A stretch of DNA of 61,072 bases, taken from Salegentibacter sp. R32. Its GTDB lineage: Bacteria > Bacteroidota > Bacteroidia > Flavobacteriales > Flavobacteriaceae. The position numbers and the translations under genes are program-made. Of this stretch, positions 1 through 61,072 are shown piece after piece; positions within the stretch are counted from its first letter, which is position 1; each line of letters starts with the position of its first letter. The stretch covers positions 1 to 61,072 of the forward strand of contig NZ_RXOM01000021.1 in NCBI RefSeq assembly GCF_008692195.1. The letters are read 5' to 3'. Below the pieces are notes generated by a model. It saw only the letters and a program-made list of their open reading frames with translations, was not told where the DNA came from and did no database searches.

Positions 1-63
1 TTTAAAATGGTTCCGACAAGCTTCCTCACTATCAAAATGTGCTGTAAACGTGAATATATTCAT
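1..63 (-). mobile_element. IS1595-like transposase, 5' end only (runs off window)
   Basis: The minus strand reads from an ATG at 63 off the left edge and gives 21 residues beginning MNIFTFTAHFDSEE, with a Cys at about residue 16. The spacing of acidic and Cys residues resembles the N-terminus of IS1595-family transposases, where a zinc-ribbon helps bind the ends. Only the first 21 codons are visible, so the family call rests on recall of the N-terminal pattern, and the catalytic DDNK/DDEK part lies outside. It would be transcribed away from the mobilization module. Confidence 0.45.
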
Positions 64-588
64 ACCATTGATTTTGAAGTAAATATAAGAAAAAATATCG
101 AGTTATGAGTGTTTACGGATATTCAAATTTTTTTACTCTTATTCTGATTTATAAAGCTTATGCGGTTCTTTATACCGAAAAAAATAATACATAATTATAT
201 ATAAGTAATATTGTGAAGAGCGATTTACATTAATGGATAACATATAATAAGCTCAATTTGAATTGATCTCACATTTTTTGAACCCCTGATTATACATACG
301 AATGTTAATTTTTACTTTTAAAATATTTATATAGTCTCAATTTCATCCATTTACTTCGCTTCCGGTTGTTTTTCAATTTCAATGGTTTTTGTTGACTTCC
401 CTGCTGCTCACTGTCCCTCCCTTTTTTACTATGCAAAATACCAGTAATTGGAAGTTAGTCCAGATGGCATAAGCCAGTCATTCTTCCTTTTTATACATCT
501 TCCCTAATTCCAATTCCTGAAAACGTATCAGCATCAAAAAAGGGAACAGCTCACAGCTCTATGGGAAGTAAATCAAAAAAATATCATT
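64..588. other. Non-coding stretch with one long-range inverted repeat
   Basis: I see no convincing gene in these 525 bases. The left part presumably contains the end of the IS1595-like element, but I cannot place its terminal repeat. The only clear structure is a 14-bp sequence at 351-364 (TTACTTCGCTTCCG) whose exact inverse lies at 615-628, inside the small ORF upstream of ssb. The region probably also carries the promoter for the SSB operon, but I could not find a good TAnnTTTG box. Confidence 0.5.
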
Positions 589-711
589 ATGAAATCATTT
601 CAAAACAACAACATCGGAAGCGAAGTAAAAATCAAAAAGGAAAACGCTTCAGATATAATAAGTAAATCAATGTTTAACCTTTCTACACTAATGGTAGAAT
701 CTAAATTTTAA
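589..711 (+). CDS. 40-aa hypothetical protein upstream of SSB
   Basis: An ATG at 589 opens 40 codons (starts MKSFQNNNIGSEVKIKKENA) and stops at 709-711, five bases before the ssb start. The composition is hydrophilic and Lys/Asn rich at the N-terminus, turning more hydrophobic at the C-terminus (FNLSTLMVESKF). No signal peptide or membrane segment is visible. The tight spacing to ssb suggests co-transcription. It could be a real small protein of the mobilization module or a leader ORF; I do not recognise its family. Confidence 0.45.
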   Translation: MKSFQNNNIGSEVKIKKENASDIISKSMFNLSTLMVESKF

Positions 712-715
712 TGTT

Positions 716-1057
716 ATGAGTACGATCAAAAATCAAGTTCAATTAATCGGAAATGTGGGGAACACCCCGGAAACCATCACTTTTGACAGTGGTAAAAAAG
801 CGGTTCGTCTATCGATGGCAACCAATGAATATTACCAAAAGGATGGTGAGAAAGTGCAGGATACCCAATGGCACAATCTGATCGCCTGGGGAAATCAGGC
901 GGAGCTTATCGAAAAGTATGTCGGTAAAGGAAAAGAAATTGCCATTCAGGGAAAATTGACCTCTAGATCTTATGAAACCCAAACGGGTGAAAAAAGATAT
1001 GTAACCGAAGTGGTGGTACAGGAAATTTTATTTCTTGGAAATCAAGCTGAGGAATAA
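716..1057 (+). CDS. ssb: Single-stranded DNA-binding protein (SSB), mobile-element type
   Basis: This is a 113-aa SSB with one OB-fold. It begins MSTIKNQVQLIGNVG and carries the usual internal elements: the WHNLIAWG strand near residue 52, then the AEL...YV.KG segment and the TR.YETQ.G hairpin. The family binds ssDNA as a tetramer during replication, repair and conjugative entry. It is shorter than chromosomal SSBs because the Gly-rich linker is absent. The C-terminus (GNQAEE) is acidic but lacks the DIPF tip that recruits partner proteins. That is common in plasmid and element SSBs. It sits at the head of a mobilization and repair module, with a strong terminator just after it. Confidence 0.93.
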   Translation: MSTIKNQVQLIGNVGNTPETITFDSGKKAVRLSMATNEYYQKDGEKVQDTQWHNLIAWGNQAELIEKYVGKGKEIAIQGKLTSRSYETQTGEKRYVTEVVVQEILFLGNQAEE

Positions 1058-1066
1058 GTAAAAAAT

Positions 1067-1105
1067 AAAGAGGGCATTTCCAGTCTAAAGTAGTGCCCTC
1101 TTTTT
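1067..1105 (+). terminator. Rho-independent terminator after ssb
   Basis: A 10-bp perfect stem, AAAGAGGGCA at 1067-1076 and TGCCCTCTTT at 1094-1103, closes a 17-nt loop and is followed by further T residues. It lies 9 bases after the ssb stop. Confidence 0.85.
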
Positions 1106-1132
1106 CATTGTTAACCTTTAAAAAAAAGTCTC

Positions 1133-1582
1133 ATGAAAACCAAAGTTAATGAAATTCAAATCAGCTACCACGGAAATCAAACGATAAATAACAATTTTAA
1201 AATTGGATGTTCGCAAGATGCTGCCAAGCTGGCTTTTGAACATTGGGATCAAAACCATATCGAAATGCAGGAGCATTTTAAAATTCTATTGCTCAATAAT
1301 TCGAATATTGTTAAAGGTATTTACGAGGTTTCAAAAGGTGGGATTACCGGAACCTTAGTAGATCTTAGAATCTTATTTGCCGTTGTTTTAAAAAGTTTGT
1401 CTACAGCTATTATACTTTTACATAACCACCCAAGCGGCACTTTAAAACCTAGTGAAGCTGATCGACAGCTTACGCAAAAGATTATCAAAGCGGGAGAATT
1501 ATTGGATGTCAAAGTTCTTGATCATCTTATTATAACTCCGAATAAAGAGTATTACAGTTTTGCCGATCAGGGAGTTTTGTAA
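1133..1582 (+). CDS. radC: RadC-like JAB/JAMM domain protein
   Basis: This 149-aa protein is the short, mobile-element form of RadC, made almost only of the JAB/MPN domain. The zinc-binding JAMM signature is clear: HNHPSG at residues 97-102 followed by Asp at about 110, with an acidic residue upstream. Family members are predicted zinc metalloproteases or isopeptidases, and the DNA-repair label is historical. The N-terminal helix-hairpin-helix found in full-length RadC (about 220 aa) is absent. It is frequent next to mobilization genes and antirestriction genes of Bacteroidota elements. The gene follows the ssb terminator by 27 bases, and the start ATG is unambiguous. Confidence 0.88.
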   Translation: MKTKVNEIQISYHGNQTINNNFKIGCSQDAAKLAFEHWDQNHIEMQEHFKILLLNNSNIVKGIYEVSKGGITGTLVDLRILFAVVLKSLSTAIILLHNHPSGTLKPSEADRQLTQKIIKAGELLDVKVLDHLIITPNKEYYSFADQGVL

Positions 1583-1594
1583 ATTAAAATTTCA

Positions 1595-1795
1595 TTGATG
1601 ATCTATTTAAATTATACGAATCTCGATAGCGAAACACAGGAACACTTAATTTCAATTTCTAAAAAGGAAGTGCATCGACGTTATGGTAAAGAATTGATGA
1701 GCTATGCTCAGAAAAACCATATGAATTATGACCAACTCCTAGAAGAGGAAGCCATAAGAAACCTATATACTTATCATTTTGTATTTAAAATGTAA
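1595..1795 (+). CDS. Small conserved protein of mobile elements, 66 aa
   Basis: A 66-aa acidic and aromatic-rich soluble protein (MMIYLNYTNLDSETQEH...) starts 12 bases after radC and ends before a strong terminator, so it is very likely co-transcribed with radC. It has no cysteine pair, signal peptide or membrane segment. The predicted character is helical, with charged residues in the middle. I have seen such small ORFs beside radC in Bacteroidota mobile regions, but no function is known to me. Confidence 0.65.
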   Translation: MMIYLNYTNLDSETQEHLISISKKEVHRRYGKELMSYAQKNHMNYDQLLEEEAIRNLYTYHFVFKM

Positions 1796-1810
1796 TTGCT
1801 AAATAACAAC

Positions 1811-1842
1811 AAAAAAGCCCTTATTTAATGAGGGCTTTTTTT
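1811..1842 (+). terminator. Rho-independent terminator closing the radC operon
   Basis: AAAAAGCCCT at 1812-1821 pairs perfectly with AGGGCTTTTT at 1831-1840 around a 9-nt loop, and the T-run continues. It is 16 bases after the stop of the 66-aa gene. Because A and T runs flank both sides it could work in both directions. Confidence 0.88.
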
Positions 1843-1984
1843 AATGTTTAATAGACTGAAATTCGTATATTTAAAGCATTGGAAGATAGAAGTTTTGGTC
1901 CTTTTATTTTTTGATTTGACTTTCCTGAACGACCAAATAAATAAGTTTTAATTCGTGGTTTTTGGTGACTGCCGGAGGTTTGAA

Positions 1985-2170
1985 TTTTTGTCCCCCACGG
2001 GGACGAAAAGGAAAAGCAAGAGGATAACACGCAGAGCGGTGTTATAGCGATATGTTTCTTCTGAAATCGCCTAAGGATAGGGGGTAAGGTGATTGGTCAG
2101 ATCGTGTACTTGCCTGTTTTTGCAGCAAATACTTTCGTGAGCCTTAAATACCGGTTAATTTTTACAGCAA
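1985..2170 (+). other. Candidate oriT / relaxosome-binding region upstream of mobilization genes
   Basis: The 329 bases between the terminator and the mobilization gene hold no convincing CDS but two perfect hairpins close together: GTCCCC/GGGGAC at 1990-1995 and 1999-2004, and ATAACAC/GTGTTAT at 2024-2030 and 2039-2045 around GCAGAGCG. A purine-rich run (GGATAGGGGGTAAGG, about 2077-2091) follows. In mobilizable elements oriT usually lies just upstream of the mobilization and relaxase genes with such inverted repeats next to nic, which is the basis for this call. The nic site cannot be assigned from sequence alone. Confidence 0.5.
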
Positions 2171-2803
2171 ATGGAACCTAAACCTTTTAAAAAGTACAAG
2201 TTTTCAGCGATTAATTTTAAAAAAGATGTGGCGGATCAGTTCCGGATTTTCTCCAAGAAATTAGGGGCTTCTCATAGTGATAGTTTAAAGGCCATGCTTC
2301 GATTTTTTGACATACATCAGCTTTCTCCTTATGAATCTTTAGGGAATAATATGGATACTTTGGAGCGTCGGTTAAAAAAAAGAATGAATGCAATGATCGC
2401 TATTATTAAAGATATTGAAAAAAGGCAAACCAAACCTACTCTGGCTATGCTTCAATTGCTCTTCGAACAGGTAGCGGCTACCGATGAGAATACCCCGGAT
2501 ATTCAGGAAAGAGAATTATTCAACCCGTCTTCCTCTAAAGAAGTTCCTGAACTAAAGGTGGAAAAGGAAGCTTCAAGCCGGGAGGCTCCGGAAGTATCTT
2601 CTTGGGAAATAGCCTATCATAGTGAACAGGAGAAAAGTAAAATGCTTTATGAATTATATACGGCTATCTCATCAAATGTTCGCTACATCAAACCCGGATT
2701 AGGTAGGAATTATTTCCGTTTGGAAATGACCCCGAAACAATGGGAGAAAATTCAACAAAAAATAGAGTATGTATATCACCATCACACCACAGAAGCTCGG
2801 TAG
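2171..2803 (+). CDS. Mobilization protein, BfmA/BtgA-like accessory factor
   Basis: This is a 210-aa basic protein. The N-terminal 60 residues (KKYKFSAINFKKDVADQFR, then KKLGASHSDSLKAML) have the look of a ribbon-helix-helix DNA-binding domain. A helical region with coiled-coil character follows (LERRLKKRMNAMIAII), then a low-complexity acidic linker. Proteins of this type in Bacteroidota bind oriT and help the relaxase nick. Its stop overlaps the relaxase start by 35 bases, so the two are translationally linked. The start ATG follows the oriT-like hairpins directly. The family name is by resemblance and gene order. Confidence 0.72.
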   Translation: MEPKPFKKYKFSAINFKKDVADQFRIFSKKLGASHSDSLKAMLRFFDIHQLSPYESLGNNMDTLERRLKKRMNAMIAIIKDIEKRQTKPTLAMLQLLFEQVAATDENTPDIQERELFNPSSSKEVPELKVEKEASSREAPEVSSWEIAYHSEQEKSKMLYELYTAISSNVRYIKPGLGRNYFRLEMTPKQWEKIQQKIEYVYHHHTTEAR

Positions 2804-3803
2804 TCATTACCTGCAAAGTGCCGGTGATTTTGTAGACTATTTGGAAAAAGAAAATCAAGGGAAAACCCAAAATGAAATGGAAGCCTTTTTTGATCCATAT
2901 GATGATAAAATTTCTGCGGAAGAGGTGAAAACGTCTATTGATGAAAACACAGCTAAACTAAAGAAAAAAGAGCCTAAATTTTATTCGATCACAATCAATC
3001 CCAGCGCGAGGGAACTGGCACATATTGCTGATAATCCTTCCGCCTTAAAAGCTTATACCCGAAGCCTTATGGAAAACTATGCCAAGGCTTTTCATCGGGA
3101 AATAGATGGACGTAAAATTACTAAAGATGATATTCTCTATTTTGCAAAATTAGAACACCAGCGTAGGTATAAAGGTACCGATAGGGCTGTTCGGGAAAAT
3201 CGACCTTATATTCAAAAAATAGCTCGTTTACAACACGAGATGGTACTCATTAAAAAAGGGGAGATGGAAGGAAGTATTCAAACGAAAAAGCAAAGCATTC
3301 GAGAACTTCAGCAAAAAGCGCCGCATCAACAACAAGGGAAGATGATCGAGGAAGGAATGATCAAGGAAGGTGATCAACGCCATATTCACGTGCTGGTGAG
3401 TCGAAAAGATCGATCTAATCGGTATAGTCTTTCTCCCGGGAGTAGGTACAAAGCGTCAACAACTATGCTTCACGGGAAAGAAGTGAAGCGAGGTTTCGAT
3501 CGGGATCAATTTTTTAAAGCGGCAGAAGAAGTTTTTGATCGGAAATTTCAATACCGAAGAAATTATGTGGAAAGCTACCAAGCTCGAAATACTTTTTTAA
3601 AACATCCGGAAAGGTATTTTAAACAACTTCTTCGGCTTTCTGCACCAGAGAAGAAAATAGCTTTCCAACTGCTAAAAGAAAGAGGAGTGAAATTACCCTT
3701 AACAACTATTCCCTTAACTTCCTCACAGCTCGCCGGAAAAATTATGGCGAAGCTTAAAAAAGGGTTTACGAAAGCCATCCATTCCGGATCTATTGAATTA
3801 TGA
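2769..3803 (+). CDS. Relaxase / mobilization protein (DUF5712, MobB-like)
   Basis: This 344-aa protein begins MYITITPQKLGSHY..GDFVDYLEKEN, the signature start of the DUF5712 relaxase-like family, which fixes the start inside the preceding gene. A His pair in HIHVLVSRKD (residues 205-212) is the likely metal-binding part of the relaxase site, and several tyrosines precede it. Family members nick oriT and stay bound to the 5' end to pilot the strand into the recipient. The stop overlaps the start of the coupling-protein gene by 4 bases, so the genes form one transcription unit. No second His cluster of the classic MobA three-His type is obvious, so the exact catalytic Tyr is uncertain. Confidence 0.82.
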   Translation: MYITITPQKLGSHYLQSAGDFVDYLEKENQGKTQNEMEAFFDPYDDKISAEEVKTSIDENTAKLKKKEPKFYSITINPSARELAHIADNPSALKAYTRSLMENYAKAFHREIDGRKITKDDILYFAKLEHQRRYKGTDRAVRENRPYIQKIARLQHEMVLIKKGEMEGSIQTKKQSIRELQQKAPHQQQGKMIEEGMIKEGDQRHIHVLVSRKDRSNRYSLSPGSRYKASTTMLHGKEVKRGFDRDQFFKAAEEVFDRKFQYRRNYVESYQARNTFLKHPERYFKQLLRLSAPEKKIAFQLLKERGVKLPLTTIPLTSSQLAGKIMAKLKKGFTKAIHSGSIEL

Positions 3804-5236
3804 GTATAGATATTGCTTACCTTTTCATTTATGTAGCTCCTCTATTGTTCTTGGGAGTGATTTGTTGGGGACTCTTTACCGAAAGAAGCACCCCAAAAGT
3901 CCCTGAAAAATATCAAGTAATACTTAAGCTTCGTGGAGGGCGTTTTAAAATTCAGGATATCAGAAAAGGGGTTTCGATCATCGGAGCTGCAGGAAGCGGA
4001 AAAACCTTTAGTGTGGTTTATAATTTGTTGCTGCATTTTAGCAAGTATAAATTTTCTGGGGTGATTCACGATTATAAAGATCAGGAACTTACCGAGATTG
4101 CTCTACCTTTATTTAAAGCGGCAGGAGTGCGCTGTTATCCTGTTTCTTTTGACAGGGTTCAATACCGAATAAATCCCATCGCTCCTCGATATTTGCCGAA
4201 TGAAGAGAGTGTCAATGAAGTGGCGAAAGTTTTAATGGAGAATCTGTTAGAACAAAATCTGTCTTCAACGAGCGGAAGCAATCGTTTTTTTACAGATGCA
4301 GTGGAAGGATTACTGGCAGGACTTATCTGGAAACTGAAATCAAGGTATCCGCAGTATTGTAGTTTACCCCATCTTATCGCTGTGTTTCAGTATTTAGATA
4401 CGAAGAGTCTGGTGGCTTTTCTAAGTAGTGACCTCATCGCAAAAAGTATGGCAGGGGCATTTATCAATGGGGTTGATTCTGAAAAGCAAACCGCAGGAGT
4501 TAAAAGTACACTTGCTAATGCGTTTAAAAAAATCAGCTCTCAGAAAATGTTTTATATGCTCTCCGCTGATCAGATTCCCTTAGATATCAATGCAGTTGAA
4601 CATCACGCCGTGATTTCCATTAGTAACAATCCGCAATACGAATCTGCTTATTCCCCGATTATTGCCACCATTATTCATACCATTACCAAGCAGATGAGCG
4701 TTCGACAGCGGGAGGGATCTTTCCTATTGATGGAAGAAGCTCCCACCATCAAATTACCACATATGCACCGTATTCCAGCAACTCTTCGAAGCTATAATAT
4801 TGCTACGGTCTATGTGATGCAGGATAAGATACAAAATGATATGCTGTACGGAGAAAAGGCGAGTAAGGCGATTCTGAGTAATCTATCTTATCAGTTTTTC
4901 GGAAAGGTGAATGATCCCGATACGGCAAAGTATTATGAGCGCTTTTTTGAAATCATTAAATCTCCTACCAAGAGTGTGAGTAAAAGTAGTGGATTAACTT
5001 TACAAAGTAGGGTAACCAAAGGGGAGAAAGAGGTTTCTAAACGGAGAGCTCACGAGTTTTTTAAACTCAAAGCCGGGGAGTTTATCGCTTTTGCCGATGG
5101 TAAGGATCGAAAAATAAACTTTGATTTTCCTAAGCATACTCATGTGAATGAAGCAACGATAGACACTGTAGATCCTGAAGTAATAGGGGAATGCTACCAG
5201 AACATCTTCGCAGATGTAAAATCTATTTTTAAATAA
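3800..5236 (+). CDS. VirD4/TraG-type coupling ATPase (T4CP)
   Basis: This is a 478-aa inner-membrane ATPase. One N-terminal membrane helix lies at about residues 6-26. The Walker A motif GAAGSGKT is at 62-69, and a Walker B-like FLLMEEAP occurs around residue 310. A C-terminal RecA-like lobe follows with QDKIQNDMLYG and the sensor region. Coupling proteins carry the relaxase-DNA complex to a type IV secretion channel. It is shorter than canonical TraG (about 600-700 aa), and the all-alpha domain is small. No mating-pair genes are in the window, so the unit looks mobilizable and would borrow a channel, unless tra genes lie outside to the left. Confidence 0.85.
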   Translation: MSIDIAYLFIYVAPLLFLGVICWGLFTERSTPKVPEKYQVILKLRGGRFKIQDIRKGVSIIGAAGSGKTFSVVYNLLLHFSKYKFSGVIHDYKDQELTEIALPLFKAAGVRCYPVSFDRVQYRINPIAPRYLPNEESVNEVAKVLMENLLEQNLSSTSGSNRFFTDAVEGLLAGLIWKLKSRYPQYCSLPHLIAVFQYLDTKSLVAFLSSDLIAKSMAGAFINGVDSEKQTAGVKSTLANAFKKISSQKMFYMLSADQIPLDINAVEHHAVISISNNPQYESAYSPIIATIIHTITKQMSVRQREGSFLLMEEAPTIKLPHMHRIPATLRSYNIATVYVMQDKIQNDMLYGEKASKAILSNLSYQFFGKVNDPDTAKYYERFFEIIKSPTKSVSKSSGLTLQSRVTKGEKEVSKRRAHEFFKLKAGEFIAFADGKDRKINFDFPKHTHVNEATIDTVDPEVIGECYQNIFADVKSIFK

Positions 5237-5310
5237 TATTCTCGCAATATGCTGGATACTCGTTATTTAGGGCTTGTTAATTTTTAATTCAATCCTGACT
5301 GTTAATTTTC

Positions 5311-5341
5311 TTGTCAGAAATAGTTCATATTTATAATTTTG
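5311..5341 (+). promoter_or_regulatory. Bacteroidota-type promoter of the polymerase operon
   Basis: A TTG at 5311-5313 and TAATTTTG at 5334-5341 are separated by 20 nt and match the TTG / TAnnTTTG pattern of the Bacteroidota primary sigma factor. The Y-polymerase ATG is 35 bases downstream. I see no LexA-like palindrome over it. Confidence 0.6.
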
Positions 5342-5375
5342 GAAAAAATCCTCTTAAAAGGAAAATATCCTAATT

Positions 5376-6593
5376 ATGAATGCCAATTCAATACTTCATT
5401 TAGATCTTGATACCTTTTTTGTATCTGTTGAACGGTTAATTAATACGGAGTTATTGAATAAGCCGTTGTTAGTAGGTGGTTTGGGAGATCGTGGAGTGGT
5501 AGCGGCTTGTAGTTATGAAACCCGAAAGTTTGGTGTGCATAGTGGGATGTCAATGAAAGTTGCTCGAAATCTTTGTCCGGAAGCTACGGTGATCAAAGGA
5601 AATGCTTCTACCTACACAAAATACTCTCATCTGATTACCGAAATTATAAAATCTGAAGTGCCTTCTTTTGAGAAAGCCAGTGTCGATGAGTTTTATGCAG
5701 ATCTAACAGGGATGGATCGTTTTTTTGGTACCTATAAGTTTGCAGGAGAATTACGTCAGAAAATTATAAGGGAAAGCGGACTGCCAATTTCCTTTGGTCT
5801 CTCTCAAAATAAGGTCGTTTCTAAAATTGCTACTGGAGAGGCTAAACCCAATAATCAAAAAATAATAGAAGTAGGTACTGAAAAAGGTTTTTTAGCGCCG
5901 CTTTCGGTGAAGAAAATACCGATGGTCGGAAATAAAACCTTTCAAAAACTCGTGCATCTTGGAGTGCATTATATTCATACACTTCAAGAAATGCCTTTGG
6001 AGATGTTGGAACGCGTACTTGGAAAAAACGGTAAGCTCATCTGGCTTCGGGCGCAAGGGATTGATCATTCTCCCATTATTCCTTTTCACGAGCGAAAATC
6101 TATTTCGATGGAGCGTACCTTTAATAAAGATACCATCGATGTTATACGACTAAAAGCAACTATACAGGCGATGGCAGAGAGTTTAGCTTACCAATTACGG
6201 AACGGCAATAAATTAGCATCCACCGTGACAATTAAAATTCGCTATTCTGATTACCAGACTTATTCGAAACAAACTAAAATTCCGTATACCAGTGCCGATC
6301 ATATTTTGGTGCCTAAAGCTCTAGAACTTTTTCAAAATCTTTATCAACGCCGGGTATTGATTCGGTTGATCGGTGTTCGCTTGTCGGGAATTGTGGGCGG
6401 AAACTATCAAATTAATTTGTTTGACGATTCTGAAAAAATGCTGAATCTCTACCAATCCTTAGATAAGATTAAAAACCGCTTCGGCGAAAAGAGTGTGTTA
6501 CGCGCTTCAACCTTAGGAACACGAACTATTGGGGGCGTACAAAACCCGTTTAATGGAGAACCGCCCATTGTCTTAGCTCACCGAAAGCAATAA
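5376..6593 (+). CDS. dinB: Y-family DNA polymerase (DinB/Pol IV-like)
   Basis: This is a 405-aa translesion polymerase. The catalytic carboxylates are present: LDLDTFF with Asp10 and Asp12, and SVDEFYADL with Asp104 and Glu105. Palm, fingers and thumb follow with the helix-hairpin-helix region (KIPMVGNKTFQKL, about residue 180), then a little-finger domain. Near the C-terminus QINLFDD is a plausible clamp-binding segment. Y-family enzymes copy damaged DNA with low fidelity. It ends 2 bases before a DnaE-type gene and follows its own promoter, so the two form an operon. Such a pair on a mobilizable unit resembles ImuB/ImuC-type mutagenesis cassettes, although this protein keeps its catalytic residues, unlike ImuB. 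Confidence 0.9.
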   Translation: MNANSILHLDLDTFFVSVERLINTELLNKPLLVGGLGDRGVVAACSYETRKFGVHSGMSMKVARNLCPEATVIKGNASTYTKYSHLITEIIKSEVPSFEKASVDEFYADLTGMDRFFGTYKFAGELRQKIIRESGLPISFGLSQNKVVSKIATGEAKPNNQKIIEVGTEKGFLAPLSVKKIPMVGNKTFQKLVHLGVHYIHTLQEMPLEMLERVLGKNGKLIWLRAQGIDHSPIIPFHERKSISMERTFNKDTIDVIRLKATIQAMAESLAYQLRNGNKLASTVTIKIRYSDYQTYSKQTKIPYTSADHILVPKALELFQNLYQRRVLIRLIGVRLSGIVGGNYQINLFDDSEKMLNLYQSLDKIKNRFGEKSVLRASTLGTRTIGGVQNPFNGEPPIVLAHRKQ

Positions 6594-6595
6594 AT

Positions 6596-9500
6596 ATGTA
6601 TCTAAATTGTCATACTTGGTTTTCGTTACGCTATGGTACTTTTTCAGCAGAAGAACTGTGTCGATTAGCAAAGAGCAAGGGGATTTCAACCGTAGCGGTT
6701 ACCGATATTAATAACACTTCCGCTTGTTTGGAGTTTTTAAAAATTGCTCCATCCTACGGGATAAAGCCTTTGGTGGGAATCGATTTTAGAAATGATCATC
6801 AAGCTTTGTATGTAGGAATTGCCAAAAACCGTCACGGTTTTTTACGGTTGAACCGTTACTTGTCAGAACATCTCCATCAGAAAAAGGCTTTCTCAGTCAT
6901 CGCCCCGGAACTGGAGGATTGTTATTTTATTTATCCTTTTGAACAAGCGTTACAACTACCTGCAACCGCATTTCAACCACAGCGGTTGATTGGTGTAGGT
7001 ATGTATGATTTGAACCGTTTTAAATTCTCAAAATTTAATGCAGAGGAGTACCAACAACATTTAGTGTTTTTATCAAGTGTAACGGTTCGCCATCAAAAAG
7101 ATTTTAATGCGCATCGCTTATTACGTGCCATTGATCTGAATACTTTATTGAGCAAACTTCCTAAGACTCAACAAGCCGACAAAGCCCATCGCATGTATGC
7201 TCAAGAAGAAGTTGAAGAGCACTTTCGTGATTATCCATTTATACTTGAAAATACTCACCAACTGATTGAAGGGTGTAGGGTAGATTTTGAATTTGGTAAA
7301 GGGCTCAATCAAAACCTGAAAGTGTATACCCGAAGTCAACAGGAGGATGAGGCGCTGCTACGGAAATTATGTGATGAACGTTTAGAAAAGCGTTATCCTC
7401 ATCCTTCAGCTTATGTACATCAACGCTTGACCAAGGAACTCGATGCGATTATTCGGTTAGGCTTTGTGTCTTATTTTTTGATTAATCTGGATATCGTTGA
7501 ATATGCCCGAAGCAAAGACTATCCTTTTATAGGAAGAGGGAGTGGGGCTAATTCTATAGTGGCGTATATTCTAGGAATAACCAATGTAGATCCTATTGAA
7601 CTCGACCTTTATTTTGAACGTTTTATTAATCCCAACCGAAGTTCACCGCCTGATTTTGATATCGATTTTTCTTGGAAAGATCGTAATGATGTCACCGAAT
7701 ATATCTTTCAGCGCTATCAGCATACTGCTTTGATGGGAACCTATGTGACTTTTAAGCAAAAGGCCGTTGCTCGGGAATTGGGAAAGGTATTTGGGCTGCC
7801 TAAAGAAAATATCGATAAGCTTGCCTCGGGATATTACCACTATCAGCAGTTGGATGAATTGGAGCAACTGGTCGTGAATTATAGTGCCTATATCCAAGGC
7901 TTTCCTAACTATATCAGTGTGCATTCCGGTGGTATTCTGATTTTAAATGAAGCGGTGGAGAATTTTGCTGCCACCTTTTTACCTCCGAAAGGATTTGCAA
8001 CCATTCAAATTGATATGAATATTGCTGAAGAAGTGGGGATCCATAAGTTTGATATTTTGGCACAACGCGGATTGTCTAAAATTAAAGATGCTATTGCGCT
8101 GATCAAACAAAATCAACCGGAAGCAAAACTGCTCGATATTGAAGCTATAGAAGCGTTTAAAAAAGATGAGCAGATCAATCAACTACTTCAAGTGGGGGAT
8201 TGTATGGGCGTGTTTTATGTAGAATCTCCTGCGATGCGGGGTTTACTAACTAAATTGCAAACCGATAATTACTTGAATTTGGTTGCTGCCAGTTCGGTGA
8301 TTCGTCCGGGCGTATCTAGTGCCGGAATGAAAGAAGAATTTATTTTGCGTCACCGATTTCCTGAAAAGCGAAAAGAAGCGCATCCGGTTTTATATGAGAT
8401 TATGCCCGATACTTATGGCGTGATGGTTTACCAAGAAGATGTGATGAAAGTAGCCCATCATTTTGCCGGATTAGATCTTGATGATGCCGATGTGTTGCGA
8501 CGTGGAATGAGTGGTAAAAAAACCTCTAAAGGGCAAATGGAGCGTATTGCGGCTAAGTTTAGAAGTAACTGTAAAGCCAAGGGCTATCCTGAAGCGCTCA
8601 CCGAAGAAATATGGACGCAAATTTCTTCTTTTGCCGGTTATGCTTTTCCGAAAGGACATTCAGCTTCTTATGCCGTGGAGAGTTACCAAAGCCTTTATTT
8701 GAAATGTTATTTTCCGTTAGAATTTATGGTGGCTGCTATCAACAACGGCGGCGGTTTTTATACGGTTGAAACGTATTTACAGGAAATTAGAAATAAGGGT
8801 GGAGTAGTGCACCCTCCTTGTATTAATACAAGTGATCATCCCACGGTGATCAAGGGCAAAGCTATTTATTTAGGATTGGGATATTTAAAAGAATTAGAGC
8901 TTAAAACTATTCAGCGTATTTTAGAAAATCGAAATTTTTATGGGTCTTATCAATCTTTGGCCAACTTTTTAGAGCGCGTACCTATCGGAATAGAACAAGT
9001 GAGTATCTTAATTAAAATCGATGCCTTTCGGTTTACCGGAAAAGATAAGCACGAACTTTTATGGAATGCTCACTTTATGATTCATCAACCTCAAGTGCTT
9101 GAACATCAGGAACAGCTTTTTAGCAATCCGCCTAAGAATTTCGTATTGCCCTCTTTTGAGCATAATTTTTTAACGCAGGCTTACGATCAGTTAGCGGTTT
9201 TAGGGTTTCATTTGTTTCACCCATTTCAGCTTTTAAAACACAAGATTACCAGTAAAATGAATATCAAGCGTATTCGCAACCGCTATGTTAACCGTGACGG
9301 TTTAATGACGCTTGAACAAAACCCAAGCGTGACGATTTATGGATATTTGATCACGATGAAAGCCACTAGAACTAGTAAAGGGGAGTATATGTATTTCGGT
9401 ACGTTTTACGATTATAACTTTACGATTTTCGATACGATTCACTTTCCTAACTTGGCGGCTCAATATCCAATTCAAGGAAAAGGGATTTATCGATGTACAG

Positions 9501-9601
9501 GAACTATTCAACTTGAATTAGGTTACCTCTCCATCACAATAAGCAAGATTGAAAAAATGGAATTATTGCAAGATCCTCGATTTGTGAGTAGGTATTCGTA
9601 A
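6596..9601 (+). CDS. DNA polymerase III alpha-like subunit (DnaE-type, error-prone class likely)
   Basis: This is a 1001-aa C-family polymerase. An N-terminal PHP domain (residues 1-70) is followed by the palm, with GRGSGANSIVAYILGITNVDP before the catalytic PDFDIDFSW (Asp353, 355 and 357) and a third carboxylate in HKFDILAQRG. An OB-fold and tail complete it. The PHP motifs look degraded: the first His of HxHS is Asn (LNCHTWFS) and the TDH motif is TDI, so metal-dependent proofreading is unlikely. It is shorter than replicative DnaE (about 1150 aa or more) and is co-transcribed with a Y-family polymerase. Both facts fit a DnaE2/ImuC-like role in damage-induced synthesis. No ImuA is seen nearby. 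Confidence 0.87.
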   Translation: MYLNCHTWFSLRYGTFSAEELCRLAKSKGISTVAVTDINNTSACLEFLKIAPSYGIKPLVGIDFRNDHQALYVGIAKNRHGFLRLNRYLSEHLHQKKAFSVIAPELEDCYFIYPFEQALQLPATAFQPQRLIGVGMYDLNRFKFSKFNAEEYQQHLVFLSSVTVRHQKDFNAHRLLRAIDLNTLLSKLPKTQQADKAHRMYAQEEVEEHFRDYPFILENTHQLIEGCRVDFEFGKGLNQNLKVYTRSQQEDEALLRKLCDERLEKRYPHPSAYVHQRLTKELDAIIRLGFVSYFLINLDIVEYARSKDYPFIGRGSGANSIVAYILGITNVDPIELDLYFERFINPNRSSPPDFDIDFSWKDRNDVTEYIFQRYQHTALMGTYVTFKQKAVARELGKVFGLPKENIDKLASGYYHYQQLDELEQLVVNYSAYIQGFPNYISVHSGGILILNEAVENFAATFLPPKGFATIQIDMNIAEEVGIHKFDILAQRGLSKIKDAIALIKQNQPEAKLLDIEAIEAFKKDEQINQLLQVGDCMGVFYVESPAMRGLLTKLQTDNYLNLVAASSVIRPGVSSAGMKEEFILRHRFPEKRKEAHPVLYEIMPDTYGVMVYQEDVMKVAHHFAGLDLDDADVLRRGMSGKKTSKGQMERIAAKFRSNCKAKGYPEALTEEIWTQISSFAGYAFPKGHSASYAVESYQSLYLKCYFPLEFMVAAINNGGGFYTVETYLQEIRNKGGVVHPPCINTSDHPTVIKGKAIYLGLGYLKELELKTIQRILENRNFYGSYQSLANFLERVPIGIEQVSILIKIDAFRFTGKDKHELLWNAHFMIHQPQVLEHQEQLFSNPPKNFVLPSFEHNFLTQAYDQLAVLGFHLFHPFQLLKHKITSKMNIKRIRNRYVNRDGLMTLEQNPSVTIYGYLITMKATRTSKGEYMYFGTFYDYNFTIFDTIHFPNLAAQYPIQGKGIYRCTGTIQLELGYLSITISKIEKMELLQDPRFVSRYS

Positions 9602-9742
9602 ATGTTAAGTTTTGATATTATTGCTCTTCAGGGATAAAAATCTGAATATTTGATTGGTTACATTGAGTTATAGAATCCAGGATGATATTTTCAAATTAGC
9701 ACAGAATCTTTAACTGTAATATAAATTGCTGAAGCTACTCTT

Positions 9743-10605
9743 TTAAAAATTGATAGGATTAACTTCATATCCACTATTTCTTAATTGTTCAATAATACCA
9801 CATTGACCTTTTAAATGAAGTAAACCAACAGCAATAAATACCGAATTATAATTTTGTAATGAATTTTCAATTATAGGAATCCATTTTTCATTTCTATTTG
9901 ACAACATATCCTCATTCTGTGTACATTCACTTTTAAACTGATAATCAATGTCCATTTTCATATAATTCTCAGCTGTTGCACAAATATTCTTTTTAAATTT
10001 TTTGTTTGAAAAATTTTTTTCTAAATCAGAAAATGCGTCTTTTACCATTTTCCAAGTAATTTCTTCATTATTTACATAATTTATTGAATTAAATTGTTCC
10101 GAACGGGTCTCCAATCCTATAATCTCAATCTTTTCTTTATTTATAATCGATTGTAAATATTCATCCATATGTTCACTAGTGTCTTTCGATTTTATAGTCC
10201 CACAGTTTCGTTTTATATATTCTTGTTTTAACCTAACTAAAAGCTCAGCAGGCTTATGTTTACTTATCGGTACATCCCAATCTGTAGTATACCTTTCTAA
10301 GAACTTAAAATCATCTCTTTTTAAGTAATTTCTATATGAAAAATCATCAGGTCTATCCAGCATAATTTTGGTAATCTCCTCATATCTATCTCCAATAGAC
10401 TCAAAAATTACTGCATTAGACTTTTCTAAAAAAAAAATTATTTCAGGTTTGTTATCGACAAAAGAATTTCCCATTTGATGAAAAGTTCCAAAAAGATATG
10501 AGTCTTATTTGAATCTGGTTTACTAATAGACCAGAGAATGGTGTTTTGTGAATTCACCATGTTTACACTTAGTAAAATAGATAGTATTAAGATTATTTTT
10601 TTCAT
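9743..10605 (-). pseudogene. TraB/GumN family protein, frameshifted
   Basis: The gene starts at ATG 10605 with a signal peptide (MKKIILILSILLSVNMVNSQ) and continues NTILWSISKPDSNKTHI. At the five-T run (10490-10494 on the plus strand) the frame breaks. The next frame continues LFGTFHQMGNSF... to the stop at 9743, giving the typical family core and the terminal GLLHLKGQCGIIEQL motif. TraB/GumN proteins have an erythromycin-esterase/TIKI-like fold with GxxH motifs, both of which are split across the two frames here. The total length is 863 nt, one short of a whole number of codons, so a single-base deletion explains it. A sequencing error in the homopolymer is possible. In this state only the signal peptide would be made correctly. 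Confidence 0.78.
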
Positions 10606-10771
10606 ACTAGTAGTTTTATTTGTGTACTTGATCTTTTGAGAGGGGTCTTTTTTATCTATAAGTTATAAAAATTTGAGAAAGAAGATTGCTTAAACCACCT
10701 ACTTTTATGATTTTACGATTGTGCTCGCAGTAGACAAAGCCGCAATTGTTTTTATACGGTATTCTACCTCG
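10606..10771. other. Intergenic, nothing recognised
   Basis: These 166 bases separate the GumN pseudogene from the truncated NTF2-like gene. They are AT-rich, with no hairpin terminator, tRNA or ORF that I could support. Confidence 0.5.
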
Positions 10772-11245
10772 TTATTTTTTATTCTCATAAAGTTCAATTG
10801 CTTTTAAATAATTCATTCCGCCTGTCATTGTTTGGTCGTAGATAAAACCATTCAATTCAGGATGATTTTTATCAATCCAATCCACAAGTTCGTCTCTTTT
10901 TTTTACAAATACCGAATCGTTAAAAATTACATATTTAGTTGTTTCAATACTAGTTATTTTATCATTATCAAAACGGACAACTTGGTCAGTCACAATAGGT
11001 TCTTGATGAAGGAAAATGATTCTTTTATCCGTTTTTGAAATTTTAGCTTTTACGGTTCCATTTTTCTGTTTTATTTCGAGTATTTTATAAGTCGGTTCAA
11101 ACACAGAGTCCCATTTCAGCCATTCCACATAATCTTTTTTGGAAAATGTCTGTACATAATTATATTCGGTTTCCTCCGTTGATAGGCTATCGGTGATCAA
11201 AGTTTCGATTCCAGAAATATTGGATTTGTCAAGAACTTCGTAGTA
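10772..11245 (-). pseudogene. NTF2/SnoaL-like protein, 5'-truncated
   Basis: The open frame starts right after a TGA at 11246-11248 with YYEVLDKSNISGIETL and runs to the stop at 10772. A TTG at 11200 is the only start-like codon near the top, so a 142-aa product is possible but improbable. The sequence (YVQTFSKKDYVEWLKWDSVF...; WIDKNHPELNGF) has the alternating strands and amphipathic helices of the NTF2-like cone fold. That family holds secreted proteins of varied or unknown function. The N-terminal signal region and first helix are missing, and a second truncated gene starts at the same point in the opposite direction, so a recombination junction lies at about 11225-11250. Confidence 0.55.
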
Positions 11246-11572
11246 TCATCTAGCCTTTTTGCACAAGATACTGTTATTTCAGTTAATGAAACTAGTAATT
11301 ATATTGGACAGGAAGTTATCGTACAAGGTAAAGTAGATCAAGTTGTACAATTAACTAGTGTCCGGGGTAAACCGACCTATTTTAATATGGGAGGCAAATA
11401 CCCCAAACAAAAATTAACCTTACTATTGTGGGATAGCGATGAGCATAAATTCATTAAAGGAACACAGTTCTATGAGGGTAAAACAATAAAGGTTTTAGGT
11501 ACTATACAAACGTATCGTGACAAGCCTCAAATAGTCATTCGTGAACCTGAACAGATTGAGGTTTTGGAGTAG
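11231..11572 (+). pseudogene. Secreted OB-fold (tRNA-anti-like) protein, 5'-truncated
   Basis: In frame from 11231 the product reads KNFVVSSSLFAQDTV, the end of a signal peptide with a FAQ|D cleavage-like site. An OB-fold follows (EVIVQGKVDQVV..., LLLWDSDEHKF, KTIKVLGTIQTYRDKPQIV). The family consists of exported small OB-fold proteins of Flavobacteria, with unknown function. No ATG exists in frame at the top; the first ATG is at 11387, inside the fold. The start was lost at the junction with the opposing truncated gene. If an alternative start is used, a 61-aa fragment from 11387 could be made, which would be half a fold. Confidence 0.55.
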
Positions 11573-11748
11573 GTGTATTTGGTGACGTGTTTGTATATGA
11601 CAAGTAAGGTGCAGAAAAGAGCGAAATTTTCGGTTTAGCACAGGTTTTAGCAATTTCAAGTGGATTCGTACGTGGTTTCCCTAAGGTTTGGGACACCGTA
11701 ATTGCGGTTATACATCTTAAGTTTGTTTCTCATTAATTTTATAGTATA

Positions 11749-11909
11749 AATCAGAAAGAACAAAGAGAGGATTAAGGTTATGATATACGGTGAAGCTTTA
11801 GACTTCGACAACATTGATAATCCCCTCTCTTTTCTACACAGATTTCGTACATCCCGATAGCTATCGGGACTGTGAGGCTTTAGACCTCGTTTTCAAGTTG
11901 TTGTGATCA
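11749..11909 (+). ncRNA. Candidate IS110 bridge RNA (copy 1 leader)
   Basis: This 161-nt block upstream of the transposase is conserved with 59167-59311. It can fold into an outer stem (AGAGAGG 11764-11770 with CCTCTCT 11824-11830, extended inward by ATT/AAT). Enclosed is the hairpin GAAG-CTTTAGA-CTTC (11792-11806), and a second hairpin, GAGG-CTTTAGA-CCTC (11874-11888), shares the same 7-nt loop. The block ends with conserved TTCAAGTTGTTGTGATCA. IS110 recombinases use a structured RNA from the non-coding end to bridge target and donor DNA, so this is the natural candidate. Copy 1 has an extra palindrome, CCCGATAGCTATCGGG (11853-11868), absent from copy 2. Confidence 0.6.
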
Positions 11910-11941
11910 CGGTAGTATGCTCTTTCATAAAACCAGTTCTT

Positions 11942-12317
11942 ATGGATAAATATAAAGAAACTTTTGGAGTTGATATCAGTAAAGATGTTTTTGATGTTTA
12001 TAGCAGTGAAGGAGGTCATTCTCAATTTAAGAATGATTCTTCAGGATTTAAATTATTTGTCAGCACATTAGCAGTAGACACTTTGGTAGTGATGGAAGCC
12101 ACCGGGTATTACCATTATCGACTTGCACAGTTTCTTTACAAAAACGGTATACCGGTATCGGTAGTAAATCCTTTGTCAGTCAAGCGTTTTATTCAGATGA
12201 AATTATCAAAAATAAAGACCGATAAGAGCGATGCCAAGGCTATTTGTGATTATGGGTTATCTACTGAAGTGGCGCTTTATAATGCACTTAATGATGTACA
12301 GGCAGAATGTCTTCAGC
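11942..12317 (+). pseudogene. IS110-family transposase, 3'-truncated
   Basis: The start is at MDKYKETFG (11942), which aligns with MGKYKETFG in copy 2; the extra upstream codons to 11903 are not conserved. About 125 residues of the DEDD RuvC-like domain are kept, including GVDISKDVFDVY (first Asp), VVMEATGYYHYR (Glu) and KTDKSDAKAIC (two Asp). After NDVQAECLQ the similarity ends and a foreign tail of about 16 residues reads to a stop at 12365-12367. The second domain with the catalytic Ser is lost, so the product cannot recombine DNA alone. Confidence 0.85.
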
Positions 12318-12380
12318 ATTTTCTTTTTCCGTATAATCAAAGCCTTCAATGGTTCCTCCTGTTGTAATAATATGTATCAT
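12318..12380 (-). pseudogene. Asparaginase gene, first 21 codons only
   Basis: Reading minus from ATG 12380 gives MIHIITTGGTIEGFDYTEKE, which carries the TGGTIE signature around the catalytic Thr of type I/II L-asparaginases. The frame then runs straight into the truncated IS110 gene at 12317. The MFS gene stop is 50 bases upstream on the same strand, so this was probably the next gene of that operon before a deletion or insertion removed the rest. The fragment is short, but the motif is specific. Confidence 0.6.
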
Positions 12381-12430
12381 AATTTAATAAATTTAGTGGG
12401 CTGTATAAGTTCTTGGAATTCTCTTAATTA

Positions 12431-13669
12431 TCAATAAGTGATTTTTGAGTATTTTTCATTGGAAGATTTATAAAAATAAAGTAATCCAATAAAGGTAATT
12501 ATAATGATGCCGGCTATAATGAAGGGATAATAAAACCCACCGGCAATGAGCCAGGTTCCGATGATCGGGCCTAAAATCTGTCCGACACTGTTTGCCGAGG
12601 TCTGTACAGAAATATTACTGCCCGCCTTTTCTTTTGAAAGTAAGGAAACGGCTGAAAGTAGGTTAGGGGTTACAATTGCTCCACCAGTGGCGAATGTTAC
12701 AATCAGTACATAGACATAAATTTCATTGCCGAAAAAAGGAAATGCGATTAGTGAAATGCCTGAAATCAACAATCCGGCTCCAATTTGTTGTTTTGCTGTC
12801 AATATTTTCTCTCCATAGGTCGCAAATACAGGTTGTAATACAGCCATTACTATCCCACAGACCATAAAACCAATTCCTATCTGATTACTTGAAAATAGCA
12901 ACTGATTTTTTCCATAAATTGAAAAAACCGTTTCAAAGAGGGTCACTACAAACTGCATAACAAAAGAGAGCAGTAATAGGACAATAAAGAACCTACTAAA
13001 ACTAAAATTTAATTTTTGTTTTCCTGAAACAAACCTGCTAACCGGTTTTGTATTCCTAAACGATTTAATCAAAATAACCAATACAGTAAAACCTAAAAGT
13101 GCAACCAAAATAAAAGGAACTGAGAACCGGTCCAGATGTAATATCCAAAACGAATATTTAAAGTGTAGGTTAGTTTGGGATAGAAAACTGCCTAAAACAG
13201 GTCCAAAAATAACCCCTGAACTTATCGCTACCCCAGACCAAGCCATAATTTTAGTCCTATGTTTTTTAGAAGTGATATCACTGAGAAATGCGTTACTGAC
13301 AGGAATAACAGCTGAAGTGAATATACCTCCGAGAATACGCGCTATATAGAGCATTGTAAGGGAGGTTGCCAATCCAGTAAGCAGTTGCATTACTATAAAC
13401 CCAATTAATCCAACAACGATAATGGGCTTACGCCCGTATTTATCGGATAACCTCCCCCAAAGTATAACGAAAAGAAGCTGAAAGAAGGGGTAGATACTCG
13501 TTAATAAACCAATATGAAAATTGATCGAATTAGTATCGAGGTTAGCTCCTAAAGCAAGCCTTTCGGTATAGTAAGGAAGGGTTGGCAATAAAATACCATA
13601 GCCTAACATCACTACAAATAAACTCAACAGGATTAAAAATATCCTGTTGAGTTTTTCTTTTTTGTCCAT
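12431..13669 (-). CDS. MFS exporter (drug:H+ antiporter type)
   Basis: This 412-aa protein has about 12 membrane helices. Motif A between helices 2 and 3 is clear (GRLSDKYGRKPIIVVG, about residues 72-87), and the helix 5 antiporter-type motif (GVAISSGVIFGPVLGS) marks it as an exporter of the TetA/NorA-like group. The substrate cannot be told from sequence; no resistance subclass is claimed. It starts at 13669, directly after the copper ATPase stop (13670) on the same strand, so the two are very likely co-transcribed at the downstream end of the long minus-strand array. Confidence 0.82.
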   Translation of the reverse strand: MDKKEKLNRIFLILLSLFVVMLGYGILLPTLPYYTERLALGANLDTNSINFHIGLLTSIYPFFQLLFVILWGRLSDKYGRKPIIVVGLIGFIVMQLLTGLATSLTMLYIARILGGIFTSAVIPVSNAFLSDITSKKHRTKIMAWSGVAISSGVIFGPVLGSFLSQTNLHFKYSFWILHLDRFSVPFILVALLGFTVLVILIKSFRNTKPVSRFVSGKQKLNFSFSRFFIVLLLLSFVMQFVVTLFETVFSIYGKNQLLFSSNQIGIGFMVCGIVMAVLQPVFATYGEKILTAKQQIGAGLLISGISLIAFPFFGNEIYVYVLIVTFATGGAIVTPNLLSAVSLLSKEKAGSNISVQTSANSVGQILGPIIGTWLIAGGFYYPFIIAGIIIITFIGLLYFYKSSNEKYSKITY

Positions 13670-15772
13670 TTATTTTTTACCGATTTTTCGCTTTAATAGT
13701 TGCGCATTAATGGCCACTATAATCGTACTTAAACTCATAAATACAGCTCCAACGGCAGGTCCTAAAACAAAGCCTGAAGAATATAATACACCGGCTGCTA
13801 AAGGAATAGCCACTACATTATATCCTGTAGCCCAAATCAAATTCTGAATCATTTTATTGTAGGTGGCTTTTCCAAAGAGAATTAAGTTGGCAATATCCTG
13901 TGGGTTACTGTTGACCAGAATGATATCTGCTGTTTCGGCGGCAACGTCAGTACCTGAACCAACGGCAATACCAACATCAGCTTTTGCAAGTGCAGGCGCA
14001 TCGTTTACACCATCGCCAGTCATAGCCACAAACTCTCCCTTACTTTCCAATTCTTTTACTATTTCCACTTTTTGATGTGGCAAAACTTCGGCGTAGTATC
14101 CATCCAAGCCGAGTTTATCGCTAACAGCTTTGGCAGTTCTTTCATTATCACCGGTAGCCATTAAAACTTTTATATTATTCTTTTTGAAAATTTTGATGGC
14201 ATCGGCAGATTCCGGTCTAATTTCGTCCGCCAATGCTATGTATCCTGCCAGTTTTCCATCAATCAAGACAAAGACGACAGTTTCAGCGGCGTCACTATAG
14301 GCATCTTCGGGAATAGTTATTTTTTCATCCCTTAAAAAACCAGGACTAACCACTTTTACTTGCTTACCTTCTACATTGGCCTCAACGCCTTTACCTGTAA
14401 TTGCATTAAAGTTTTCAGGCTTTGGGATGGTCATATTATCTTCTTTGACTTTTTTAATAATACCTACGGCGATAGGATGTTCCGAACTTTGTTCCAATGC
14501 ACTCGAAAGCCTTAAAATTTCTTCAGATGAATAAGTTTCGCTAACAGACTCAATTCGAGTAACGCCAAAATCGCCTTTGGTCAATGTTCCCGTTTTATCA
14601 AACAATAAAGCTGATATTTTTCGGGATTCTTCAAAAGCTGTCCTATTTCGAATTAATAACCCGTTTTGAGCTGAAACAGCAGTAGAAATAGCAACCACAA
14701 GTGGTATGGCAAGACCTAATGCGTGTGGACAAGCAATGACCATAACGGTAACCATTCTTTCTAAAGCATAGACAAATGGAAAGCCTAAAATCAGCCATAC
14801 CGCTAATGTTCCAAAACCAATACCTAATGCGATATAGGTAAGCCATTTTGCAGCTCTATCCGAGAGGTTTTGCATTTTTGATTTGGTTTTTTGCGCTTCT
14901 TCGACCATTTTGATGACCTTGTTGAGATAGCTATCTTTTCCAGTATGCTCAACCTTTACTTTTAAGGTACTGTTACCATTTACCGAACCACCAATAACCT
15001 TATCGTTTTCATCTTTTTTTACAGGTTTGGATTCGCCTGTAAGCATAGATTCGTTCAGGTAACTTGAACCGTCTACTATAATCCCATCAGCAGGAACTTT
15101 TTCACCTGGTTTAACCAAAATCACATCATCCTTTAGTAAATCTTCAAGAGGGATGTCTTCTATGATGTCGCCTTTTACCCTGTGCGCTTCCGCAGGCATC
15201 ATACTTACCAGTAACTGTAAAGCTTTTGACGCACCTAACACACTTTTCATTTCTATCCAATGACCAAGCAACATTATGGCTATAAGTGTTGATAGCTCCC
15301 AGAAAAAGTCTTCGCCTCTTAAGCCAAATACGGTCGCGGTGCTATAAAAATAAGCTACAGAAATTGCCATAGAAATCAAGGTCATCATTCCTGGCGCACC
15401 TTTTTTGATTTCAGACCAGAATCCTTTTAAAAATGGCCAACCACCATAGAAATATACGATTGTGGAAAGTGCAAAAAGGATATATGGATTTCCGGGAAGC
15501 AAAAACTCATATCCAAAAAAGTCCTGAATCATCGGCGAGAAGAACAGTATGGGAATAGTAAGTACAAGGGTTACCCAAAACCGTTTTCTAAAATCGGCAA
15601 TCATCATTTTATGATGGTCGTGCCCGTGTTCTCCGTGCCCTGGATTGTGGCCAGAATGGTCTCCACCTTTGTGGTTCATTTTAGAATGGTCTTCTTTTTT
15701 GTGTTTCATCTTCGAATGGTCCATTTTAGAATGGTCCATTTCATCGTGATTGTGGTGTTCGTGATTTTCCAT
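13670..15772 (-). CDS. copB: Copper/silver-exporting P-type ATPase, CopB class (CPH)
   Basis: This is a 700-aa P1B ATPase. The first 55 residues are a His/Met-rich tail with repeated DHSKM-type units and no CxxC HMA domain. The membrane metal site is CPH at residues 348-350, which defines the CopB (P1B-3-like) class, as opposed to CPC in CopA. The phosphorylation motif DKTGTLTKG, SEHP in the nucleotide domain and GDGVNDAPAL are all present. The family exports Cu2+/Cu+ or Ag+ from the cytosol. The window also encodes a CPC-type CopA at 52.5 kb, so two export classes coexist. It is followed without a gap by an MFS exporter. Confidence 0.92.
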   Translation of the reverse strand: MENHEHHNHDEMDHSKMDHSKMKHKKEDHSKMNHKGGDHSGHNPGHGEHGHDHHKMMIADFRKRFWVTLVLTIPILFFSPMIQDFFGYEFLLPGNPYILFALSTIVYFYGGWPFLKGFWSEIKKGAPGMMTLISMAISVAYFYSTATVFGLRGEDFFWELSTLIAIMLLGHWIEMKSVLGASKALQLLVSMMPAEAHRVKGDIIEDIPLEDLLKDDVILVKPGEKVPADGIIVDGSSYLNESMLTGESKPVKKDENDKVIGGSVNGNSTLKVKVEHTGKDSYLNKVIKMVEEAQKTKSKMQNLSDRAAKWLTYIALGIGFGTLAVWLILGFPFVYALERMVTVMVIACPHALGLAIPLVVAISTAVSAQNGLLIRNRTAFEESRKISALLFDKTGTLTKGDFGVTRIESVSETYSSEEILRLSSALEQSSEHPIAVGIIKKVKEDNMTIPKPENFNAITGKGVEANVEGKQVKVVSPGFLRDEKITIPEDAYSDAAETVVFVLIDGKLAGYIALADEIRPESADAIKIFKKNNIKVLMATGDNERTAKAVSDKLGLDGYYAEVLPHQKVEIVKELESKGEFVAMTGDGVNDAPALAKADVGIAVGSGTDVAAETADIILVNSNPQDIANLILFGKATYNKMIQNLIWATGYNVVAIPLAAGVLYSSGFVLGPAVGAVFMSLSTIIVAINAQLLKRKIGKK

Positions 15773-15790
15773 TATTGTCTTGTTTAAGTG

Positions 15791-16084
15791 TTATCGTAAT
15801 TTTTTTCTCATAGCTTCCGAAATGTTTTCGGCATAGACGCCATAGGCATCTACCAGAAGTCCTTTAATTCCATCATTGGAGGATATAGCATATAAAATGC
15901 TATTATCGTCGGTACTGCTCATACCCTCAAAACGATGCATCTCGTCAACATTAAAATCTTCTGGGTGTATTTCAATTTTTAGTGAGGCACACTCCAAACA
16001 TTCTGGTTTTAGGTTAAAATCATATGTATAGCCATTTCCCTGTAAATCGTTTATGGCTTCAGAAAGTGTATCGTAATTTTTCAT
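15791..16084 (-). CDS. Small protein often labelled phosphoribosylpyrophosphate synthetase (97 aa)
   Basis: A 97-aa soluble acidic protein begins MKNYDTLSEAINDLQGNGY and has a Cys pair in PECLECASL (about residues 28-31). It ends with ISSNDGIKGLLVDAYGVYAEN. Bacteroidota homologues carry the database name phosphoribosylpyrophosphate synthetase, but it is far too small and has no PRPP loop, so I treat that name as a transferred label. The CxxC suggests possible metal binding. It lies 18 bases upstream of copB and 6 bases downstream of an exported protein, within the array that also holds a true PRPP synthetase. Confidence 0.7.
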   Translation of the reverse strand: MKNYDTLSEAINDLQGNGYTYDFNLKPECLECASLKIEIHPEDFNVDEMHRFEGMSSTDDNSILYAISSNDGIKGLLVDAYGVYAENISEAMRKKLR

Positions 16085-16090
16085 CTGTCT

Positions 16091-16735
16091 TTATTTATAG
16101 TTTATTGTAAAATAGCTGTTATCTGCTTCTGAAAATTTCTGAAAAGTCAATAATCCTTTTTCATTTAATTTTTCAATAACAGTATAATTGAATTGCTTGA
16201 TGCGAATACCCCAGGCATAGGCCTTAATATTTATTTTTGATTTAATAGTGTTTTTGCCAGCTTCTAATTTTCGATCGTAAATTTTTATGATGCTTTTTGA
16301 ACCGAAAAAATTCAACAAGCCCGAGTCAAAACTCATTTCCAATTCAATATTTTTCAGATTATCCAAATTGTATAGTTCTTTAAATTTCTTTGAAGTGGTG
16401 TTGATTTCTGTTTTCTTTGATTTTGGATTGGAAAACGGGAAAGCCATTACCACTACACTTGCTTCATCAGGCTTGCAACGATAGGTTGTGGTGTATTTAT
16501 CGGTCAATTTTTTGTCTTTATCAAACAATTCCGTAACTACCTCAATTTCATAGTATCCATTTTTCTTTATTGTTTCACTGGCTTTGAAAGTTTGTTTATT
16601 TAAAAAAGAACCATTTTCATCAAAGTTTTCCCGAATAACAACTCTGCCTGAAATCTGCCCAATGAGCATTTCAGTTTGTCCAGTCATTGTGATGCTGAAT
16701 AAAGTGATTAGTACTATAAAGCCTTGTTTTCTCAT
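16091..16735 (-). CDS. Exported protein of unknown function (214 aa)
   Basis: A signal peptide is likely (MRKQGFIVLITLFSITMTGQ). The mature part is a beta-rich domain with alternating Lys/Glu strands and one Cys (YRCKPDEAS), and it ends with YFTINYK. It resembles the broad class of periplasmic lipocalin-like or DUF3108-like proteins, but I cannot assign a family. The start overlaps the end of the PRPP synthetase gene by 4 bases, so it is co-translated with it. Its place between PRPP synthetase and copB gives no direct clue to function. Confidence 0.6.
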   Translation of the reverse strand: MRKQGFIVLITLFSITMTGQTEMLIGQISGRVVIRENFDENGSFLNKQTFKASETIKKNGYYEIEVVTELFDKDKKLTDKYTTTYRCKPDEASVVVMAFPFSNPKSKKTEINTTSKKFKELYNLDNLKNIELEMSFDSGLLNFFGSKSIIKIYDRKLEAGKNTIKSKINIKAYAWGIRIKQFNYTVIEKLNEKGLLTFQKFSEADNSYFTINYK

Positions 16736-17625
16736 ATATGGTGCATTAATTTTTTTACCTCTTTTGCCATAATATCACTTAAATCTATTCCATTTGAAGA
16801 GTGTGGGATGGTATTACAAGTCACTATTTTTTCTACTCCGGAATCCAATAAATCTTGATAGGCGTTTCCTGAAAAAACGGCGTGAATGCCTACACAAATA
16901 GGTGGTTTCATTCCTGCTTTTTTAAGATGTTGTACGGTTTCAATCATTGTTCGGGCTGTGGAAATAATATCATCTACCAAAATGGGTGTAGCATCTTTAT
17001 ATATATCCACATCGGGAACAGAGACTTCTACATCACGGTCACCGTGACGCACCTTTTGTAATACCGTAAATGGTGCTCCTGCATTTTTGGCGACTTCTGA
17101 TACCCATTGTTCACTTTCAGAATCAGGTCCGATAAGTACCGGGTTTTCGATATTTTCTTTAATCCATTCTGAAATTGCGTCGGCAGCGTGAATCACTTTA
17201 TTTGGAATTTGATACACTTCTCCCAACGAACTAATTCTGTGCAAGTGAGGGTCAACTGTGGTAATGCTATCGGCGAAACCAGAAATCAATTTTCCGAAGA
17301 AACCGGAAGTCACTCCTTCTCCTTCATTAAATACTTTGTCCTGCCGCATATACGCCAAATAGGGTGCTACCAAACAGGTACACATAGCTCCTAATGATTT
17401 GGCTGTGTGGCTTAAAAAATATAGTGACAACAGTTTTTCGTCCGGTTCGTGCAAGGTGCATACCAGTACCACACATTTATCTTTAACATCAGACAATATG
17501 CGTGTGTATGATTCCCCGTCAGGGAATTTCCTTAATGTGGCTTGACCCACTTCAGCATCCATTTTTGTAGCCATTAGTTCTGTGAGTTCTTCATTTCCGG
17601 GAAGACTGAATAATATTGTTTTCAT
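16732..17625 (-). CDS. prs: Ribose-phosphate pyrophosphokinase (PRPP synthetase), archaeal-like variant
   Basis: A 297-aa enzyme of the family that makes PRPP from ribose 5-phosphate and ATP. The PRPP-binding loop ILVDDIISTARTM sits at about residue 216, and the flexible-loop region KVRHGDRDVEV precedes it. The divalent-ion motif is TVDPHLHRI, as in archaeal-type enzymes, where classic bacterial Prs has DLHAGQIQGFF. The length is also shorter than the bacterial norm of about 315. The host surely has its own chromosomal prs, so this is a second, divergent copy. It follows the phosphorylase gene by 10 bases, which suggests a shared nucleotide or ribose-phosphate role. Confidence 0.88.
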   Translation of the reverse strand: MKTILFSLPGNEELTELMATKMDAEVGQATLRKFPDGESYTRILSDVKDKCVVLVCTLHEPDEKLLSLYFLSHTAKSLGAMCTCLVAPYLAYMRQDKVFNEGEGVTSGFFGKLISGFADSITTVDPHLHRISSLGEVYQIPNKVIHAADAISEWIKENIENPVLIGPDSESEQWVSEVAKNAGAPFTVLQKVRHGDRDVEVSVPDVDIYKDATPILVDDIISTARTMIETVQHLKKAGMKPPICVGIHAVFSGNAYQDLLDSGVEKIVTCNTIPHSSNGIDLSDIMAKEVKKLMHHI

Positions 17626-17635
17626 AGTATGTTCT

Positions 17636-19138
17636 TTAATTTATAGTTATGATGTCGTTATGGTTGTTTTCATATTCCAAGGCATAATTAAGTTCACCTT
17701 TGGATTCAGCATATATGGTATAAAGCAGTTGGTTCTCTTCGATTTGTTCTCCCAAATGCACATTTAGAAGAATCCCTGCCGATTTAGATTGTGGTGCTCC
17801 AGAAAGCTTGGCCAGTTTTGCAATTTTACGGTTATCAATTCGTTGCAAAACGCCTGACTTTTCAGCTTTAATTTCAATTTTATAAGGTGCTAAAACTGGT
17901 TTTGAAAATTGACCTTGCGCCTTACAAATGGCTACGAATTTTTCATATGCTTTTCCAGATTTGAGAATTTTATGTGCGGTTTCCTGTCCCTTTCCTTTTT
18001 CTACTTTTCCAGAAAGTTCTAATAGTTCAGTAGCTAAAAGCAATGCTCTTTCTGTTAAGTCTTTAGGTGCATCTTCCTCATTTTTCAAAACTTTTAATAT
18101 ATCTATGGCTTCTAAAGTTGGACCGATACCCCTTCCAACAGGCTGCGTGCCATCCGTAACTACAACTTTTACATTCAACCCAACAGCAGTTCCAACGGTT
18201 TCCATATGATTTTTTAGTTTTTCTGCCATTTCGGTACTGCGAACCTTGGCGGTTTCTCCCACGGGAATATCAATGACCACGTGAGTAGAACCAGCTGCTG
18301 CCTTTTTAGAGAGTACTGAAGCGATGAGCTGACCTTCGCTATCAATATCCAAGGCTTTTTCAATTTTAATGAGCACATCATCGGCAGGACTTAACTGCGC
18401 TGTACCGCCCCAAACAAAACATCCGCCTTCTTTTTCTACTACGGTCTTTATTTCCTCGGAAGAGAGCGTAACATTGGTCAGTACTTCCATTGTATCTGCT
18501 GTGCCTGCTGGCGAAGTGATTGCCCGTGAGGATGTTTTTGGCATAGTAAGCCCATACGCGGCAACAATGGCAACTACCAATGGTGTTGTCCTATTGCCAG
18601 GCAATCCGCCAATACAATGTTTGTCGACCACGATATCCTTGTTCCAGTTCAGTTGCTTTCCGGAAGCAATCATTGCTTTCGTTAGGTCGGATATTTCATC
18701 AATATCCATTCGGTCGCCAGCACAGGCAGTAATAAATGCCGAAAGGTGGATGTTGGAATAATCGCCTTCCACGATATCGGTTATGATGTTGTTATAGGCC
18801 TTATAATCCAGTTTTTTGTTATAGATTTTTGCCCTGACGTGGCTTAAGGATTCAATAGGCTCTAAATGGGAAACATATAATGTATCGTTTGGGGAAACAT
18901 TGAGTTTTTTCGCAGCAGCATCTGATAGTCCGATTTCATTAGGCAACAGAATATCAGAATTCAGGACATTAAGACTTGCTACGATTGATGTATTTGCATT
19001 GGATATTCTTATTCGGGTAAGTGCTTCAAAACCTTCTGAAATACAAACGTGGCAATCTTCGCGCATATACACTACATTTTCGTTTTGGGTATAGATTCCG
19101 AGATGTTTATATTTTAATATGTTTGAGTGTGTGTCCAT
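17636..19138 (-). CDS. AMP/thymidine phosphorylase family (archaeal AMP phosphorylase-like)
   Basis: This 500-aa protein has the N-terminal extension of about 80 residues that separates archaeal AMP phosphorylases (about 500 aa) from classic DeoA (about 440). The phosphate-binding signature KHCIGGLPGNRTT occurs near residue 168, followed by SSRAITSPAGTADTMEVL. AMP phosphorylase converts NMPs and phosphate to free base plus ribose 1,5-bisphosphate; thymidine phosphorylase splits deoxynucleosides. The extension favours the first. The gene sits between a beta-CASP RNase and PRPP synthetase with gaps of 28 and 10 bases. No R15P isomerase or RubisCO is present in the window. Confidence 0.85.
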   Translation of the reverse strand: MDTHSNILKYKHLGIYTQNENVVYMREDCHVCISEGFEALTRIRISNANTSIVASLNVLNSDILLPNEIGLSDAAAKKLNVSPNDTLYVSHLEPIESLSHVRAKIYNKKLDYKAYNNIITDIVEGDYSNIHLSAFITACAGDRMDIDEISDLTKAMIASGKQLNWNKDIVVDKHCIGGLPGNRTTPLVVAIVAAYGLTMPKTSSRAITSPAGTADTMEVLTNVTLSSEEIKTVVEKEGGCFVWGGTAQLSPADDVLIKIEKALDIDSEGQLIASVLSKKAAAGSTHVVIDIPVGETAKVRSTEMAEKLKNHMETVGTAVGLNVKVVVTDGTQPVGRGIGPTLEAIDILKVLKNEEDAPKDLTERALLLATELLELSGKVEKGKGQETAHKILKSGKAYEKFVAICKAQGQFSKPVLAPYKIEIKAEKSGVLQRIDNRKIAKLAKLSGAPQSKSAGILLNVHLGEQIEENQLLYTIYAESKGELNYALEYENNHNDIITIN

Positions 19139-19166
19139 ATTTTATTGGTTGTTGTGATTTTTCGAT

Positions 19167-20543
19167 TTATTCTATTTCTTCGATGGTGTATAATTGCGGA
19201 ATTTCTGCATCCCACCCATAGGTTTCCTTGATGCCTTTTTGCAATGCTTCTGCACTCTCTTTTTCACCGTGTACAATGAAAATACGTTCGGGTTTGTTTT
19301 TTATCTTATCCATCCAGTCCATAAGTTCTGCGTGGTCTGCGTGTGCTGAAAGACCTTCAATTTCTGCAACTTCCATATCAAAGGGCACCCATTTTCCATA
19401 CACTTTAAGTTCCTTATCGCCTTCCAATAATTTTCTGCCTCGCGTACCTTCAGCTTGATAACCCACAAAAAGCAAGGTGTTGTTGGGGTTTTGTGCCTGT
19501 GTTTCAAGGTAGTTTAGCATTCTTCCGCCTGTGAGCATTCCGCTTCCTGCAATCACGATTTTCGGTTTATTATCTGTTCGTAATTCCATTGTTTCCCGAT
19601 AACTGCTTACGACCGTAAAGTGCGAGCACATTTCGTCACATTCGTTATCTTCCAACCTGTGCCAATCTCTTGTGCGATGAAACAATTCTAATACACTTGC
19701 TCCCATTGGGCTATCCATTATCATTTGTATTTTTGGTATTTTCTTCTCTTTCAATAATTTCCAAAAAATCAGCATCATCAATTGGGCACGTTCTACTGAA
19801 AAACTTGGAACAAATAGGCTGCCACCTCTGTTGATGGTGTCATTGACCAATTTTTCTATCTGTGGAAGTGCTTCTACTTCATCAGGATGAAATCTTCCTC
19901 CGTAGGTGGATTCAATAAATAATACATCTGCCTTTTTTGGCTTTAAGGGTGGAAACAGTAATAAATCGTTTGTTCTGCCTATATCGCCAGAAAACACAAA
20001 ACGTTTCCTGTGTACATCCAACTCAATGTAAGTTGCTCCCAGAATGTGTCCATTATATTGAAATCGAGCCCTTATGCCATCAAACAATGGAATCCATTGT
20101 GATTGCGGAATTCCTTTAAAATGAGGGATAGTTTTTTCTACATCCTTTAGGTCGTACAATGGTTCAGCAGGATTATGTTTGGAATAGCCTTCTTTATTGG
20201 CACGTTCTGCTTCTTGTTCCTGAATTTTTGCACTATCATTCAAAATGATTTTTGCAATATCCAAAGTGGGGTTGGTACCATAGATGGGTCCATTAAAGCC
20301 TTGCTTTACCAATCTCGGCAGATAACCTGTGTGGTCCATATGGCCGTGGGTGAGCAAAACAGCATCAATATCAGCAACATTAACAGGTGGGTACTCCCAG
20401 TTTTTAAGGCGTAATTCCTTTAGCCCTTGAAAAAGTCCGCAGTCTATGAGTATCTTTTTATCTCCTGTATCCACTAAATATTTTGAGCCGGTTACTGTGC
20501 CTGCCGCTCCTAAGAAATGGATGTTTATTTTATTTTTTTTCAT
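19167..20543 (-). CDS. MBL-fold/beta-CASP RNA-processing exonuclease
   Basis: This 458-aa protein combines a metallo-beta-lactamase core with a beta-CASP insert. The zinc motif LLTHGHMDHTG is at about residue 63, and later metal ligands occur in NGHILGA and SGDIG. The beta-CASP signature is IESTYGG and SGMLTGGR, with the final SAHAD. The family contains bacterial and archaeal CPSF-like ribonucleases that degrade or process RNA; no separate KH or RNase J C-terminal domain is seen. It has no obvious signal peptide, so it acts in the cytosol. It precedes the AMP phosphorylase gene on the same strand. Confidence 0.88.
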   Translation of the reverse strand: MKKNKINIHFLGAAGTVTGSKYLVDTGDKKILIDCGLFQGLKELRLKNWEYPPVNVADIDAVLLTHGHMDHTGYLPRLVKQGFNGPIYGTNPTLDIAKIILNDSAKIQEQEAERANKEGYSKHNPAEPLYDLKDVEKTIPHFKGIPQSQWIPLFDGIRARFQYNGHILGATYIELDVHRKRFVFSGDIGRTNDLLLFPPLKPKKADVLFIESTYGGRFHPDEVEALPQIEKLVNDTINRGGSLFVPSFSVERAQLMMLIFWKLLKEKKIPKIQMIMDSPMGASVLELFHRTRDWHRLEDNECDEMCSHFTVVSSYRETMELRTDNKPKIVIAGSGMLTGGRMLNYLETQAQNPNNTLLFVGYQAEGTRGRKLLEGDKELKVYGKWVPFDMEVAEIEGLSAHADHAELMDWMDKIKNKPERIFIVHGEKESAEALQKGIKETYGWDAEIPQLYTIEEIE

Positions 20544-20575
20544 TGGTATCTATTTAGGTTGTTGTACATAATTTA

Positions 20576-20851
20576 CTACAAGAGCTGCTCCCCAAATTTG
20601 TGACCACCGCAGCAGGAAGGTGTATTTCCTTTATCTTGTTTTGATTTGCTCAATTCCACTATTTCTTTATATAGATTACGAGAATCCTCTTTAATAAAAA
20701 GAGCCAATTTCTTTACTGATTTAGGTTCAAAGTGAACCATTTCCAATAATATCTCAAGGGCTTCTTCAAGTAGTTTTGAGTCATCTTCCAATGCCTAGTA
20801 AAATGGTTCTAAATCTATGTTGCCCTGTTTTTGCAATTCTTCAGTTTTCAT
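20576..20851 (-). pseudogene. Small Cys-containing protein with in-frame amber codon
   Basis: The natural frame starts at ATG 20851 and reads MKTEELQKQGNIDLEPFY, then TAG, then ALEDDSKLLEEALEIL and on to the stop at 20576, 91 codons in all. Apart from the TAG at codon 19 the frame is open. The C-terminus has SCCGGHKFG, a likely metal-binding patch, and the middle is helical. Without suppression, only a restart at the TTG codon two codons after the amber would yield a 71-aa product. The next gene in the array begins 32 bases later. I do not know the family. Confidence 0.6.
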
Positions 20852-20892
20852 TTGTATTATTTTTAAAAATTAGTAATTATTCATTATTTGAA

Positions 20893-21735
20893 TTAATGGG
20901 ATCTACATAATTCTCTTGAATCTTCGAGTATCTTATTTTGCCTTAGCTTACTGATACCCATTTGTTCCAAAAAGTCTGGATTTTCGTGTAGCTCCTTGCA
21001 GAGTATGATGCCTTGATCCAATAATTTTGTTTTTTCAGCTTTGGTAAGTGTTGTTAAAGCGGTTAAGGGATGTAGCCCCGATTTATCTATTCTGTCCTTG
21101 AGACCATTTCCTCTTGGATAATCCCAACTGGTCATAAGCATTCCAACACATTTCCCGTACTGAATGGCATCGGTTGTGAAACGCGTATTGGTGTAAACCC
21201 CGCCTTTATGAAGTTTAGCCTCGTGACCTTTTTGGTGTTTCCATTGCTTTTCCACGTCCAAAAACCGTGAATGGATATATAATGGGATTTTTACATTGCA
21301 AAACCTGCCTTGGTCACTATGGTATTTACATTCAATCATATAATGTTTATTTCCTTTTTGCGCTATCACATCCACTTCGTGCTGAACGCAATTGCCTTGA
21401 ACTATGACACCAACCTGTGTTGAAAATCCTTCGTGTGCCAATAGTTTGCCTACTAACTTTTCAAATGGAAAACCGGTTGGACCTAGTTCCATTAAAGCTT
21501 TTTTGAGCTTGTACTTTGAGGCACTTACCCTAGATTTTCGTTTTAGCATCTTGAAAGCCAACTGATAGATTTTTTTGGTTGTCATTCCTTCTTCAATCTG
21601 CTCTTGTACTTTCCGGGCTACATCCTGAATAATATCCTCATCTGCCCGTGAACGCCGCAGGGAGTTGATGAGTTTGTTTACATCAAAGGCTTCGTACTCA
21701 CCAGAGTATTTTTTTATTAAGACTGATTTATTCAT
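20893..21735 (-). CDS. ATP-cone domain fused to a PD-(D/E)XK nuclease-like domain
   Basis: This is a 280-aa protein. Residues 1-90 form an ATP-cone (LIKKYSGEYEAFDVNKLINSLRRS...), the nucleotide-sensing module known from ribonucleotide reductase and NrdR. Residues 90-220 form a restriction-like domain with the Mrr-type core: Glu120-x-Asp122 and ECK at 135-137. A helical tail follows. The combination suggests a nuclease whose activity depends on ATP or dATP levels, but that is inference. It lies 2 bases after the double-USP gene and upstream of the amber-interrupted ORF. It carries no modification partner, so it is not an ordinary restriction enzyme. Confidence 0.8.
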   Translation of the reverse strand: MNKSVLIKKYSGEYEAFDVNKLINSLRRSRADEDIIQDVARKVQEQIEEGMTTKKIYQLAFKMLKRKSRVSASKYKLKKALMELGPTGFPFEKLVGKLLAHEGFSTQVGVIVQGNCVQHEVDVIAQKGNKHYMIECKYHSDQGRFCNVKIPLYIHSRFLDVEKQWKHQKGHEAKLHKGGVYTNTRFTTDAIQYGKCVGMLMTSWDYPRGNGLKDRIDKSGLHPLTALTTLTKAEKTKLLDQGIILCKELHENPDFLEQMGISKLRQNKILEDSRELCRSH

Positions 21736-21737
21736 TG

Positions 21738-22568
21738 TTACATTTTAATAGTCATTACTGGTAATTCGGAGTGATTGGTTACACCCTCTGCGATGCTTTT
21801 AGAGAATAAAGTTAAAAAGCCTGTACGTCCGTGAGTACACATTGCGATTAAATCGGCATTTTTATATCGTAAAAAATTGTTTATCCCTGTTTCTACGTCT
21901 TGTTCGTTATATACATTCATTGAGAAGTTATCCAAATCGGGGAATTTTTTCAGGAACTCCTTGATGGGATCCAACCCTTGTTCTATACTGTTAAAATCGG
22001 TCTGAGTATTGACCCTCAATAAATGGATATGTGCGCCGCATTTTTCAGCAATCGAAATAACCTGCTTAAATGCATCGCTTACATCTTGAAGAAAATCTGA
22101 AACAAAAACGATATCCTTAAAAGGAAAGGATACTTCTTCATCCTTGACTACAACAACTGGTACATCAGCTTTCCTAACAATTTTTTCTACGTTGCTTCCC
22201 ATTAACTCACGTATACCGCCTCGGGTGCCACTACTTCCCGTAACTATAAAATCGTGATGAAAATGACCCGAATGTTTAAGGATATTTGCCTGACCACCAT
22301 CAAATTCAAGAAAAGTCCTGCACTCAAGGCCTTGTCGTTCTGCTTTTTTCTCCAGTTCTCTCAAGGAGGCTTTTGCGATGCCTATTTGCTTTACTGTTTC
22401 TGGATATCTTTTTTCTTTTTCCTTATCTAGCTCAACCCAGTTTACGGGGGTGTTAATTAAGTGAAAAAAATGAATTTCTGAATTGTAAAGCTTTGCCATT
22501 TCAATTCCGAGTTCCTCTGCTTTCTTGCAGTTTTCTGAAAAGTTTGTAGGTACGAGTATGTTTTTCAT
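21738..22568 (-). CDS. Universal stress protein with two Usp domains
   Basis: A 276-aa cytosolic protein has two tandem alpha/beta Usp domains. Domain 1 ends with VTGSSGTRGGIREL, an ATP-binding type loop. Domain 2 has the similar ATHGRTG-like segment MCTHGRTGFLTLFSKS before PVMTIKM. Tandem Usp proteins bind ATP or metabolites and promote survival under starvation, metal or respiratory stress. It is the first of two USP genes in the array. It is 32 bases downstream of the aldolase gene. Confidence 0.88.
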   Translation of the reverse strand: MKNILVPTNFSENCKKAEELGIEMAKLYNSEIHFFHLINTPVNWVELDKEKEKRYPETVKQIGIAKASLRELEKKAERQGLECRTFLEFDGGQANILKHSGHFHHDFIVTGSSGTRGGIRELMGSNVEKIVRKADVPVVVVKDEEVSFPFKDIVFVSDFLQDVSDAFKQVISIAEKCGAHIHLLRVNTQTDFNSIEQGLDPIKEFLKKFPDLDNFSMNVYNEQDVETGINNFLRYKNADLIAMCTHGRTGFLTLFSKSIAEGVTNHSELPVMTIKM

Positions 22569-22600
22569 GATTTATTGTTTTTAAATTGTTTTCGTTATAA

Positions 22601-23662
22601 TTAAGCTATGGTTATACTATCTTCCAGATATACCTGTTGGACGGAGTGCAGTAACTCAATCCCTCTAATAAAAGGCTTTTGAAATGCTTTTCGACCCATA
22701 ATCAATCCAGAGCCGCCAGCTCTTTTATTGATTAATGCTGTTGTTACCGCTTCGGTCAAATCTGATTCACCTTTAGAGCCACCGCCGGAATTGATCAATC
22801 CTATTTTGCCCATATAGCAATTGGCGACTTGTAATCGACAAAGGTCAATGGGATGTTCTGTGGTAAGGGTTTTATACATTTCATCATCATATTTCCCAAA
22901 CCCAATTTCCTTAAATCCAAAATTGTTTGTAGGTAATTTTTGTTTGATGATATCTGCCTGTATCGTTACGCCGATATGATTAGCTTGTCCGGTAACGTCG
23001 GCGGCAGCGTGATAATCTTTCTTTTCGGTTTTAAAATTTTCATTGCGGGTATAGCACCATAAAATGGTAGCCATTCCTAAACTATGGGCTTCTTCAAAAG
23101 CTTCAGCTATTTCTTTTAGCTGTCTGTTGCTTTCTGCTGAACCAAAATAAATCGTAGCTCCTACGGCAATTGCTCCCATATCCCAGGCATTTTTTACCTT
23201 ACCAAATAATGTTTGGTCATATTTATTTGGATAGGTAAGTAGCTCGTTATGGTTAATCTTGACGATAAAAGGGATTTTATGGGCATATTTTCGGGCGTTC
23301 AATCCCAATACACCAAACGTGGATGCCACACCATTACATCCTGCTTCTATTGCCAATTTTATGATGTTCTCTGGGTCAAAATAATCTGGGTTTTTATAGA
23401 ATGAAAAGGCCGCGCTATGCTCAATACCTTGGTCAACAGGAAGAATACTTAAATAACCAGTTCCTGCCAGATTTCCGTGATTGTATAATTGGGAAAGGCT
23501 ACGAAGTACCTGTGGATTTCTGTTACTTTGAACAAATACCTTATCTATGTTTGCTTTACTGGGGGTTTGCAGTTCATCCTTTGTTATTTTTTCACAAACG
23601 TGTTCTAAATAGAAGTCTGCTTTTTCTCCTAAAAGTTCTACTATATTCTTGTCTGTTTTCAT
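22601..23662 (-). CDS. fbaB: Class I fructose-bisphosphate aldolase (FbaB/DhnA type)
   Basis: This 353-aa protein is close in length and sequence pattern to Escherichia coli FbaB (350 aa). Recognisable are [13 protein letters not shown] near the N-terminus, [12 protein letters not shown], and the long conserved stretch around [17 protein letters not shown] and [11 protein letters not shown], ending with [17 protein letters not shown]. Class I enzymes cleave fructose 1,6-bisphosphate through a lysine Schiff base and need no metal, unlike zinc-dependent class II aldolase. It follows the GAPDH gene by 11 bases, so two consecutive glycolytic steps are encoded together. Confidence 0.9.
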
Positions 23663-23673
23663 CTTGATAGTAT

Positions 23674-24687
23674 TTAATGGATTCCTAAACTTTCATTTGT
23701 TTTGGCTATGGATTTTGTACCATCTGTTTCAATTCCAGTTAATGCCCTAATAGCATCAATTGTTTCCGGGATTACAATAGCTTGGTTATCGACCACGTAG
23801 GCATAAAAGAGTTCGTCTCCCTGTACCTTCAGCATATCTTCCCATAGTGCTACTTCGTACATATCGCCCCAAGGCCTTCCCATATCCAAGAACATTTCCT
23901 TAATGGTATTGTTAGAAACCAGACCTTGGTCATATTGAATTAATTTAATACGACTTGAAGTTTTGAAAGCATTTAGCACTTCTTCCTTTGTCGCCTGCTT
24001 TTTCAATTTCACATTCCAATAATGCATATGGCTTAAGGTTTCGGGTACCTTTACCGCTGCGGTGATGACATCCAATTCTGGATCTACACTTTTAGCATCC
24101 GGACCTTGATGGCTTGGGATATCTTTTTCGGGAACCATCGTATTCATAATACCACCCAAATGACTTTCCCAAGGGTCTGTAGCTCTTCTTAAAAGTGTAC
24201 CTCTGGCATAATCCAATAAATCGGCTCTTTTTAAAGCGGTCAAGGTTCTTAAAATAGACGTAGTATTACAAGAAACTACTCTTGTCGCATTCAAGTTTAG
24301 AGCCGATTTGTAATTATTTTCTGCACTAAAGGAATGCCCTGTGGTTTCGTGTTTTTCGCCACCGTGTAGAATAAATTTGATGTTTTGCTCCTTGTAGATA
24401 ACGACATTCTGAGCGGCAATTTTTTTGGGTGTACAGTCCACAACAAGATCTGATTTCTTTAAAAGTTCCTGTAAGCTTCCTTTTACCGAAATCCCTTCAG
24501 ATTTCATTTTATCAGCAGCATCTTTAGTTGCTGCATAAATGTCGTATTCCTTTCTTACGGCATTTTGAATTCGCCAATCGCTAATGATATCGCATACGCC
24601 CGAAAGCTTCATATCGTTTTGTAAGTTGATGGCATCTGCCACCCTTTTTCCAATGACTCCGTAACCTATAACTGCTACATTTTTCAT
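23674..24687 (-). CDS. Type II (archaeal-type) glyceraldehyde-3-phosphate dehydrogenase
   Basis: A 337-aa enzyme begins with a Rossmann motif ([17 protein letters not shown]). The nucleophilic Cys140 lies in [11 protein letters not shown], and [13 protein letters not shown] and [13 protein letters not shown] are typical of the archaeal type II family. That family is only remotely related to bacterial GapA and uses NADP or NAD to oxidise glyceraldehyde 3-phosphate. The host will have its own GapA, so this is an additional isoenzyme of different ancestry. It is co-transcribed with class I aldolase and lies 19 bases after the APC permease gene. Confidence 0.88.
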
Positions 24688-24706
24688 ATAAATTGTTTTT
24701 AATTAA

Positions 24707-26062
24707 TTATGATTTGTTGTTTTTATTATTTGTATTCTCCATTCCCATAGGCATATTGCCATCATCGTCTGTATGCGAAATCATAAAAAGGCGTTCCGCC
24801 ACAAGTATTAGAACAATCCCAATCGCTGCTACGATAAGCACCAAAGGATCGTTCAGATATTTTATATAAAGAAAAGCTGCCAATACCGCAATGTCCAATA
24901 CGATGGCTATTAATGGGATGATAGGCTGAAAAACCACTTTGTTTTTAAGGTGACGGAACAGCCCCCAATGGATAGCGATATCCATAATAAGGTAAAAAAT
25001 AGCCCCAATGGATGCTATCCTTGTCAAATCGAAAAGCACGGTCAGTAAAATGGCAAGGGAAGACGTGAATATTAGCGCTGGATTTTTAAAATTACCTATC
25101 CTTTTTAAAGAGGGTACTTGTTTCATATTGCTGAGCATTGCCAACAAGCGTGAAGAGGAAAAGATACTGGCAATGACCCCAGAAACCGTGGCAATAATGG
25201 CAATGCCAATGGTAATCCAGGAACCCCATTCCCCAAAAACAGGTTTTGCGGCGGCTGCAAGGGCATAATCTTTAGCTTCGATTATTTCAGGAATGCTTAA
25301 ACCTCCCGCAACAGCTAATGCCAAGGCTACATATATCAGTGTGCAGATAAGTATGGAAAACACGATAGACCTACCAAGATTTTTATGCGGGTTTTTAATA
25401 TCGGCCCCTTGGTTCGTGATAGTGGTAAAGCCTTTATAAGCAAGGATAGATAACGCCAAAGCGGCCACAAATCCGAAGCCTTGTGGTAATGTCTCAGTAT
25501 TTTTGGGAATATAGTTTCCCGTAATATCGGCAAAACCTGAAATTGCAAGGCCGGCAATAGCTAAAATTGCTATTCCCACTACCTTTATAATAGCGGTAAA
25601 TGTCGCGGTGGCACCAATAACCTTATTGCCCAGGATGTTCACTATATAAGCAACAACAATTAGCCCAACACCCAGGGTAGAGGCATAACCTGCATAGGAC
25701 TCGGGAAATAGTCTCAACGTATATGCTCCAAAAGTGCCCGCCACCAGACTTTCGGAAACTACCATTGATACGTACATCAGCAAAGAATAAAACCCTGTTG
25801 TTGTTCCAGGTCCATAGGATTTGTTAAGGAATTTAACCACACCTCCAGACGATGGAAAAGCATTTGAAAACTTGACATAGGAATATGAGCTAAAACCCAC
25901 CACAACAGCACCTGCAATAAATGCAATGGGAAATAGATCACCCACCAACTCTGCTATTTGCCCCATAAGGACAAATATGCCAGCACCAATCATTACGCCT
26001 GTACCAAGAGATATGGAACCTATTAGGGAAAGCTTATTATTTTTATCTGTGTTTTTTTTCAT
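24707..26062 (-). CDS. APC-superfamily permease
   Basis: This 451-aa protein has about 12 membrane helices. The helix 1 motif GTGVMIGAGIFVLMG (about residues 20-34) and the unwound helix 6 region fit amino-acid/polyamine/organocation permeases. The C-terminus is hydrophilic and Asn/Lys rich (DGNMPMGMENTNNKNNKS). The substrate is unknown; an amine or amino acid is usual for this family. It starts 7 bases downstream of the NDH-2 stop. Its presence between NDH-2 and GAPDH may mean import of a compatible nitrogen source or acid-stress relief; nothing in the sequence decides this. Confidence 0.82.
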   Translation of the reverse strand: MKKNTDKNNKLSLIGSISLGTGVMIGAGIFVLMGQIAELVGDLFPIAFIAGAVVVGFSSYSYVKFSNAFPSSGGVVKFLNKSYGPGTTTGFYSLLMYVSMVVSESLVAGTFGAYTLRLFPESYAGYASTLGVGLIVVAYIVNILGNKVIGATATFTAIIKVVGIAILAIAGLAISGFADITGNYIPKNTETLPQGFGFVAALALSILAYKGFTTITNQGADIKNPHKNLGRSIVFSILICTLIYVALALAVAGGLSIPEIIEAKDYALAAAAKPVFGEWGSWITIGIAIIATVSGVIASIFSSSRLLAMLSNMKQVPSLKRIGNFKNPALIFTSSLAILLTVLFDLTRIASIGAIFYLIMDIAIHWGLFRHLKNKVVFQPIIPLIAIVLDIAVLAAFLYIKYLNDPLVLIVAAIGIVLILVAERLFMISHTDDDGNMPMGMENTNNKNNKS

Positions 26063-26069
26063 TTCAAAA

Positions 26070-27425
26070 TTATTTTGTTCTGTTTTTAATCGAAGATTTC
26101 GGTTTAAAGTTTCTAATAATCAGGCGGTTGCTCTTTTCATAAGTGAAATAACTTACCGCCCAATTAAAACCAACCATCAATCTATTTCTAAATCCACTTA
26201 TGGACATCAAGTGTACTATGGACCATAGTAACCAGGCGAAATAGCCAGCAAACTTCATTTTTCCCAAGTCGGCTACTGCTTTACGTTTTCCTACGGTTGC
26301 CAAAGAACCCTTGTCTTTATATTCGAAAGGTTGTGTGGGTTTATTATTTATGAGGTTTAATATAGAATTACCCAGATATTTTCCTTGTTGAATTGCTGCC
26401 TGCGCCACCTGTGGATGCCCTTTGGGTCTTTCTTCAGAAATAAGCGCAGCTATATCGCCTATGGCAAAAATGTTTTCGTAGCCTTCTACTTTTAAATTAG
26501 CATCGGTTTTAATCCGGTTGCCCCTGACTATGTGTTTTTCATCAATACCATTTGGGAATTGTCCTTTTACGCCAGCCGTCCAGATAAGATTTTTAGCCAA
26601 AATGGTCTTACCACTTTTGGTAGTGACTTCGTTGCCGTCATAATTGCTTACAGCTTCATTTAATAATACCTTTACATTCAAATCCTCTAAATATTTGAGG
26701 GTTTTCGATGATGCCTTGTCTGACATTGTGCCTAACAACTCATCAATGGCTTCTATTAGATAAATATTCATAATGGAAGAAGGGTACTCTGGGTAATCTT
26801 TGGGAAGGATGTATTTGCAAAACTCTGCCAAAGCTCCTGCCATTTCTACGCCTGCTGGACCACCACCTACTATTACAAAATTTGTCAGCGCGTCGCGTTC
26901 TTTATCATCACAAGTAATAGCTGCCTGTTCCAAATTTTGCAACATCATATGACGGATGTTGAGGGAATCGCGAATATCCTTCATCCCCAAACTATTTTCG
27001 GCCACAGAATCCATCCCAAAGAAATTGGTGGTCGTGCCAGTAGCCAACACTAAATAGTCATAAGAAACACTTCCCTTATTGGTCAATATAGTATTTGAAT
27101 CAGGTTGAATTTCCTCAACTTCAGCCAAACGAAAGAAAACATTTTTATAGCCATTGATTTGTTTTCTGAATGGAAATACAATACTGTCAGGCTCCAGGGC
27201 ACTCGTTGCCACTTGATATAATAAAGGCTGAAACTGATGGAAGTTATTTTTATCGAGTAAAACCACTTGAACTTCTTTGTGTTTCAGTTTCTCAACCAAT
27301 GCCAAACCTGCAAATCCTCCACCAACGATAACCACACGAGGTAATTTAGTATCTGGAAGACAGATTTCATCTGTTATCTTACAGGTGGATTCCAACGGAA
27401 TGCTATGTGTTTGCTTTTCTTTCAT
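26070..27425 (-). CDS. ndh: Type II NADH:quinone oxidoreductase (NDH-2)
   Basis: This is a 451-aa single-subunit flavoprotein. The FAD-binding motif VVIVGGGFAGLALVEKL is at about residue 30, and the NADH-binding motif VIVGGGPAGVEMAGAL at about residue 187. The second FAD contact is IFAIGDIAAL. A C-terminal amphipathic and hydrophobic segment (AWLLWSIVHLMSISGF) anchors it to the membrane. NDH-2 passes electrons from NADH to quinone without Fe-S clusters or proton pumping. The start overlaps the stop of the upstream single-domain USP gene by 4 bases, which shows co-translation. Confidence 0.9.
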   Translation of the reverse strand: MKEKQTHSIPLESTCKITDEICLPDTKLPRVVIVGGGFAGLALVEKLKHKEVQVVLLDKNNFHQFQPLLYQVATSALEPDSIVFPFRKQINGYKNVFFRLAEVEEIQPDSNTILTNKGSVSYDYLVLATGTTTNFFGMDSVAENSLGMKDIRDSLNIRHMMLQNLEQAAITCDDKERDALTNFVIVGGGPAGVEMAGALAEFCKYILPKDYPEYPSSIMNIYLIEAIDELLGTMSDKASSKTLKYLEDLNVKVLLNEAVSNYDGNEVTTKSGKTILAKNLIWTAGVKGQFPNGIDEKHIVRGNRIKTDANLKVEGYENIFAIGDIAALISEERPKGHPQVAQAAIQQGKYLGNSILNLINNKPTQPFEYKDKGSLATVGKRKAVADLGKMKFAGYFAWLLWSIVHLMSISGFRNRLMVGFNWAVSYFTYEKSNRLIIRNFKPKSSIKNRTK

Positions 27426-27883
27426 TTTTTATTTCTATCTCTTGCAATCAGTACTGAACATTTGGCATTTGTGGTCAAATATTGGGATACAGAGCCCAAT
27501 ACTAAGCGTGAAAGTGCACCGTGACCCTGAGAGCCTACTACGATTAAATCTGCACCCCAATCTTCTGCTTTTTCATAAATAGTACTTTTGGGCAGGCCAC
27601 TAATAACACTTGTGGTTATGGTAAGTGCCTTGTTTTCGGCCTTGATTTTATCGAAAGCTTCTGAAACGATTTTGTTTCCCAATTTTTGAGCGTTACTTCT
27701 AATTTCTTCTATGTAATTTCCTATCCTGCCGCCCATAGTATGCAATCCCAGGCCGGTTGTTTTCGGAACTTCATAAACATTTATAATATGAATTTCACTA
27801 TTTGAGGATAGGGTCATTTTTATAAGTTCGTGAATGGCTACTTTACTGAAATCTGAACCATCTATGGCCAATAGTATTTTCAT
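27422..27883 (-). CDS. Universal stress protein, single domain
   Basis: A 153-aa Usp begins MKILLAIDGSDFSKVAIHEL and has a complete ATP-binding signature GSQGHGALSRLVLGSVS before CSVLIARD. It belongs to the ATP-binding UspFG-like class. It overlaps the NDH-2 start by 4 bases and follows the lycopene-cyclase-like membrane gene by 12 bases. It is the second USP of this array and is independent in sequence from the tandem one. Confidence 0.9.
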   Translation of the reverse strand: MKILLAIDGSDFSKVAIHELIKMTLSSNSEIHIINVYEVPKTTGLGLHTMGGRIGNYIEEIRSNAQKLGNKIVSEAFDKIKAENKALTITTSVISGLPKSTIYEKAEDWGADLIVVGSQGHGALSRLVLGSVSQYLTTNAKCSVLIARDRNKK

Positions 27884-27895
27884 AGTTTGAATGTA

Positions 27896-28606
27896 TTAGT
27901 TGGTTGATATTTCTTTCGATTTTATAAGTTTTCTCCAATACAAGTGTTCATATAATCCAGACCAATACATACCAAAGGTGAAAGCGAATAATAATTCTTC
28001 AATTGGAATTCCTAGAACAAGAATATGGGTCAGGTTGTCCAGATTCCAGTACAGCTCCACATATTGCGGATAAAACGGAAGGATGCTTCCGAAATAAATG
28101 AAGTACAGTATGGTAAACAAGATTCCTCCAACCCATATCTTTCCTTTTAAATCTGGGCGACAGTACAATGTTGCCAAACCACCAAAAAACATTGCAATGA
28201 TGCCACAATAGATGTGGTTAAGCGTGGTGAAAAGACTAAATATGACGAATACAATGGCTGGAACAAAAAGTATATAAATATGTAGCTTATGTCTTTGGTG
28301 GCTCCGTTCGGTATGAGGCATATCTATATAGCCTTTTTTGAATATCAGATTATACAATACCGTCCCTATTCCGCCAATGGCAAAAGAGAAGATAAGGCTC
28401 TCAATATCAAAACCTGTTCTTTCCGCTAAATGGAATAAGGAAGGTGGCATCCAATATTCTGGTACAAATAATGGTTCTGTTAAACCAAAGGGCATCGTAA
28501 TAAGGCTCATTTTGAGCATTTCTTTTCTATACCCCTTTTTTGACAAATAGATTATTGCCCAAAGAGCAAGAATTATAAGAGACCATATGAACCAGACATA
28601 TTGCAT
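27896..28606 (-). CDS. Lycopene cyclase-domain membrane protein
   Basis: A 236-aa protein has about seven membrane helices. The motif LTHILVLGIPIEELLFAF (about residues 190-207) matches the PxEE signature of the CrtYc/CrtYd-type lycopene cyclase domain, and YWMPPSLFHLAERTGFDIESLIF resembles its first repeat. Both repeats in one chain would make a full fused-type enzyme. No other carotenoid gene is in the window, so it may use host lycopene or may have been repurposed. It lies 18 bases downstream of the DUF5676-like gene. Confidence 0.7.
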   Translation of the reverse strand: MQYVWFIWSLIILALWAIIYLSKKGYRKEMLKMSLITMPFGLTEPLFVPEYWMPPSLFHLAERTGFDIESLIFSFAIGGIGTVLYNLIFKKGYIDMPHTERSHQRHKLHIYILFVPAIVFVIFSLFTTLNHIYCGIIAMFFGGLATLYCRPDLKGKIWVGGILFTILYFIYFGSILPFYPQYVELYWNLDNLTHILVLGIPIEELLFAFTFGMYWSGLYEHLYWRKLIKSKEISTN

Positions 28607-28624
28607 AAATTTTATTTTACTCTC

Positions 28625-28903
28625 TTATTTTTTGACTTTTATTTGCGCATTATAAAAAGCCGCAATACAGGCACCTATTAGCCATCCTAAAATGAATATC
28701 TGTACTATTCCCAAACCAGCTTCCCATAGTGGCACATCCATCCTGATAATGCTTGTGGTATCTAAACCGTGCAATAGGCTGTTGAAAAAATCGATAGTGG
28801 CTTCTCGACCTGCTGTTGACATAACTATCATACAGCCTAAGTAAATTAGTGCCGCCGTAAGACCGAAAGCAAATCCGAGTTTTTTTACGTTTAATCGATA
28901 CAT
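28625..28903 (-). CDS. DUF5676-like small membrane protein
   Basis: A 92-aa protein has two membrane helices, at about residues 8-30 and 60-85. The pattern GLTAALIYLGCMIVM...FFNSLLHGLD followed by WEAGLGIVQIFILGWLIG matches DUF5676, a family often found beside copper genes. Function is unknown. It is 17 bases after the SHOCT-domain gene in the same array. Confidence 0.78.
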   Translation of the reverse strand: MYRLNVKKLGFAFGLTAALIYLGCMIVMSTAGREATIDFFNSLLHGLDTTSIIRMDVPLWEAGLGIVQIFILGWLIGACIAAFYNAQIKVKK

Positions 28904-28920
28904 AATTTTAAAGTTTTGAG

Positions 28921-29139
28921 TTAGTTGTCTGATTTTAATAATTTTTTGGATTCTTCAAATTCCTCCTTTGAAATTTCGCCCTTGGCAAACCTGTTTTTTA
29001 GGATGTCCAATGGCTTTTCTTTTTTTGGTTTTTGGTATGGGATATCAGTTGGGATAAAGAAAATCCAAATGATAAACGCCATCCAAATAATCCACCATAT
29101 CAGGTGCATACCTCCGAAACTTCCGTCGTGAAAAAACAT
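28921..29139 (-). CDS. SHOCT-domain small membrane protein
   Basis: The product is 72 aa when started at MFFHDGSFGGMHLIW (29139). A longer frame opens at 29217 but would overlap the upstream HMA gene by 56 bases, so the internal ATG is preferred. A Trp-rich membrane helix (LIWWIIWMAFIIWIFF) is followed by the SHOCT motif DILKNRFAKGEISKEEFEE, a short domain found at protein ends that is thought to mediate oligomerisation. Such proteins are frequent in metal-resistance clusters. Confidence 0.78.
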   Translation of the reverse strand: MFFHDGSFGGMHLIWWIIWMAFIIWIFFIPTDIPYQKPKKEKPLDILKNRFAKGEISKEEFEESKKLLKSDN

Positions 29140-29161
29140 AATTTTTGATTTTAAGTTACTT

Positions 29162-29374
29162 TTATAGTTTTTCAATTGTGTAACCCTCAAGGTTGCTGAG
29201 TTGTTTTTGTAATTCATCTACTGAAAGCGTTTCCTTCATAGTGATGATTGTAGCTCCTTTTGGTGCCAGAAAAATTTCTGCCTTTTCAATCTTTGGATGT
29301 TCTTCCAATGTCTTTTTGACCCTGCTAATGCAGCCGCCGCAACTAATACCATTAATTTGAAATTTTCGTTTCAT
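29162..29374 (-). CDS. HMA-domain copper chaperone
   Basis: A single 70-aa heavy-metal-associated domain has the metal site GISCGGC (Cys12, Cys15) and the usual beta-alpha-beta-beta-alpha-beta pattern to the end. It probably carries Cu+ to an ATPase or binds excess metal in the cytosol, since there is no signal peptide. It lies 10 bases after the His-tailed membrane protein gene. Confidence 0.88.
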   Translation of the reverse strand: MKRKFQINGISCGGCISRVKKTLEEHPKIEKAEIFLAPKGATIITMKETLSVDELQKQLSNLEGYTIEKL

Positions 29375-29384
29375 ATCTTAAACT

Positions 29385-29624
29385 TTAGTGATGATGATCT
29401 CTTTTTTCATCCTCTTTTTTATCCTTCTTTTTTAAGTTCTCATCAGATAATCCGTGCGTATGGCTCCCGTGCCGCATGGGCATTAACAAGTGTACTGCGA
29501 ACATTATTATAATAAATGCAAAAAGCCAGGTGCCACCACCAATTCCAATAGATGGTGCTAAAAAGATGAGTAAAAGCGGCAGTCCACAACCGATGACCAT
29601 CCATATCCAGTGATTATTTTTCAT
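29385..29624 (-). CDS. Small membrane protein with His-rich tail (79 aa)
   Basis: Two hydrophobic segments (WIWMVIGCGLPLLLIFLAP, residues 6-24, and FAFIIIMFAVHLLMP) are followed by a charged tail that ends in DHHH, with a further RHGSHTHG patch. It resembles the DUF2933-type small proteins of copper clusters, though I cannot confirm the family. The His patches suggest weak metal binding on one side of the membrane. Confidence 0.7.
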   Translation of the reverse strand: MKNNHWIWMVIGCGLPLLLIFLAPSIGIGGGTWLFAFIIIMFAVHLLMPMRHGSHTHGLSDENLKKKDKKEDEKRDHHH

Positions 29625-29648
29625 TGTTGTTTATTTTAAAAGTTAAAA

Positions 29649-30128
29649 TTAATGATGCTCGGTATGCTCACCTTTGGTTGGACTATCCATATCGTCCATC
29701 TTGTCCATACCCTGCATATCCATTCCTTTTTCGCCCATCATCTTTGAGCAGGATTCCATACAGTCTTCGCTCATCATCCCTTTTTCGTGCATCATTTTCA
29801 TCATAGTGCCCATCATTTTGCCGTCATTCATCATTCCGTCCATCATTGAGTGCATCATTGTACTGTCTTTCATCATCATTTGCATTCCTTCTCCTTGCAT
29901 CATTGAGCTCATCATTTTTTTGTTGCCCTGCATCATTTGCATTGCGTGTTGGTTGTCGTGCATACTTTCCATAAATTCGGTCATATAGTCGTGATTTTTG
30001 GAAATGGCATTAAAAACTTCTGTGCGAGTTTCAGGGTTTTCCATTAGTGCCTGAGTGTTTGTTTCTTGTTTGCAACTGTTTAAGCTTAAAAGCCCAACTG
30101 CCGATAAAACAATTAGTAGTGTTTTCAT
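29649..30128 (-). CDS. Methionine-rich periplasmic lipoprotein
   Basis: This 159-aa protein has a lipoprotein signal (LLSLNSCKQ, Cys19). The mature part is extremely Met-rich, with repeated MM pairs (KMMSSMMQGEGMQMMM and so on) and ends with HTEHH. Met clusters bind Cu+ and Ag+ in oxidising compartments, so a periplasmic or outer-membrane sponge is likely. The N-terminal helix (ENPETRTEVFNAISKNHDYM) resembles DUF305-like or Cu-binding helical proteins. It is the first of a set of small metal proteins after the WG-repeat gene. The ORF on the opposite strand is an Ile-rich shadow of the Met codons (ATG/CAT) and is not a gene. Confidence 0.85.
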   Translation of the reverse strand: MKTLLIVLSAVGLLSLNSCKQETNTQALMENPETRTEVFNAISKNHDYMTEFMESMHDNQHAMQMMQGNKKMMSSMMQGEGMQMMMKDSTMMHSMMDGMMNDGKMMGTMMKMMHEKGMMSEDCMESCSKMMGEKGMDMQGMDKMDDMDSPTKGEHTEHH

Positions 30129-30293
30129 AATTTATTTTTTGAGTTAAACATTTATTTTAATTTTTATAAACCCATTCCCAACAATCTAAATGTTTATAGT
30201 TGAGGGAATGGATTATCAACTATTAATTCGCAGATTTTAAAAAGGTTATAATCTTTTTGAATTTCTTATATGTTATGTGTATTTTCAATATTA

Positions 30294-30893
30294 TTAGATT
30301 TTTTTTATACGCCACTTCTTATTATTACCTTTAACTGCCACCAAATTTTCCGAAATCAATTTTGATGTGATGGCAGGTGGATTTTTATCATTCTTATCTT
30401 TTGGCGAGACGTGAATGGCCAATTGCGTTAAATGGTCAATGGTATTACCATTCTCATCTATAACAAGCTCAAAATAATGGTAGTTTACCACGTCTTTTTT
30501 GAAAATGTCATTATAGCCAATGGTTTCTTTTTCAACTTTTAACACCAAGGCTTTGCCATATTGAAAGTTGTTGGCATTGAGGAATTGTGGAGTGATGACA
30601 GTTTTTCCAGTTTTATCGATATAGCCATAATAGAGCACGCCATCTTTTTGGTTTGCAATCAGGCATTTTCCGTTACTGAATATAGGGTAGCTTGCATTGT
30701 CTGTTTTGGTTGCCACCAAATCATTTCGAAAATCAACGATTAAATTTCCTTCTGGGTCAATAAAACCCCATTCGTTCCCTTTTTTAATGGCAGCGACGCC
30801 ATTGCTAAAAGGCGAGATGTAGTCTAAATTTTCAAAGGTTTGTGCAATTCCTATAAAGGGAATTAATACTAATGTGATAAGTAGTTTTTTCAT
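30294..30893 (-). CDS. Exported WG-repeat protein
   Basis: A 199-aa protein with a signal peptide (MKKLLITLVLIPFIGIAQ) contains WG beta-repeat units: SPFSNGVAAIKKGNEWGFIDPEGN, then CLIANQKDGVLYYGYIDKTGK, and further degenerate units. WG repeats form beta-sheets of unknown binding role, often on surface proteins. It follows the HMA-AraC gene by 69 bases on the same strand; the 165-base gap to the next gene may hold another promoter. Confidence 0.8.
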   Translation of the reverse strand: MKKLLITLVLIPFIGIAQTFENLDYISPFSNGVAAIKKGNEWGFIDPEGNLIVDFRNDLVATKTDNASYPIFSNGKCLIANQKDGVLYYGYIDKTGKTVITPQFLNANNFQYGKALVLKVEKETIGYNDIFKKDVVNYHYFELVIDENGNTIDHLTQLAIHVSPKDKNDKNPPAITSKLISENLVAVKGNNKKWRIKKI

Positions 30894-30962
30894 TTTGTTT
30901 AATTTAATTTGATTAAATTAACCATTGCCTTAAGCTTTTGTCTGCATAACTTTCGTTGTTAT

Positions 30963-31544
30963 TTATATAATTTCATCATAGAAATTTCGTTTCCATTTTT
31001 CTGTGTTTTTATAGTCGCTCATACTCATTCCCACAATCTCTTTAAACTGTCTTGATAAATGGTTAATGCTACTATAATCCAGCATATATGCCACATCTGA
31101 AAAAGAATATTGTTTTAATTGAATAAGTTCTTTTACTTTTTCAATTTTCAGTTTTATAAAGTATTTTTCAATGGTGGTGTTTTCATTTTTAGAAAACAGC
31201 CTGCTCAGTATTTTATAATCCCTGTTGAGCGTAGAAGACAAATGTTCTGAAGTATTTGTTTTCAAATGAAGTGGTAACTGAGTAAGCAGTTGGATTAGAA
31301 TGATTTTTACTTTTTCAACCAGCATTTCCCCTTCACTTTGTACTATTTCAAAATCATTGGAATGAAGTACTTTGGTAACTTTATACGTAACCTCCGTGTT
31401 GGTGTTTTTTGAAGATTCAACCAATAGTTTACCTAATTCCAAAGAGAGTACGGTTATTCCCATCTCTTCCAGTTCTTGCGTTATTACTTTTAGACAACGG
31501 CTACATACCATATTCTTTATCCAGAATTCTTTCTGTAAATCCAT
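30963..31544 (-). CDS. HMA-like domain fused to AraC-type DNA-binding domain (copy 1)
   Basis: This is a 193-aa regulator. Residues 1-75 look like a heavy-metal-associated domain with the site IKNMVCSRCLK (Cys14, Cys17). Residues 90-185 form two helix-turn-helix units of the AraC/XylS class, including FSDVAYMLDYSSINHLSRQFKEIVGMSMSDY. The arrangement suggests direct metal binding that controls DNA binding. A paralogue with the same layout is encoded at 46.4 kb. It lies between a HYC_CC_PP gene and a WG-repeat gene, at the head of the long minus-strand array. Confidence 0.82.
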   Translation of the reverse strand: MDLQKEFWIKNMVCSRCLKVITQELEEMGITVLSLELGKLLVESSKNTNTEVTYKVTKVLHSNDFEIVQSEGEMLVEKVKIILIQLLTQLPLHLKTNTSEHLSSTLNRDYKILSRLFSKNENTTIEKYFIKLKIEKVKELIQLKQYSFSDVAYMLDYSSINHLSRQFKEIVGMSMSDYKNTEKWKRNFYDEII

Positions 31545-31684
31545 AGTATTAATTATTTATTCTTAGAATGGTATTTATTCTAATAGATTATAAATTTCTG
31601 TTTTTCAAATAGTTGAGAGTGTGGTATGCTCAGGATAGAGCGCACCAGTTGTTAGCCTTTGCGTAGTACAGGCCAACATATAAG

Positions 31685-31709
31685 GTAGGTTGTTTGAAAA
31701 AGAACCTAC
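31685..31709 (-). terminator. Hairpin downstream of the HYC_CC_PP gene
   Basis: GTAGGTT at 31685-31691 pairs with AACCTAC at 31703-31709. On the minus strand, the loop carries a T-run (CTTTTTCAAAC), but no T-tract follows the stem. It is 12 bases after the stop at 31721, so a termination or processing role is plausible. Confidence 0.4.
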
Positions 31710-31720
31710 TTAGGATGAAA

Positions 31721-32137
31721 TCAAATTAAATATACCTCGTGGAGTACTTGAAAATCTTTCGGTATGAGGGGTGGGTCATAATCCCTAAAAGGGATTATAT
31801 TTTGTTCCAACCCTTCGAATAGATTTACGTAAGTGTAAAAAAATGTGTGTAGGAAAATCAGTTTATGATTTTCCATCTCAAATGAAGCTTTTTGAAAGTT
31901 ATCGCCACTTTCTTTAACTATAGATTTACTAGCACAGCAACCTTTTTTTTCGAACGAACATTTTTTTGAAGGATTGGTCTGAGCCTTCACCGCATTATCA
32001 CAAACCTGAGCTTTATTTAAAACCGCCATATCCACGAGTTTATCACAGCAGAAATGCATATTCACAGTAAAAGACGATGAAGCAAACATTACTGCAAGTA
32101 CCAATGAAACAGCTATTATTTTATTAAAGCTTTGCAT
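31721..32137 (-). CDS. HYC_CC_PP family exported protein (copy 1)
   Basis: A 138-aa protein has a signal peptide (AVSLVLAVMFASSSFTVNMHFCC). The family motifs are visible as MHFCCDKL, GCCASK and DPPLIP. Eight or more Cys and several His suggest metal binding in the periplasm. The family is Bacteroidota-specific and linked to copper clusters, with no known biochemistry. A second copy is divergently transcribed at 32394 with the same domain order, and the region between them holds a perfect palindrome. Confidence 0.85.
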   Translation of the reverse strand: MQSFNKIIAVSLVLAVMFASSSFTVNMHFCCDKLVDMAVLNKAQVCDNAVKAQTNPSKKCSFEKKGCCASKSIVKESGDNFQKASFEMENHKLIFLHTFFYTYVNLFEGLEQNIIPFRDYDPPLIPKDFQVLHEVYLI

Positions 32138-32393
32138 AATACGAATATAAAAAAAAATAACAAATGTTAACTATATTTTTAACATAATTTTTAGTAATGT
32201 GTTTTTAACACCTTATTTAACCGAAGATACTGCAAAAAAAGACGACGGTAATATGATATTTATCATATTTTTAGAAATTTGATTCTCTTTTTGTCGAAAA
32301 TAGTATAGGAAGTAAAAGTTTAACATAACGAAAAGAATTATTAATGTTTTTATATTTCGTTGTTTTATATATTTTAAATATATTTGCAGTCTT
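32138..32393. promoter_or_regulatory. Divergent promoter region between the two HYC_CC_PP genes
   Basis: These 256 bases separate the minus-strand and plus-strand arrays. They contain the perfect 18-bp palindrome ATATGATATTTATCATAT (32251-32268) and the looser TGTTAA-N8-TTAACA (32165-32184). Near the plus-strand gene there is a promoter: TTG at 32360-32362 and TATATTTG at 32379-32386, spaced by 16 nt, with the ATG 8 bases after the box. The transcript would be nearly leaderless. The palindrome is a natural operator for one of the HMA-AraC regulators or for a host regulator. Confidence 0.55.
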
Positions 32394-32810
32394 ATGAAAT
32401 CATTTTTCCATAAAATATTATCTGTAGCCTTAGCGAGCTTGGTATTTGTTACCACTATGTCGTTTACTGTAGATATGCATTATTGTGGAGATTCTTTGGT
32501 TGATTTTGCTTTATTTCATAATGCTCAAACCTGTGGAATGGAAAATCAATCATCCCAAAAAAGTTGTGAAGCAGGTTTTTCGGAAAAATCTTGCTGTTCA
32601 GATAAGCAATTAGTTGTTGAAGGTCAGGACGACCTGAAGATGTCTTTTAACACCTTAAATTTTGAGCAACAAGTCTTTGTTGTCTCTTTTGTACATTCTT
32701 ATATCAATCTCTTTGAGACTCTTGATTCACACATTGTACCATTTAGAGATTATGCGGTTCCCTTTCTCATACGGGATATACAAAAACTGCACGAGACGTA
32801 TTTAATTTGA
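32394..32810 (+). CDS. HYC_CC_PP family exported protein (copy 2)
   Basis: A 138-aa protein begins with a signal peptide (MKSFFHKILSVALASLVFVT) and has the family motifs MHYCGDSLV, SCCSDK and, weaker, VPFLIRDIQ. It is the first gene of the plus-strand copper efflux array, with its own promoter directly upstream. It has similar length and order of motifs to the copy at 31721. The function is unknown; the Cys/His content suggests metal capture. Confidence 0.87.
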   Translation: MKSFFHKILSVALASLVFVTTMSFTVDMHYCGDSLVDFALFHNAQTCGMENQSSQKSCEAGFSEKSCCSDKQLVVEGQDDLKMSFNTLNFEQQVFVVSFVHSYINLFETLDSHIVPFRDYAVPFLIRDIQKLHETYLI

Positions 32811-32821
32811 TTTTAAACAGT

Positions 32822-32839
32822 TTCCGATAAATATCGGAA
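32822..32839 (+). repeat. Perfect hairpin between HYC_CC_PP gene and cusA
   Basis: TTCCGATA and TATCGGAA face each other around two bases. No T-tract follows, so it is not a classic terminator. It may be an RNA stabiliser or operator in the 134-base gap before cusA. Confidence 0.4.
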
Positions 32840-32944
32840 TAATTAGCCCTATGGTCAATACTATTTTGGGCTCAATTTCTTGTGTTTAATGTTTTGATTT
32901 TATCAAGATATTATTCGATGTATAACTATTTAATAATCATTGTA

Positions 32945-35900
32945 ATGCTGAATAAAAGCATCAAATTTTTAATCGAGAACAAGCTAGTAGCCGTTCTACT
33001 ACTTGCACTTTTTATTGCTTGGGGAGTCGTAAACGCCCCGTTTGAATGGAATACAGGCTCACTTCCTCGAGACCCTGTTGCCGTAGATGCCATACCAGAT
33101 ATTGGCGAAAACCAACAAATTGTATTTACTAAATGGGATGGTCGTTCCCCTCAAGATATTGAGGATCAAATTACTTATCCTCTAACCACATCGCTTCTTG
33201 GTATTCCAGGGGTTAAAACAATACGTAGTTCATCTATGTTCGGGTTTTCGAGCATTTATATCATTTTCGAAGAAGATATTGAATTTTATTGGAGCAGAAG
33301 CCGAATACTTGAAAAATTAAACTCATTACCAGCCGGACTTCTACCAGAAGGCGTTAATCCAGCTCTAGGTCCCGATGCCACAGGATTAGGGCAAATATAT
33401 TGGTACACCCTTGAGGGACGTGATAAAGATGGTAATGTTACAGGTGGATGGGATTTACAGGAATTACGAAGCATTCAGGATTTCTACGTAAAATACGCAC
33501 TGTCTTCGGCGAGTGGTGTTTCCGAAGTGGCTTCCATCGGCGGATATGTTTTGGAATATCAAGTGGATGTTAATCCCGAATTAATGCGGCAATACAACAT
33601 AGGCTTGAGTGAGGTTGTAAAAGCAGTAAAACAAAGCAACAAAGATGTTGGTGCACAAACGCTTGAAATCAACCAAGCTGAATACCTTATAAGAGGATTG
33701 GGTTATATTAAGAAACTATCTGATTTAGAAAACGCGGTAGTTACTTCAAAAGATTTTACATCCATCCGTATAAAGGATATTGCGAAAGTAACACACGGTC
33801 CTGCTACAAGAAGAGGCTTATTGGACAAGGAAGGAGCCGAGGTTGTTGGTGGTGTTGTAGTGGCTCGTTATGGGGCCAATCCTATGGAAGTCATCAACAA
33901 TGTTAAAGAAAAAATAAACGAGTTAAGTTCTGGGCTTCCATCAAAAACATTAAGCGATGGGAGGACTTCGCAATTAACCATCGTACCCTTTTATGACAGA
34001 ACAGAACTAATCCAAGAAACCTTGGGCACACTTGATGAAGCGCTAACTTTAGAGATATTGATTACCATTTTTGTGATTATCATAATGGTCTTCAATTTAA
34101 GGGCTTCCGTATTGATTTCCGGATTATTGCCTGTTGCGGTTTTGATTGTCTTTATTTCTATGAAACTGTTCAATGTAGATGCAAATATTGTCGCCTTATC
34201 TGGTATTGCAATTGCTATTGGAACTATGGTCGATGTGGGCGTTATCCTTTCGGAAAATGTCTTGCGGCATATTGATGAAAATGAAGAAAAGCTACCTATG
34301 AATACGGTAGTTTATAATGCGACTGCCGAAGTTTCTGGCGCCATCTTAACGGCAGTAATGACCACTATTATTAGTTTCATTCCTGTATTTACTATGATTG
34401 GTGCAGAAGGGAAATTGTTTAGGCCATTGGCATTTACAAAAACGGCAGCACTCACCGCAGCTCTTATTGTTGCCCTATTTTTACTTCCACCATTTGCGGC
34501 CTATTTATTTAAAAAGAGAAATTTAAAAACTTCTTTTAGTTATATGCTAAATGGAGCATTGATTGTTTTTGGCGTTTTATCTTTAATTTTAGGCTATCCG
34601 CTTGGATTAATATTAGTTGCATTTGGCGTTGTTGGCTTCCTTTCACTAAAGGAAAAGATTACGTCAAAACGCGCCAACATCATCAATATATTTGTTTCGG
34701 CTTTTGCTATCATATTCCTATTGGCGGAATATTGGAGACCACTGGGAGTAGATAGAAGTATCCTTATAAACTTAATCTTCGTTGGTCTTATCTGTTTTGG
34801 TCTTTTGGGTGTATTTACACTTTTTAGAAATTATTATGTTCGAATTTTAAATTGGGCATTGCGCAATAAGCTGTTATTTCTTTCGATACCAACTGCCATT
34901 ATAATTTTTGGAGTGATGATTATGCGTAATACTGGTAAAGAGTTTATGCCTTCACTCAATGAGGGTTCATTCCTGTTAATGCCCACTTCAATGCCACACG
35001 CAGGTGTGGAGGAAAATAAACGCGTCCTACAGCAACTCGATATGGCCGTTGCGAGCATTCCAGAAATTGAAACCATAGTCGGTAAATCTGGGCGTACAGA
35101 ATCAGCATTAGACCCTGCACCGTTATCGATGTATGAGAATGTTATTCAATATAAATCTGAATATATTTTAAATGAAAATCGCAAAAGACAACGCTTTAAG
35201 GTAAACGAAGACGGCTTATTTGTTTTAAAGGATGGCAGTTTAGTAACCAACCCTAATAGCGAAATTGAAGTAGAAGATGATGACTATAAAGCCTCAAAAA
35301 TTACAGACCCATTCTCTGTGACAAGTTCACAGCTCATTCCAGATGACGATGGAGAGTACTTTAGAAATTGGCGACCTGAAATTGAATCGCCAGACGATAT
35401 TTGGAAAGAAATCGTAAGGGTTACAAAACTTCCAGGTATTACTTCAGCACCCAAGCTACAACCCATAGAAACACGCTTGGTGATGCTACAGACTGGTATG
35501 CGAGCACCTATGGGAATTAAGGTGAAAGGACAGGATTTAAAAGAAATTGAGGCGTTTGGGGTACAATTGGAAGATATCTTAAAACAGGCCGAAGGCGTAA
35601 AAGAAGAAGCGGTCTTTGCCGACCGTATTGTGGGGAAACCCTACCTACTTATTGATATTGACAGAGAACGACTTGCGCGCTATGGCATAACCATAGAACA
35701 GGTACAGCAAGTTATCCAGGTCTCTGTAGGTGGTATGGTGCTCTCGCAAACGGTAGAAGGAAGAGAACGCTACGGCATTCGTGTGCGCTATCCCAGAGAA
35801 TTACGTGCAAATCCAAATGACTTAAAAGACATTTATGTTCCAGTAGAAAAAGGGAGTCCGGTTCCGTTAAGTGAGTTGGCCACTATTAGATATGAGAAAG

Positions 35901-36685
35901 GGCCACAGGTTATAAAGAGTGAAGACACTTTTTTAGTAGGCTATGTCCTTTTTGATAAATTAGATGGTTTCGCCGAAGTAGATGTGGTGGAAAATGCCCA
36001 AGCCCTTATTCAAGAAAAAATTGACAATGGCGAATTGACCGTTCCAAAGGGTATCAATTATCAATTTACGGGAACGTATGAAAATCAGTTACGAGCAGAA
36101 AAAACATTGAGCGTGGTAGTACCTCTGGCTTTGGCTATTATTTTTCTAATCCTATATTTCCAGTTCCGTTCTGTTGGAACGTCATTAATGGTCTTTACTG
36201 GAATTGCTGTCGCCTTTGCGGGAGGTTTTTTAATGATATGGTTCTACGGCCAAGATTGGTTCTTAAACTTCAGCTTTTTCGGAGAAAATTTACGAGACCT
36301 TTTTCAAATGCACACCATTAATTTAAGTGTTGCCGTTTGGGTTGGTTTTATTGCCCTATTCGGTATTGCAACTGATGATGGTGTGGTTATGGCGACCTAT
36401 CTCACGCAAACATTTGATAAAAACAAACCAACAGATAAATCTGGGATCAGAGCATCTGTAGTCGAAGCAGGGGAGAAACGAATTCGTCCCTGTTTGATGA
36501 CGACCGCCACTACCATACTCGCTTTACTGCCCGTATTAACATCAACAGGAAGAGGGAGTGATATAATGATTCCTATGGCTATCCCATCTTTTGGAGGGAT
36601 GCTCATAGCACTTGTGACCTTATTTGTAGTACCGGTTTTGTTTAGCTGGACAAAAGAATTTCAATTGAAAAGAACTATTAGATGA
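32945..36685 (+). CDS. cusA: CusA/CzcA-type heavy-metal RND transporter
   Basis: I place the start at MLNKSIKFLIENKLVA (32945, 1246 aa) because the family begins just before the first membrane helix; the frame is open to 32882. It is an inner-membrane proton-driven pump with about 12 helices. The helix 4 segment IVALSGIAIAIGTMVDVGV carries the charged residue used in proton transfer, and GINYQFTGTYENQ-type porter domains follow. An extra hydrophobic block at about residues 590-680 adds helices between the two repeats and makes it longer than E. coli CusA (about 1050 aa). The stop overlaps the TolC-type gene by 4 bases; the adaptor CusB is encoded later, at 44.4 kb. Confidence 0.93.
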   Translation: MLNKSIKFLIENKLVAVLLLALFIAWGVVNAPFEWNTGSLPRDPVAVDAIPDIGENQQIVFTKWDGRSPQDIEDQITYPLTTSLLGIPGVKTIRSSSMFGFSSIYIIFEEDIEFYWSRSRILEKLNSLPAGLLPEGVNPALGPDATGLGQIYWYTLEGRDKDGNVTGGWDLQELRSIQDFYVKYALSSASGVSEVASIGGYVLEYQVDVNPELMRQYNIGLSEVVKAVKQSNKDVGAQTLEINQAEYLIRGLGYIKKLSDLENAVVTSKDFTSIRIKDIAKVTHGPATRRGLLDKEGAEVVGGVVVARYGANPMEVINNVKEKINELSSGLPSKTLSDGRTSQLTIVPFYDRTELIQETLGTLDEALTLEILITIFVIIIMVFNLRASVLISGLLPVAVLIVFISMKLFNVDANIVALSGIAIAIGTMVDVGVILSENVLRHIDENEEKLPMNTVVYNATAEVSGAILTAVMTTIISFIPVFTMIGAEGKLFRPLAFTKTAALTAALIVALFLLPPFAAYLFKKRNLKTSFSYMLNGALIVFGVLSLILGYPLGLILVAFGVVGFLSLKEKITSKRANIINIFVSAFAIIFLLAEYWRPLGVDRSILINLIFVGLICFGLLGVFTLFRNYYVRILNWALRNKLLFLSIPTAIIIFGVMIMRNTGKEFMPSLNEGSFLLMPTSMPHAGVEENKRVLQQLDMAVASIPEIETIVGKSGRTESALDPAPLSMYENVIQYKSEYILNENRKRQRFKVNEDGLFVLKDGSLVTNPNSEIEVEDDDYKASKITDPFSVTSSQLIPDDDGEYFRNWRPEIESPDDIWKEIVRVTKLPGITSAPKLQPIETRLVMLQTGMRAPMGIKVKGQDLKEIEAFGVQLEDILKQAEGVKEEAVFADRIVGKPYLLIDIDRERLARYGITIEQVQQVIQVSVGGMVLSQTVEGRERYGIRVRYPRELRANPNDLKDIYVPVEKGSPVPLSELATIRYEKGPQVIKSEDTFLVGYVLFDKLDGFAEVDVVENAQALIQEKIDNGELTVPKGINYQFTGTYENQLRAEKTLSVVVPLALAIIFLILYFQFRSVGTSLMVFTGIAVAFAGGFLMIWFYGQDWFLNFSFFGENLRDLFQMHTINLSVAVWVGFIALFGIATDDGVVMATYLTQTFDKNKPTDKSGIRASVVEAGEKRIRPCLMTTATTILALLPVLTSTGRGSDIMIPMAIPSFGGMLIALVTLFVVPVLFSWTKEFQLKRTIR

Positions 36686-37899
36686 GATATATAATTGTAA
36701 TAGCACTTGTTTTTATTGCTTTCGCGAAAGCTGATGCACAACAACTGGCATCCTATATTCAGGAAGCTGAAAAGAATAATCCAGAAATTCAAGCTTTTGA
36801 ATTGCGCTACAACATAGCGGAAGAAAAGGTAAATGAAGCAGATTGGTTACCAAATACAGAGATTGGCGTAGGCTACTTTGTGAGCGAACCCGAAACCAGA
36901 ACAGGTGCACAACGTGCACGCTTTTCGGTATCACAAATGCTACCTTGGTTTGGCACCATTACCGCAAGAGAAAATTATGCGAGTTCAATGGCAGATGCTC
37001 AATATGTGGATATTGTCATTGCGAAACGAAGGTTAGCACTATCAGTATCGCAATCCTATTACAAACTATATTCAATCAAGGCAAAACAACTTATTTTGGA
37101 TGAAAACATTCAGTTGTTGGAAACCTATGAGCGTTTGGCATTGACCTCTGTAGAAGTTGGAAATGCCTCGGCTGTTGATGTGCTGCGGTTACAGATTCGG
37201 CAAAACGAACTGGTGCAGCAAAAGGAAGTCTTGGAACAAGATTACTTAGCAGAACAAACGGTATTTAATAATTTATTGAATCGCGACGAAACACTGGAAG
37301 TCCAAGTGCCACAAGAGTTGACTATTCCTGATGAAGAACCATTGGTCTCTAATGAGAACCTCAAACTCAATCCAGAGCTTTTAAAATATGATAAGCTGTA
37401 CGAATCTGTTGAGCAATCAGAGTTGTTGAATCAAAAACAGAGCTCGCCCAATATAGGTTTTGGGCTAGATTATGTACCAGTTTCTGAGCGTCCTGATATG
37501 AATTTTACCGACAACGGAAAGGACATCATAATGCCAATGGTGTCTATCTCAATTCCAATTTTTAACAACAAATACAAATCAGTAACAAAACAGAATCAGT
37601 TAAAGCAGTTACAGATACAGTCCCAAAAAGAAGATAGATTAAATAAACTGGAAACCCTATTAGCAGATGCAAAGTACAACCGAGAAAATGCGAGAATAAA
37701 ATTCAATATTCAATCGGACAATCTAAAACAAGCAAATGATGCTGAAGAAATCTTGATAAAGAATTATGAAACAGGCACTATTGATTTTAACGATGTACTG
37801 GATGTTCAAGAGTTGCAATTAAAATTTCAAATAAACCTTATAGAATCTATTAAAGGCTATTATATACAATATGCTTTGATTAATTATTTAACACAATAA
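36682..37899 (+). CDS. TolC/CusC-type outer-membrane efflux protein
   Basis: A 405-aa protein has a signal peptide (MRYIIVIALVFIAFAKADA|QQ) and then the tandem helical repeats of the outer-membrane factor family, for example YIQEAEKNNPEIQAFELRYN and the matching LNPELLKYDKLYESVEQ in the second half. It forms the exit duct for the CusA-CusB pump. It overlaps cusA by 4 bases and is followed after 3 bases by the multicopper oxidase gene, so the three are co-transcribed. Confidence 0.9.
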   Translation: MRYIIVIALVFIAFAKADAQQLASYIQEAEKNNPEIQAFELRYNIAEEKVNEADWLPNTEIGVGYFVSEPETRTGAQRARFSVSQMLPWFGTITARENYASSMADAQYVDIVIAKRRLALSVSQSYYKLYSIKAKQLILDENIQLLETYERLALTSVEVGNASAVDVLRLQIRQNELVQQKEVLEQDYLAEQTVFNNLLNRDETLEVQVPQELTIPDEEPLVSNENLKLNPELLKYDKLYESVEQSELLNQKQSSPNIGFGLDYVPVSERPDMNFTDNGKDIIMPMVSISIPIFNNKYKSVTKQNQLKQLQIQSQKEDRLNKLETLLADAKYNRENARIKFNIQSDNLKQANDAEEILIKNYETGTIDFNDVLDVQELQLKFQINLIESIKGYYIQYALINYLTQ

Positions 37900-37902
37900 A
37901 AA

Positions 37903-40272
37903 ATGAGAACAATAAACATAATCACATTATTACTATTTACCTCATTCACTTTTGCCCAAGTAGGCACAAACGGTTCGGATAGGAAGGAAGAAGGACGCAC
38001 TATAAGGGAATATAACCTTACTATAGAAGAAAATAAAATGACGCTTGGGGGTGTAAGCGCAAAAGCAATGACCATCAATGGTAGTATTCCAGGACCTGTT
38101 CTAGAATTTGACGAAGGAGACCTTGCCATAATCAACGTAACCAATAAAATGGATGAAGAAACCTCAGTGCATTGGCACGGTTTGATACTTCCCAATTTTT
38201 ACGACGGGGTTCCATATTTAACTACCCCACCGATTGAGCCAGGAACAACTTTCCAATACAGGATTCCAATCAACCAATCGGGAACATATTGGTACCATTC
38301 CCACACAATGCTACAAGAACAAAAAGGTGTTTATGGGTCTATTATCATTCATCCAAAAGAGAAAACCTTGGAATATGATAAAGATTTAGTCGTGGTATTA
38401 TCAGATTGGACCAATGAAAAACCAATGAATGTATTACGAAACCTTAAAAGAGGTAACGAGTGGTATCAAGTTAAAAAAGGCACAGCAGTGCCATTAAGTA
38501 GGGTCATTTCAGAAGGTGCCTTTGGTGCTCAACTTAAATTTTGGAGAGACCGTATGGAAGGGGCTGATATTGCAGACATTTATTATCCCGCATTTTTGTC
38601 CAACGGTAAAAAACTGGCAGAGTATCCAGAATTTACGGCTGGCGAAAAAGTAAGGCTTCGCTTCATTAACGCATCGGCTTCTACCTATTATTGGATGGAC
38701 TTTGGCGGAGGTAACCCAATGTTGGTTTCCAGTGATGGTGTTGACGTGCAACCCGTTTCCAAAAGCAGATTTCTCTTTGGCATAGCCGAAACGTATGATG
38801 TAATTGTAACTATTCCAGAAGGAACTATTGAAATTACCGCAACCGCTCAAGATGGTTCAGGTCATACCTCTATACAGTTAGGTAATGGCACTCTTTACCC
38901 AGCCAAAAGAATTGATAGACCTGATAAGGTAGCGATGATGAAGCAAATGGCTAAAATGGATATGAAAATGGGAGCACCTGCAATGGTTGGAAACAAGAAG
39001 AAGAATACACCCGAAGTTTTAATGCAGAAGTACGGAATGAAGATGAATATGAAGGACGGCGAGATGAAAATGGGGAACGATAAGATGTCGATGAAAGATG
39101 GCAAAATGAATGACCAAATGGATATGAAGATGGATGATACAATGGGAATGAAAAAAGACTCGATGTCAATGAGCCATAATGGAGCATCAAATAAAATGGA
39201 AGGTCATATGCACAATATGCCAATGATGCAGAAGGATTCTACTTCTTTTGATTATGAGGAGCGAAAGACATACTTCAACTATGATTTTTTAGAGGCAAAA
39301 GAAAAAACTGAATTTAAGGCAGATTTACCAGTAAATGAAGTGTTGCTTAACCTAACAGGTAATATGAATCGCTATGTATGGAGTATGAATGGGGTTCCAT
39401 TATCAGAAACCGATAAGATAAATATAAAAGGAGGCGAGGTAACCAGAATTACATTAAATAACCTGACTATGATGCACCATCCAATGCACTTGCACGGTCA
39501 TTACTTCAGGGTCATTAATGAAAAAGGAGAACGTTCCCCATTAAAGCATACCGTGAACGTACCACCAATGCAGAAAGTTATTATTGAATTTTATAACGAA
39601 GAGTATGGCGATTGGTTTTTTCATTGCCACATATTGTACCATATGATGGGTGGTATGGCAAGAGTGTTTAGTTACGATACCCCAAGGGATGATAGAATGA
39701 AAGATTATCCAGTTCAGAAACTTATTGATGAGACAGACCATTATTATTCGTGGGGATTGGCTCGTGCAGGTTCAAATTTTAATGAACTCTTTTTAACGTC
39801 GAGCAATATCCGAAATGAATTTGGTTTGAGAACAGAGTTCGATTACGACCAAAATCTTGAAGCCGAAATAAGTTATAATAGGTATCTGAACGATTGGGTA
39901 CGTGTTTATGCAGGAGTAAATACCGAAACGTCAACACCAGATTCTTACGATACATTTAATACCGTAGGATTGGTTGGTGTAAAGTATTTTACGCCTTATA
40001 GATTTAATGTAGATGTGAGTATGGACCATCAGCTACGCCCAAGAATACGTTTGGACAGAGAATTATTGATTTTTCCAAGAATTTTTTTGGAAGGCGAATA
40101 CGAATACAGAGCAGATTTTGGATGGGTCAATGATTTAGAGAATAATAAATCATTTGAAAGCGAAACACAATGGTTGGTAGGGGTTGCATACATTCTTTCG
40201 CGCAATTTTTCAATCCAAGCTAACTACAATAACCGATATGGATTGGGTGGTGGACTATTAGCAAGATTTTAA
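37903..40272 (+). CDS. Multicopper oxidase fused to a CopB-like outer-membrane domain
   Basis: This is a 789-aa exported protein. Three cupredoxin domains (about residues 25-610) hold all the copper ligands: HWHG (His90, His92), YHSH (His132, His134), HHPMHLHGH near 525-533, and HCHILYHMMGGM at 574. A Met-rich linker of about 100 residues (345-450) lies between domains 2 and 3. After residue 620 the sequence turns into amphipathic strands (RNEFGLRTEFDYDQN, RIFLEGEYEYRADFGW) and ends in GGGLLARF, like PcoB/CopB. The oxidase converts Cu+ to Cu2+; the barrel probably anchors it in the outer membrane. Confidence 0.88.
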   Translation: MRTINIITLLLFTSFTFAQVGTNGSDRKEEGRTIREYNLTIEENKMTLGGVSAKAMTINGSIPGPVLEFDEGDLAIINVTNKMDEETSVHWHGLILPNFYDGVPYLTTPPIEPGTTFQYRIPINQSGTYWYHSHTMLQEQKGVYGSIIIHPKEKTLEYDKDLVVVLSDWTNEKPMNVLRNLKRGNEWYQVKKGTAVPLSRVISEGAFGAQLKFWRDRMEGADIADIYYPAFLSNGKKLAEYPEFTAGEKVRLRFINASASTYYWMDFGGGNPMLVSSDGVDVQPVSKSRFLFGIAETYDVIVTIPEGTIEITATAQDGSGHTSIQLGNGTLYPAKRIDRPDKVAMMKQMAKMDMKMGAPAMVGNKKKNTPEVLMQKYGMKMNMKDGEMKMGNDKMSMKDGKMNDQMDMKMDDTMGMKKDSMSMSHNGASNKMEGHMHNMPMMQKDSTSFDYEERKTYFNYDFLEAKEKTEFKADLPVNEVLLNLTGNMNRYVWSMNGVPLSETDKINIKGGEVTRITLNNLTMMHHPMHLHGHYFRVINEKGERSPLKHTVNVPPMQKVIIEFYNEEYGDWFFHCHILYHMMGGMARVFSYDTPRDDRMKDYPVQKLIDETDHYYSWGLARAGSNFNELFLTSSNIRNEFGLRTEFDYDQNLEAEISYNRYLNDWVRVYAGVNTETSTPDSYDTFNTVGLVGVKYFTPYRFNVDVSMDHQLRPRIRLDRELLIFPRIFLEGEYEYRADFGWVNDLENNKSFESETQWLVGVAYILSRNFSIQANYNNRYGLGGGLLARF

Positions 40273-40293
40273 ACAACTAAAAATTAAAAAAAG

Positions 40294-40680
40294 ATGAACT
40301 ATTATTTTAATAAAACAATCAATGGAACCTTCGAAGAGGTCATAGAGAAAGTGACACAAGGATTAAAGGAAGAAGGTTTTGGAATCCTTACAGAAATTGA
40401 TGTAACAGAAACACTAAAGAAAAAACTGGATATAGACTTTAAAAAGTATAGGATTCTAGGGGCTTGCAATCCTCCCTATGCTCACAAAGCTTTGCAAGCA
40501 GAAGATAAAATTGGAACGATGTTGCCCTGCAATGTCATAGTACAGGAAATCGAAGCAGGTATCATTGAAGTTGCGGCCGTAAACCCAATGGCTTCAATGC
40601 AAGCTGTAAAAAATGAAAAATTGAATGAGGTAGCCAGCGAAATAACTGCAATGTTGGAAAACGTCATTGAAAAATTATAA
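40294..40680 (+). CDS. DUF302 domain protein
   Basis: A 128-aa protein consists of one DUF302 domain: the N-terminal FEEVIEKVTQGLKEEGFGILTEIDV, then KYRILGACNPPYAHKALQAE with the conserved Cys, and PCNVIVQEI. The fold binds small ligands as a dimer, and members are common in metal and sulfur clusters. There is no signal peptide, so it is cytosolic. It is 21 bases after the oxidase gene. Confidence 0.88.
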   Translation: MNYYFNKTINGTFEEVIEKVTQGLKEEGFGILTEIDVTETLKKKLDIDFKKYRILGACNPPYAHKALQAEDKIGTMLPCNVIVQEIEAGIIEVAAVNPMASMQAVKNEKLNEVASEITAMLENVIEKL

Positions 40681-40737
40681 GACACTATAAAAAGGCAGTA
40701 ATAATAATTAATAAACACAAACTTAAATTAAAACAAA

Positions 40738-41340
40738 ATGAGCAAATTAAAATCAACATTAGGTATAGTTGCGATAGCATTCATAACCTTAACAGTAATG
40801 TCTTGTAAAGACAACAGCAAAGAACAAAATAGCACGGATGGAGACCATTCAGAAATGAACCACGATAACAGTGATGGTCATCACGACGGCGAAAAGAGGG
40901 AAATGGCAATGGGTGGAGATAGTAATACACAAGCGGTATTAAATGACTATTTCAACTTAAAGAATGCCTTGGTGGGAGATGATAATGGCAAAGCCAAAGA
41001 ACTTGGGGCAACCCTAGCAACATCCTTAGGAAATTTTGACGCCTCACAATATAACGATACCCAGCAATCGGAATTAAAGGATATTGTAGAGGATGCAGTT
41101 GAACACGCAGAACACATTTCAGAAAGTGATATAGCACACCAGCGCGAACATTTTAAAGTTTTAAGTAAAGATGTTATAGATATGGTTGCTATAACAGGAG
41201 CAGAGATGAAGCTTTACGAGCAGTTTTGCCCTATGTATGATGGCGGTACAGCTTGGCTAAGTACTAAAGAGGAAGTACGCAATCCATACTATGGTAGTCA
41301 AATGTTAAAATGCGGCAAAGTACAACGTGAAATTAACTAA
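40738..41340 (+). CDS. DUF3347 lipoprotein (copy 1)
   Basis: A 200-aa protein has a lipoprotein signal (LTVMSCKDN, Cys23). A His/Met-rich linker ([15 protein letters not shown]) is followed by a four-helix DUF3347 domain: [52 protein letters not shown]. The FCPM motif and nearby His suggest copper binding in the periplasm. The same domain occurs at 41817 and at the end of CusB. The stop is directly followed by the next ATG. Confidence 0.87.
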
Positions 41341-41793
41341 ATGAAAATTGTAAAGATTATAGCAATAGTACTACTGGTAGCGTTCGTGGGAATTCAATTT
41401 ATTCCGACTACACGCAATCAAAGTGATACTGTACCGTCAACTGATTTTATGCTGGTCAATAATGTACCAGAAACTATTCAAAAAAAGTTACAGGTATCCT
41501 GCTATGATTGCCACAGCAATAATACTCAATACCCTTGGTATAATAAGATTCAACCTGTTGCTTGGTTTTTGGAAGACCATATTAAAGAAGGAAAAGCTGA
41601 ACTTAATTTCAACGAATGGGATTCATTATCCAGCCGAAGAAAAGCAAGTAAGTTAAGGTCTATTATCAAGCAGATTGAAAATGGCGAAATGCCTTTGGAT
41701 TCTTACACTTTGATACATAGTGAGGCAACATTTACAGAAGCTGAAGCAGAAGAGTTAATCAATTTTATCACACAATTAAAAGATAGTTTATAA
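41341..41793 (+). CDS. Haem-binding domain protein (cytochrome c-like)
   Basis: A 150-aa protein has an N-terminal membrane anchor or signal ([20 protein letters not shown]). A single CxxCH haem site, CYDCHSNNT, is at about residue 58, with [17 protein letters not shown] downstream. This matches the Haem_bd family (PF14376), periplasmic c-type haem proteins often placed beside DUF3347 genes. It may pass electrons from copper oxidation, which is inference. It starts at the base after the DUF3347 stop. Confidence 0.87.
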
Positions 41794-41816
41794 ACAATAA
41801 TTTAAAAGTAATTAAA

Positions 41817-42377
41817 ATGAAAAATTTAAAAATGAGTATTGCAGCAATGCTATTGTTAGCAGTTTCTTTTACCAATGCACAGGAAAAAGAAAAAATGAAC
41901 CACGATCACGGAGATATGAAAATGGACCATAGCAAAATGATGAATAAAAATAGTGACGCAAAAGCAGAAGCTATTTTAAGTGATTACTTTAATTTAAAAG
42001 ATGCTTTAGTTGCGGACGATACAAAAAAGGCAGCACAAGCAGGAACAAAATTGGTAGCCACTCTTAAAGCATTTGATACGGACAGTTATTCAAAAGAAAA
42101 TCAAGAAGAATTAGAAGACATTATAGAAGATGCCGTAGAGCACGCCGAGCATATTTCTGAAAGTGCCATAGACCACCAACGCGAGCACTTTAAAACGTTA
42201 AGTAAGGATATTACTGATATGGTAGCTATTACGGGTACAAAAAGCACGTTATACGAGCAATTTTGCCCAATGTATGATAAGGGTAGTGCGTGGTTGAGTA
42301 CCAGCAAAGAAGTGAAAAATCCATATTACGGCAGTAGAATGCTTAAATGCGGAAAAGTTCAAAAGACTATTCAATAG
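41817..42377 (+). CDS. DUF3347 exported protein (copy 2)
   Basis: A 186-aa protein with a signal peptide ([17 protein letters not shown]) and a short His/Met stretch ([16 protein letters not shown]) before the DUF3347 domain. The domain is nearly collinear with copy 1: [52 protein letters not shown]. Here the anchor is a cleaved signal peptide, whereas copy 1 is a lipoprotein, so the two may work in different places. It ends before a 409-base gap without long ORFs. Confidence 0.87.
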
Positions 42378-42472
42378 ATAATCCTTTGTTTAAAAAATAT
42401 TTTCAATGTTCTGGTTTATTAGTTAACAGAGAAGGTTGTAAAATGATAAAGATATCTGAATAGTTTTTAAGT

Positions 42473-42745
42473 CCTGTCCTGGGAAGGAAAACAATGTTGA
42501 TGGTTAGTGTTAGTTCCTTCCCTAGTCAGGCACAACGAACTTTTGAAAAAGAAAAGTTGATTTGGTTAATAGCAGCCTGCACAAGGGAGAGGGATTAAAC
42601 CCTTAAAATAATAACATCTCTCTTCCTATGTCAGACAATTAAAAATTTATGATGAAGAGAAGTTTAGTGAAGAGTACTTGATTGTGAGGGGTAAACATTT
42701 TGGTTGGTTTATTGGTTAATAAAGGTTGCCTCTCATTTTCAAGTA
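42473..42745 (+). ncRNA. Three consecutive long hairpins, candidate structured RNA or 5' leader
   Basis: In the gap after DUF3347 copy 2, three inverted repeats lie in a row: 42473-42489 with 42514-42530 (14 of 17 pairs), 42584-42595 with 42616-42627 (12 of 12 when G-U is allowed), and 42675-42691 with 42729-42745 (15 of 17 with G-U). Wobble pairs fit only if the plus strand is the RNA. None has a T-tract. The region could be a riboregulator of the downstream PepSY-DUF305-cusB genes or a remnant of a small mobile element. No coding frame of size is present. Confidence 0.45.
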
Positions 42746-42786
42746 TTATTTAAAGGATTTTGCATATAAAAAAGGATGATATAACA

Positions 42787-42921
42787 ATGAAAGAGTGTTG
42801 CAAAGACGGGTGTCAAAATACAACTGAAAAGTCTGTAATTAGAAAATGGTTCAATTACATAATATATACCATACTAATCTTAATAGTTGGTGGTGCATTG
42901 GCGCTTCAATTATTTAGTTAA
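42787..42921 (+). CDS. Small Cys-rich membrane protein, 44 aa
   Basis: ATG at 42787 opens MKECCKDGCQNTTEKS, then a hydrophobic helix (YIIYTILILIVGGALALQL) and a stop at 42919-42921. The N-terminal CCxxxC is a plausible metal site on the cytosolic face. Single-helix small proteins of this form are common in copper clusters of Bacteroidota. The product lies 31 bases after the third hairpin. Confidence 0.6.
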   Translation: MKECCKDGCQNTTEKSVIRKWFNYIIYTILILIVGGALALQLFS

Positions 42922-42936
42922 GGAAATAAATTGAAA

Positions 42937-43144
42937 ATGACTAAAGTGAACACAATAGAAAAATCTGAAAACACAGGGTTTTACAAACAACTATTTAGGG
43001 TTCTTTAAAAATAAGGGTGTTGAAAGTACGATGAGCGGGATGGCACCTAAAAGCCCATTGCTTGAAAAGATTTTAAAGTATGTTGCCTATATCTGTTACG
43101 TCTGGTTGGTAGGTGGAATAATTGTCAAATATTTTGTGAATTAA
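42937..43144 (+). pseudogene. Small membrane protein, apparently frameshifted
   Basis: Frame 1 starts at ATG 42937 and reads MTKVNTIEKSENTGFYKQLFRVL to a stop at 43008. A second frame continues in the style of the same protein (FKNKGVESTMSGMAPKSPLLE) and ends with a membrane helix (YVAYICYVWLVGGIIVKYF) at 43144. One base change in the TTCTTTAAAAA run (43001-43011) would join them to a protein of about 68 aa. Alternatively the ATG at 43031 makes a separate 37-aa protein. It ends 12 bases before the PepSY gene. Confidence 0.45.
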
Positions 43145-43156
43145 ATTATAGAAAGT

Positions 43157-43867
43157 ATGGTCAACAGAAAGACAGCAAAATGGATTCGAAAAGCGCACCG
43201 ATACTTGGGTATATTCCTAGGCATTCAATTCTTGATGTGGACTGTCAGCGGAATGTATTTTAGCTGGACGGATATTGATGAAATACACGGCGACCAGTTT
43301 AAAAAGGAAACACCAAAACAGACGGCTTTTTTCAATTTATTGGGAACAGCAAAATTAAACAGTGAGAAACCTATTCAAACTTTGGAATTATTGGAAATAG
43401 CCAATGAGCCGTACTATTGGATTAACGAAGCTAATTTATTTAGTGCTAAAACGGGTAATGTAAAAAAAGGTATTACTAAAGCTGAAGCAAAACAGGTAGC
43501 CAATAGATATATGCTGCCCGATTTGGAAATAAGGGGTATAAAACGAATTGAGAAAGTAGATGCACATCACGAATACCGTGGTCGTCCATTACCAGCCTAT
43601 GAGATTTCATATAAAACTCCACAAAACTTGAAGGCTTATGTCGCCATAGAAAATGGTGCATTTCAGACCGTTCGTCATAGAAACTGGCGCTGGTTCGATT
43701 TTTTGTGGATGAACCACACTATGGACTATCAAGGCAGGGACAACTTTAATACCATAATCCTGCGGGCGTTTTCATTGTTAGGGTTAATTACAGTATTAAG
43801 TGGGTTCTTACTTTGGTACATATCGTCGCCCACAATTAGAAAATTGGTTAAAAAGAAACGAAAATAA
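43157..43867 (+). CDS. PepSY domain membrane protein
   Basis: A 236-aa protein has membrane helices at both ends (LGIFLGIQFLMWTVSGMYF, about residues 17-35, and LRAFSLLGLITVLSGFLLWYI near the C-terminus). Two periplasmic PepSY-like units lie between them (ITKAEAKQVANRYM and so on). The RKAHRYLG start and the WMNHTMDYQGRDNFN segment fit the PepSY_TM family, some members of which handle iron or copper reduction. His residues in the helices might bind haem. It follows the small membrane ORFs and precedes DUF305. Confidence 0.84.
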   Translation: MVNRKTAKWIRKAHRYLGIFLGIQFLMWTVSGMYFSWTDIDEIHGDQFKKETPKQTAFFNLLGTAKLNSEKPIQTLELLEIANEPYYWINEANLFSAKTGNVKKGITKAEAKQVANRYMLPDLEIRGIKRIEKVDAHHEYRGRPLPAYEISYKTPQNLKAYVAIENGAFQTVRHRNWRWFDFLWMNHTMDYQGRDNFNTIILRAFSLLGLITVLSGFLLWYISSPTIRKLVKKKRK

Positions 43868-43889
43868 GTAACACTAAAACCAACATAAA

Positions 43890-44372
43890 ATGGAAAATTC
43901 AAATCAAAATTCAAAGAAAAACAACTACACAAAATTTGTAGGTATGCTCGTGGCATCCTTCATAGCAATGTACGTTACAATGTACTTAAACTCTTATGAA
44001 ATTGACCACGTCTATTTTAGTCTTACCCGATTTTATATGAGCTGTTTGGGTATTGCCGCTATGGCCATTATTATGTTTGTAACAATGCGTAATATGTACC
44101 AAAACAAAAAGAAAAATATAGCAATTGTTCTTGGAAGTATTGTTCTATTTGGTGGCGCGTTAGGCCTTGTGAGGGCACAGGCCCCAATTATTGGCGATGT
44201 GCTCTATATGAAAGCTATGATTCCGCATCACTCTATCGCCATTTTAACCAGTAAGCGAGCGGATATACAAGACCCGGAAGTGAAGAAATTAGCAGATGAT
44301 ATAATTAAAGCACAAGAAAAGGAAATTGCAGAAATGAAAGCAATGATTAAACGATTAGAAAATAACAAATAA
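43890..44372 (+). CDS. DUF305 domain membrane protein
   Basis: A 160-aa protein has three N-terminal membrane helices and then a DUF305 segment with the conserved MIPHHSIAILTSKRA, followed by a charged helix (AQEKEIAEMKAMIKRLENN). DUF305 proteins have a ferritin-like helical fold and His/Met ligands, and occur in copper clusters. It is 11 bases upstream of cusB. Confidence 0.86.
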   Translation: MENSNQNSKKNNYTKFVGMLVASFIAMYVTMYLNSYEIDHVYFSLTRFYMSCLGIAAMAIIMFVTMRNMYQNKKKNIAIVLGSIVLFGGALGLVRAQAPIIGDVLYMKAMIPHHSIAILTSKRADIQDPEVKKLADDIIKAQEKEIAEMKAMIKRLENNK

Positions 44373-44383
44373 AAACAAAGACA

Positions 44384-46186
44384 ATGAAAAAAAACATCAT
44401 TTATATAGGTATTGCCTTGATTGTTGGCCTTCTAGGTGGCTTTCTACTGTTCGGTGGAGATTCTACTGATAAGGCAACAAATAGTGCTAAAGACAATCAC
44501 GAACATTCAGAAGAAATTGCTACTAATCAAATGTGGACCTGCTCTATGCACCCACAGATTATGCAACCGGAACCTGGAGATTGTCCTATTTGCGGAATGG
44601 ATTTAATACCTGCTGAAGCAGGAGCAGATGGTCTTATGGCAGACCAGTTTAAAATGACAGATAATGCAATGGCATTGGCCAATATTCAAACATCCATTGT
44701 TGGTCAGGGAGAGATTGGAAATAATATCCTAAAATTATCTGGAAAGATAAAAGCCAATGAAGAATCTAATGCTGTACAGGTAACCTATTTTGGAGGTAGA
44801 ATAGAACAATTATATGTTAATTCTACTGGAGAACGTGTAGGCGCAGGCCAGCGCTTGGCTACGATATATTCGCCAGACTTGGTTGCAGCACAGCAAGAAT
44901 TGCTTACCGCATCATCCTTAAAAGAGTCGCAACCAGAATTATATAAGGCTGTAAAAAACAAGCTTAAATTATGGAAACTTTCAGAAAAGCAAATTAATGC
45001 CATAGAAGCTGCTGGAAAAGTGCAAGAATATTTTCCGGTTTTTGCTACAGTTTCAGGAACAGTGACCCATAAAATGGTAGAAGAAGGTGACTATGTAAAA
45101 CAAGGACAGCCCTTATATAAAATAGCCAACCTCAATACGGTTTGGGCAGAATTAGATGCCTATGAGAATCAGATTGCTTCCTTGAAAGTTGGTCAAACCA
45201 TTAAAGTGACTACCAATGCGTATCGCAATGAAGTATTTGATGCAAAAGTTTCATTTATTGACCCTTTATTAAATTCTTCTACACGTACCGTCGTAGTTAG
45301 AGCAGTACTTAATAATAAGAACGACCTATTTAAACCAGGTATGTTTGTCGAAGGTAAAATTGAAGGTGCTCAAGAAAGCACTTCAAGTAAAATAACAGTT
45401 CCTGCTACAGCTGTGATGTGGACTGGTGAACGTTCTGTAGTTTATATTAAAACTAATCCTAACGAAGCTGTTTTTGAAATGAGAGAGGTCTTACTCGGTA
45501 ATGCCAATGGAGACACCTATACCATAATTGAAGGTCTTCAAAATGGTGATGAAGTGGTAACTAATGGCACGTTTACAGTAGATGCTGCTGCACAATTACA
45601 AGGCAAAAAATCTATGATGAACACTGCTGGTGGCAAAACAATGACCGGTCACGAAGGGCATTTAGGTATGCAAGGAAACAATTCTGATGATAGTAAGGGG
45701 AATACTGACCATTCAGAAATGAAAGAAAGGATAGCTGTTTCAAACAAATTTCAAGGCCAGTTAAAACAGGTGTTTGAGGATTATATTCTTTTGAAAGATG
45801 CTTTGGTTAATGATGATGCCAAAAGTGCACAGCAAGCAGGAAAACAAATAATACAATCCCTGAAAAATGTAGATATGAAGTTGTTGTCTGATGAAAAAGC
45901 ACATAACCATTGGATGACCATTCAGAAGGAATTAAATACTTCGGCAAATGCTATTTCAAGTAATACGGATATTTCAAAACAAAGAGGGCATTTTAAGCAT
46001 TTGTCTGCGCATATGATAAGTAGTGTACAGCTCTTTGGGGTCAATGAAAATGTTTATATCCAGTTTTGTCCAATGGCAGACAATAATAAGGGAGCGTACT
46101 GGATAAGTTTAGAGGAAGAAGTCCGTAACCCATATTATGGCGAAGCAATGTTAACCTGTGGTGAGGTTAGAGATACGTTAAAATAA
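44384..46186 (+). CDS. cusB: CusB-type RND adaptor with metal-binding N-terminus and C-terminal DUF3347
   Basis: This is a 600-aa periplasmic adaptor. Domains in order: an N-terminal membrane anchor (IIYIGIALIVGLLGGFLLF); a heavy-metal-binding domain MWTCSMHP...GDCPICGMD (Cys53, Cys67, Cys70); the barrel-sandwich, helical hairpin and beta-barrel of the adaptor family (residues 95-420); and from about residue 450 a DUF3347 domain with QFCPMADNN and MLTCGEV. It links CusA to the outer-membrane duct and loads metal. The fusion to DUF3347 joins in one chain what also exists as two separate genes just upstream. cusB is separated from cusA and the TolC-type gene by about 6.5 kb. Confidence 0.9.
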   Translation: MKKNIIYIGIALIVGLLGGFLLFGGDSTDKATNSAKDNHEHSEEIATNQMWTCSMHPQIMQPEPGDCPICGMDLIPAEAGADGLMADQFKMTDNAMALANIQTSIVGQGEIGNNILKLSGKIKANEESNAVQVTYFGGRIEQLYVNSTGERVGAGQRLATIYSPDLVAAQQELLTASSLKESQPELYKAVKNKLKLWKLSEKQINAIEAAGKVQEYFPVFATVSGTVTHKMVEEGDYVKQGQPLYKIANLNTVWAELDAYENQIASLKVGQTIKVTTNAYRNEVFDAKVSFIDPLLNSSTRTVVVRAVLNNKNDLFKPGMFVEGKIEGAQESTSSKITVPATAVMWTGERSVVYIKTNPNEAVFEMREVLLGNANGDTYTIIEGLQNGDEVVTNGTFTVDAAAQLQGKKSMMNTAGGKTMTGHEGHLGMQGNNSDDSKGNTDHSEMKERIAVSNKFQGQLKQVFEDYILLKDALVNDDAKSAQQAGKQIIQSLKNVDMKLLSDEKAHNHWMTIQKELNTSANAISSNTDISKQRGHFKHLSAHMISSVQLFGVNENVYIQFCPMADNNKGAYWISLEEEVRNPYYGEAMLTCGEVRDTLK

Positions 46187-46250
46187 TCAGGGTTAGAGTT
46201 AATTGGTAAAAGCGGATTCTTCAGCCTTTAATATTTTAAAGAGGAGAAAG

Positions 46251-46433
46251 ATGATGAGTGAAAGTAGAAGAAATAGAAGAAAAAACAAGAAAAATACATA
46301 TAAACAGAAAAATCCGATTACAAAAAAAGATAAGGTTATCGGAATTTCAGCGATGATAGGATTATTTATTGCTGCTGTAATACTAATCATATATCTAAAT
46401 TTAGATTTTATTAGGCATTTTTTCAACCTATGA
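46251..46433 (+). CDS. Basic single-helix membrane protein, 60 aa
   Basis: The best start is ATG 46251, after the purine-rich GAGGAGAAAG; an earlier frame opens at 46203. The product starts MMSESRRNRRKNKKN, is very basic for 25 residues, and then forms a membrane helix (IGISAMIGLFIAAVILIIYL). The last codons overlap the start of the HMA-AraC gene by 4 bases. No family is recognised. Confidence 0.55.
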   Translation: MMSESRRNRRKNKKNTYKQKNPITKKDKVIGISAMIGLFIAAVILIIYLNLDFIRHFFNL

Positions 46434-46996
46434 ATAATACCATCCACATTAAAAATATGGTCTGTCCGAGATGTATATCCGCAGTTTCCCAAATTTTGGT
46501 AGGATTGAACATTGATTACAAAGCTGTCAAGTTAGGAGAAGTAGAATTGGTTTCGATGCTCAATGAATTCGAAAAAAAATCTTTGCAAAAAAAGCTACAA
46601 AATGCAGGATTTAGTTTGATTGACGACCGTAAAAGTCTGCTTATCGAGCAAATGAAAAATTTGGTAATTGAGAAAATACATTATTCCAATGAAAAGACCG
46701 AATTAAAATGGGCAGATATTGTTACTGGCGAACTTAACTTGGATTACAAATATTTAAGTTCCCTATTCTCGTCAGTAGAAAGCATCACGTTTGAGCAATA
46801 TATCATCAACCAAAAAATTGAACGAGTAAAAGAACTTATTGTTTATGATGAATTAACCTTGAGTGAAATAGCCTTTAAAATGAATTACAGTAGTGTTGCT
46901 TATTTAAGCAATCAGTTTAAAAAGCTAACAGGAATGACACCTTCGGAATTTAAAAAAAGCACTAATAAGAACCGTAAACCTTTGGATGAGATTTAA
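46430..46996 (+). CDS. HMA-like domain fused to AraC-type DNA-binding domain (copy 2)
   Basis: A 188-aa regulator begins MNNTIHIKNMVCPRCISAV, with the metal site at Cys12 and Cys15. The C-terminal 100 residues form the AraC/XylS double helix-turn-helix (LSEIAFKMNYSSVAYLSNQFKKLTGMTPSEF). It has the same layout and length as the protein at 30963, with clear but moderate similarity, so the two are paralogues. It lies at the end of the efflux array and overlaps a small membrane protein gene by 4 bases. The likely targets are the cus-type promoters of this island. Confidence 0.84.
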   Translation: MNNTIHIKNMVCPRCISAVSQILVGLNIDYKAVKLGEVELVSMLNEFEKKSLQKKLQNAGFSLIDDRKSLLIEQMKNLVIEKIHYSNEKTELKWADIVTGELNLDYKYLSSLFSSVESITFEQYIINQKIERVKELIVYDELTLSEIAFKMNYSSVAYLSNQFKKLTGMTPSEFKKSTNKNRKPLDEI

Positions 46997-47078
46997 GGGT
47001 TTTTACCATTATAAGTGGGATATTTTAAATCTATGGATAATATAACGAGTTACTAATAAACTGAATTGAGATATCAAA

Positions 47079-47726
47079 ATGAAATTAGACAGAAAGAAAC
47101 ATTGGGATACAGTTTACCAAACTAAAAATCCAGACCAGGTAAGTTGGACGCAAGAAATACCAAAAACTTCACTGAAGTTTATACGTTCGTTCAAACTAAA
47201 TAAAAAGGCAAAAATTATAGACATTGGTGGTGGCGACAGTAAACTTGTTGACTATTTACTCAAGGAAGGGTATAATAACATTACTGTACTTGATATTTCA
47301 GAAAAAGCAATTGCGAAAGCTAAAAAAAGACTGGGAGAAAAGGCAAGTAAAGTAAATTGGATTGTAAGCGACATTGCCGAATTTGAACCAGATACATCTT
47401 TCGATGTTTGGCACGACAGAGCAACTTTTCATTTTCTTACAACAGATGACCAGATTAAAAAATATACTAACATAGCGACAAAATTTGTAAGAGGTTATTT
47501 AATAATAGGAACCTTTTCACAAAACGGACCAAAAAAATGTAGCGGACTTGAAATAAAACAATACAATGAAGAGGAATTAACATCGGAATTAAAAAAAGGA
47601 TTTGACAAAATTCGCTGTGTATCAGAGGACCACACAACACCATTCAACACCATACAGAATTTTCTGTTTTGTAGTTTTAAAAGACAATTAACTGTAAAGC
47701 CAGCAATACCTTCACCTACAAGCTAA
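47079..47726 (+). CDS. Class I SAM-dependent methyltransferase
   Basis: A 215-aa enzyme has the SAM-binding motif AKIIDIGGGDSKLVDYLL near residue 46 and the acidic post-II position in NITVLDISEKA. The N-terminal HWDTVYQTKNPDQVSWTQ is typical of a broad TehB/thiopurine-like group that methylates small molecules, including chalcogen or metalloid species in some cases. Its substrate here is unknown. It lies alone between the regulator and the mercury operon, on the same strand as both. Confidence 0.8.
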   Translation: MKLDRKKHWDTVYQTKNPDQVSWTQEIPKTSLKFIRSFKLNKKAKIIDIGGGDSKLVDYLLKEGYNNITVLDISEKAIAKAKKRLGEKASKVNWIVSDIAEFEPDTSFDVWHDRATFHFLTTDDQIKKYTNIATKFVRGYLIIGTFSQNGPKKCSGLEIKQYNEEELTSELKKGFDKIRCVSEDHTTPFNTIQNFLFCSFKRQLTVKPAIPSPTS

Positions 47727-47823
47727 AAGAACAGATGTACAATTCGGTAGTTTTAGTTTTTGCAAAACACAAATCAAAACAAAAGGAACATAATGATCAA
47801 AATTTACATATCATTCTTTTTTG

Positions 47824-47864
47824 TATTTAAGTATTTGCTTAAATAAGAAATAATTGTAACTTTG
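47824..47864 (+). promoter_or_regulatory. ArsR operator overlapping the mer promoter
   Basis: TATTTAAG-TATTTG-CTTAAATA (47824-47845) is a perfect inverted repeat with 8-bp arms. The -33 TTG (47835-47837) lies within its centre, and the -7 box TAACTTTG (47857-47864) follows after 19 nt, an almost ideal Bacteroidota promoter. The arsR ATG is 5 bases after the box. An ArsR-class repressor bound here would block polymerase directly. Confidence 0.75.
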
Positions 47865-47868
47865 CCTT

Positions 47869-48243
47869 ATGAAAAATAATTCTTGCATAAGACAACAGGC
47901 AGATATTGAACAGATAAACCGTTGTAAAAAGACAGTTTCAGAATTAAATGAATCGTTTGACTATTTGGCAAATGGACTTTCTTTAGTCGGAAATAATGTT
48001 CGGCTAAAAATTCTTTACCTACTCTTTGAGGAGAAACGACTTTGCGTTTGCGACTTAAGTGATATTCTCGAAATGAATATTTCTGCTATCTCTCAACATT
48101 TGAGAAAAATGAAGGACAGAAATTTATTGGAAACCGAAAGAGATGCTCAAACGATTTTTTACTCACTAACCCCTGAATATTCAACATTATTAAATCCGTT
48201 TTTTGAAATACTCGATAAAAACAAAGTTTTAGAAACGATATGA
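47869..48243 (+). CDS. ArsR/SmtB-family metalloregulator
   Basis: A 124-aa winged helix-turn-helix repressor. RLKILYLLFEEKRLCVCDLSDIL carries the metal site CVC (Cys59, Cys61) in helix alpha3, and further Cys at residues 6 and 19 near the N-terminus could complete a CadC-like site for Hg, Cd or Pb. The recognition helix is MNISAISQHLRKMKDRNLLE. It is the first gene of the mer operon and overlaps the MerT-MerP gene start by 4 bases (ATGA), so it likely represses its own operon. Confidence 0.9.
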   Translation: MKNNSCIRQQADIEQINRCKKTVSELNESFDYLANGLSLVGNNVRLKILYLLFEEKRLCVCDLSDILEMNISAISQHLRKMKDRNLLETERDAQTIFYSLTPEYSTLLNPFFEILDKNKVLETI

Positions 48244-48854
48244 AACGTGAGAACAAATTAATTGGTGCAGGTTTACTTGCTGCTATTACAGCTTCATTAT
48301 GTTGTATTACACCCGTTTTGGCTTTAATCGCTGGAACAAGTGGAATTGCCTCAACATTTTCTTGGCTTGAGCCTTTTAGACCTTATCTAATCGGGCTAAC
48401 AATTTTAGTGCTCGGCTTTGCTTGGTATCAAAAACTAAAACCTCAAAAAGAAATCGATTGTGAATGCGATACGGACGACCTGCCTGCCGGTAAGGAAGGA
48501 AAACCAAAATTTATACAATCAAAAAAGTTTTTAGGAATTGTAACTGTATTTGCAATTATAATGCTGGCATTTCCATATTATTCATTCATTTTTTATCCAG
48601 ATAATAAAAAAGAAGTAGTCATTGTAAACCAATCAAATATTCAAACTGTAAACTTTAATGTTCAAGGAATGACTTGTGCTGGGTGTGAAGAAAGCATAAA
48701 ACACGCTGTAAATGAATTGGACGGTATTATAAATGTAACACCTTCGTATGAAAAGGGAAATGCCATCGTAGAGTTTGATAAGTCTAAAACCTCTAAAGTA
48801 GCTATTGAAAAGGCAATTAATTCAACAGGATACAAAGTTATAAAAGATAAATAA
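48240..48854 (+). CDS. merTP: MerT-MerP fusion, mercuric ion importer (copy 1)
   Basis: This 204-aa protein joins MerT-like membrane helices (paired Cys21-Cys22 in TASLCCITPVLALI, then two more helices) to a C-terminal MerP-like HMA domain with GMTCAGC (Cys146, Cys149). It brings Hg2+ from the periplasm through the membrane to cytosolic MerA. A linker between helices 2 and 3 carries DCECDTDD, a further Cys pair. The fusion form is usual in Bacteroidota. It is the second gene of the mer operon. Confidence 0.88.
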   Translation: MKRENKLIGAGLLAAITASLCCITPVLALIAGTSGIASTFSWLEPFRPYLIGLTILVLGFAWYQKLKPQKEIDCECDTDDLPAGKEGKPKFIQSKKFLGIVTVFAIIMLAFPYYSFIFYPDNKKEVVIVNQSNIQTVNFNVQGMTCAGCEESIKHAVNELDGIINVTPSYEKGNAIVEFDKSKTSKVAIEKAINSTGYKVIKDK

Positions 48855-48871
48855 ACGCAAAATTACCCATT

Positions 48872-49213
48872 ATGAAAAAACTATCAATAGTGCCTATTTT
48901 GGCTTTAATGCTGTTTTCTTTTCAGGCCAAATCACAAAGCAAGGAGGTTACAAATCAAGTTGTGGAAGTAGCTTCAAAGAAACATAATGCAATCACGGTG
49001 AAATTTAAAATTACAGGCATTACTTGTGCTGGTTGTTCCAATGCTATTTATAATGCATTAAAGGAAGTAGATGGTGTTTTGGAACATTCGGTTGAATACC
49101 CTGGAGATATTGCTGTTATTGAGTTTGATGGTTCAAAAACAAGTATCAAAGCCCTAAAACTTATCATAGAAAAGAAAGGGTTTAAGGCCGAAGTAATTAA
49201 AGGGAAGGTCTAA
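48872..49213 (+). CDS. Exported HMA-domain protein (MerP-like)
   Basis: A 113-aa protein has a signal peptide (LSIVPILALMLFSFQAKSQ) and one HMA domain with GITCAGCSNAIY. It would bind Hg2+ or Cu+ in the periplasm and hand it to MerTP or to efflux. It lies 17 bases after merTP and 29 before merA. It is a second periplasmic metal binder beside the MerP domain of the fusion. Confidence 0.85.
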   Translation: MKKLSIVPILALMLFSFQAKSQSKEVTNQVVEVASKKHNAITVKFKITGITCAGCSNAIYNALKEVDGVLEHSVEYPGDIAVIEFDGSKTSIKALKLIIEKKGFKAEVIKGKV

Positions 49214-49242
49214 TTTTTAATAAGTAAACAGTACCGATTTCA

Positions 49243-50949
49243 ATGAAAAATACAGCTAAAATGAAAATCAAAATGCCTCAAAATAGAGAAACCATTACAT
49301 TGGAAATCGAGGGTATGACCTGTGAAGGTTGTGCAACACATATCGAAAAGGATATGAACGCAACTGAAGGAGTTTTAAGTTCCACAGTTAACCACGAAAC
49401 CGGAAAAGGCGAATTTAATTTTGATGCTGATAAGATGAGTAAGGCAAATGTAATAGATGCTATAAACAGCGTTGGTGATTATTCGGTTGTAAATAATGTC
49501 GACGAGGAAGAGGTTTCCGCTGTAAATTCCAAAGGCCAAAATAAATTCGATTTAATAATTATTGGTGGTGGTTCAGCTGCATTTTCAGCAGCCATTAAAG
49601 CTGAAGGTTTAGGGCTCACAACACTTATGGTAAATGCAGGATTAGATTTTGGTGGCACTTGCGTAAATGTGGGTTGTGTACCGTCTAAAAACCTTATTCG
49701 GGCTGCCGAAACGGTACGTCTCGCTACGCATTCCAATTTTAAGGGTATAAAACCTAGAGGAGCAGACATTGATTTTACACAAATCATAAAAGATAAAAAA
49801 GCATTGGTTGCTTCACTTCAGCAACAAAAATATATGGATGTGGTAAGTGATTTTGAAAACCTGATAATGCGTACAGGTTGGGCTGAACTTGTTGATAATA
49901 AAACAATCCTTGTGGATGGAAAAGACACCTACACAGCAACCAACATTCTAATGGCAACAGGAGCAACTACCAATATTCCAAATATTGAAGGACTGAATGA
50001 GGTTGGTTATTTAACCAATGTGACCTTGTTCGATTTAGAGGAAAAACCTGAAAGTTTGACCATTATGGGAGCTGGTTATATTGGTTTGGAAATTGCGATG
50101 GCTTACAACAGATTGGGTGTAAAAGTACGTATCATTGAATTTACCGACAGGCCATTACGCAGTCAAACAAAAGATATTACAGATGTTTTGGTAGAACAAA
50201 TGAATAGTGAAGGAATTGAAATCCTTCCAAACTTTAGAGCTTTTAAATTTGAAAAGAAAGGTAACGATACAATTATTCATTGTAATTGTCCTGATGGTTC
50301 CACAACTCAAATTGTTGAAAAAGGACATATTGTGGTGGCTACAGGGACGAAGCCTAACACCTCTAATTTAGGGCTTGAGAATATTGGCCTAAAGTTAACA
50401 GAAAGCGGCCATATTATTGTAAATGAAAAGATGGAAACCAATATTTCCAATATTTATGCAGCAGGCGACGTCACCATTACACCGGCATTTGTTTATACAG
50501 CAGCAACCGAAGGTAGTACAGCAGTGAACAATGCGTTTTCATCAACAAAAACAAGTATTGATTATTCATCATTACCTTGGGTAGTATTTACAGACCCTCA
50601 AATCGCAGGAGCAGGTATAGATGAAATTGAAGCAGAAAAAAAGGAAATTCCTTTTGAAGTCAGTAAACTTGATTTAATTCACGTTCCAAGAGCCTTGGCA
50701 GCTCAAGATACCAGAGGGTTCATAAAACTGATACGCAACACTGAAACCGATAAATTAATAGGCGCAAGAGTAGTTGCACTTGAAGGTGGTGAACTGATAC
50801 AACAATTGAGTATGGCTATTAAATTTGGAATCACTGTAAAAGATTTAGCAGAAAGCTTTTATCCATATTTAACTTTAGGAGAATCTGTTAAACTGGCAGC
50901 GATTACCTTTGGGAAAGATGTTTCCAAATTAAGTTGCTGCGCGAGTTAA
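49243..50949 (+). CDS. merA: Mercuric reductase MerA
   Basis: This is a 568-aa flavoprotein. An N-terminal HMA domain (GMTCEGC, Cys27 and Cys30) is followed by the pyridine-nucleotide-disulfide reductase core: FAD motif IIIGGGSAAFSAAIKA, the redox pair in GGTCVNVGCVPSK (Cys140, Cys145), the NADPH motif IMGAGYIGLEIAMAY, and the dimer domain ending in LSCCAS, whose Cys565-Cys566 pair hands Hg2+ to the partner active site. All hallmarks are intact. It reduces Hg2+ to Hg0 in the cytosol with NADPH. Met codon 7 is an alternative start. Confidence 0.95.
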   Translation: MKNTAKMKIKMPQNRETITLEIEGMTCEGCATHIEKDMNATEGVLSSTVNHETGKGEFNFDADKMSKANVIDAINSVGDYSVVNNVDEEEVSAVNSKGQNKFDLIIIGGGSAAFSAAIKAEGLGLTTLMVNAGLDFGGTCVNVGCVPSKNLIRAAETVRLATHSNFKGIKPRGADIDFTQIIKDKKALVASLQQQKYMDVVSDFENLIMRTGWAELVDNKTILVDGKDTYTATNILMATGATTNIPNIEGLNEVGYLTNVTLFDLEEKPESLTIMGAGYIGLEIAMAYNRLGVKVRIIEFTDRPLRSQTKDITDVLVEQMNSEGIEILPNFRAFKFEKKGNDTIIHCNCPDGSTTQIVEKGHIVVATGTKPNTSNLGLENIGLKLTESGHIIVNEKMETNISNIYAAGDVTITPAFVYTAATEGSTAVNNAFSSTKTSIDYSSLPWVVFTDPQIAGAGIDEIEAEKKEIPFEVSKLDLIHVPRALAAQDTRGFIKLIRNTETDKLIGARVVALEGGELIQQLSMAIKFGITVKDLAESFYPYLTLGESVKLAAITFGKDVSKLSCCAS

Positions 50950-50958
50950 GTTTGAGTT

Positions 50959-51345
50959 ATGAAAGGAGAACAGTACAAATTACCTACTGATTTAATCTTG
51001 GATATTAAATCCAGATTAAAAACTTTGAGTGGTCAAATAAACGGCATTGTTAAAATGCTTGATGAAGGAAAGGACCCCGAACAAATAAACATACAGTTCA
51101 GATCCATTGATAAGGGGATTCAAAAAGCACATTACTTACTGCTGGATGAAGTCTATCGAAAAGCACTTGCTATTGGAATTGTAAAGGCCGTGGACTCTTG
51201 CCCAGGAAATTGTGGCAATGAAGATAAAATTGAATATTTAAAAAGTGAATTCCCCAATTTGGAATTATCCGATTTGACCAATCGCTTAAAAGAAATCCAA
51301 ACTATTGAAACCAGATTAAAAAACTACAACGAAAAAAAAGGTTAA
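50959..51345 (+). CDS. CsoR/FrmR-like regulator lacking canonical copper ligands
   Basis: A 128-aa all-helical protein. The helix 1 pattern RLKTLSGQINGIVKMLDEG matches CsoR (RLKTVRGHLDGIVRML in Mycobacterium tuberculosis). Aligned against that protein, its three copper ligands Cys36, His61 and Cys65 fall on Pro40, Val65 and Ala69 here, so they are absent. A different pair, Cys81 and Cys85 (SCPGNCG), lies in the loop after helix 2 or 3. It may sense mercury or a thiol signal. It follows merA by 9 bases and ends before the thioredoxin-like gene, which has its own promoter-like element. Confidence 0.82.
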   Translation: MKGEQYKLPTDLILDIKSRLKTLSGQINGIVKMLDEGKDPEQINIQFRSIDKGIQKAHYLLLDEVYRKALAIGIVKAVDSCPGNCGNEDKIEYLKSEFPNLELSDLTNRLKEIQTIETRLKNYNEKKG

Positions 51346-51413
51346 AAAAAGTTTGGTGACCCCCTACCTCACGTTCTCATCTTTGTTCCATTATTAATTT
51401 AAACTTAAATAAG

Positions 51414-51683
51414 ATGAAACGACAAATCGAGATTTTTACAGCAGGTTGCCCGGTATGCGAGCCTGTGGTGCAATTAGTAAAAGAGACAGCAGGAAAGGAC
51501 TGCGAAATCACACTTCATAATCTGTCCGAGCAATGCGAAAGTAAAATCTGTGTTTCAAAAATGAAGGAATATGGGGTTACAAGAGTTCCCGCCATTGCTG
51601 TGGACGGAAAACTACTGAATTGCTGCACCAACATCGAAATCACAAAAGAGGATTTGGTAAACGCGGGAATAGGAAGTTGTTAG
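51414..51683 (+). CDS. Thioredoxin-fold small protein of the mer operon
   Basis: An 89-aa protein has the redox motif GCPVCEPV near the N-terminus (Cys15, Cys18) and the cis-Pro segment RVPAIAVDGKL. It has further Cys in EQCESKICVSK, LNCC and the last residue. It has no signal peptide, so it is cytosolic; a role in passing Hg2+ or repairing thiols is plausible. Its stop is two bases before the second MerT-MerP start, so the genes are coupled. Confidence 0.82.
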   Translation: MKRQIEIFTAGCPVCEPVVQLVKETAGKDCEITLHNLSEQCESKICVSKMKEYGVTRVPAIAVDGKLLNCCTNIEITKEDLVNAGIGSC

Positions 51684-51685
51684 GT

Positions 51686-52297
51686 ATGGCAATTACTAAA
51701 TGGAACAAAAAAACATCTATGGGGACTGCTGTATTTTCAGCAGTTTCCCTTAAACTATGCTGCTGGGGTCCTTTGCTACTTACAAGTGTAGCTGGTATTA
51801 GTGGAAGTTCTGTCTATTTTTCTTGGCTTATTGCCTTGAAACCTTATCTGTTGGTTATAGCATTTTTGTCATTGGGACTGGCCTTTTATCAGGTTTATAA
51901 AAAAAAGAAGGTGGACGATTGTGGTAACTGTGATATGGCTAAGCCATCATTTTTTAAGTCGAAATTCTATTTGTGGTTGGTTACAGTGTTTGTTGTTGTA
52001 ATGACATTGGTTTCTTATTATCCACAAATATTTCATTCAACGGAGAAAGTAGGAATTGTTGCAACAAACAATACCGATATTCAAACTGTAAAGTTGAATA
52101 TTGAAGGGATGGTATGCTCGGGTTGTGAAGAAAACATCAACCATTCGGTAAACAAAATTGACGGGGTTACAAATGTATCTACGTCTTTTGAAGAAGGGAC
52201 TTCAATTATAGAATTTGATACCACTAAAACGAATGTCGATGAGATAAAAAAGGTCATTCAATCAAAAGGGTATTTGATTACAAATAGTAGAGACTGA
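51686..52297 (+). CDS. merTP: MerT-MerP fusion, mercuric ion importer (copy 2)
   Basis: I choose ATG 51686 (MAITKWNKKTSMGT; 203 aa) because an earlier frame to 51620 runs through the thioredoxin-fold gene. Membrane helix 1 carries Cys25-Cys26 (SLKLCCWGPLL), and a linker has DDCGNCDM. The C-terminal HMA domain holds GMVCSGC (Cys144, Cys147). It is only moderately similar to copy 1, so it is an old duplication or an independent acquisition. The two import systems flank merA and the CsoR-like gene. Confidence 0.87.
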   Translation: MAITKWNKKTSMGTAVFSAVSLKLCCWGPLLLTSVAGISGSSVYFSWLIALKPYLLVIAFLSLGLAFYQVYKKKKVDDCGNCDMAKPSFFKSKFYLWLVTVFVVVMTLVSYYPQIFHSTEKVGIVATNNTDIQTVKLNIEGMVCSGCEENINHSVNKIDGVTNVSTSFEEGTSIIEFDTTKTNVDEIKKVIQSKGYLITNSRD

Positions 52298-52461
52298 TAG
52301 ACACGTATCCATTGCGGTGATAAAAGATAAATTAAAAACGACTTATCCAATTGGTAGTAATAATTCGTGAAGAGTAAATTCTACAAATCATTCAGCATAT
52401 AACGTAACACATTACAGTCTTTTAATCCTGAAATTTGTAACATACAAATAAGAACGGATTT
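52298..52461. other. Intergenic before copA
   Basis: These 164 bases probably hold the copA promoter, but no perfect TAnnTTTG box is present. TGAAATTTG at about 52429-52437 is the nearest, and no clear terminator follows the MerTP gene. Confidence 0.4.
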
Positions 52462-54720
52462 ATGGAGACAATCAACATATTTGAAACCAAAGAAAAGAAT
52501 ACTAAAAAAGGAATAAAGGAATCATTCCCTGTTACGGGAATGACTTGTGCCTCTTGTGCAGCAAGTGTTGAATCTGTATTAAAACACACGGAAGGTGTGT
52601 TTGATGCAAGTGTTAATTTTGCCAATAGTTCCGTTCTTGTGGAATATGACAAGGAGTTGAGTCCAAATCAACTTCAAAACGCGCTTCGTGAGGTCGGTTA
52701 CGATATTATAATTGATGCCGAAGACCCTTCGGAAGTACAGCAAGAACTTCAGCAAAAGCATTATCAGGACATAAAAAACCGTACTATCTGGTCGGCCATA
52801 CTTACCCTTCCCATTTTTGTATTAGGAATGTTTTTTATGCAATGGGAACCAGGTAAGTGGATTTCTTTGGTGTTGACTTTTCCAATTCTTTTTTGGTTCG
52901 GTCGTAGCTTTTTCATCAATGCTTTCAAGCAAGCCAAACACGGTAAATCAAATATGGATACGCTTGTAGCCTTGAGTACAGGAATCGCTTTTCTGTTTAG
53001 TGTGTTCAACACTTTTTTTCCTGAATTTTGGTTGAATCGTGGTATCGAGCCTCACGTTTATTATGAGGCGGCAACGGTAATTATAACCTTTATTTCCTTG
53101 GGGAAACTATTGGAGGAAAAGGCAAAGTCAAATACATCTTCAGCCATTAAAAAATTAATGGGACTACAGCCTAAAACGTTGAAAATTATTGAGAATGGTG
53201 AAGAAAAGGAAATTCCTATTTCGTCTGTTCAAGTAGGTCAGACCATTTTGGTGCGTCCCGGAGAAAAGATTCCCGTGGATGGCGAAGTTTCCAAGGGAAG
53301 CTCATATGTAGATGAAAGTATGATTACTGGTGAACCCGTTCCAGTTCAGAAATCCCAAGGGGAAAAGGTATTCGCTGGTACCGTTAATCAAAAAGGAAGT
53401 TTTCAATTTACCGCTGAAAAAGTAGGTGGAGAAACCCTGCTTTCCCAAATCATTAAAATGGTTCAGCAAGCGCAAGGGAGTAAGGCACCCGTTCAAAAAC
53501 TGGTCGATAAGATTGCCGGTATTTTCGTTCCTGTGGTATTGGGTATTTCCATTGTAACCTTCATTGTCTGGATGTCTTTAGGAGGCGATAATGCCTTTTC
53601 ACAAGCCTTATTGACCTCTGTAGCAGTATTGGTAATCGCCTGTCCTTGTGCTTTGGGATTGGCAACACCTACCGCCATTATGGTGGGAATTGGTAAAGGC
53701 GCAGAAAATAATATCCTTATAAAGGATGCCGAAAGTTTAGAACTCGGTCATAAAGTGAATGCTGTCATTCTTGATAAAACAGGTACAATTACAGAAGGAA
53801 AACCTTTAGTAACTGATATATTTTGGAAGGATAAACTCGAAGATATCAACGAATACAAAAAAGTTCTTCTAGCTATTGAAGCACAATCAGAACACCCTTT
53901 GGCGGAAGCTGTAGTCAATCACTTAAAAGATGAAAATATTGAAAAAGCTGAAATTGCTTCTTTTGAAAGTATTACAGGAAAAGGTGTGAAAGCTCAAACA
54001 GAAAATGGTTCACCATACTATGTTGGAAACCATAAACTAATGCTTGAGAAAAATATTCAAATCGATGCTTCCTTGATGCAAACAGCAGAAAGTCTCGAAG
54101 AGCAAGCGAAAACCGTCATTTTCTTTGGCAATGAAAAACAAGTGCTGGCGATACTCGCCATTGCAGACAAGATTAAGGAAACTTCAAAAATGGCCACAGC
54201 AACACTTCAAGAACGAGGCATTGAGGTCTATATGCTTACTGGAGATAACAATAAAACCGCATCTGCTGTCGCAAAACAAGTAGGAATAACAAATTACCAA
54301 GGAGAAGTGATGCCTTCGGACAAAGCGGCTTTTGTCGAAAAATTACAGGCGGACGGAAAGATAGTAGCAATGGTGGGCGATGGTATCAACGATTCGCACG
54401 CCCTGGCGCAAGCCAATGTGAGTATTGCTATGGGCAAAGGTTCGGATATCGCAATGGATGTAGCAAAAATGACCTTGATAACATCAGATTTACAATCTAT
54501 CCCAAAAGCATTGGAACTATCAAAAAGAACCGTGTTGGGCATACGTCAGAACTTATTCTGGGCATTCATTTACAACATCATCGGTATTCCAATTGCAGCG
54601 GGAGTTTTGTATCCCGTAAATGGGTTTTTGTTGGATCCGATGATTGCAGGTGCAGCAATGGCATTCAGTAGTGTATCTGTAGTAGCAAACAGCTTAAGAC
54701 TTAAACGAGTAAAACTTTAA
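52462..54720 (+). CDS. copA: Copper-exporting P-type ATPase CopA (CPC)
   Basis: This is a 752-aa P1B-1 ATPase. One N-terminal HMA domain (GMTCASC, Cys29 and Cys32) is followed by eight membrane helices with the ion site CPC at 394-396, phosphorylation at Asp438 in DKTGT, SEHPL in the nucleotide domain, and [10 protein letters not shown] at the hinge, where the usual Ala-Pro is Ser-His. It exports Cu+ or Ag+ to the periplasm for CusB and the oxidase. It is followed by its likely chaperone, and complements the CPH-type pump at 13.7 kb. Confidence 0.94.
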
Positions 54721-54740
54721 TAATTAATAAATTCAATACT

Positions 54741-54953
54741 ATGAAAACTTTAAAATTTAAAACAAATATCAATTGTGGTGGGTGTGTATCAAAAGTAACC
54801 CCTTTTTTAAACAAACAAGAAGGTGTAGAAAGTTGGGAAGTAGATACCGCCAATCCTAATAAAATCTTAACCATTGAAAGCGATGGTGTAACCGAAGAAG
54901 ATGTAAAGGCGACTTTGCAAAAAGTGGGATTTAAGGCCGAACCTGTAGATTAA
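54741..54953 (+). CDS. HMA-domain copper chaperone (CopZ-like)
   Basis: A 70-aa single HMA domain has the site NINCGGC (Cys12, Cys15) and a C-terminal GFKAEPVD. It has the size of CopZ and probably delivers Cu+ to CopA, which is encoded 20 bases upstream. The Gly-Gly between the Cys is the same as in the chaperone at 29162. Confidence 0.88.
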   Translation: MKTLKFKTNINCGGCVSKVTPFLNKQEGVESWEVDTANPNKILTIESDGVTEEDVKATLQKVGFKAEPVD

Positions 54954-54965
54954 TACGTTTTTAAT

Positions 54966-55739
54966 ATGGCTTATATTTTTATTTCGGTTGTGATTGTTCT
55001 TTTTGCTGTTCATTTTTATAGAAAAGCAAAACGTCATAGTGTAAAACCATTTCCAGAACATTGGCATAAATTATTGACGGATAATGTGCTGTTTTATAGA
55101 AATCTATCAAAAGACGCACAGCTAATTTTTCAGCAAAAAATGATGCTATTTTTAAGTGAGGTCTATATCGATGCTGTGCAGTTTGAACTGGAAGAGTTGG
55201 ATAAGGTTTTAATTGCAGCAAGTGCCGTCATTCCAGTTTTTGGCTTCAAGGAATGGCACTACACAAATTTAAGTGGCATCCTTTTATATCCTGATAATTT
55301 TAATGAGGATATGCAATTTAGCAGTAAGGATAACTCACGGAATATTGGTGGAATAGTTGGAAATGGAAGGTTCGAGAAACAGATGATACTTTCCAAGAAA
55401 GCATTGTACCACGGCTTTAAAAATACAACCGATAAAAGCAATACTGGCATACACGAATTTGTGCACCTTATAGATAAGTTGGACGATAGAACAGACGGTG
55501 TGTCAGAGCGGCTAATGGAACATCAATATGCCATACCTTGGTTAAACTTAATCCATAAAGAAATGGAAGCGATTAACGATAACCATTCAGATATTCGTAA
55601 ATATGGTGGAACAAATCAAGCTGAATTCTTTGCGGTTGCTTCAGAGTATTTTTTTGAACGAGCGGATTTACTAAAAAGAAAACATCCAGAACTTTATGGG
55701 ATGTTGGTGGAATGTTTTAGGCAAGAACCGAGCACTTGA
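54966..55739 (+). CDS. MtfA-like (M90) zinc metallopeptidase
   Basis: A 257-aa protein has an N-terminal membrane helix (YIFISVVIVLFAVHFY). The zinc motif HEFVH (His163, Glu164, His167) is followed by LIDKLDDRTDG, and the third ligand is probably in NQAEFFAVASEYFFE. This is the M90/MtfA family, which in enterobacteria regulates glucose uptake by binding Mlc. Its job in a metal island is unknown. It follows the chaperone by 12 bases and ends the array. Confidence 0.85.
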   Translation: MAYIFISVVIVLFAVHFYRKAKRHSVKPFPEHWHKLLTDNVLFYRNLSKDAQLIFQQKMMLFLSEVYIDAVQFELEELDKVLIAASAVIPVFGFKEWHYTNLSGILLYPDNFNEDMQFSSKDNSRNIGGIVGNGRFEKQMILSKKALYHGFKNTTDKSNTGIHEFVHLIDKLDDRTDGVSERLMEHQYAIPWLNLIHKEMEAINDNHSDIRKYGGTNQAEFFAVASEYFFERADLLKRKHPELYGMLVECFRQEPST

Positions 55740-55856
55740 GAAAATGAATCAGGCAAACTATAGAGAGTTCAGTTTACACTCTCGTGTAACGTGCTCAAAC
55801 GTTAGTTTACTATGATTTCCGCATATCTTGCAAGTTCCTTTACGTTTCAAATTATC

Positions 55857-56636
55857 CTATGAATCCAGTTTTTTGATTTTATCAGTTAGTTCTTCAGGTT
55901 GTAAAATTGGTATTGCTTCACGTTCTACACGCAATCCCAATCCTTTGGTCTGATTTATATGGTTAGTAGTAAATTGATTTATGTGAACGTAAATAATTCC
56001 AATATCATCACTCATTCGGGTTTGCCAGTCAAAACCATACAATTCTTTCAACCATTTAAAAGGTGTAGTTCTGAACATAACATTGGGGTTTTTGTAATGC
56101 CGGCCATCATCCAATAGTATGATTAGCAGATAAACCCTGTTGAATCCAATTTCGGTATATCCATTTGCCTGAATAGTTCCCTTTTTTTGAACGCTTGTAA
56201 TCTTGTTTATTTTTGGTGGTTGATTTTCAAGCGATTCGGTTTTTACTATTTTACATTCTATTCCAACCGCATTTTGTTCCTTTCCTTGTTCATACAGAAG
56301 AATGTCAATATCCCCTGGCATTTTGTTTGGGATTGTGATAGGTTCTTTAACGCCACATTGGTATTTCACCGAATTTGCGGATGGAAATACATTACTAAAT
56401 AACATCTTTTTGAAATCTCGATTTTCCATAAGCCAATTAACGGCTTGGTCTTCGCTATCAAAAGTTCTGGTAACACTTACATCTGGCTTGGGATTGTTTA
56501 CGAAAAATGAAATGGTCGAAGAACCATCAAGAGGTTGTCTATCCGAAAACACATATTCTGTCACCTCATATTCTGGTGGTGGTTCTTTTCGGAAGAATTG
56601 AACTATTCTATTTTTAATACCTGCCCATATTCTCAT
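55857..56636 (-). CDS. PD-(D/E)XK nuclease-like protein
   Basis: A 259-aa soluble protein. The core GDIDILLYEQGKE...VGIECKIVK gives Asp109, Asp111, Glu127 and Lys129, the D...ExK arrangement of restriction-like nucleases, on a plausible beta-beta-alpha scaffold. A basic N-terminus and a tail with coil-forming residues (ILQPEELTDKIKK) frame it. It lies 3 bases after the coiled-coil protein gene, so the two form an operon. The pair is not a recognised defence system. It might degrade incoming DNA or serve the element itself. Confidence 0.65.
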   Translation of the reverse strand: MRIWAGIKNRIVQFFRKEPPPEYEVTEYVFSDRQPLDGSSTISFFVNNPKPDVSVTRTFDSEDQAVNWLMENRDFKKMLFSNVFPSANSVKYQCGVKEPITIPNKMPGDIDILLYEQGKEQNAVGIECKIVKTESLENQPPKINKITSVQKKGTIQANGYTEIGFNRVYLLIILLDDGRHYKNPNVMFRTTPFKWLKELYGFDWQTRMSDDIGIIYVHINQFTTNHINQTKGLGLRVEREAIPILQPEELTDKIKKLDS

Positions 56637-56639
56637 ACG

Positions 56640-57551
56640 TTAAAATGGAAATATTTGGTTAGTAAATTGTTTGAATATGTCGCTGGCGATAGCTTTGTCA
56701 AAGGCTTTGGCTGCGACCAAATCGCCAAGTTTTGATTTTAATAACTGACCAAACGATTTTTTGCTAAGATGCGGAATGTCTTTGCGCAGCTCATCAAACT
56801 CATCGAAGATGATTTGCTGACCATATTCTGATCTTTTAACTTCGGCAAGTACCTCTTTGAGAAGTGTTTTTAATTCTTCATCAGAATCGCTAATTTTTGA
56901 GTAGTCGGGCACTTGGGATTTTCTGGCTTGTTCAATGGCATACTTTCCCTCAAGTTTTAGTTTGGCATTTACCTCACGACCATTCATAGTCTCAATAAGG
57001 CCTCGTTCTTCAAGCATTCTACCATAGTCCCAATCTTCGCTACGCCCACCTAACTTTAGGCCGTTACCTTCAAGAATCCACTTAATAGAATAGTATTTCC
57101 CATCATTATACAGTTCATATAGTTTAGAAAGTATAAGATCAAGAATGCCTTCGGTATCAAGGTTTTTATGCTCTTCTAAATCAATGTCATCAGCTCGCAC
57201 AATAGCATCTGAAATGAATAATATTTTTAAATAGTAATCAAGCCCATTAATTTCATCTTTAATGGTTTGAATAGTGTTTTTGACTCTTTGGTCGATACCT
57301 AATTTCATTCCGAAATTATATCCTTGCTGAGCCTTAAACTCGTATGCAAAATTGGTGTGTTCAGGGTCAAAAGAAGCCTTTACATAACTGATTACATCGC
57401 TTTCCCACGATTGTTTTTCCTCTTTCAATTCATTTAATAAATCCTCAGTTCTTGCTGCTTTATATTTTTTAATAAGCGCATTTCCTTCGGACTGAAAATT
57501 TTCAAGACTACTTTTAAATTCAGTCCATTTAACCTTTAACACCATAAACAT
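56640..57551 (-). CDS. Helical protein with possible winged-helix segment, partner of nuclease-like protein
   Basis: I place the start at MFMVLKVKW (57551); a longer frame reaches 57584, and MVLKVKW at 57545 is also possible. The product is about 303 aa, mainly helical (SLENFQSEGNALIKKYKAARTEDLL), with a middle region GRMLEERGLIETMNGREVNAKLKL that has the look of a winged helix, and a Lys/Glu-rich C-terminus (SEYGQQIIFDEFDELRKDIP). I do not recognise the family. It is co-transcribed with the nuclease-like gene and upstream of it, next to the integrase. Confidence 0.55.
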   Translation of the reverse strand: MFMVLKVKWTEFKSSLENFQSEGNALIKKYKAARTEDLLNELKEEKQSWESDVISYVKASFDPEHTNFAYEFKAQQGYNFGMKLGIDQRVKNTIQTIKDEINGLDYYLKILFISDAIVRADDIDLEEHKNLDTEGILDLILSKLYELYNDGKYYSIKWILEGNGLKLGGRSEDWDYGRMLEERGLIETMNGREVNAKLKLEGKYAIEQARKSQVPDYSKISDSDEELKTLLKEVLAEVKRSEYGQQIIFDEFDELRKDIPHLSKKSFGQLLKSKLGDLVAAKAFDKAIASDIFKQFTNQIFPF

Positions 57552-57636
57552 AAAATTATGTTGGTAAAGGTAAGGGAATGGCAATTGAATATGTTGAAAT
57601 ATGACTTTAAAATATTTGCAGATGGCTGATAATAGT

Positions 57637-58851
57637 TCAAAAATTTACCACACTATCCAAAGCATCATCTGCTTCTTTGTGAATAAAATTAGCTTGATAG
57701 TTCAATGTGGTTTTTAAATCGCTATGACGATACAATTTTTGCAGCATAAAGGGATGGATGGTATCACCAGCAATATTGCCAAAGGTATGCCTCGCAATAT
57801 GCATTGTAATTTTCTTATCAATTTTCGCCTTTTTAGCTATAGATTTTAAGTTGTCATTAAATTTCTTGGTAGCTGTCTTTCTCTTGTTATAGACATCTTT
57901 TGCATCATCGAGATTCGCTTTTTTCAATTCGGGAAAAACAAAATCGGTTGCATATCTTTTGTCTTCTTTGTAATAATCTAAAATTTTGAAAACCTTATCT
58001 GGAATTTTTAATGATAGTAATTTTGAGTTTTTGTTCATTCTATAATGCAACCTTTTGTCGTATATGTCAGACCACTTTGTCCACAATACATCGGTAACTC
58101 GCATTCCGGCAAAATTAAAACTAAAGAGCCAGACATTTCGAGTGTGTATTTCACTCAAAGTTAAATTCTCAAGAGCTTCTATGGCTCTTACTTCAATAAT
58201 ATTCAACCCGACTTTGCTTGTTTCTGGAAACTTAATTTTAATCTTGTCACCACCAAAAGGATATAATTCCCTACTAACTATTTTGAGCTTAATAGCTCTG
58301 TTGAACAACAACCTAATGAGGACTAAGATGTTCATTACTGATGTTTCTGAAAGTTCGTGTTTGGCTTTCAAATATATCATCAGCTTTTTTAGGAAGCGTT
58401 CGTTAATTTCCTGAAAAGCCAACTGTTTTGATTTATTAAACTTTATGATATAGCTAACCAAAGCACTATCCGTAGATAAGCGGTTTAATTTTTCGGCGAT
58501 TTCCAATTCGTCCAGATGCTCTTGTGCTAGTTCAAAAAAGGTAGCAGAGTTTCCCGAGGCATATATCTCTTTTTTGATTTGGTTGGCAGATGCATCTTTA
58601 TGCTCGGATTGTAAGTCAATAAGTGCTTTATTGGCGTTCGAGAGTTCCTGTGATAGCAACTTGTTTAAACTATCAGCATTTGAATTAGACTTTCTTACTC
58701 GAATATTTTTTTCGTCCCAATCCTCTATGTCAATATAATGACCTATATATTGATATGTTGAACGACGATTTTTTGTAATTCGAACAGCTAATGGGTAAAG
58801 CCCTTTACTGTTTGGTTTTTTACGTAGAACTATCTTTGCGTTTGATGACAT
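57637..58851 (-). CDS. Tyrosine site-specific integrase
   Basis: This is a 404-aa recombinase of the phage_int_SAM_5-like group. An N-terminal arm-binding region (KIVLRKKPNSKGLYPLAVR), a SAM-like core-binding domain (EHLDELEIAEKLNRLS...), and the catalytic domain with Arg251 (FAGMRVTDV), HIARH (His351, Arg354), His376 and the nucleophile Tyr385 (TTLNY) are all present. It integrates or excises the island. The start ATG at 58851 is 31 bases from a repeated AGGTACAACA motif. It is oriented away from the IS110 copy to its right. Confidence 0.92.
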   Translation of the reverse strand: MSSNAKIVLRKKPNSKGLYPLAVRITKNRRSTYQYIGHYIDIEDWDEKNIRVRKSNSNADSLNKLLSQELSNANKALIDLQSEHKDASANQIKKEIYASGNSATFFELAQEHLDELEIAEKLNRLSTDSALVSYIIKFNKSKQLAFQEINERFLKKLMIYLKAKHELSETSVMNILVLIRLLFNRAIKLKIVSRELYPFGGDKIKIKFPETSKVGLNIIEVRAIEALENLTLSEIHTRNVWLFSFNFAGMRVTDVLWTKWSDIYDKRLHYRMNKNSKLLSLKIPDKVFKILDYYKEDKRYATDFVFPELKKANLDDAKDVYNKRKTATKKFNDNLKSIAKKAKIDKKITMHIARHTFGNIAGDTIHPFMLQKLYRHSDLKTTLNYQANFIHKEADDALDSVVNF

Positions 58852-58881
58852 AATTGACCTGTTTTGAGTACGAAAGTCAAA

Positions 58882-58904
58882 TCAGGTACAACATAGGTAC
58901 AACA
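58882..58904 (+). repeat. 23-bp direct repeat, copy A, upstream of integrase
   Basis: TCAGGTACAACATAGGTACAA plus CA is the unit; it contains AGGTACAACAT twice in tandem. The same 23 bases occur at 58967-58989. Copy A is 31 bases before the integrase start. Confidence 0.75.
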
Positions 58905-58966
58905 TTCCATTTTGAATGTATTCCTTTACCTAAGTACACCATAAAGATACGAAATTATTGTTCTTT

Positions 58967-58989
58967 TCAGGTACAACATAGGTACAACA
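58967..58989 (+). repeat. 23-bp direct repeat, copy B, upstream of integrase
   Basis: This is identical to 58882-58904, giving four AGGTACAACA units in 108 bases. Such arrays next to integrases are usually arm-type sites or operators; the -7-like TATCTTTA of the minus strand lies between the two copies. Confidence 0.75.
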
Positions 58990-59166
58990 AATGTTGAAAT
59001 CAATTGATATTAGATGATATTAAAGAAAATGTAGAATCGTATAATCAATTGAAAATGAATGACTTTGTTTCAATTTGGTGCAATATACGCTAGACTTTGG
59101 CTTTAGTAACTAAACCGCTATTATTTTTATACATCTTAAGTTTGCATTTTAAAATAAATAGTAATT

Positions 59167-59311
59167 AATCAGAAAGAACAAAGAGGGAATTAAGGTTCTG
59201 TTATACGGTGAAGCGTTAGACTTCGGCAACATTGATAATCCTCTCTCTTTAATTGCGTCAATCACGTTCAGTTCTGTGAGGTTAGACCTCGATTTCAAGT
59301 TGTTGTGATCA
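59167..59311 (+). ncRNA. Candidate IS110 bridge RNA (copy 2 leader)
   Basis: A 145-nt leader block is conserved with 11749-11909. The hairpins are GAAG-CGTTAGA-CTTC (59210-59224) and GAGG-TTAGA-CCTC (59278-59290), so the stems are kept while the loops vary slightly. The outer stem strands AAAGAGGG and CTCTCTCTTT pair with bulges. The block ends with TTCAAGTTGTTGTGATCA, as in copy 1. The difference in length between the copies is explained by the palindrome present only in copy 1. Confidence 0.6.
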
Positions 59312-59344
59312 GCGTAATATATGTTCTTTCCAAAAATCAGTGTT

Positions 59345-60316
59345 ATGGGTAAATATAAAGAAACTTTTGGAATCGATACCAGTAAATCAGTCTTTGATGT
59401 TTATGGAAGTAAAAGTGGTCATCGCCAGTTTAGCAATGATGAGTCCGGTTTTGTCTCTTTTTTAGGTTATATACCTAAGGATAGCTTAGTATTGATGGAG
59501 GCTACAGGCTATTATCATTATCGATTTGCACAGTTTCTTTACAATCAAGGTGTGAGCGTAGCAGTAGTCAATCCTTTATCAGTGAAGCGTTTCATTCAAA
59601 TGAAATTAGCAAAGGTAAAGACAGACAAGAGTGATGCCAAAGCGATCTGTGAATATGGTCAATATACAGAATTGACCTTGTATAATGCATTAAGTGAAGT
59701 GCAATCAGAGTGCTATCAACTTTTTCGTTTACTAGATAATTATATCAAGCATCGCACGGCACTAAAGAATAAATTACAGGGAGAGGAAGTTTTGGGAATT
59801 CCTTCAAATTTTGCTTATCGTTCTTTAAAACGGAGTTTATCTCATTTAGATAAAGAGATATCTTCCTTGGAGGCACGTTTGTTGAGCTTGGTCAAGCAAG
59901 ATCAACAACATCAATTAAGCTTATTGACGAGTATACCGGGAATCGGTACCAAGACGGCTTTATTTTTAATAATCGTCACCGATGGTTTTACCAAATTTGA
60001 AACCTCCTCTCAACTTTGTAGTTATGTGGGTATAACCCCAACGCTACGTGAATCGGGTAGTAGTATCCGTAGTCGTGGTCGTATAAGTAAGGTAGGTAAT
60101 AAGAAGTTACGTAATCTCTTGTTCTTGTGTTCTTTTAATGCTTGCAAATACAATCTGGCTTGTAAAAAGCTCTATGATCGTTTAGTAGCCAAAGGAAAGA
60201 GTAAGAAATTAGCTTTGATCGCGGTATGTAATAAATTGCTGAAACAGGCCTTTTCGATTGCCAAGTCGGGTTTGGCCTATGATGCAAATTACGTATCAGT
60301 TTTAGCGACGAAGTAG
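59345..60316 (+). CDS. IS110-family transposase (DEDD/Ser recombinase)
   Basis: Started at MGKYKETFGIDTSK (59345; 323 aa); the eight upstream codons are not shared with copy 1. The DEDD domain has Asp11, VLMEATGYY and KTDKSDAKAIC. A coiled-coil linker follows, and then the Transposase_20 domain with LTSIPGIGTKTALF and YVGITPTLRESGSSIRSRG, which holds the catalytic Ser. The end (KSKKLALIAVCNKLLKQAF) is complete. Such recombinases are guided by a bridge RNA made from their own leader. Confidence 0.93.
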   Translation: MGKYKETFGIDTSKSVFDVYGSKSGHRQFSNDESGFVSFLGYIPKDSLVLMEATGYYHYRFAQFLYNQGVSVAVVNPLSVKRFIQMKLAKVKTDKSDAKAICEYGQYTELTLYNALSEVQSECYQLFRLLDNYIKHRTALKNKLQGEEVLGIPSNFAYRSLKRSLSHLDKEISSLEARLLSLVKQDQQHQLSLLTSIPGIGTKTALFLIIVTDGFTKFETSSQLCSYVGITPTLRESGSSIRSRGRISKVGNKKLRNLLFLCSFNACKYNLACKKLYDRLVAKGKSKKLALIAVCNKLLKQAFSIAKSGLAYDANYVSVLATK

Positions 60317-60446
60317 TATTAAAATTAATAAAGATATGAAGTACTAAGATTAAAGAAATAGAGGTTTTAGTACAGGATAAATATGCTCTAAAATTAAGGA
60401 AGAAAAGAGTTGCTTTTTACCTCAGTTCTTTGTTGTAGCACGTTTT

Positions 60447-60929
60447 TTATATTCTTTCAGCATCATCAATTTCGGTTTGAAAATAGACTTGGAAGTTTTC
60501 TTTTATTTTTTTTCCGATATCAGAATTAAATGATTTTTTTATTGAATTAATTATTGTTTCGTCGAACTCCACAGCATTATCGGCTATATTCCAATATTCA
60601 TAAAATTCAATTCCGATTCCATTATTATCAAATACTTCTTGAGTTTCGTGATGATAACCTGATATGAAAATATTCCCATTAGTTGCGTCAATATAAAATA
60701 AGAGTTGATTTTTATTAATTAATTTCTCTTTATTTATTTTCTCAAGAATAAAAATTAGGTCGGTAATTATTCCATTTTCGTCTATTGATTTTGAGTCAAA
60801 TGAAATTAGCTTATATCCGTTTTTTTCAGTCAGATTTTTTTTCATATCCGATTTTATTTCTTTTTTGTCCGTTTTACAAGCATAAAGAGAAATGGTCAAA
60901 AGTATTATTATAAAAGCATTCTTCGTCAT
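60447..60929 (-). CDS. Lipoprotein of unknown function
   Basis: The start at ATG 60929 gives MTKNAFIIILLTISLYACKTD with a lipobox (LYAC, Cys18); a longer frame to 61022 adds 31 residues that would bury the signal, so it is rejected. The mature part of about 140 residues is Asn/Lys/Ile rich, with a beta-strand pattern (FIFILEKINK, IFISGYHHET). No family is recognised. The gene is bracketed by GTTGTAGCAC (60432-60441) and its inverse GTGCTACAAC (60940-60949). Confidence 0.7.
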   Translation of the reverse strand: MTKNAFIIILLTISLYACKTDKKEIKSDMKKNLTEKNGYKLISFDSKSIDENGIITDLIFILEKINKEKLINKNQLLFYIDATNGNIFISGYHHETQEVFDNNGIGIEFYEYWNIADNAVEFDETIINSIKKSFNSDIGKKIKENFQVYFQTEIDDAERI

Positions 60930-61072
60930 TTTATCAAATGTGCTACAACGGCAGTCTGTCCCAAAACTACCTAATTTGTTTTTAAAAATAATTGAAATTA
61001 GGGGTAAAGCCAAAATTTGCATTAATTTTTGTTTGCTTTTGTATTAATACCTTAAAAGTTCGTTTTAGTCTT

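Follow-up and report, generated by a model that had tools for sequence, protein, structure and literature searches.

Central-metabolism and nucleotide enzymes within a copper gene array of a Salegentibacter island: possible replacement of copper targets

Contig NZ_RXOM01000021.1 of Salegentibacter sp. R32 (assembly GCF_008692195.1) carries a block of central-metabolism and nucleotide enzymes that, on balance, we consider to be the inner part of a copper operon, a portable ATP and PRPP kit against failing respiration or failing copper-sensitive enzymes. The carrier appears to be a mobile island of marine Flavobacteriaceae. The whole stretch of DNA that was analysed, termed the window, is 61,072 nt long. 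On this reading, the outer genes of the array would bind and export copper, while the inner genes would sustain the supply of ATP and PRPP when respiration fails along with the cytosolic enzymes that are sensitive to copper. Type II GAPDH would replace GapA, the divergent PRPP synthetase would replace Prs, the beta-CASP protein and the AMP-phosphorylase-like enzyme would convert RNA and AMP to base and ribose bisphosphate, and PFK, a D-LDH-like protein, phosphoketolase or PPK2, found in relatives, would provide substrate-level ATP. From the gene content and layout we infer that the array is co-transcribed and induced by copper, that its isoenzymes tolerate copper, and that the pathways connect in this way.

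Layout of the array and its surroundings

The genes named in the first-pass annotation (fbaB, GAPDH, NDH-2, the USPs, PRPP synthetase and phosphorylase) were located where it had put them. The minus-strand array it described was also found, but it is wider than 15791-28606, running from 12431 to 30128 as a single co-directional unit of roughly 18 kb with intergenic gaps of 32 bp or less, bar one of 101 bp. Small copper-type genes are followed by the USPs, NDH-2, type II GAPDH and class I aldolase, then by the beta-CASP protein, the AMP-phosphorylase-like enzyme, the divergent PRPP synthetase and the CPH-type copper pump, with the MFS gene last. One strand with tiny gaps from the copper-type leader genes through to the copper pump argues for the copper operon. 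The features are as follows, locus counts referring to the best 80 of 114 related loci described below.

12431-13669, minus: MFS transporter, last gene of the array (Pfam MFS_1; 70/80 related loci)
13670-15772, minus: CopB-type P1B ATPase with CPH motif and His/Met-rich N-terminus (TIGR01511 above cut-off; CPH and MSLST motifs)
15791-16084, minus: h97, 97 aa, CxxC, without Pfam match (78/80 related loci)
16091-16735, minus: h214, 214 aa, without Pfam match (80/80 related loci)
16732-17625, minus: divergent, archaeal-like PRPP synthetase, loop DDIISTARTM (NF005537 above cut-off)
17636-19138, minus: AMP-phosphorylase-like enzyme (NF003338 and TIGR02645 above cut-off, TIGR03327 below)
19167-20543, minus: beta-CASP metallo-hydrolase, probably a ribonuclease (Beta-Casp and RMMBL domains)
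20576-20791, minus: 71-aa open reading frame, CCGG motif, start uncertain
20893-21735, minus: protein with ATP-cone (PF03477, at its cut-off) and Mrr-type (PF04471) domains
21738-22568, minus: tandem universal stress protein USP2 (PF00582, two stretches)
22601-23662, minus: class I fructose-bisphosphate aldolase, FbaB type (NF006707 above cut-off)
23674-24687, minus: type II (archaeal-type) GAPDH, SCNTT motif (NF003251 and TIGR01546 above cut-off)
24707-26062, minus: APC-family permease (PF13520)
26070-27425, minus: type II NADH dehydrogenase, NDH-2 (Pyr_redox_2 and NDH2_C)
27422-27883, minus: universal stress protein USP1 (PF00582)
27896-28606, minus: membrane protein with lycopene-cyclase domain (PF18916)
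28625-29217, minus: two small membrane proteins (DUF5676, SHOCT)
29162-30128, minus: copper-type leader genes, HMA-like (70 aa) and DUF2933-like (79 aa), both named by eye and not by domain scan, and Met-rich (159 aa), without Pfam match
30963-31544, minus: AraC regulator with HMA-like N-terminus, candidate copper sensor (PF12833; MVCSRC in the translation)
32882-46186, plus: CusA, outer-membrane factor (OEP), multicopper oxidase and CusB block
48240-52297, plus: mercury genes, two MerT-HMA and a MerA with HMA (MerA named from domains)
57637-58851, minus: tyrosine integrase of the mobile element

The pump carries both CPH in the membrane and the MSxST helix, which we take to be the signature of CopB-type P1B-3 copper ATPases, and copper is its probable substrate. 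Copper genes flank the block on both sides, as first proposed, with the pump at one end and the leader genes, then the CusA/OEP/multicopper oxidase/CusB block, at the other. The mercury genes of the suggested copper/mercury island are present but begin about 20 kb from the 15791-28606 span, and nothing was found linking the block to mercury in particular; MerA and MerT matches adjoin three type II GAPDH loci of other Bacteroidota. Genes of an integrative conjugative element (tyrosine integrase, T4CP domains and DUF5712, presumably a Mob-type relaxase) are present in the window, which is one contig of a draft genome, and by its gene content the element looks mobile. An Rfam scan of the 61,072 nt gave no match. 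No promoter motif common to the block and the copper promoters was found, only scattered 13-mers in a comparison made without a control.

Second copies of host enzymes

Ordinary GAPDH, aldolase and Prs are encoded elsewhere in the host genome, and the island versions are second, non-homologous or divergent ones inside the copper operon, in agreement with the original proposal. The type II GAPDH scored well above the cut-offs of NF003251 (450 vs 185 bits) and TIGR01546 (328 vs 233 bits), has 1cf2 as its best sequence match in PDB, and is predicted to be a GAPDH enzyme. Its catalytic Cys, located by alignment to 1cf2 and 2czc, lies in an SCNTT motif shared by all 68 homologues taken from the loci retrieved, a set in which one place or more is represented twice; that this Cys is retained speaks against the copper reading. 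Cys poverty was considered as a sign of hardening and rejected, as type II GAPDH has 3 Cys, the same number as one host GAPDH-I. The type II GAPDH tree contained no archaeal rows, and archaeal origin is outside its scope.

The PRPP synthetase exceeded the cut-offs of NF005537 (397 vs 322 bits) and TIGR01251 (205 vs 113 bits), did not reach the equivalog NF002095 (216 vs 296 bits), and best matched 1u9y and 4twb in PDB. It is 21.8% identical to the host Prs and has 6 Cys and 11 His, more than the 4 Cys and 8 His of the latter, another point against the copper reading. It lacks the Gly of the TGGT/TAGT motif, presumably a site of the phosphate-binding loop; among homologues at least 60% identical, 85 of 89 had ART in the loop, and below 60% the Gly was found in 1 of 48 (four without a motif match), some places being counted twice. 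The phosphorylase exceeded the cut-offs of the broader models NF003338 and TIGR02645 but missed that of the AMP-phosphorylase equivalog TIGR03327 (495.4 vs 535 bits); its best PDB sequence match is 4ga5, and it would act on NMPs. A CRISPR reading of the beta-CASP protein was rejected, since its match to NF045584 (389 bits) fell short of the 800-bit cut-off.

Class I aldolase and NDH-2 need neither a metal in the active site nor an Fe-S cluster. The NDH-2 matched PF07992 and PF22366 above cut-off (FAD/NADH fold and NDH2 C-terminal domain), and the aldolase scored 637 bits against a cut-off of 327 for NF006707. Being widespread in the phylum (204/395 genomes), class I aldolase was rejected as an island marker, and the idea that it is a specific metal replacement was unsupported.

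Cu(I) inhibits both GapA (PMC6350627) and Prs (PMC10249872) of S. aureus, and each has a divergent second copy in the array. Since two inner enzymes match copper-poisoned ones, the operon may protect by replacing targets, besides pumping the metal out. Over-expression of gapA did not raise the copper tolerance of S. aureus (PMC6350627), and the discussion of PMC10249872 treats the identity of the enzymes poisoned by copper in vivo as an open question.

Distribution of the genes and competing explanations

The gene-order survey that the first-pass annotation had named as a check divided the block. A strict metal marker was near type II GAPDH in 12 of 17 other Bacteroidota places, from a sample of the phylum that includes the window's own genome. 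Of 39 control stretches drawn from these genomes, which were of variable length and mostly near the starts of other contigs, one had such a marker (1/33 for those of at least 10 kb). On plasmids, a heavy-metal P-type ATPase or multicopper oxidase lay within 10 kb of type II GAPDH in 9 of 12 inspected loci, hand-picked from 37 records in four phyla, and the other three were without a metal marker. Eight of these nine plasmids also supplied controls, eight in all, of which one had a cut heavy-metal ATPase, another merA and a cadmium transporter, and a third a small metal-binding protein. The phosphorylase was also present on at least 17 of the 37 plasmids, against a background of 155 among 72,556 plasmid records, the PLSDB gene tables being incomplete. 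GAPDH, initially thought the weakest part of the hardening idea, had the strongest metal link in the survey.

The phosphorylase behaved differently in Pseudomonadota, where strict metal markers were near it in 4 of 48 places versus 0 of 29 controls (p 0.29; controls 100-120 kb away, of variable length, 26 from Pseudomonadota and 3 from Bacteroidota genomes). The count was 3/47 without the Marinicella genome on which the sample was centred, picked for having the island, and 7/48 with three CPD-type pumps added. The first-pass annotation had held that a block occurring mostly without metal genes would count against it, and this is what was found for the phosphorylase/PRPP synthetase pair in that phylum. 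Copper-type or CusA-type genes were within 14 kb of the phosphorylase on seven of eight plasmids, hand-picked among 40 listed of 155 with no control set; the Sphingobium plasmid had none.

Close relatives of the block were found with exact peptide seeds of the window's phosphorylase, and the best 80 of 114, to which the following counts refer, are close kin and not independent. The PRPP synthetase and a pump, always of the CPH type, were beside the phosphorylase in 80/80 loci; thus, the gene grouping is not chance. The beta-CASP gene was present in 79. PFK, FBA, type II GAPDH, D-LDH-like and phosphoketolase genes, at least one of them, were in range in 76 (D-LDH-like 59, PFK 48, phosphoketolase 9), and PPK2 was another companion; the clusters were named from one representative each, the D-LDH-like one scoring below every D-LDH cut-off listed. 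Between the genes of these five families and the pump, 70 of the 74 loci that could be scored had no ORF of at least 90 aa on the opposite strand. Metal-hardening alone does not explain the PFK, D-LDH-like, phosphoketolase and PPK2 companions.

Such companions fit a low-oxygen or starvation survival module, a possible explanation that we do not regard as the probable one, in which USPs, beta-CASP protein, phosphorylase, PRPP synthetase and glycolytic or fermentation enzymes would serve energy-starved cells; copper genes would adjoin either because sediments expose cells to copper stress and low oxygen together or because Cu(I) is more toxic when oxygen is absent. It also accommodates the Pseudomonadota phosphorylase copies, most of which are without metal genes. 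In Bradyrhizobium, bll3115, bll3116 and bll3117 (MBL, PRPP synthetase, thymidine phosphorylase family), a trio alike by name, are up at 0.5% O2, with protein log2FC of 2.9, 4.4 and 2.1 and transcript FC of 15.4, 7.7 and 5.1, in a list at log2FC of at least 1 and outside the 62 significant proteins (PMC6515984). A phosphoketolase and an oleate hydratase appear in the same table (PMC6515984), as do a CusA/CzcA pump and a DUF302 protein. The trio is not marked as a FixK2 or NifA target there (PMC6515984), whereas its counterpart here sits inside a copper operon. Joining of the block to the CPH pump in every close relative examined, and the tracking of metal genes by type II GAPDH across several phyla, stand against this module.

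We think it rather unlikely that the block is a nucleotide-salvage or energy-charge module with glycolytic genes secondary, in which the beta-CASP protein would make NMPs, the phosphorylase would turn AMP into adenine and ribose-1,5-bisphosphate, and the PRPP synthetase would balance PRPP. The phosphorylase and PRPP synthetase do form a stable core, in all 80 island loci and in 41 of the 48 Pseudomonadota places (39 of them with the two genes no more than 300 bp apart), with beta-CASP near the phosphorylase in 21 of the latter; the ATP-cone neighbour and the altered phosphate-binding loop of the PRPP synthetase subfamily are also consistent with it. However, the copper pump would be left unexplained, and no model match to ribose-1,5-bisphosphate isomerase or RuBisCO was found in the genome; therefore, the archaeal route for the phosphorylase product was not found and was rejected for this host. 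Hitch-hiking of unrelated accessory genes without joint function is improbable: the mobile appearance of the element and the flanking cargo, which differs between related loci, are in its favour, but the core set is kept while phosphorylase identity drops from 100 to 77% across the 80 loci, and the pairing of type II GAPDH with metal genes recurs in further classes and phyla.

Relation to known systems and significance

The copper operon resembles mobile copper and heavy-metal islands (cop, cus, multicopper oxidase, mer) in its CPH pump, CusA/CusB/OEP, multicopper oxidase, HMA, mer and integrase genes, and differs from them in the central-metabolism and nucleotide enzymes between the copper genes. 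The main text of the C. metallidurans CH34 genome paper contains no occurrence of phosphoketolase, thymidine phosphorylase or ribose-phosphate. T. kodakarensis AMPpase is part of the archaeal AMP phosphorylase pathway, which the phosphorylase recalls by its match to 4ga5; unlike in that pathway, it is below the equivalog cut-off, is paired with a PRPP synthetase and has no isomerase or RuBisCO to accompany it. The dfr and sul genes encode drug-insensitive replacement enzymes on mobile elements, and the array likewise holds divergent second copies of poisoned targets, with a metal in place of the drug and with an insensitivity that is only proposed.

In the open library searched, no title among the matches listed concerned metal resistance via target replacement. 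To our knowledge, target replacement is familiar for drugs and has not been described as a resistance principle for metals. We tentatively suggest that mobile islands of several phyla may confer copper resistance in this way, with stand-ins for GapA and Prs in an efflux operon together with a substrate-level ATP kit, in which case type II GAPDH would, in bacteria, belong mostly to metal islands. If true, this would be an evolutionary vote for GAPDH and PRPP synthetase as copper targets, as shown biochemically in S. aureus, would offer matched island and host enzyme pairs for testing copper targets, and would add target replacement to the principles of metal resistance.

The array and its surroundings

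Contig C20 of a draft genome (4.08 Mb, 68 contigs) makes up the window. It carries a single minus-strand array from 30128 to 12431, with gaps of at most 32 bp, some overlaps and one wider gap of 101 bp; the placement of metabolic genes between copper genes, described in the first-pass annotation, was borne out over this wider stretch. The features are, in transcription order for the array:

Minus strand, array start (from 30128): Met-rich protein, DUF2933-like, HMA-like, SHOCT, DUF5676
Minus strand, next: lycopene-cyclase-domain protein, universal stress protein (USP), NDH-2, APC permease, type II GAPDH, class I aldolase
Minus strand, next: USP, ATP-cone/Mrr protein, 71-aa frame, beta-CASP hydrolase
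Minus strand, array end (down to 12431): AMP-phosphorylase-like enzyme (phosphorylase), PRPP synthetase, h214 and h97 (214 and 97 aa, without Pfam hit), CPH-type pump, MFS
30963-31544, upstream of the array: AraC regulator with HMA-like N-terminus
Plus strand, beyond the AraC regulator: CusA, OEP, MCO and CusB
Further on than these: mer genes

Just ahead of the 71-aa CCGG frame (in 20576-20892), inspection by eye shows a short ATG-led frame that stops at TAG, so the start given for the 71-aa gene is putative. The mobile element around the array is marked by an integrase, DUF5712 and a coupling protein. On it, a Y-family polymerase adjoins a DNA polymerase III alpha-type protein (5376-9601), a pair that is possibly a mutagenesis cassette. 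There are two IS110-type transposase frames, a short one of 154 aa (11903-12367) close to where the array ends in MFS and a longer one of 331 aa (59321-60316) towards the other end of the contig.

Recurrence and association with metal genes

With the phosphorylase as bait in genome contigs, the best 80 of 114 relatives were examined, with flanks of up to 10 kb that leave many loci incomplete. These relatives were mostly flavobacteria, the other labels being Cyclobacterium, Membranihabitans, a Verrucomicrobia MAG and the gammaproteobacterium Marinicella. A CPH-type pump followed the phosphorylase in all 80 loci (median distance 1.9 kb, maximum 7.9 kb); PRPP synthetase and h214 were likewise in every locus, beta-CASP and ATP-cone each in 79 and the second USP in 78. 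At least one of PFK, class I aldolase, type II GAPDH, D-lactate-dehydrogenase-like protein and phosphoketolase was in range in 76 of the 80, and in 70 of 74 scorable loci the interval between those genes and the pump was free of opposite-strand ORFs of at least 90 aa. ORF clustering gave, out of 80, D-lactate-dehydrogenase-like protein 59, PFK 48, aldolase 43, type II GAPDH 38, Glt/Dct symporter 33, PPK2 10 and phosphoketolase 9, while tblastn within these flanks gave aldolase 44, type II GAPDH 40 and NDH-2 14. In the tree, Marinicella type II GAPDH was nested within the island clade (support 99/96), so a transfer of the island across phyla is probable.

Of 395 Bacteroidota genomes, 18, counting that of the window, have type II GAPDH. 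The 17 other places were scored for strict metal markers, defined as a P1B pump with CPx, CusA or MerA at ≥40%, MerT, or multicopper oxidase at ≥35%. Twelve of the 17 had one, compared with 1 of 39 control stretches taken from these genomes, or 1 of 33 when the controls are limited to those of at least 10 kb (Fisher, 1.3e-7 and 5.8e-7, values that overstate certainty because the loci are related). Among the five places without a marker, L186 has a pump with a CPG motif, L192 and L199 are stretches of 10-11 kb bounded by contig ends, and L198 is a sister island of the window type; the fifth is L185. Of the 15 Bacteroidota loci from classes other than that of the window (L184-L197, L199), 10 have an isoprenylcysteine-methyltransferase-like gene near type II GAPDH, as do several plasmid loci.

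On plasmids, type II GAPDH was present in 37 of 72,556 records, and at least 17 of these carried the phosphorylase as well, judging from 40 of its 155 matches. A heavy-metal P-type ATPase or multicopper oxidase lay within 10 kb at 9 of 12 inspected plasmid loci, from four phyla, and was not found within that distance at those of Croceicoccus, Indioceanicola and Pontibacter; of 8 control stretches taken elsewhere on eight of the nine positive plasmids, 1 contained such a gene. Companions included phosphoketolase, aldolase, PFK, glucan phosphorylase and enolase, as well as arginine deiminase genes in a Roseovarius plasmid, and in the Paracoccus sp. AK26 plasmid the pump was flanked directly by type II GAPDH and a PRPP synthetase.

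The phosphorylase/PRPP synthetase pair in Pseudomonadota

Four of 395 Bacteroidota genomes, one of them that of the window, have the phosphorylase family (E up to 1e-80; three over the cut-off), as do 45 of 398 Pseudomonadota genomes, at 48 places (E up to 1e-100; 44 genomes over the cut-off). All 48 neighbourhoods were fetched; PRPP synthetase was nearby in 41 and beta-CASP in 21. Type II GAPDH occurred in 3 of 398 Pseudomonadota genomes including the centre genome, always within 12 kb of the phosphorylase. The gene-order association with metal genes, which holds for type II GAPDH in Bacteroidota, did not extend to the Pseudomonadota phosphorylase: strict markers lay within about 9 kb at 4 of 48 places versus none of 29 controls (p 0.29), or at 3 of 47 without the Marinicella centre genome G395, which was chosen for its island, and at 7 of 48 when three CPD-motif pumps are included. 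The phosphorylase/PRPP synthetase pair is therefore a unit of wider occurrence, tied to the copper pump specifically in the island of Bacteroidota type.

The P-type ATPases by the phosphorylase in the Pseudomonadota loci L123, L131 and L134 bear ACPDALGLATP, with CPD instead of CPC or CPH. In a Legionella anisa plasmid (L083), phosphorylase and PRPP synthetase precede genes for an alternate F1F0 ATPase and an efflux operon of CusA type. Control stretch L216 (genome G198, 500 kb) groups distant beta-CASP, ATP-cone and USP homologues (54, 49 and 26% identity), perhaps a second stress cluster within the same genome.

Island enzymes, host copies and copper

Outside the island, the host genome encodes GAPDH-I twice above the family cut-off and once slightly below it (365.9 vs 367.2 bits), one class II aldolase and one canonical Prs, 21.8% identical to the island PRPP synthetase. 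In BLAST, neither the island GAPDH nor the island aldolase significantly matched any of these three GAPDH-I frames or the host class II aldolase. Thus for each of these reactions the island brings a second enzyme of a different kind.

Among the results given for S. aureus, purified Prs lost activity 7-fold at 2 µM Cu(I) with none detected at 5 µM, copper treatment of cells reduced PRPP to roughly half, and higher prs expression lowered copper sensitivity (PMC10249872); Cu(I) bound and inhibited GapA, and gapA over-expression brought no gain in copper tolerance in the experiments described there (PMC6350627). Type II GAPDH retains its catalytic Cys in alignments, and Cys/His counts of this enzyme and the PRPP synthetase gave no hint of copper tolerance. 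PRPP synthetases of the fetched loci, including that of the window (16732-17625), mostly show Arg, His, Thr, Glu, Gln, Ala or Cys at the phosphate-loop position where DDIxSTxGT normally has Gly, a possible subfamily signature; their substrate assignment is accordingly putative. In Bradyrhizobium, a like-named trio, matched to island genes by name, is listed as going up at 0.5% oxygen together with phosphoketolase and a CusA/CzcA pump (PMC6515984).

A role of the block in nucleotide salvage is a less likely reading, slightly weakened because a search of the genome gave no isomerase or RuBisCO for the archaeal ribose-bisphosphate route, which might have taken up the phosphorylase product.

The initial observation is confirmed and enlarged, and its interpretation, that island enzymes replace host enzymes damaged by copper or mercury, is partly supported: the enzymes differ from the host copies and recur with the copper pump, but such metal-hardening would be one half of the mechanism, with substrate-level ATP as the other. 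The copper side of the operon would export copper, and its metabolic side may provide routes to ATP and PRPP independent of host enzymes and complexes disabled by copper or lack of oxygen.
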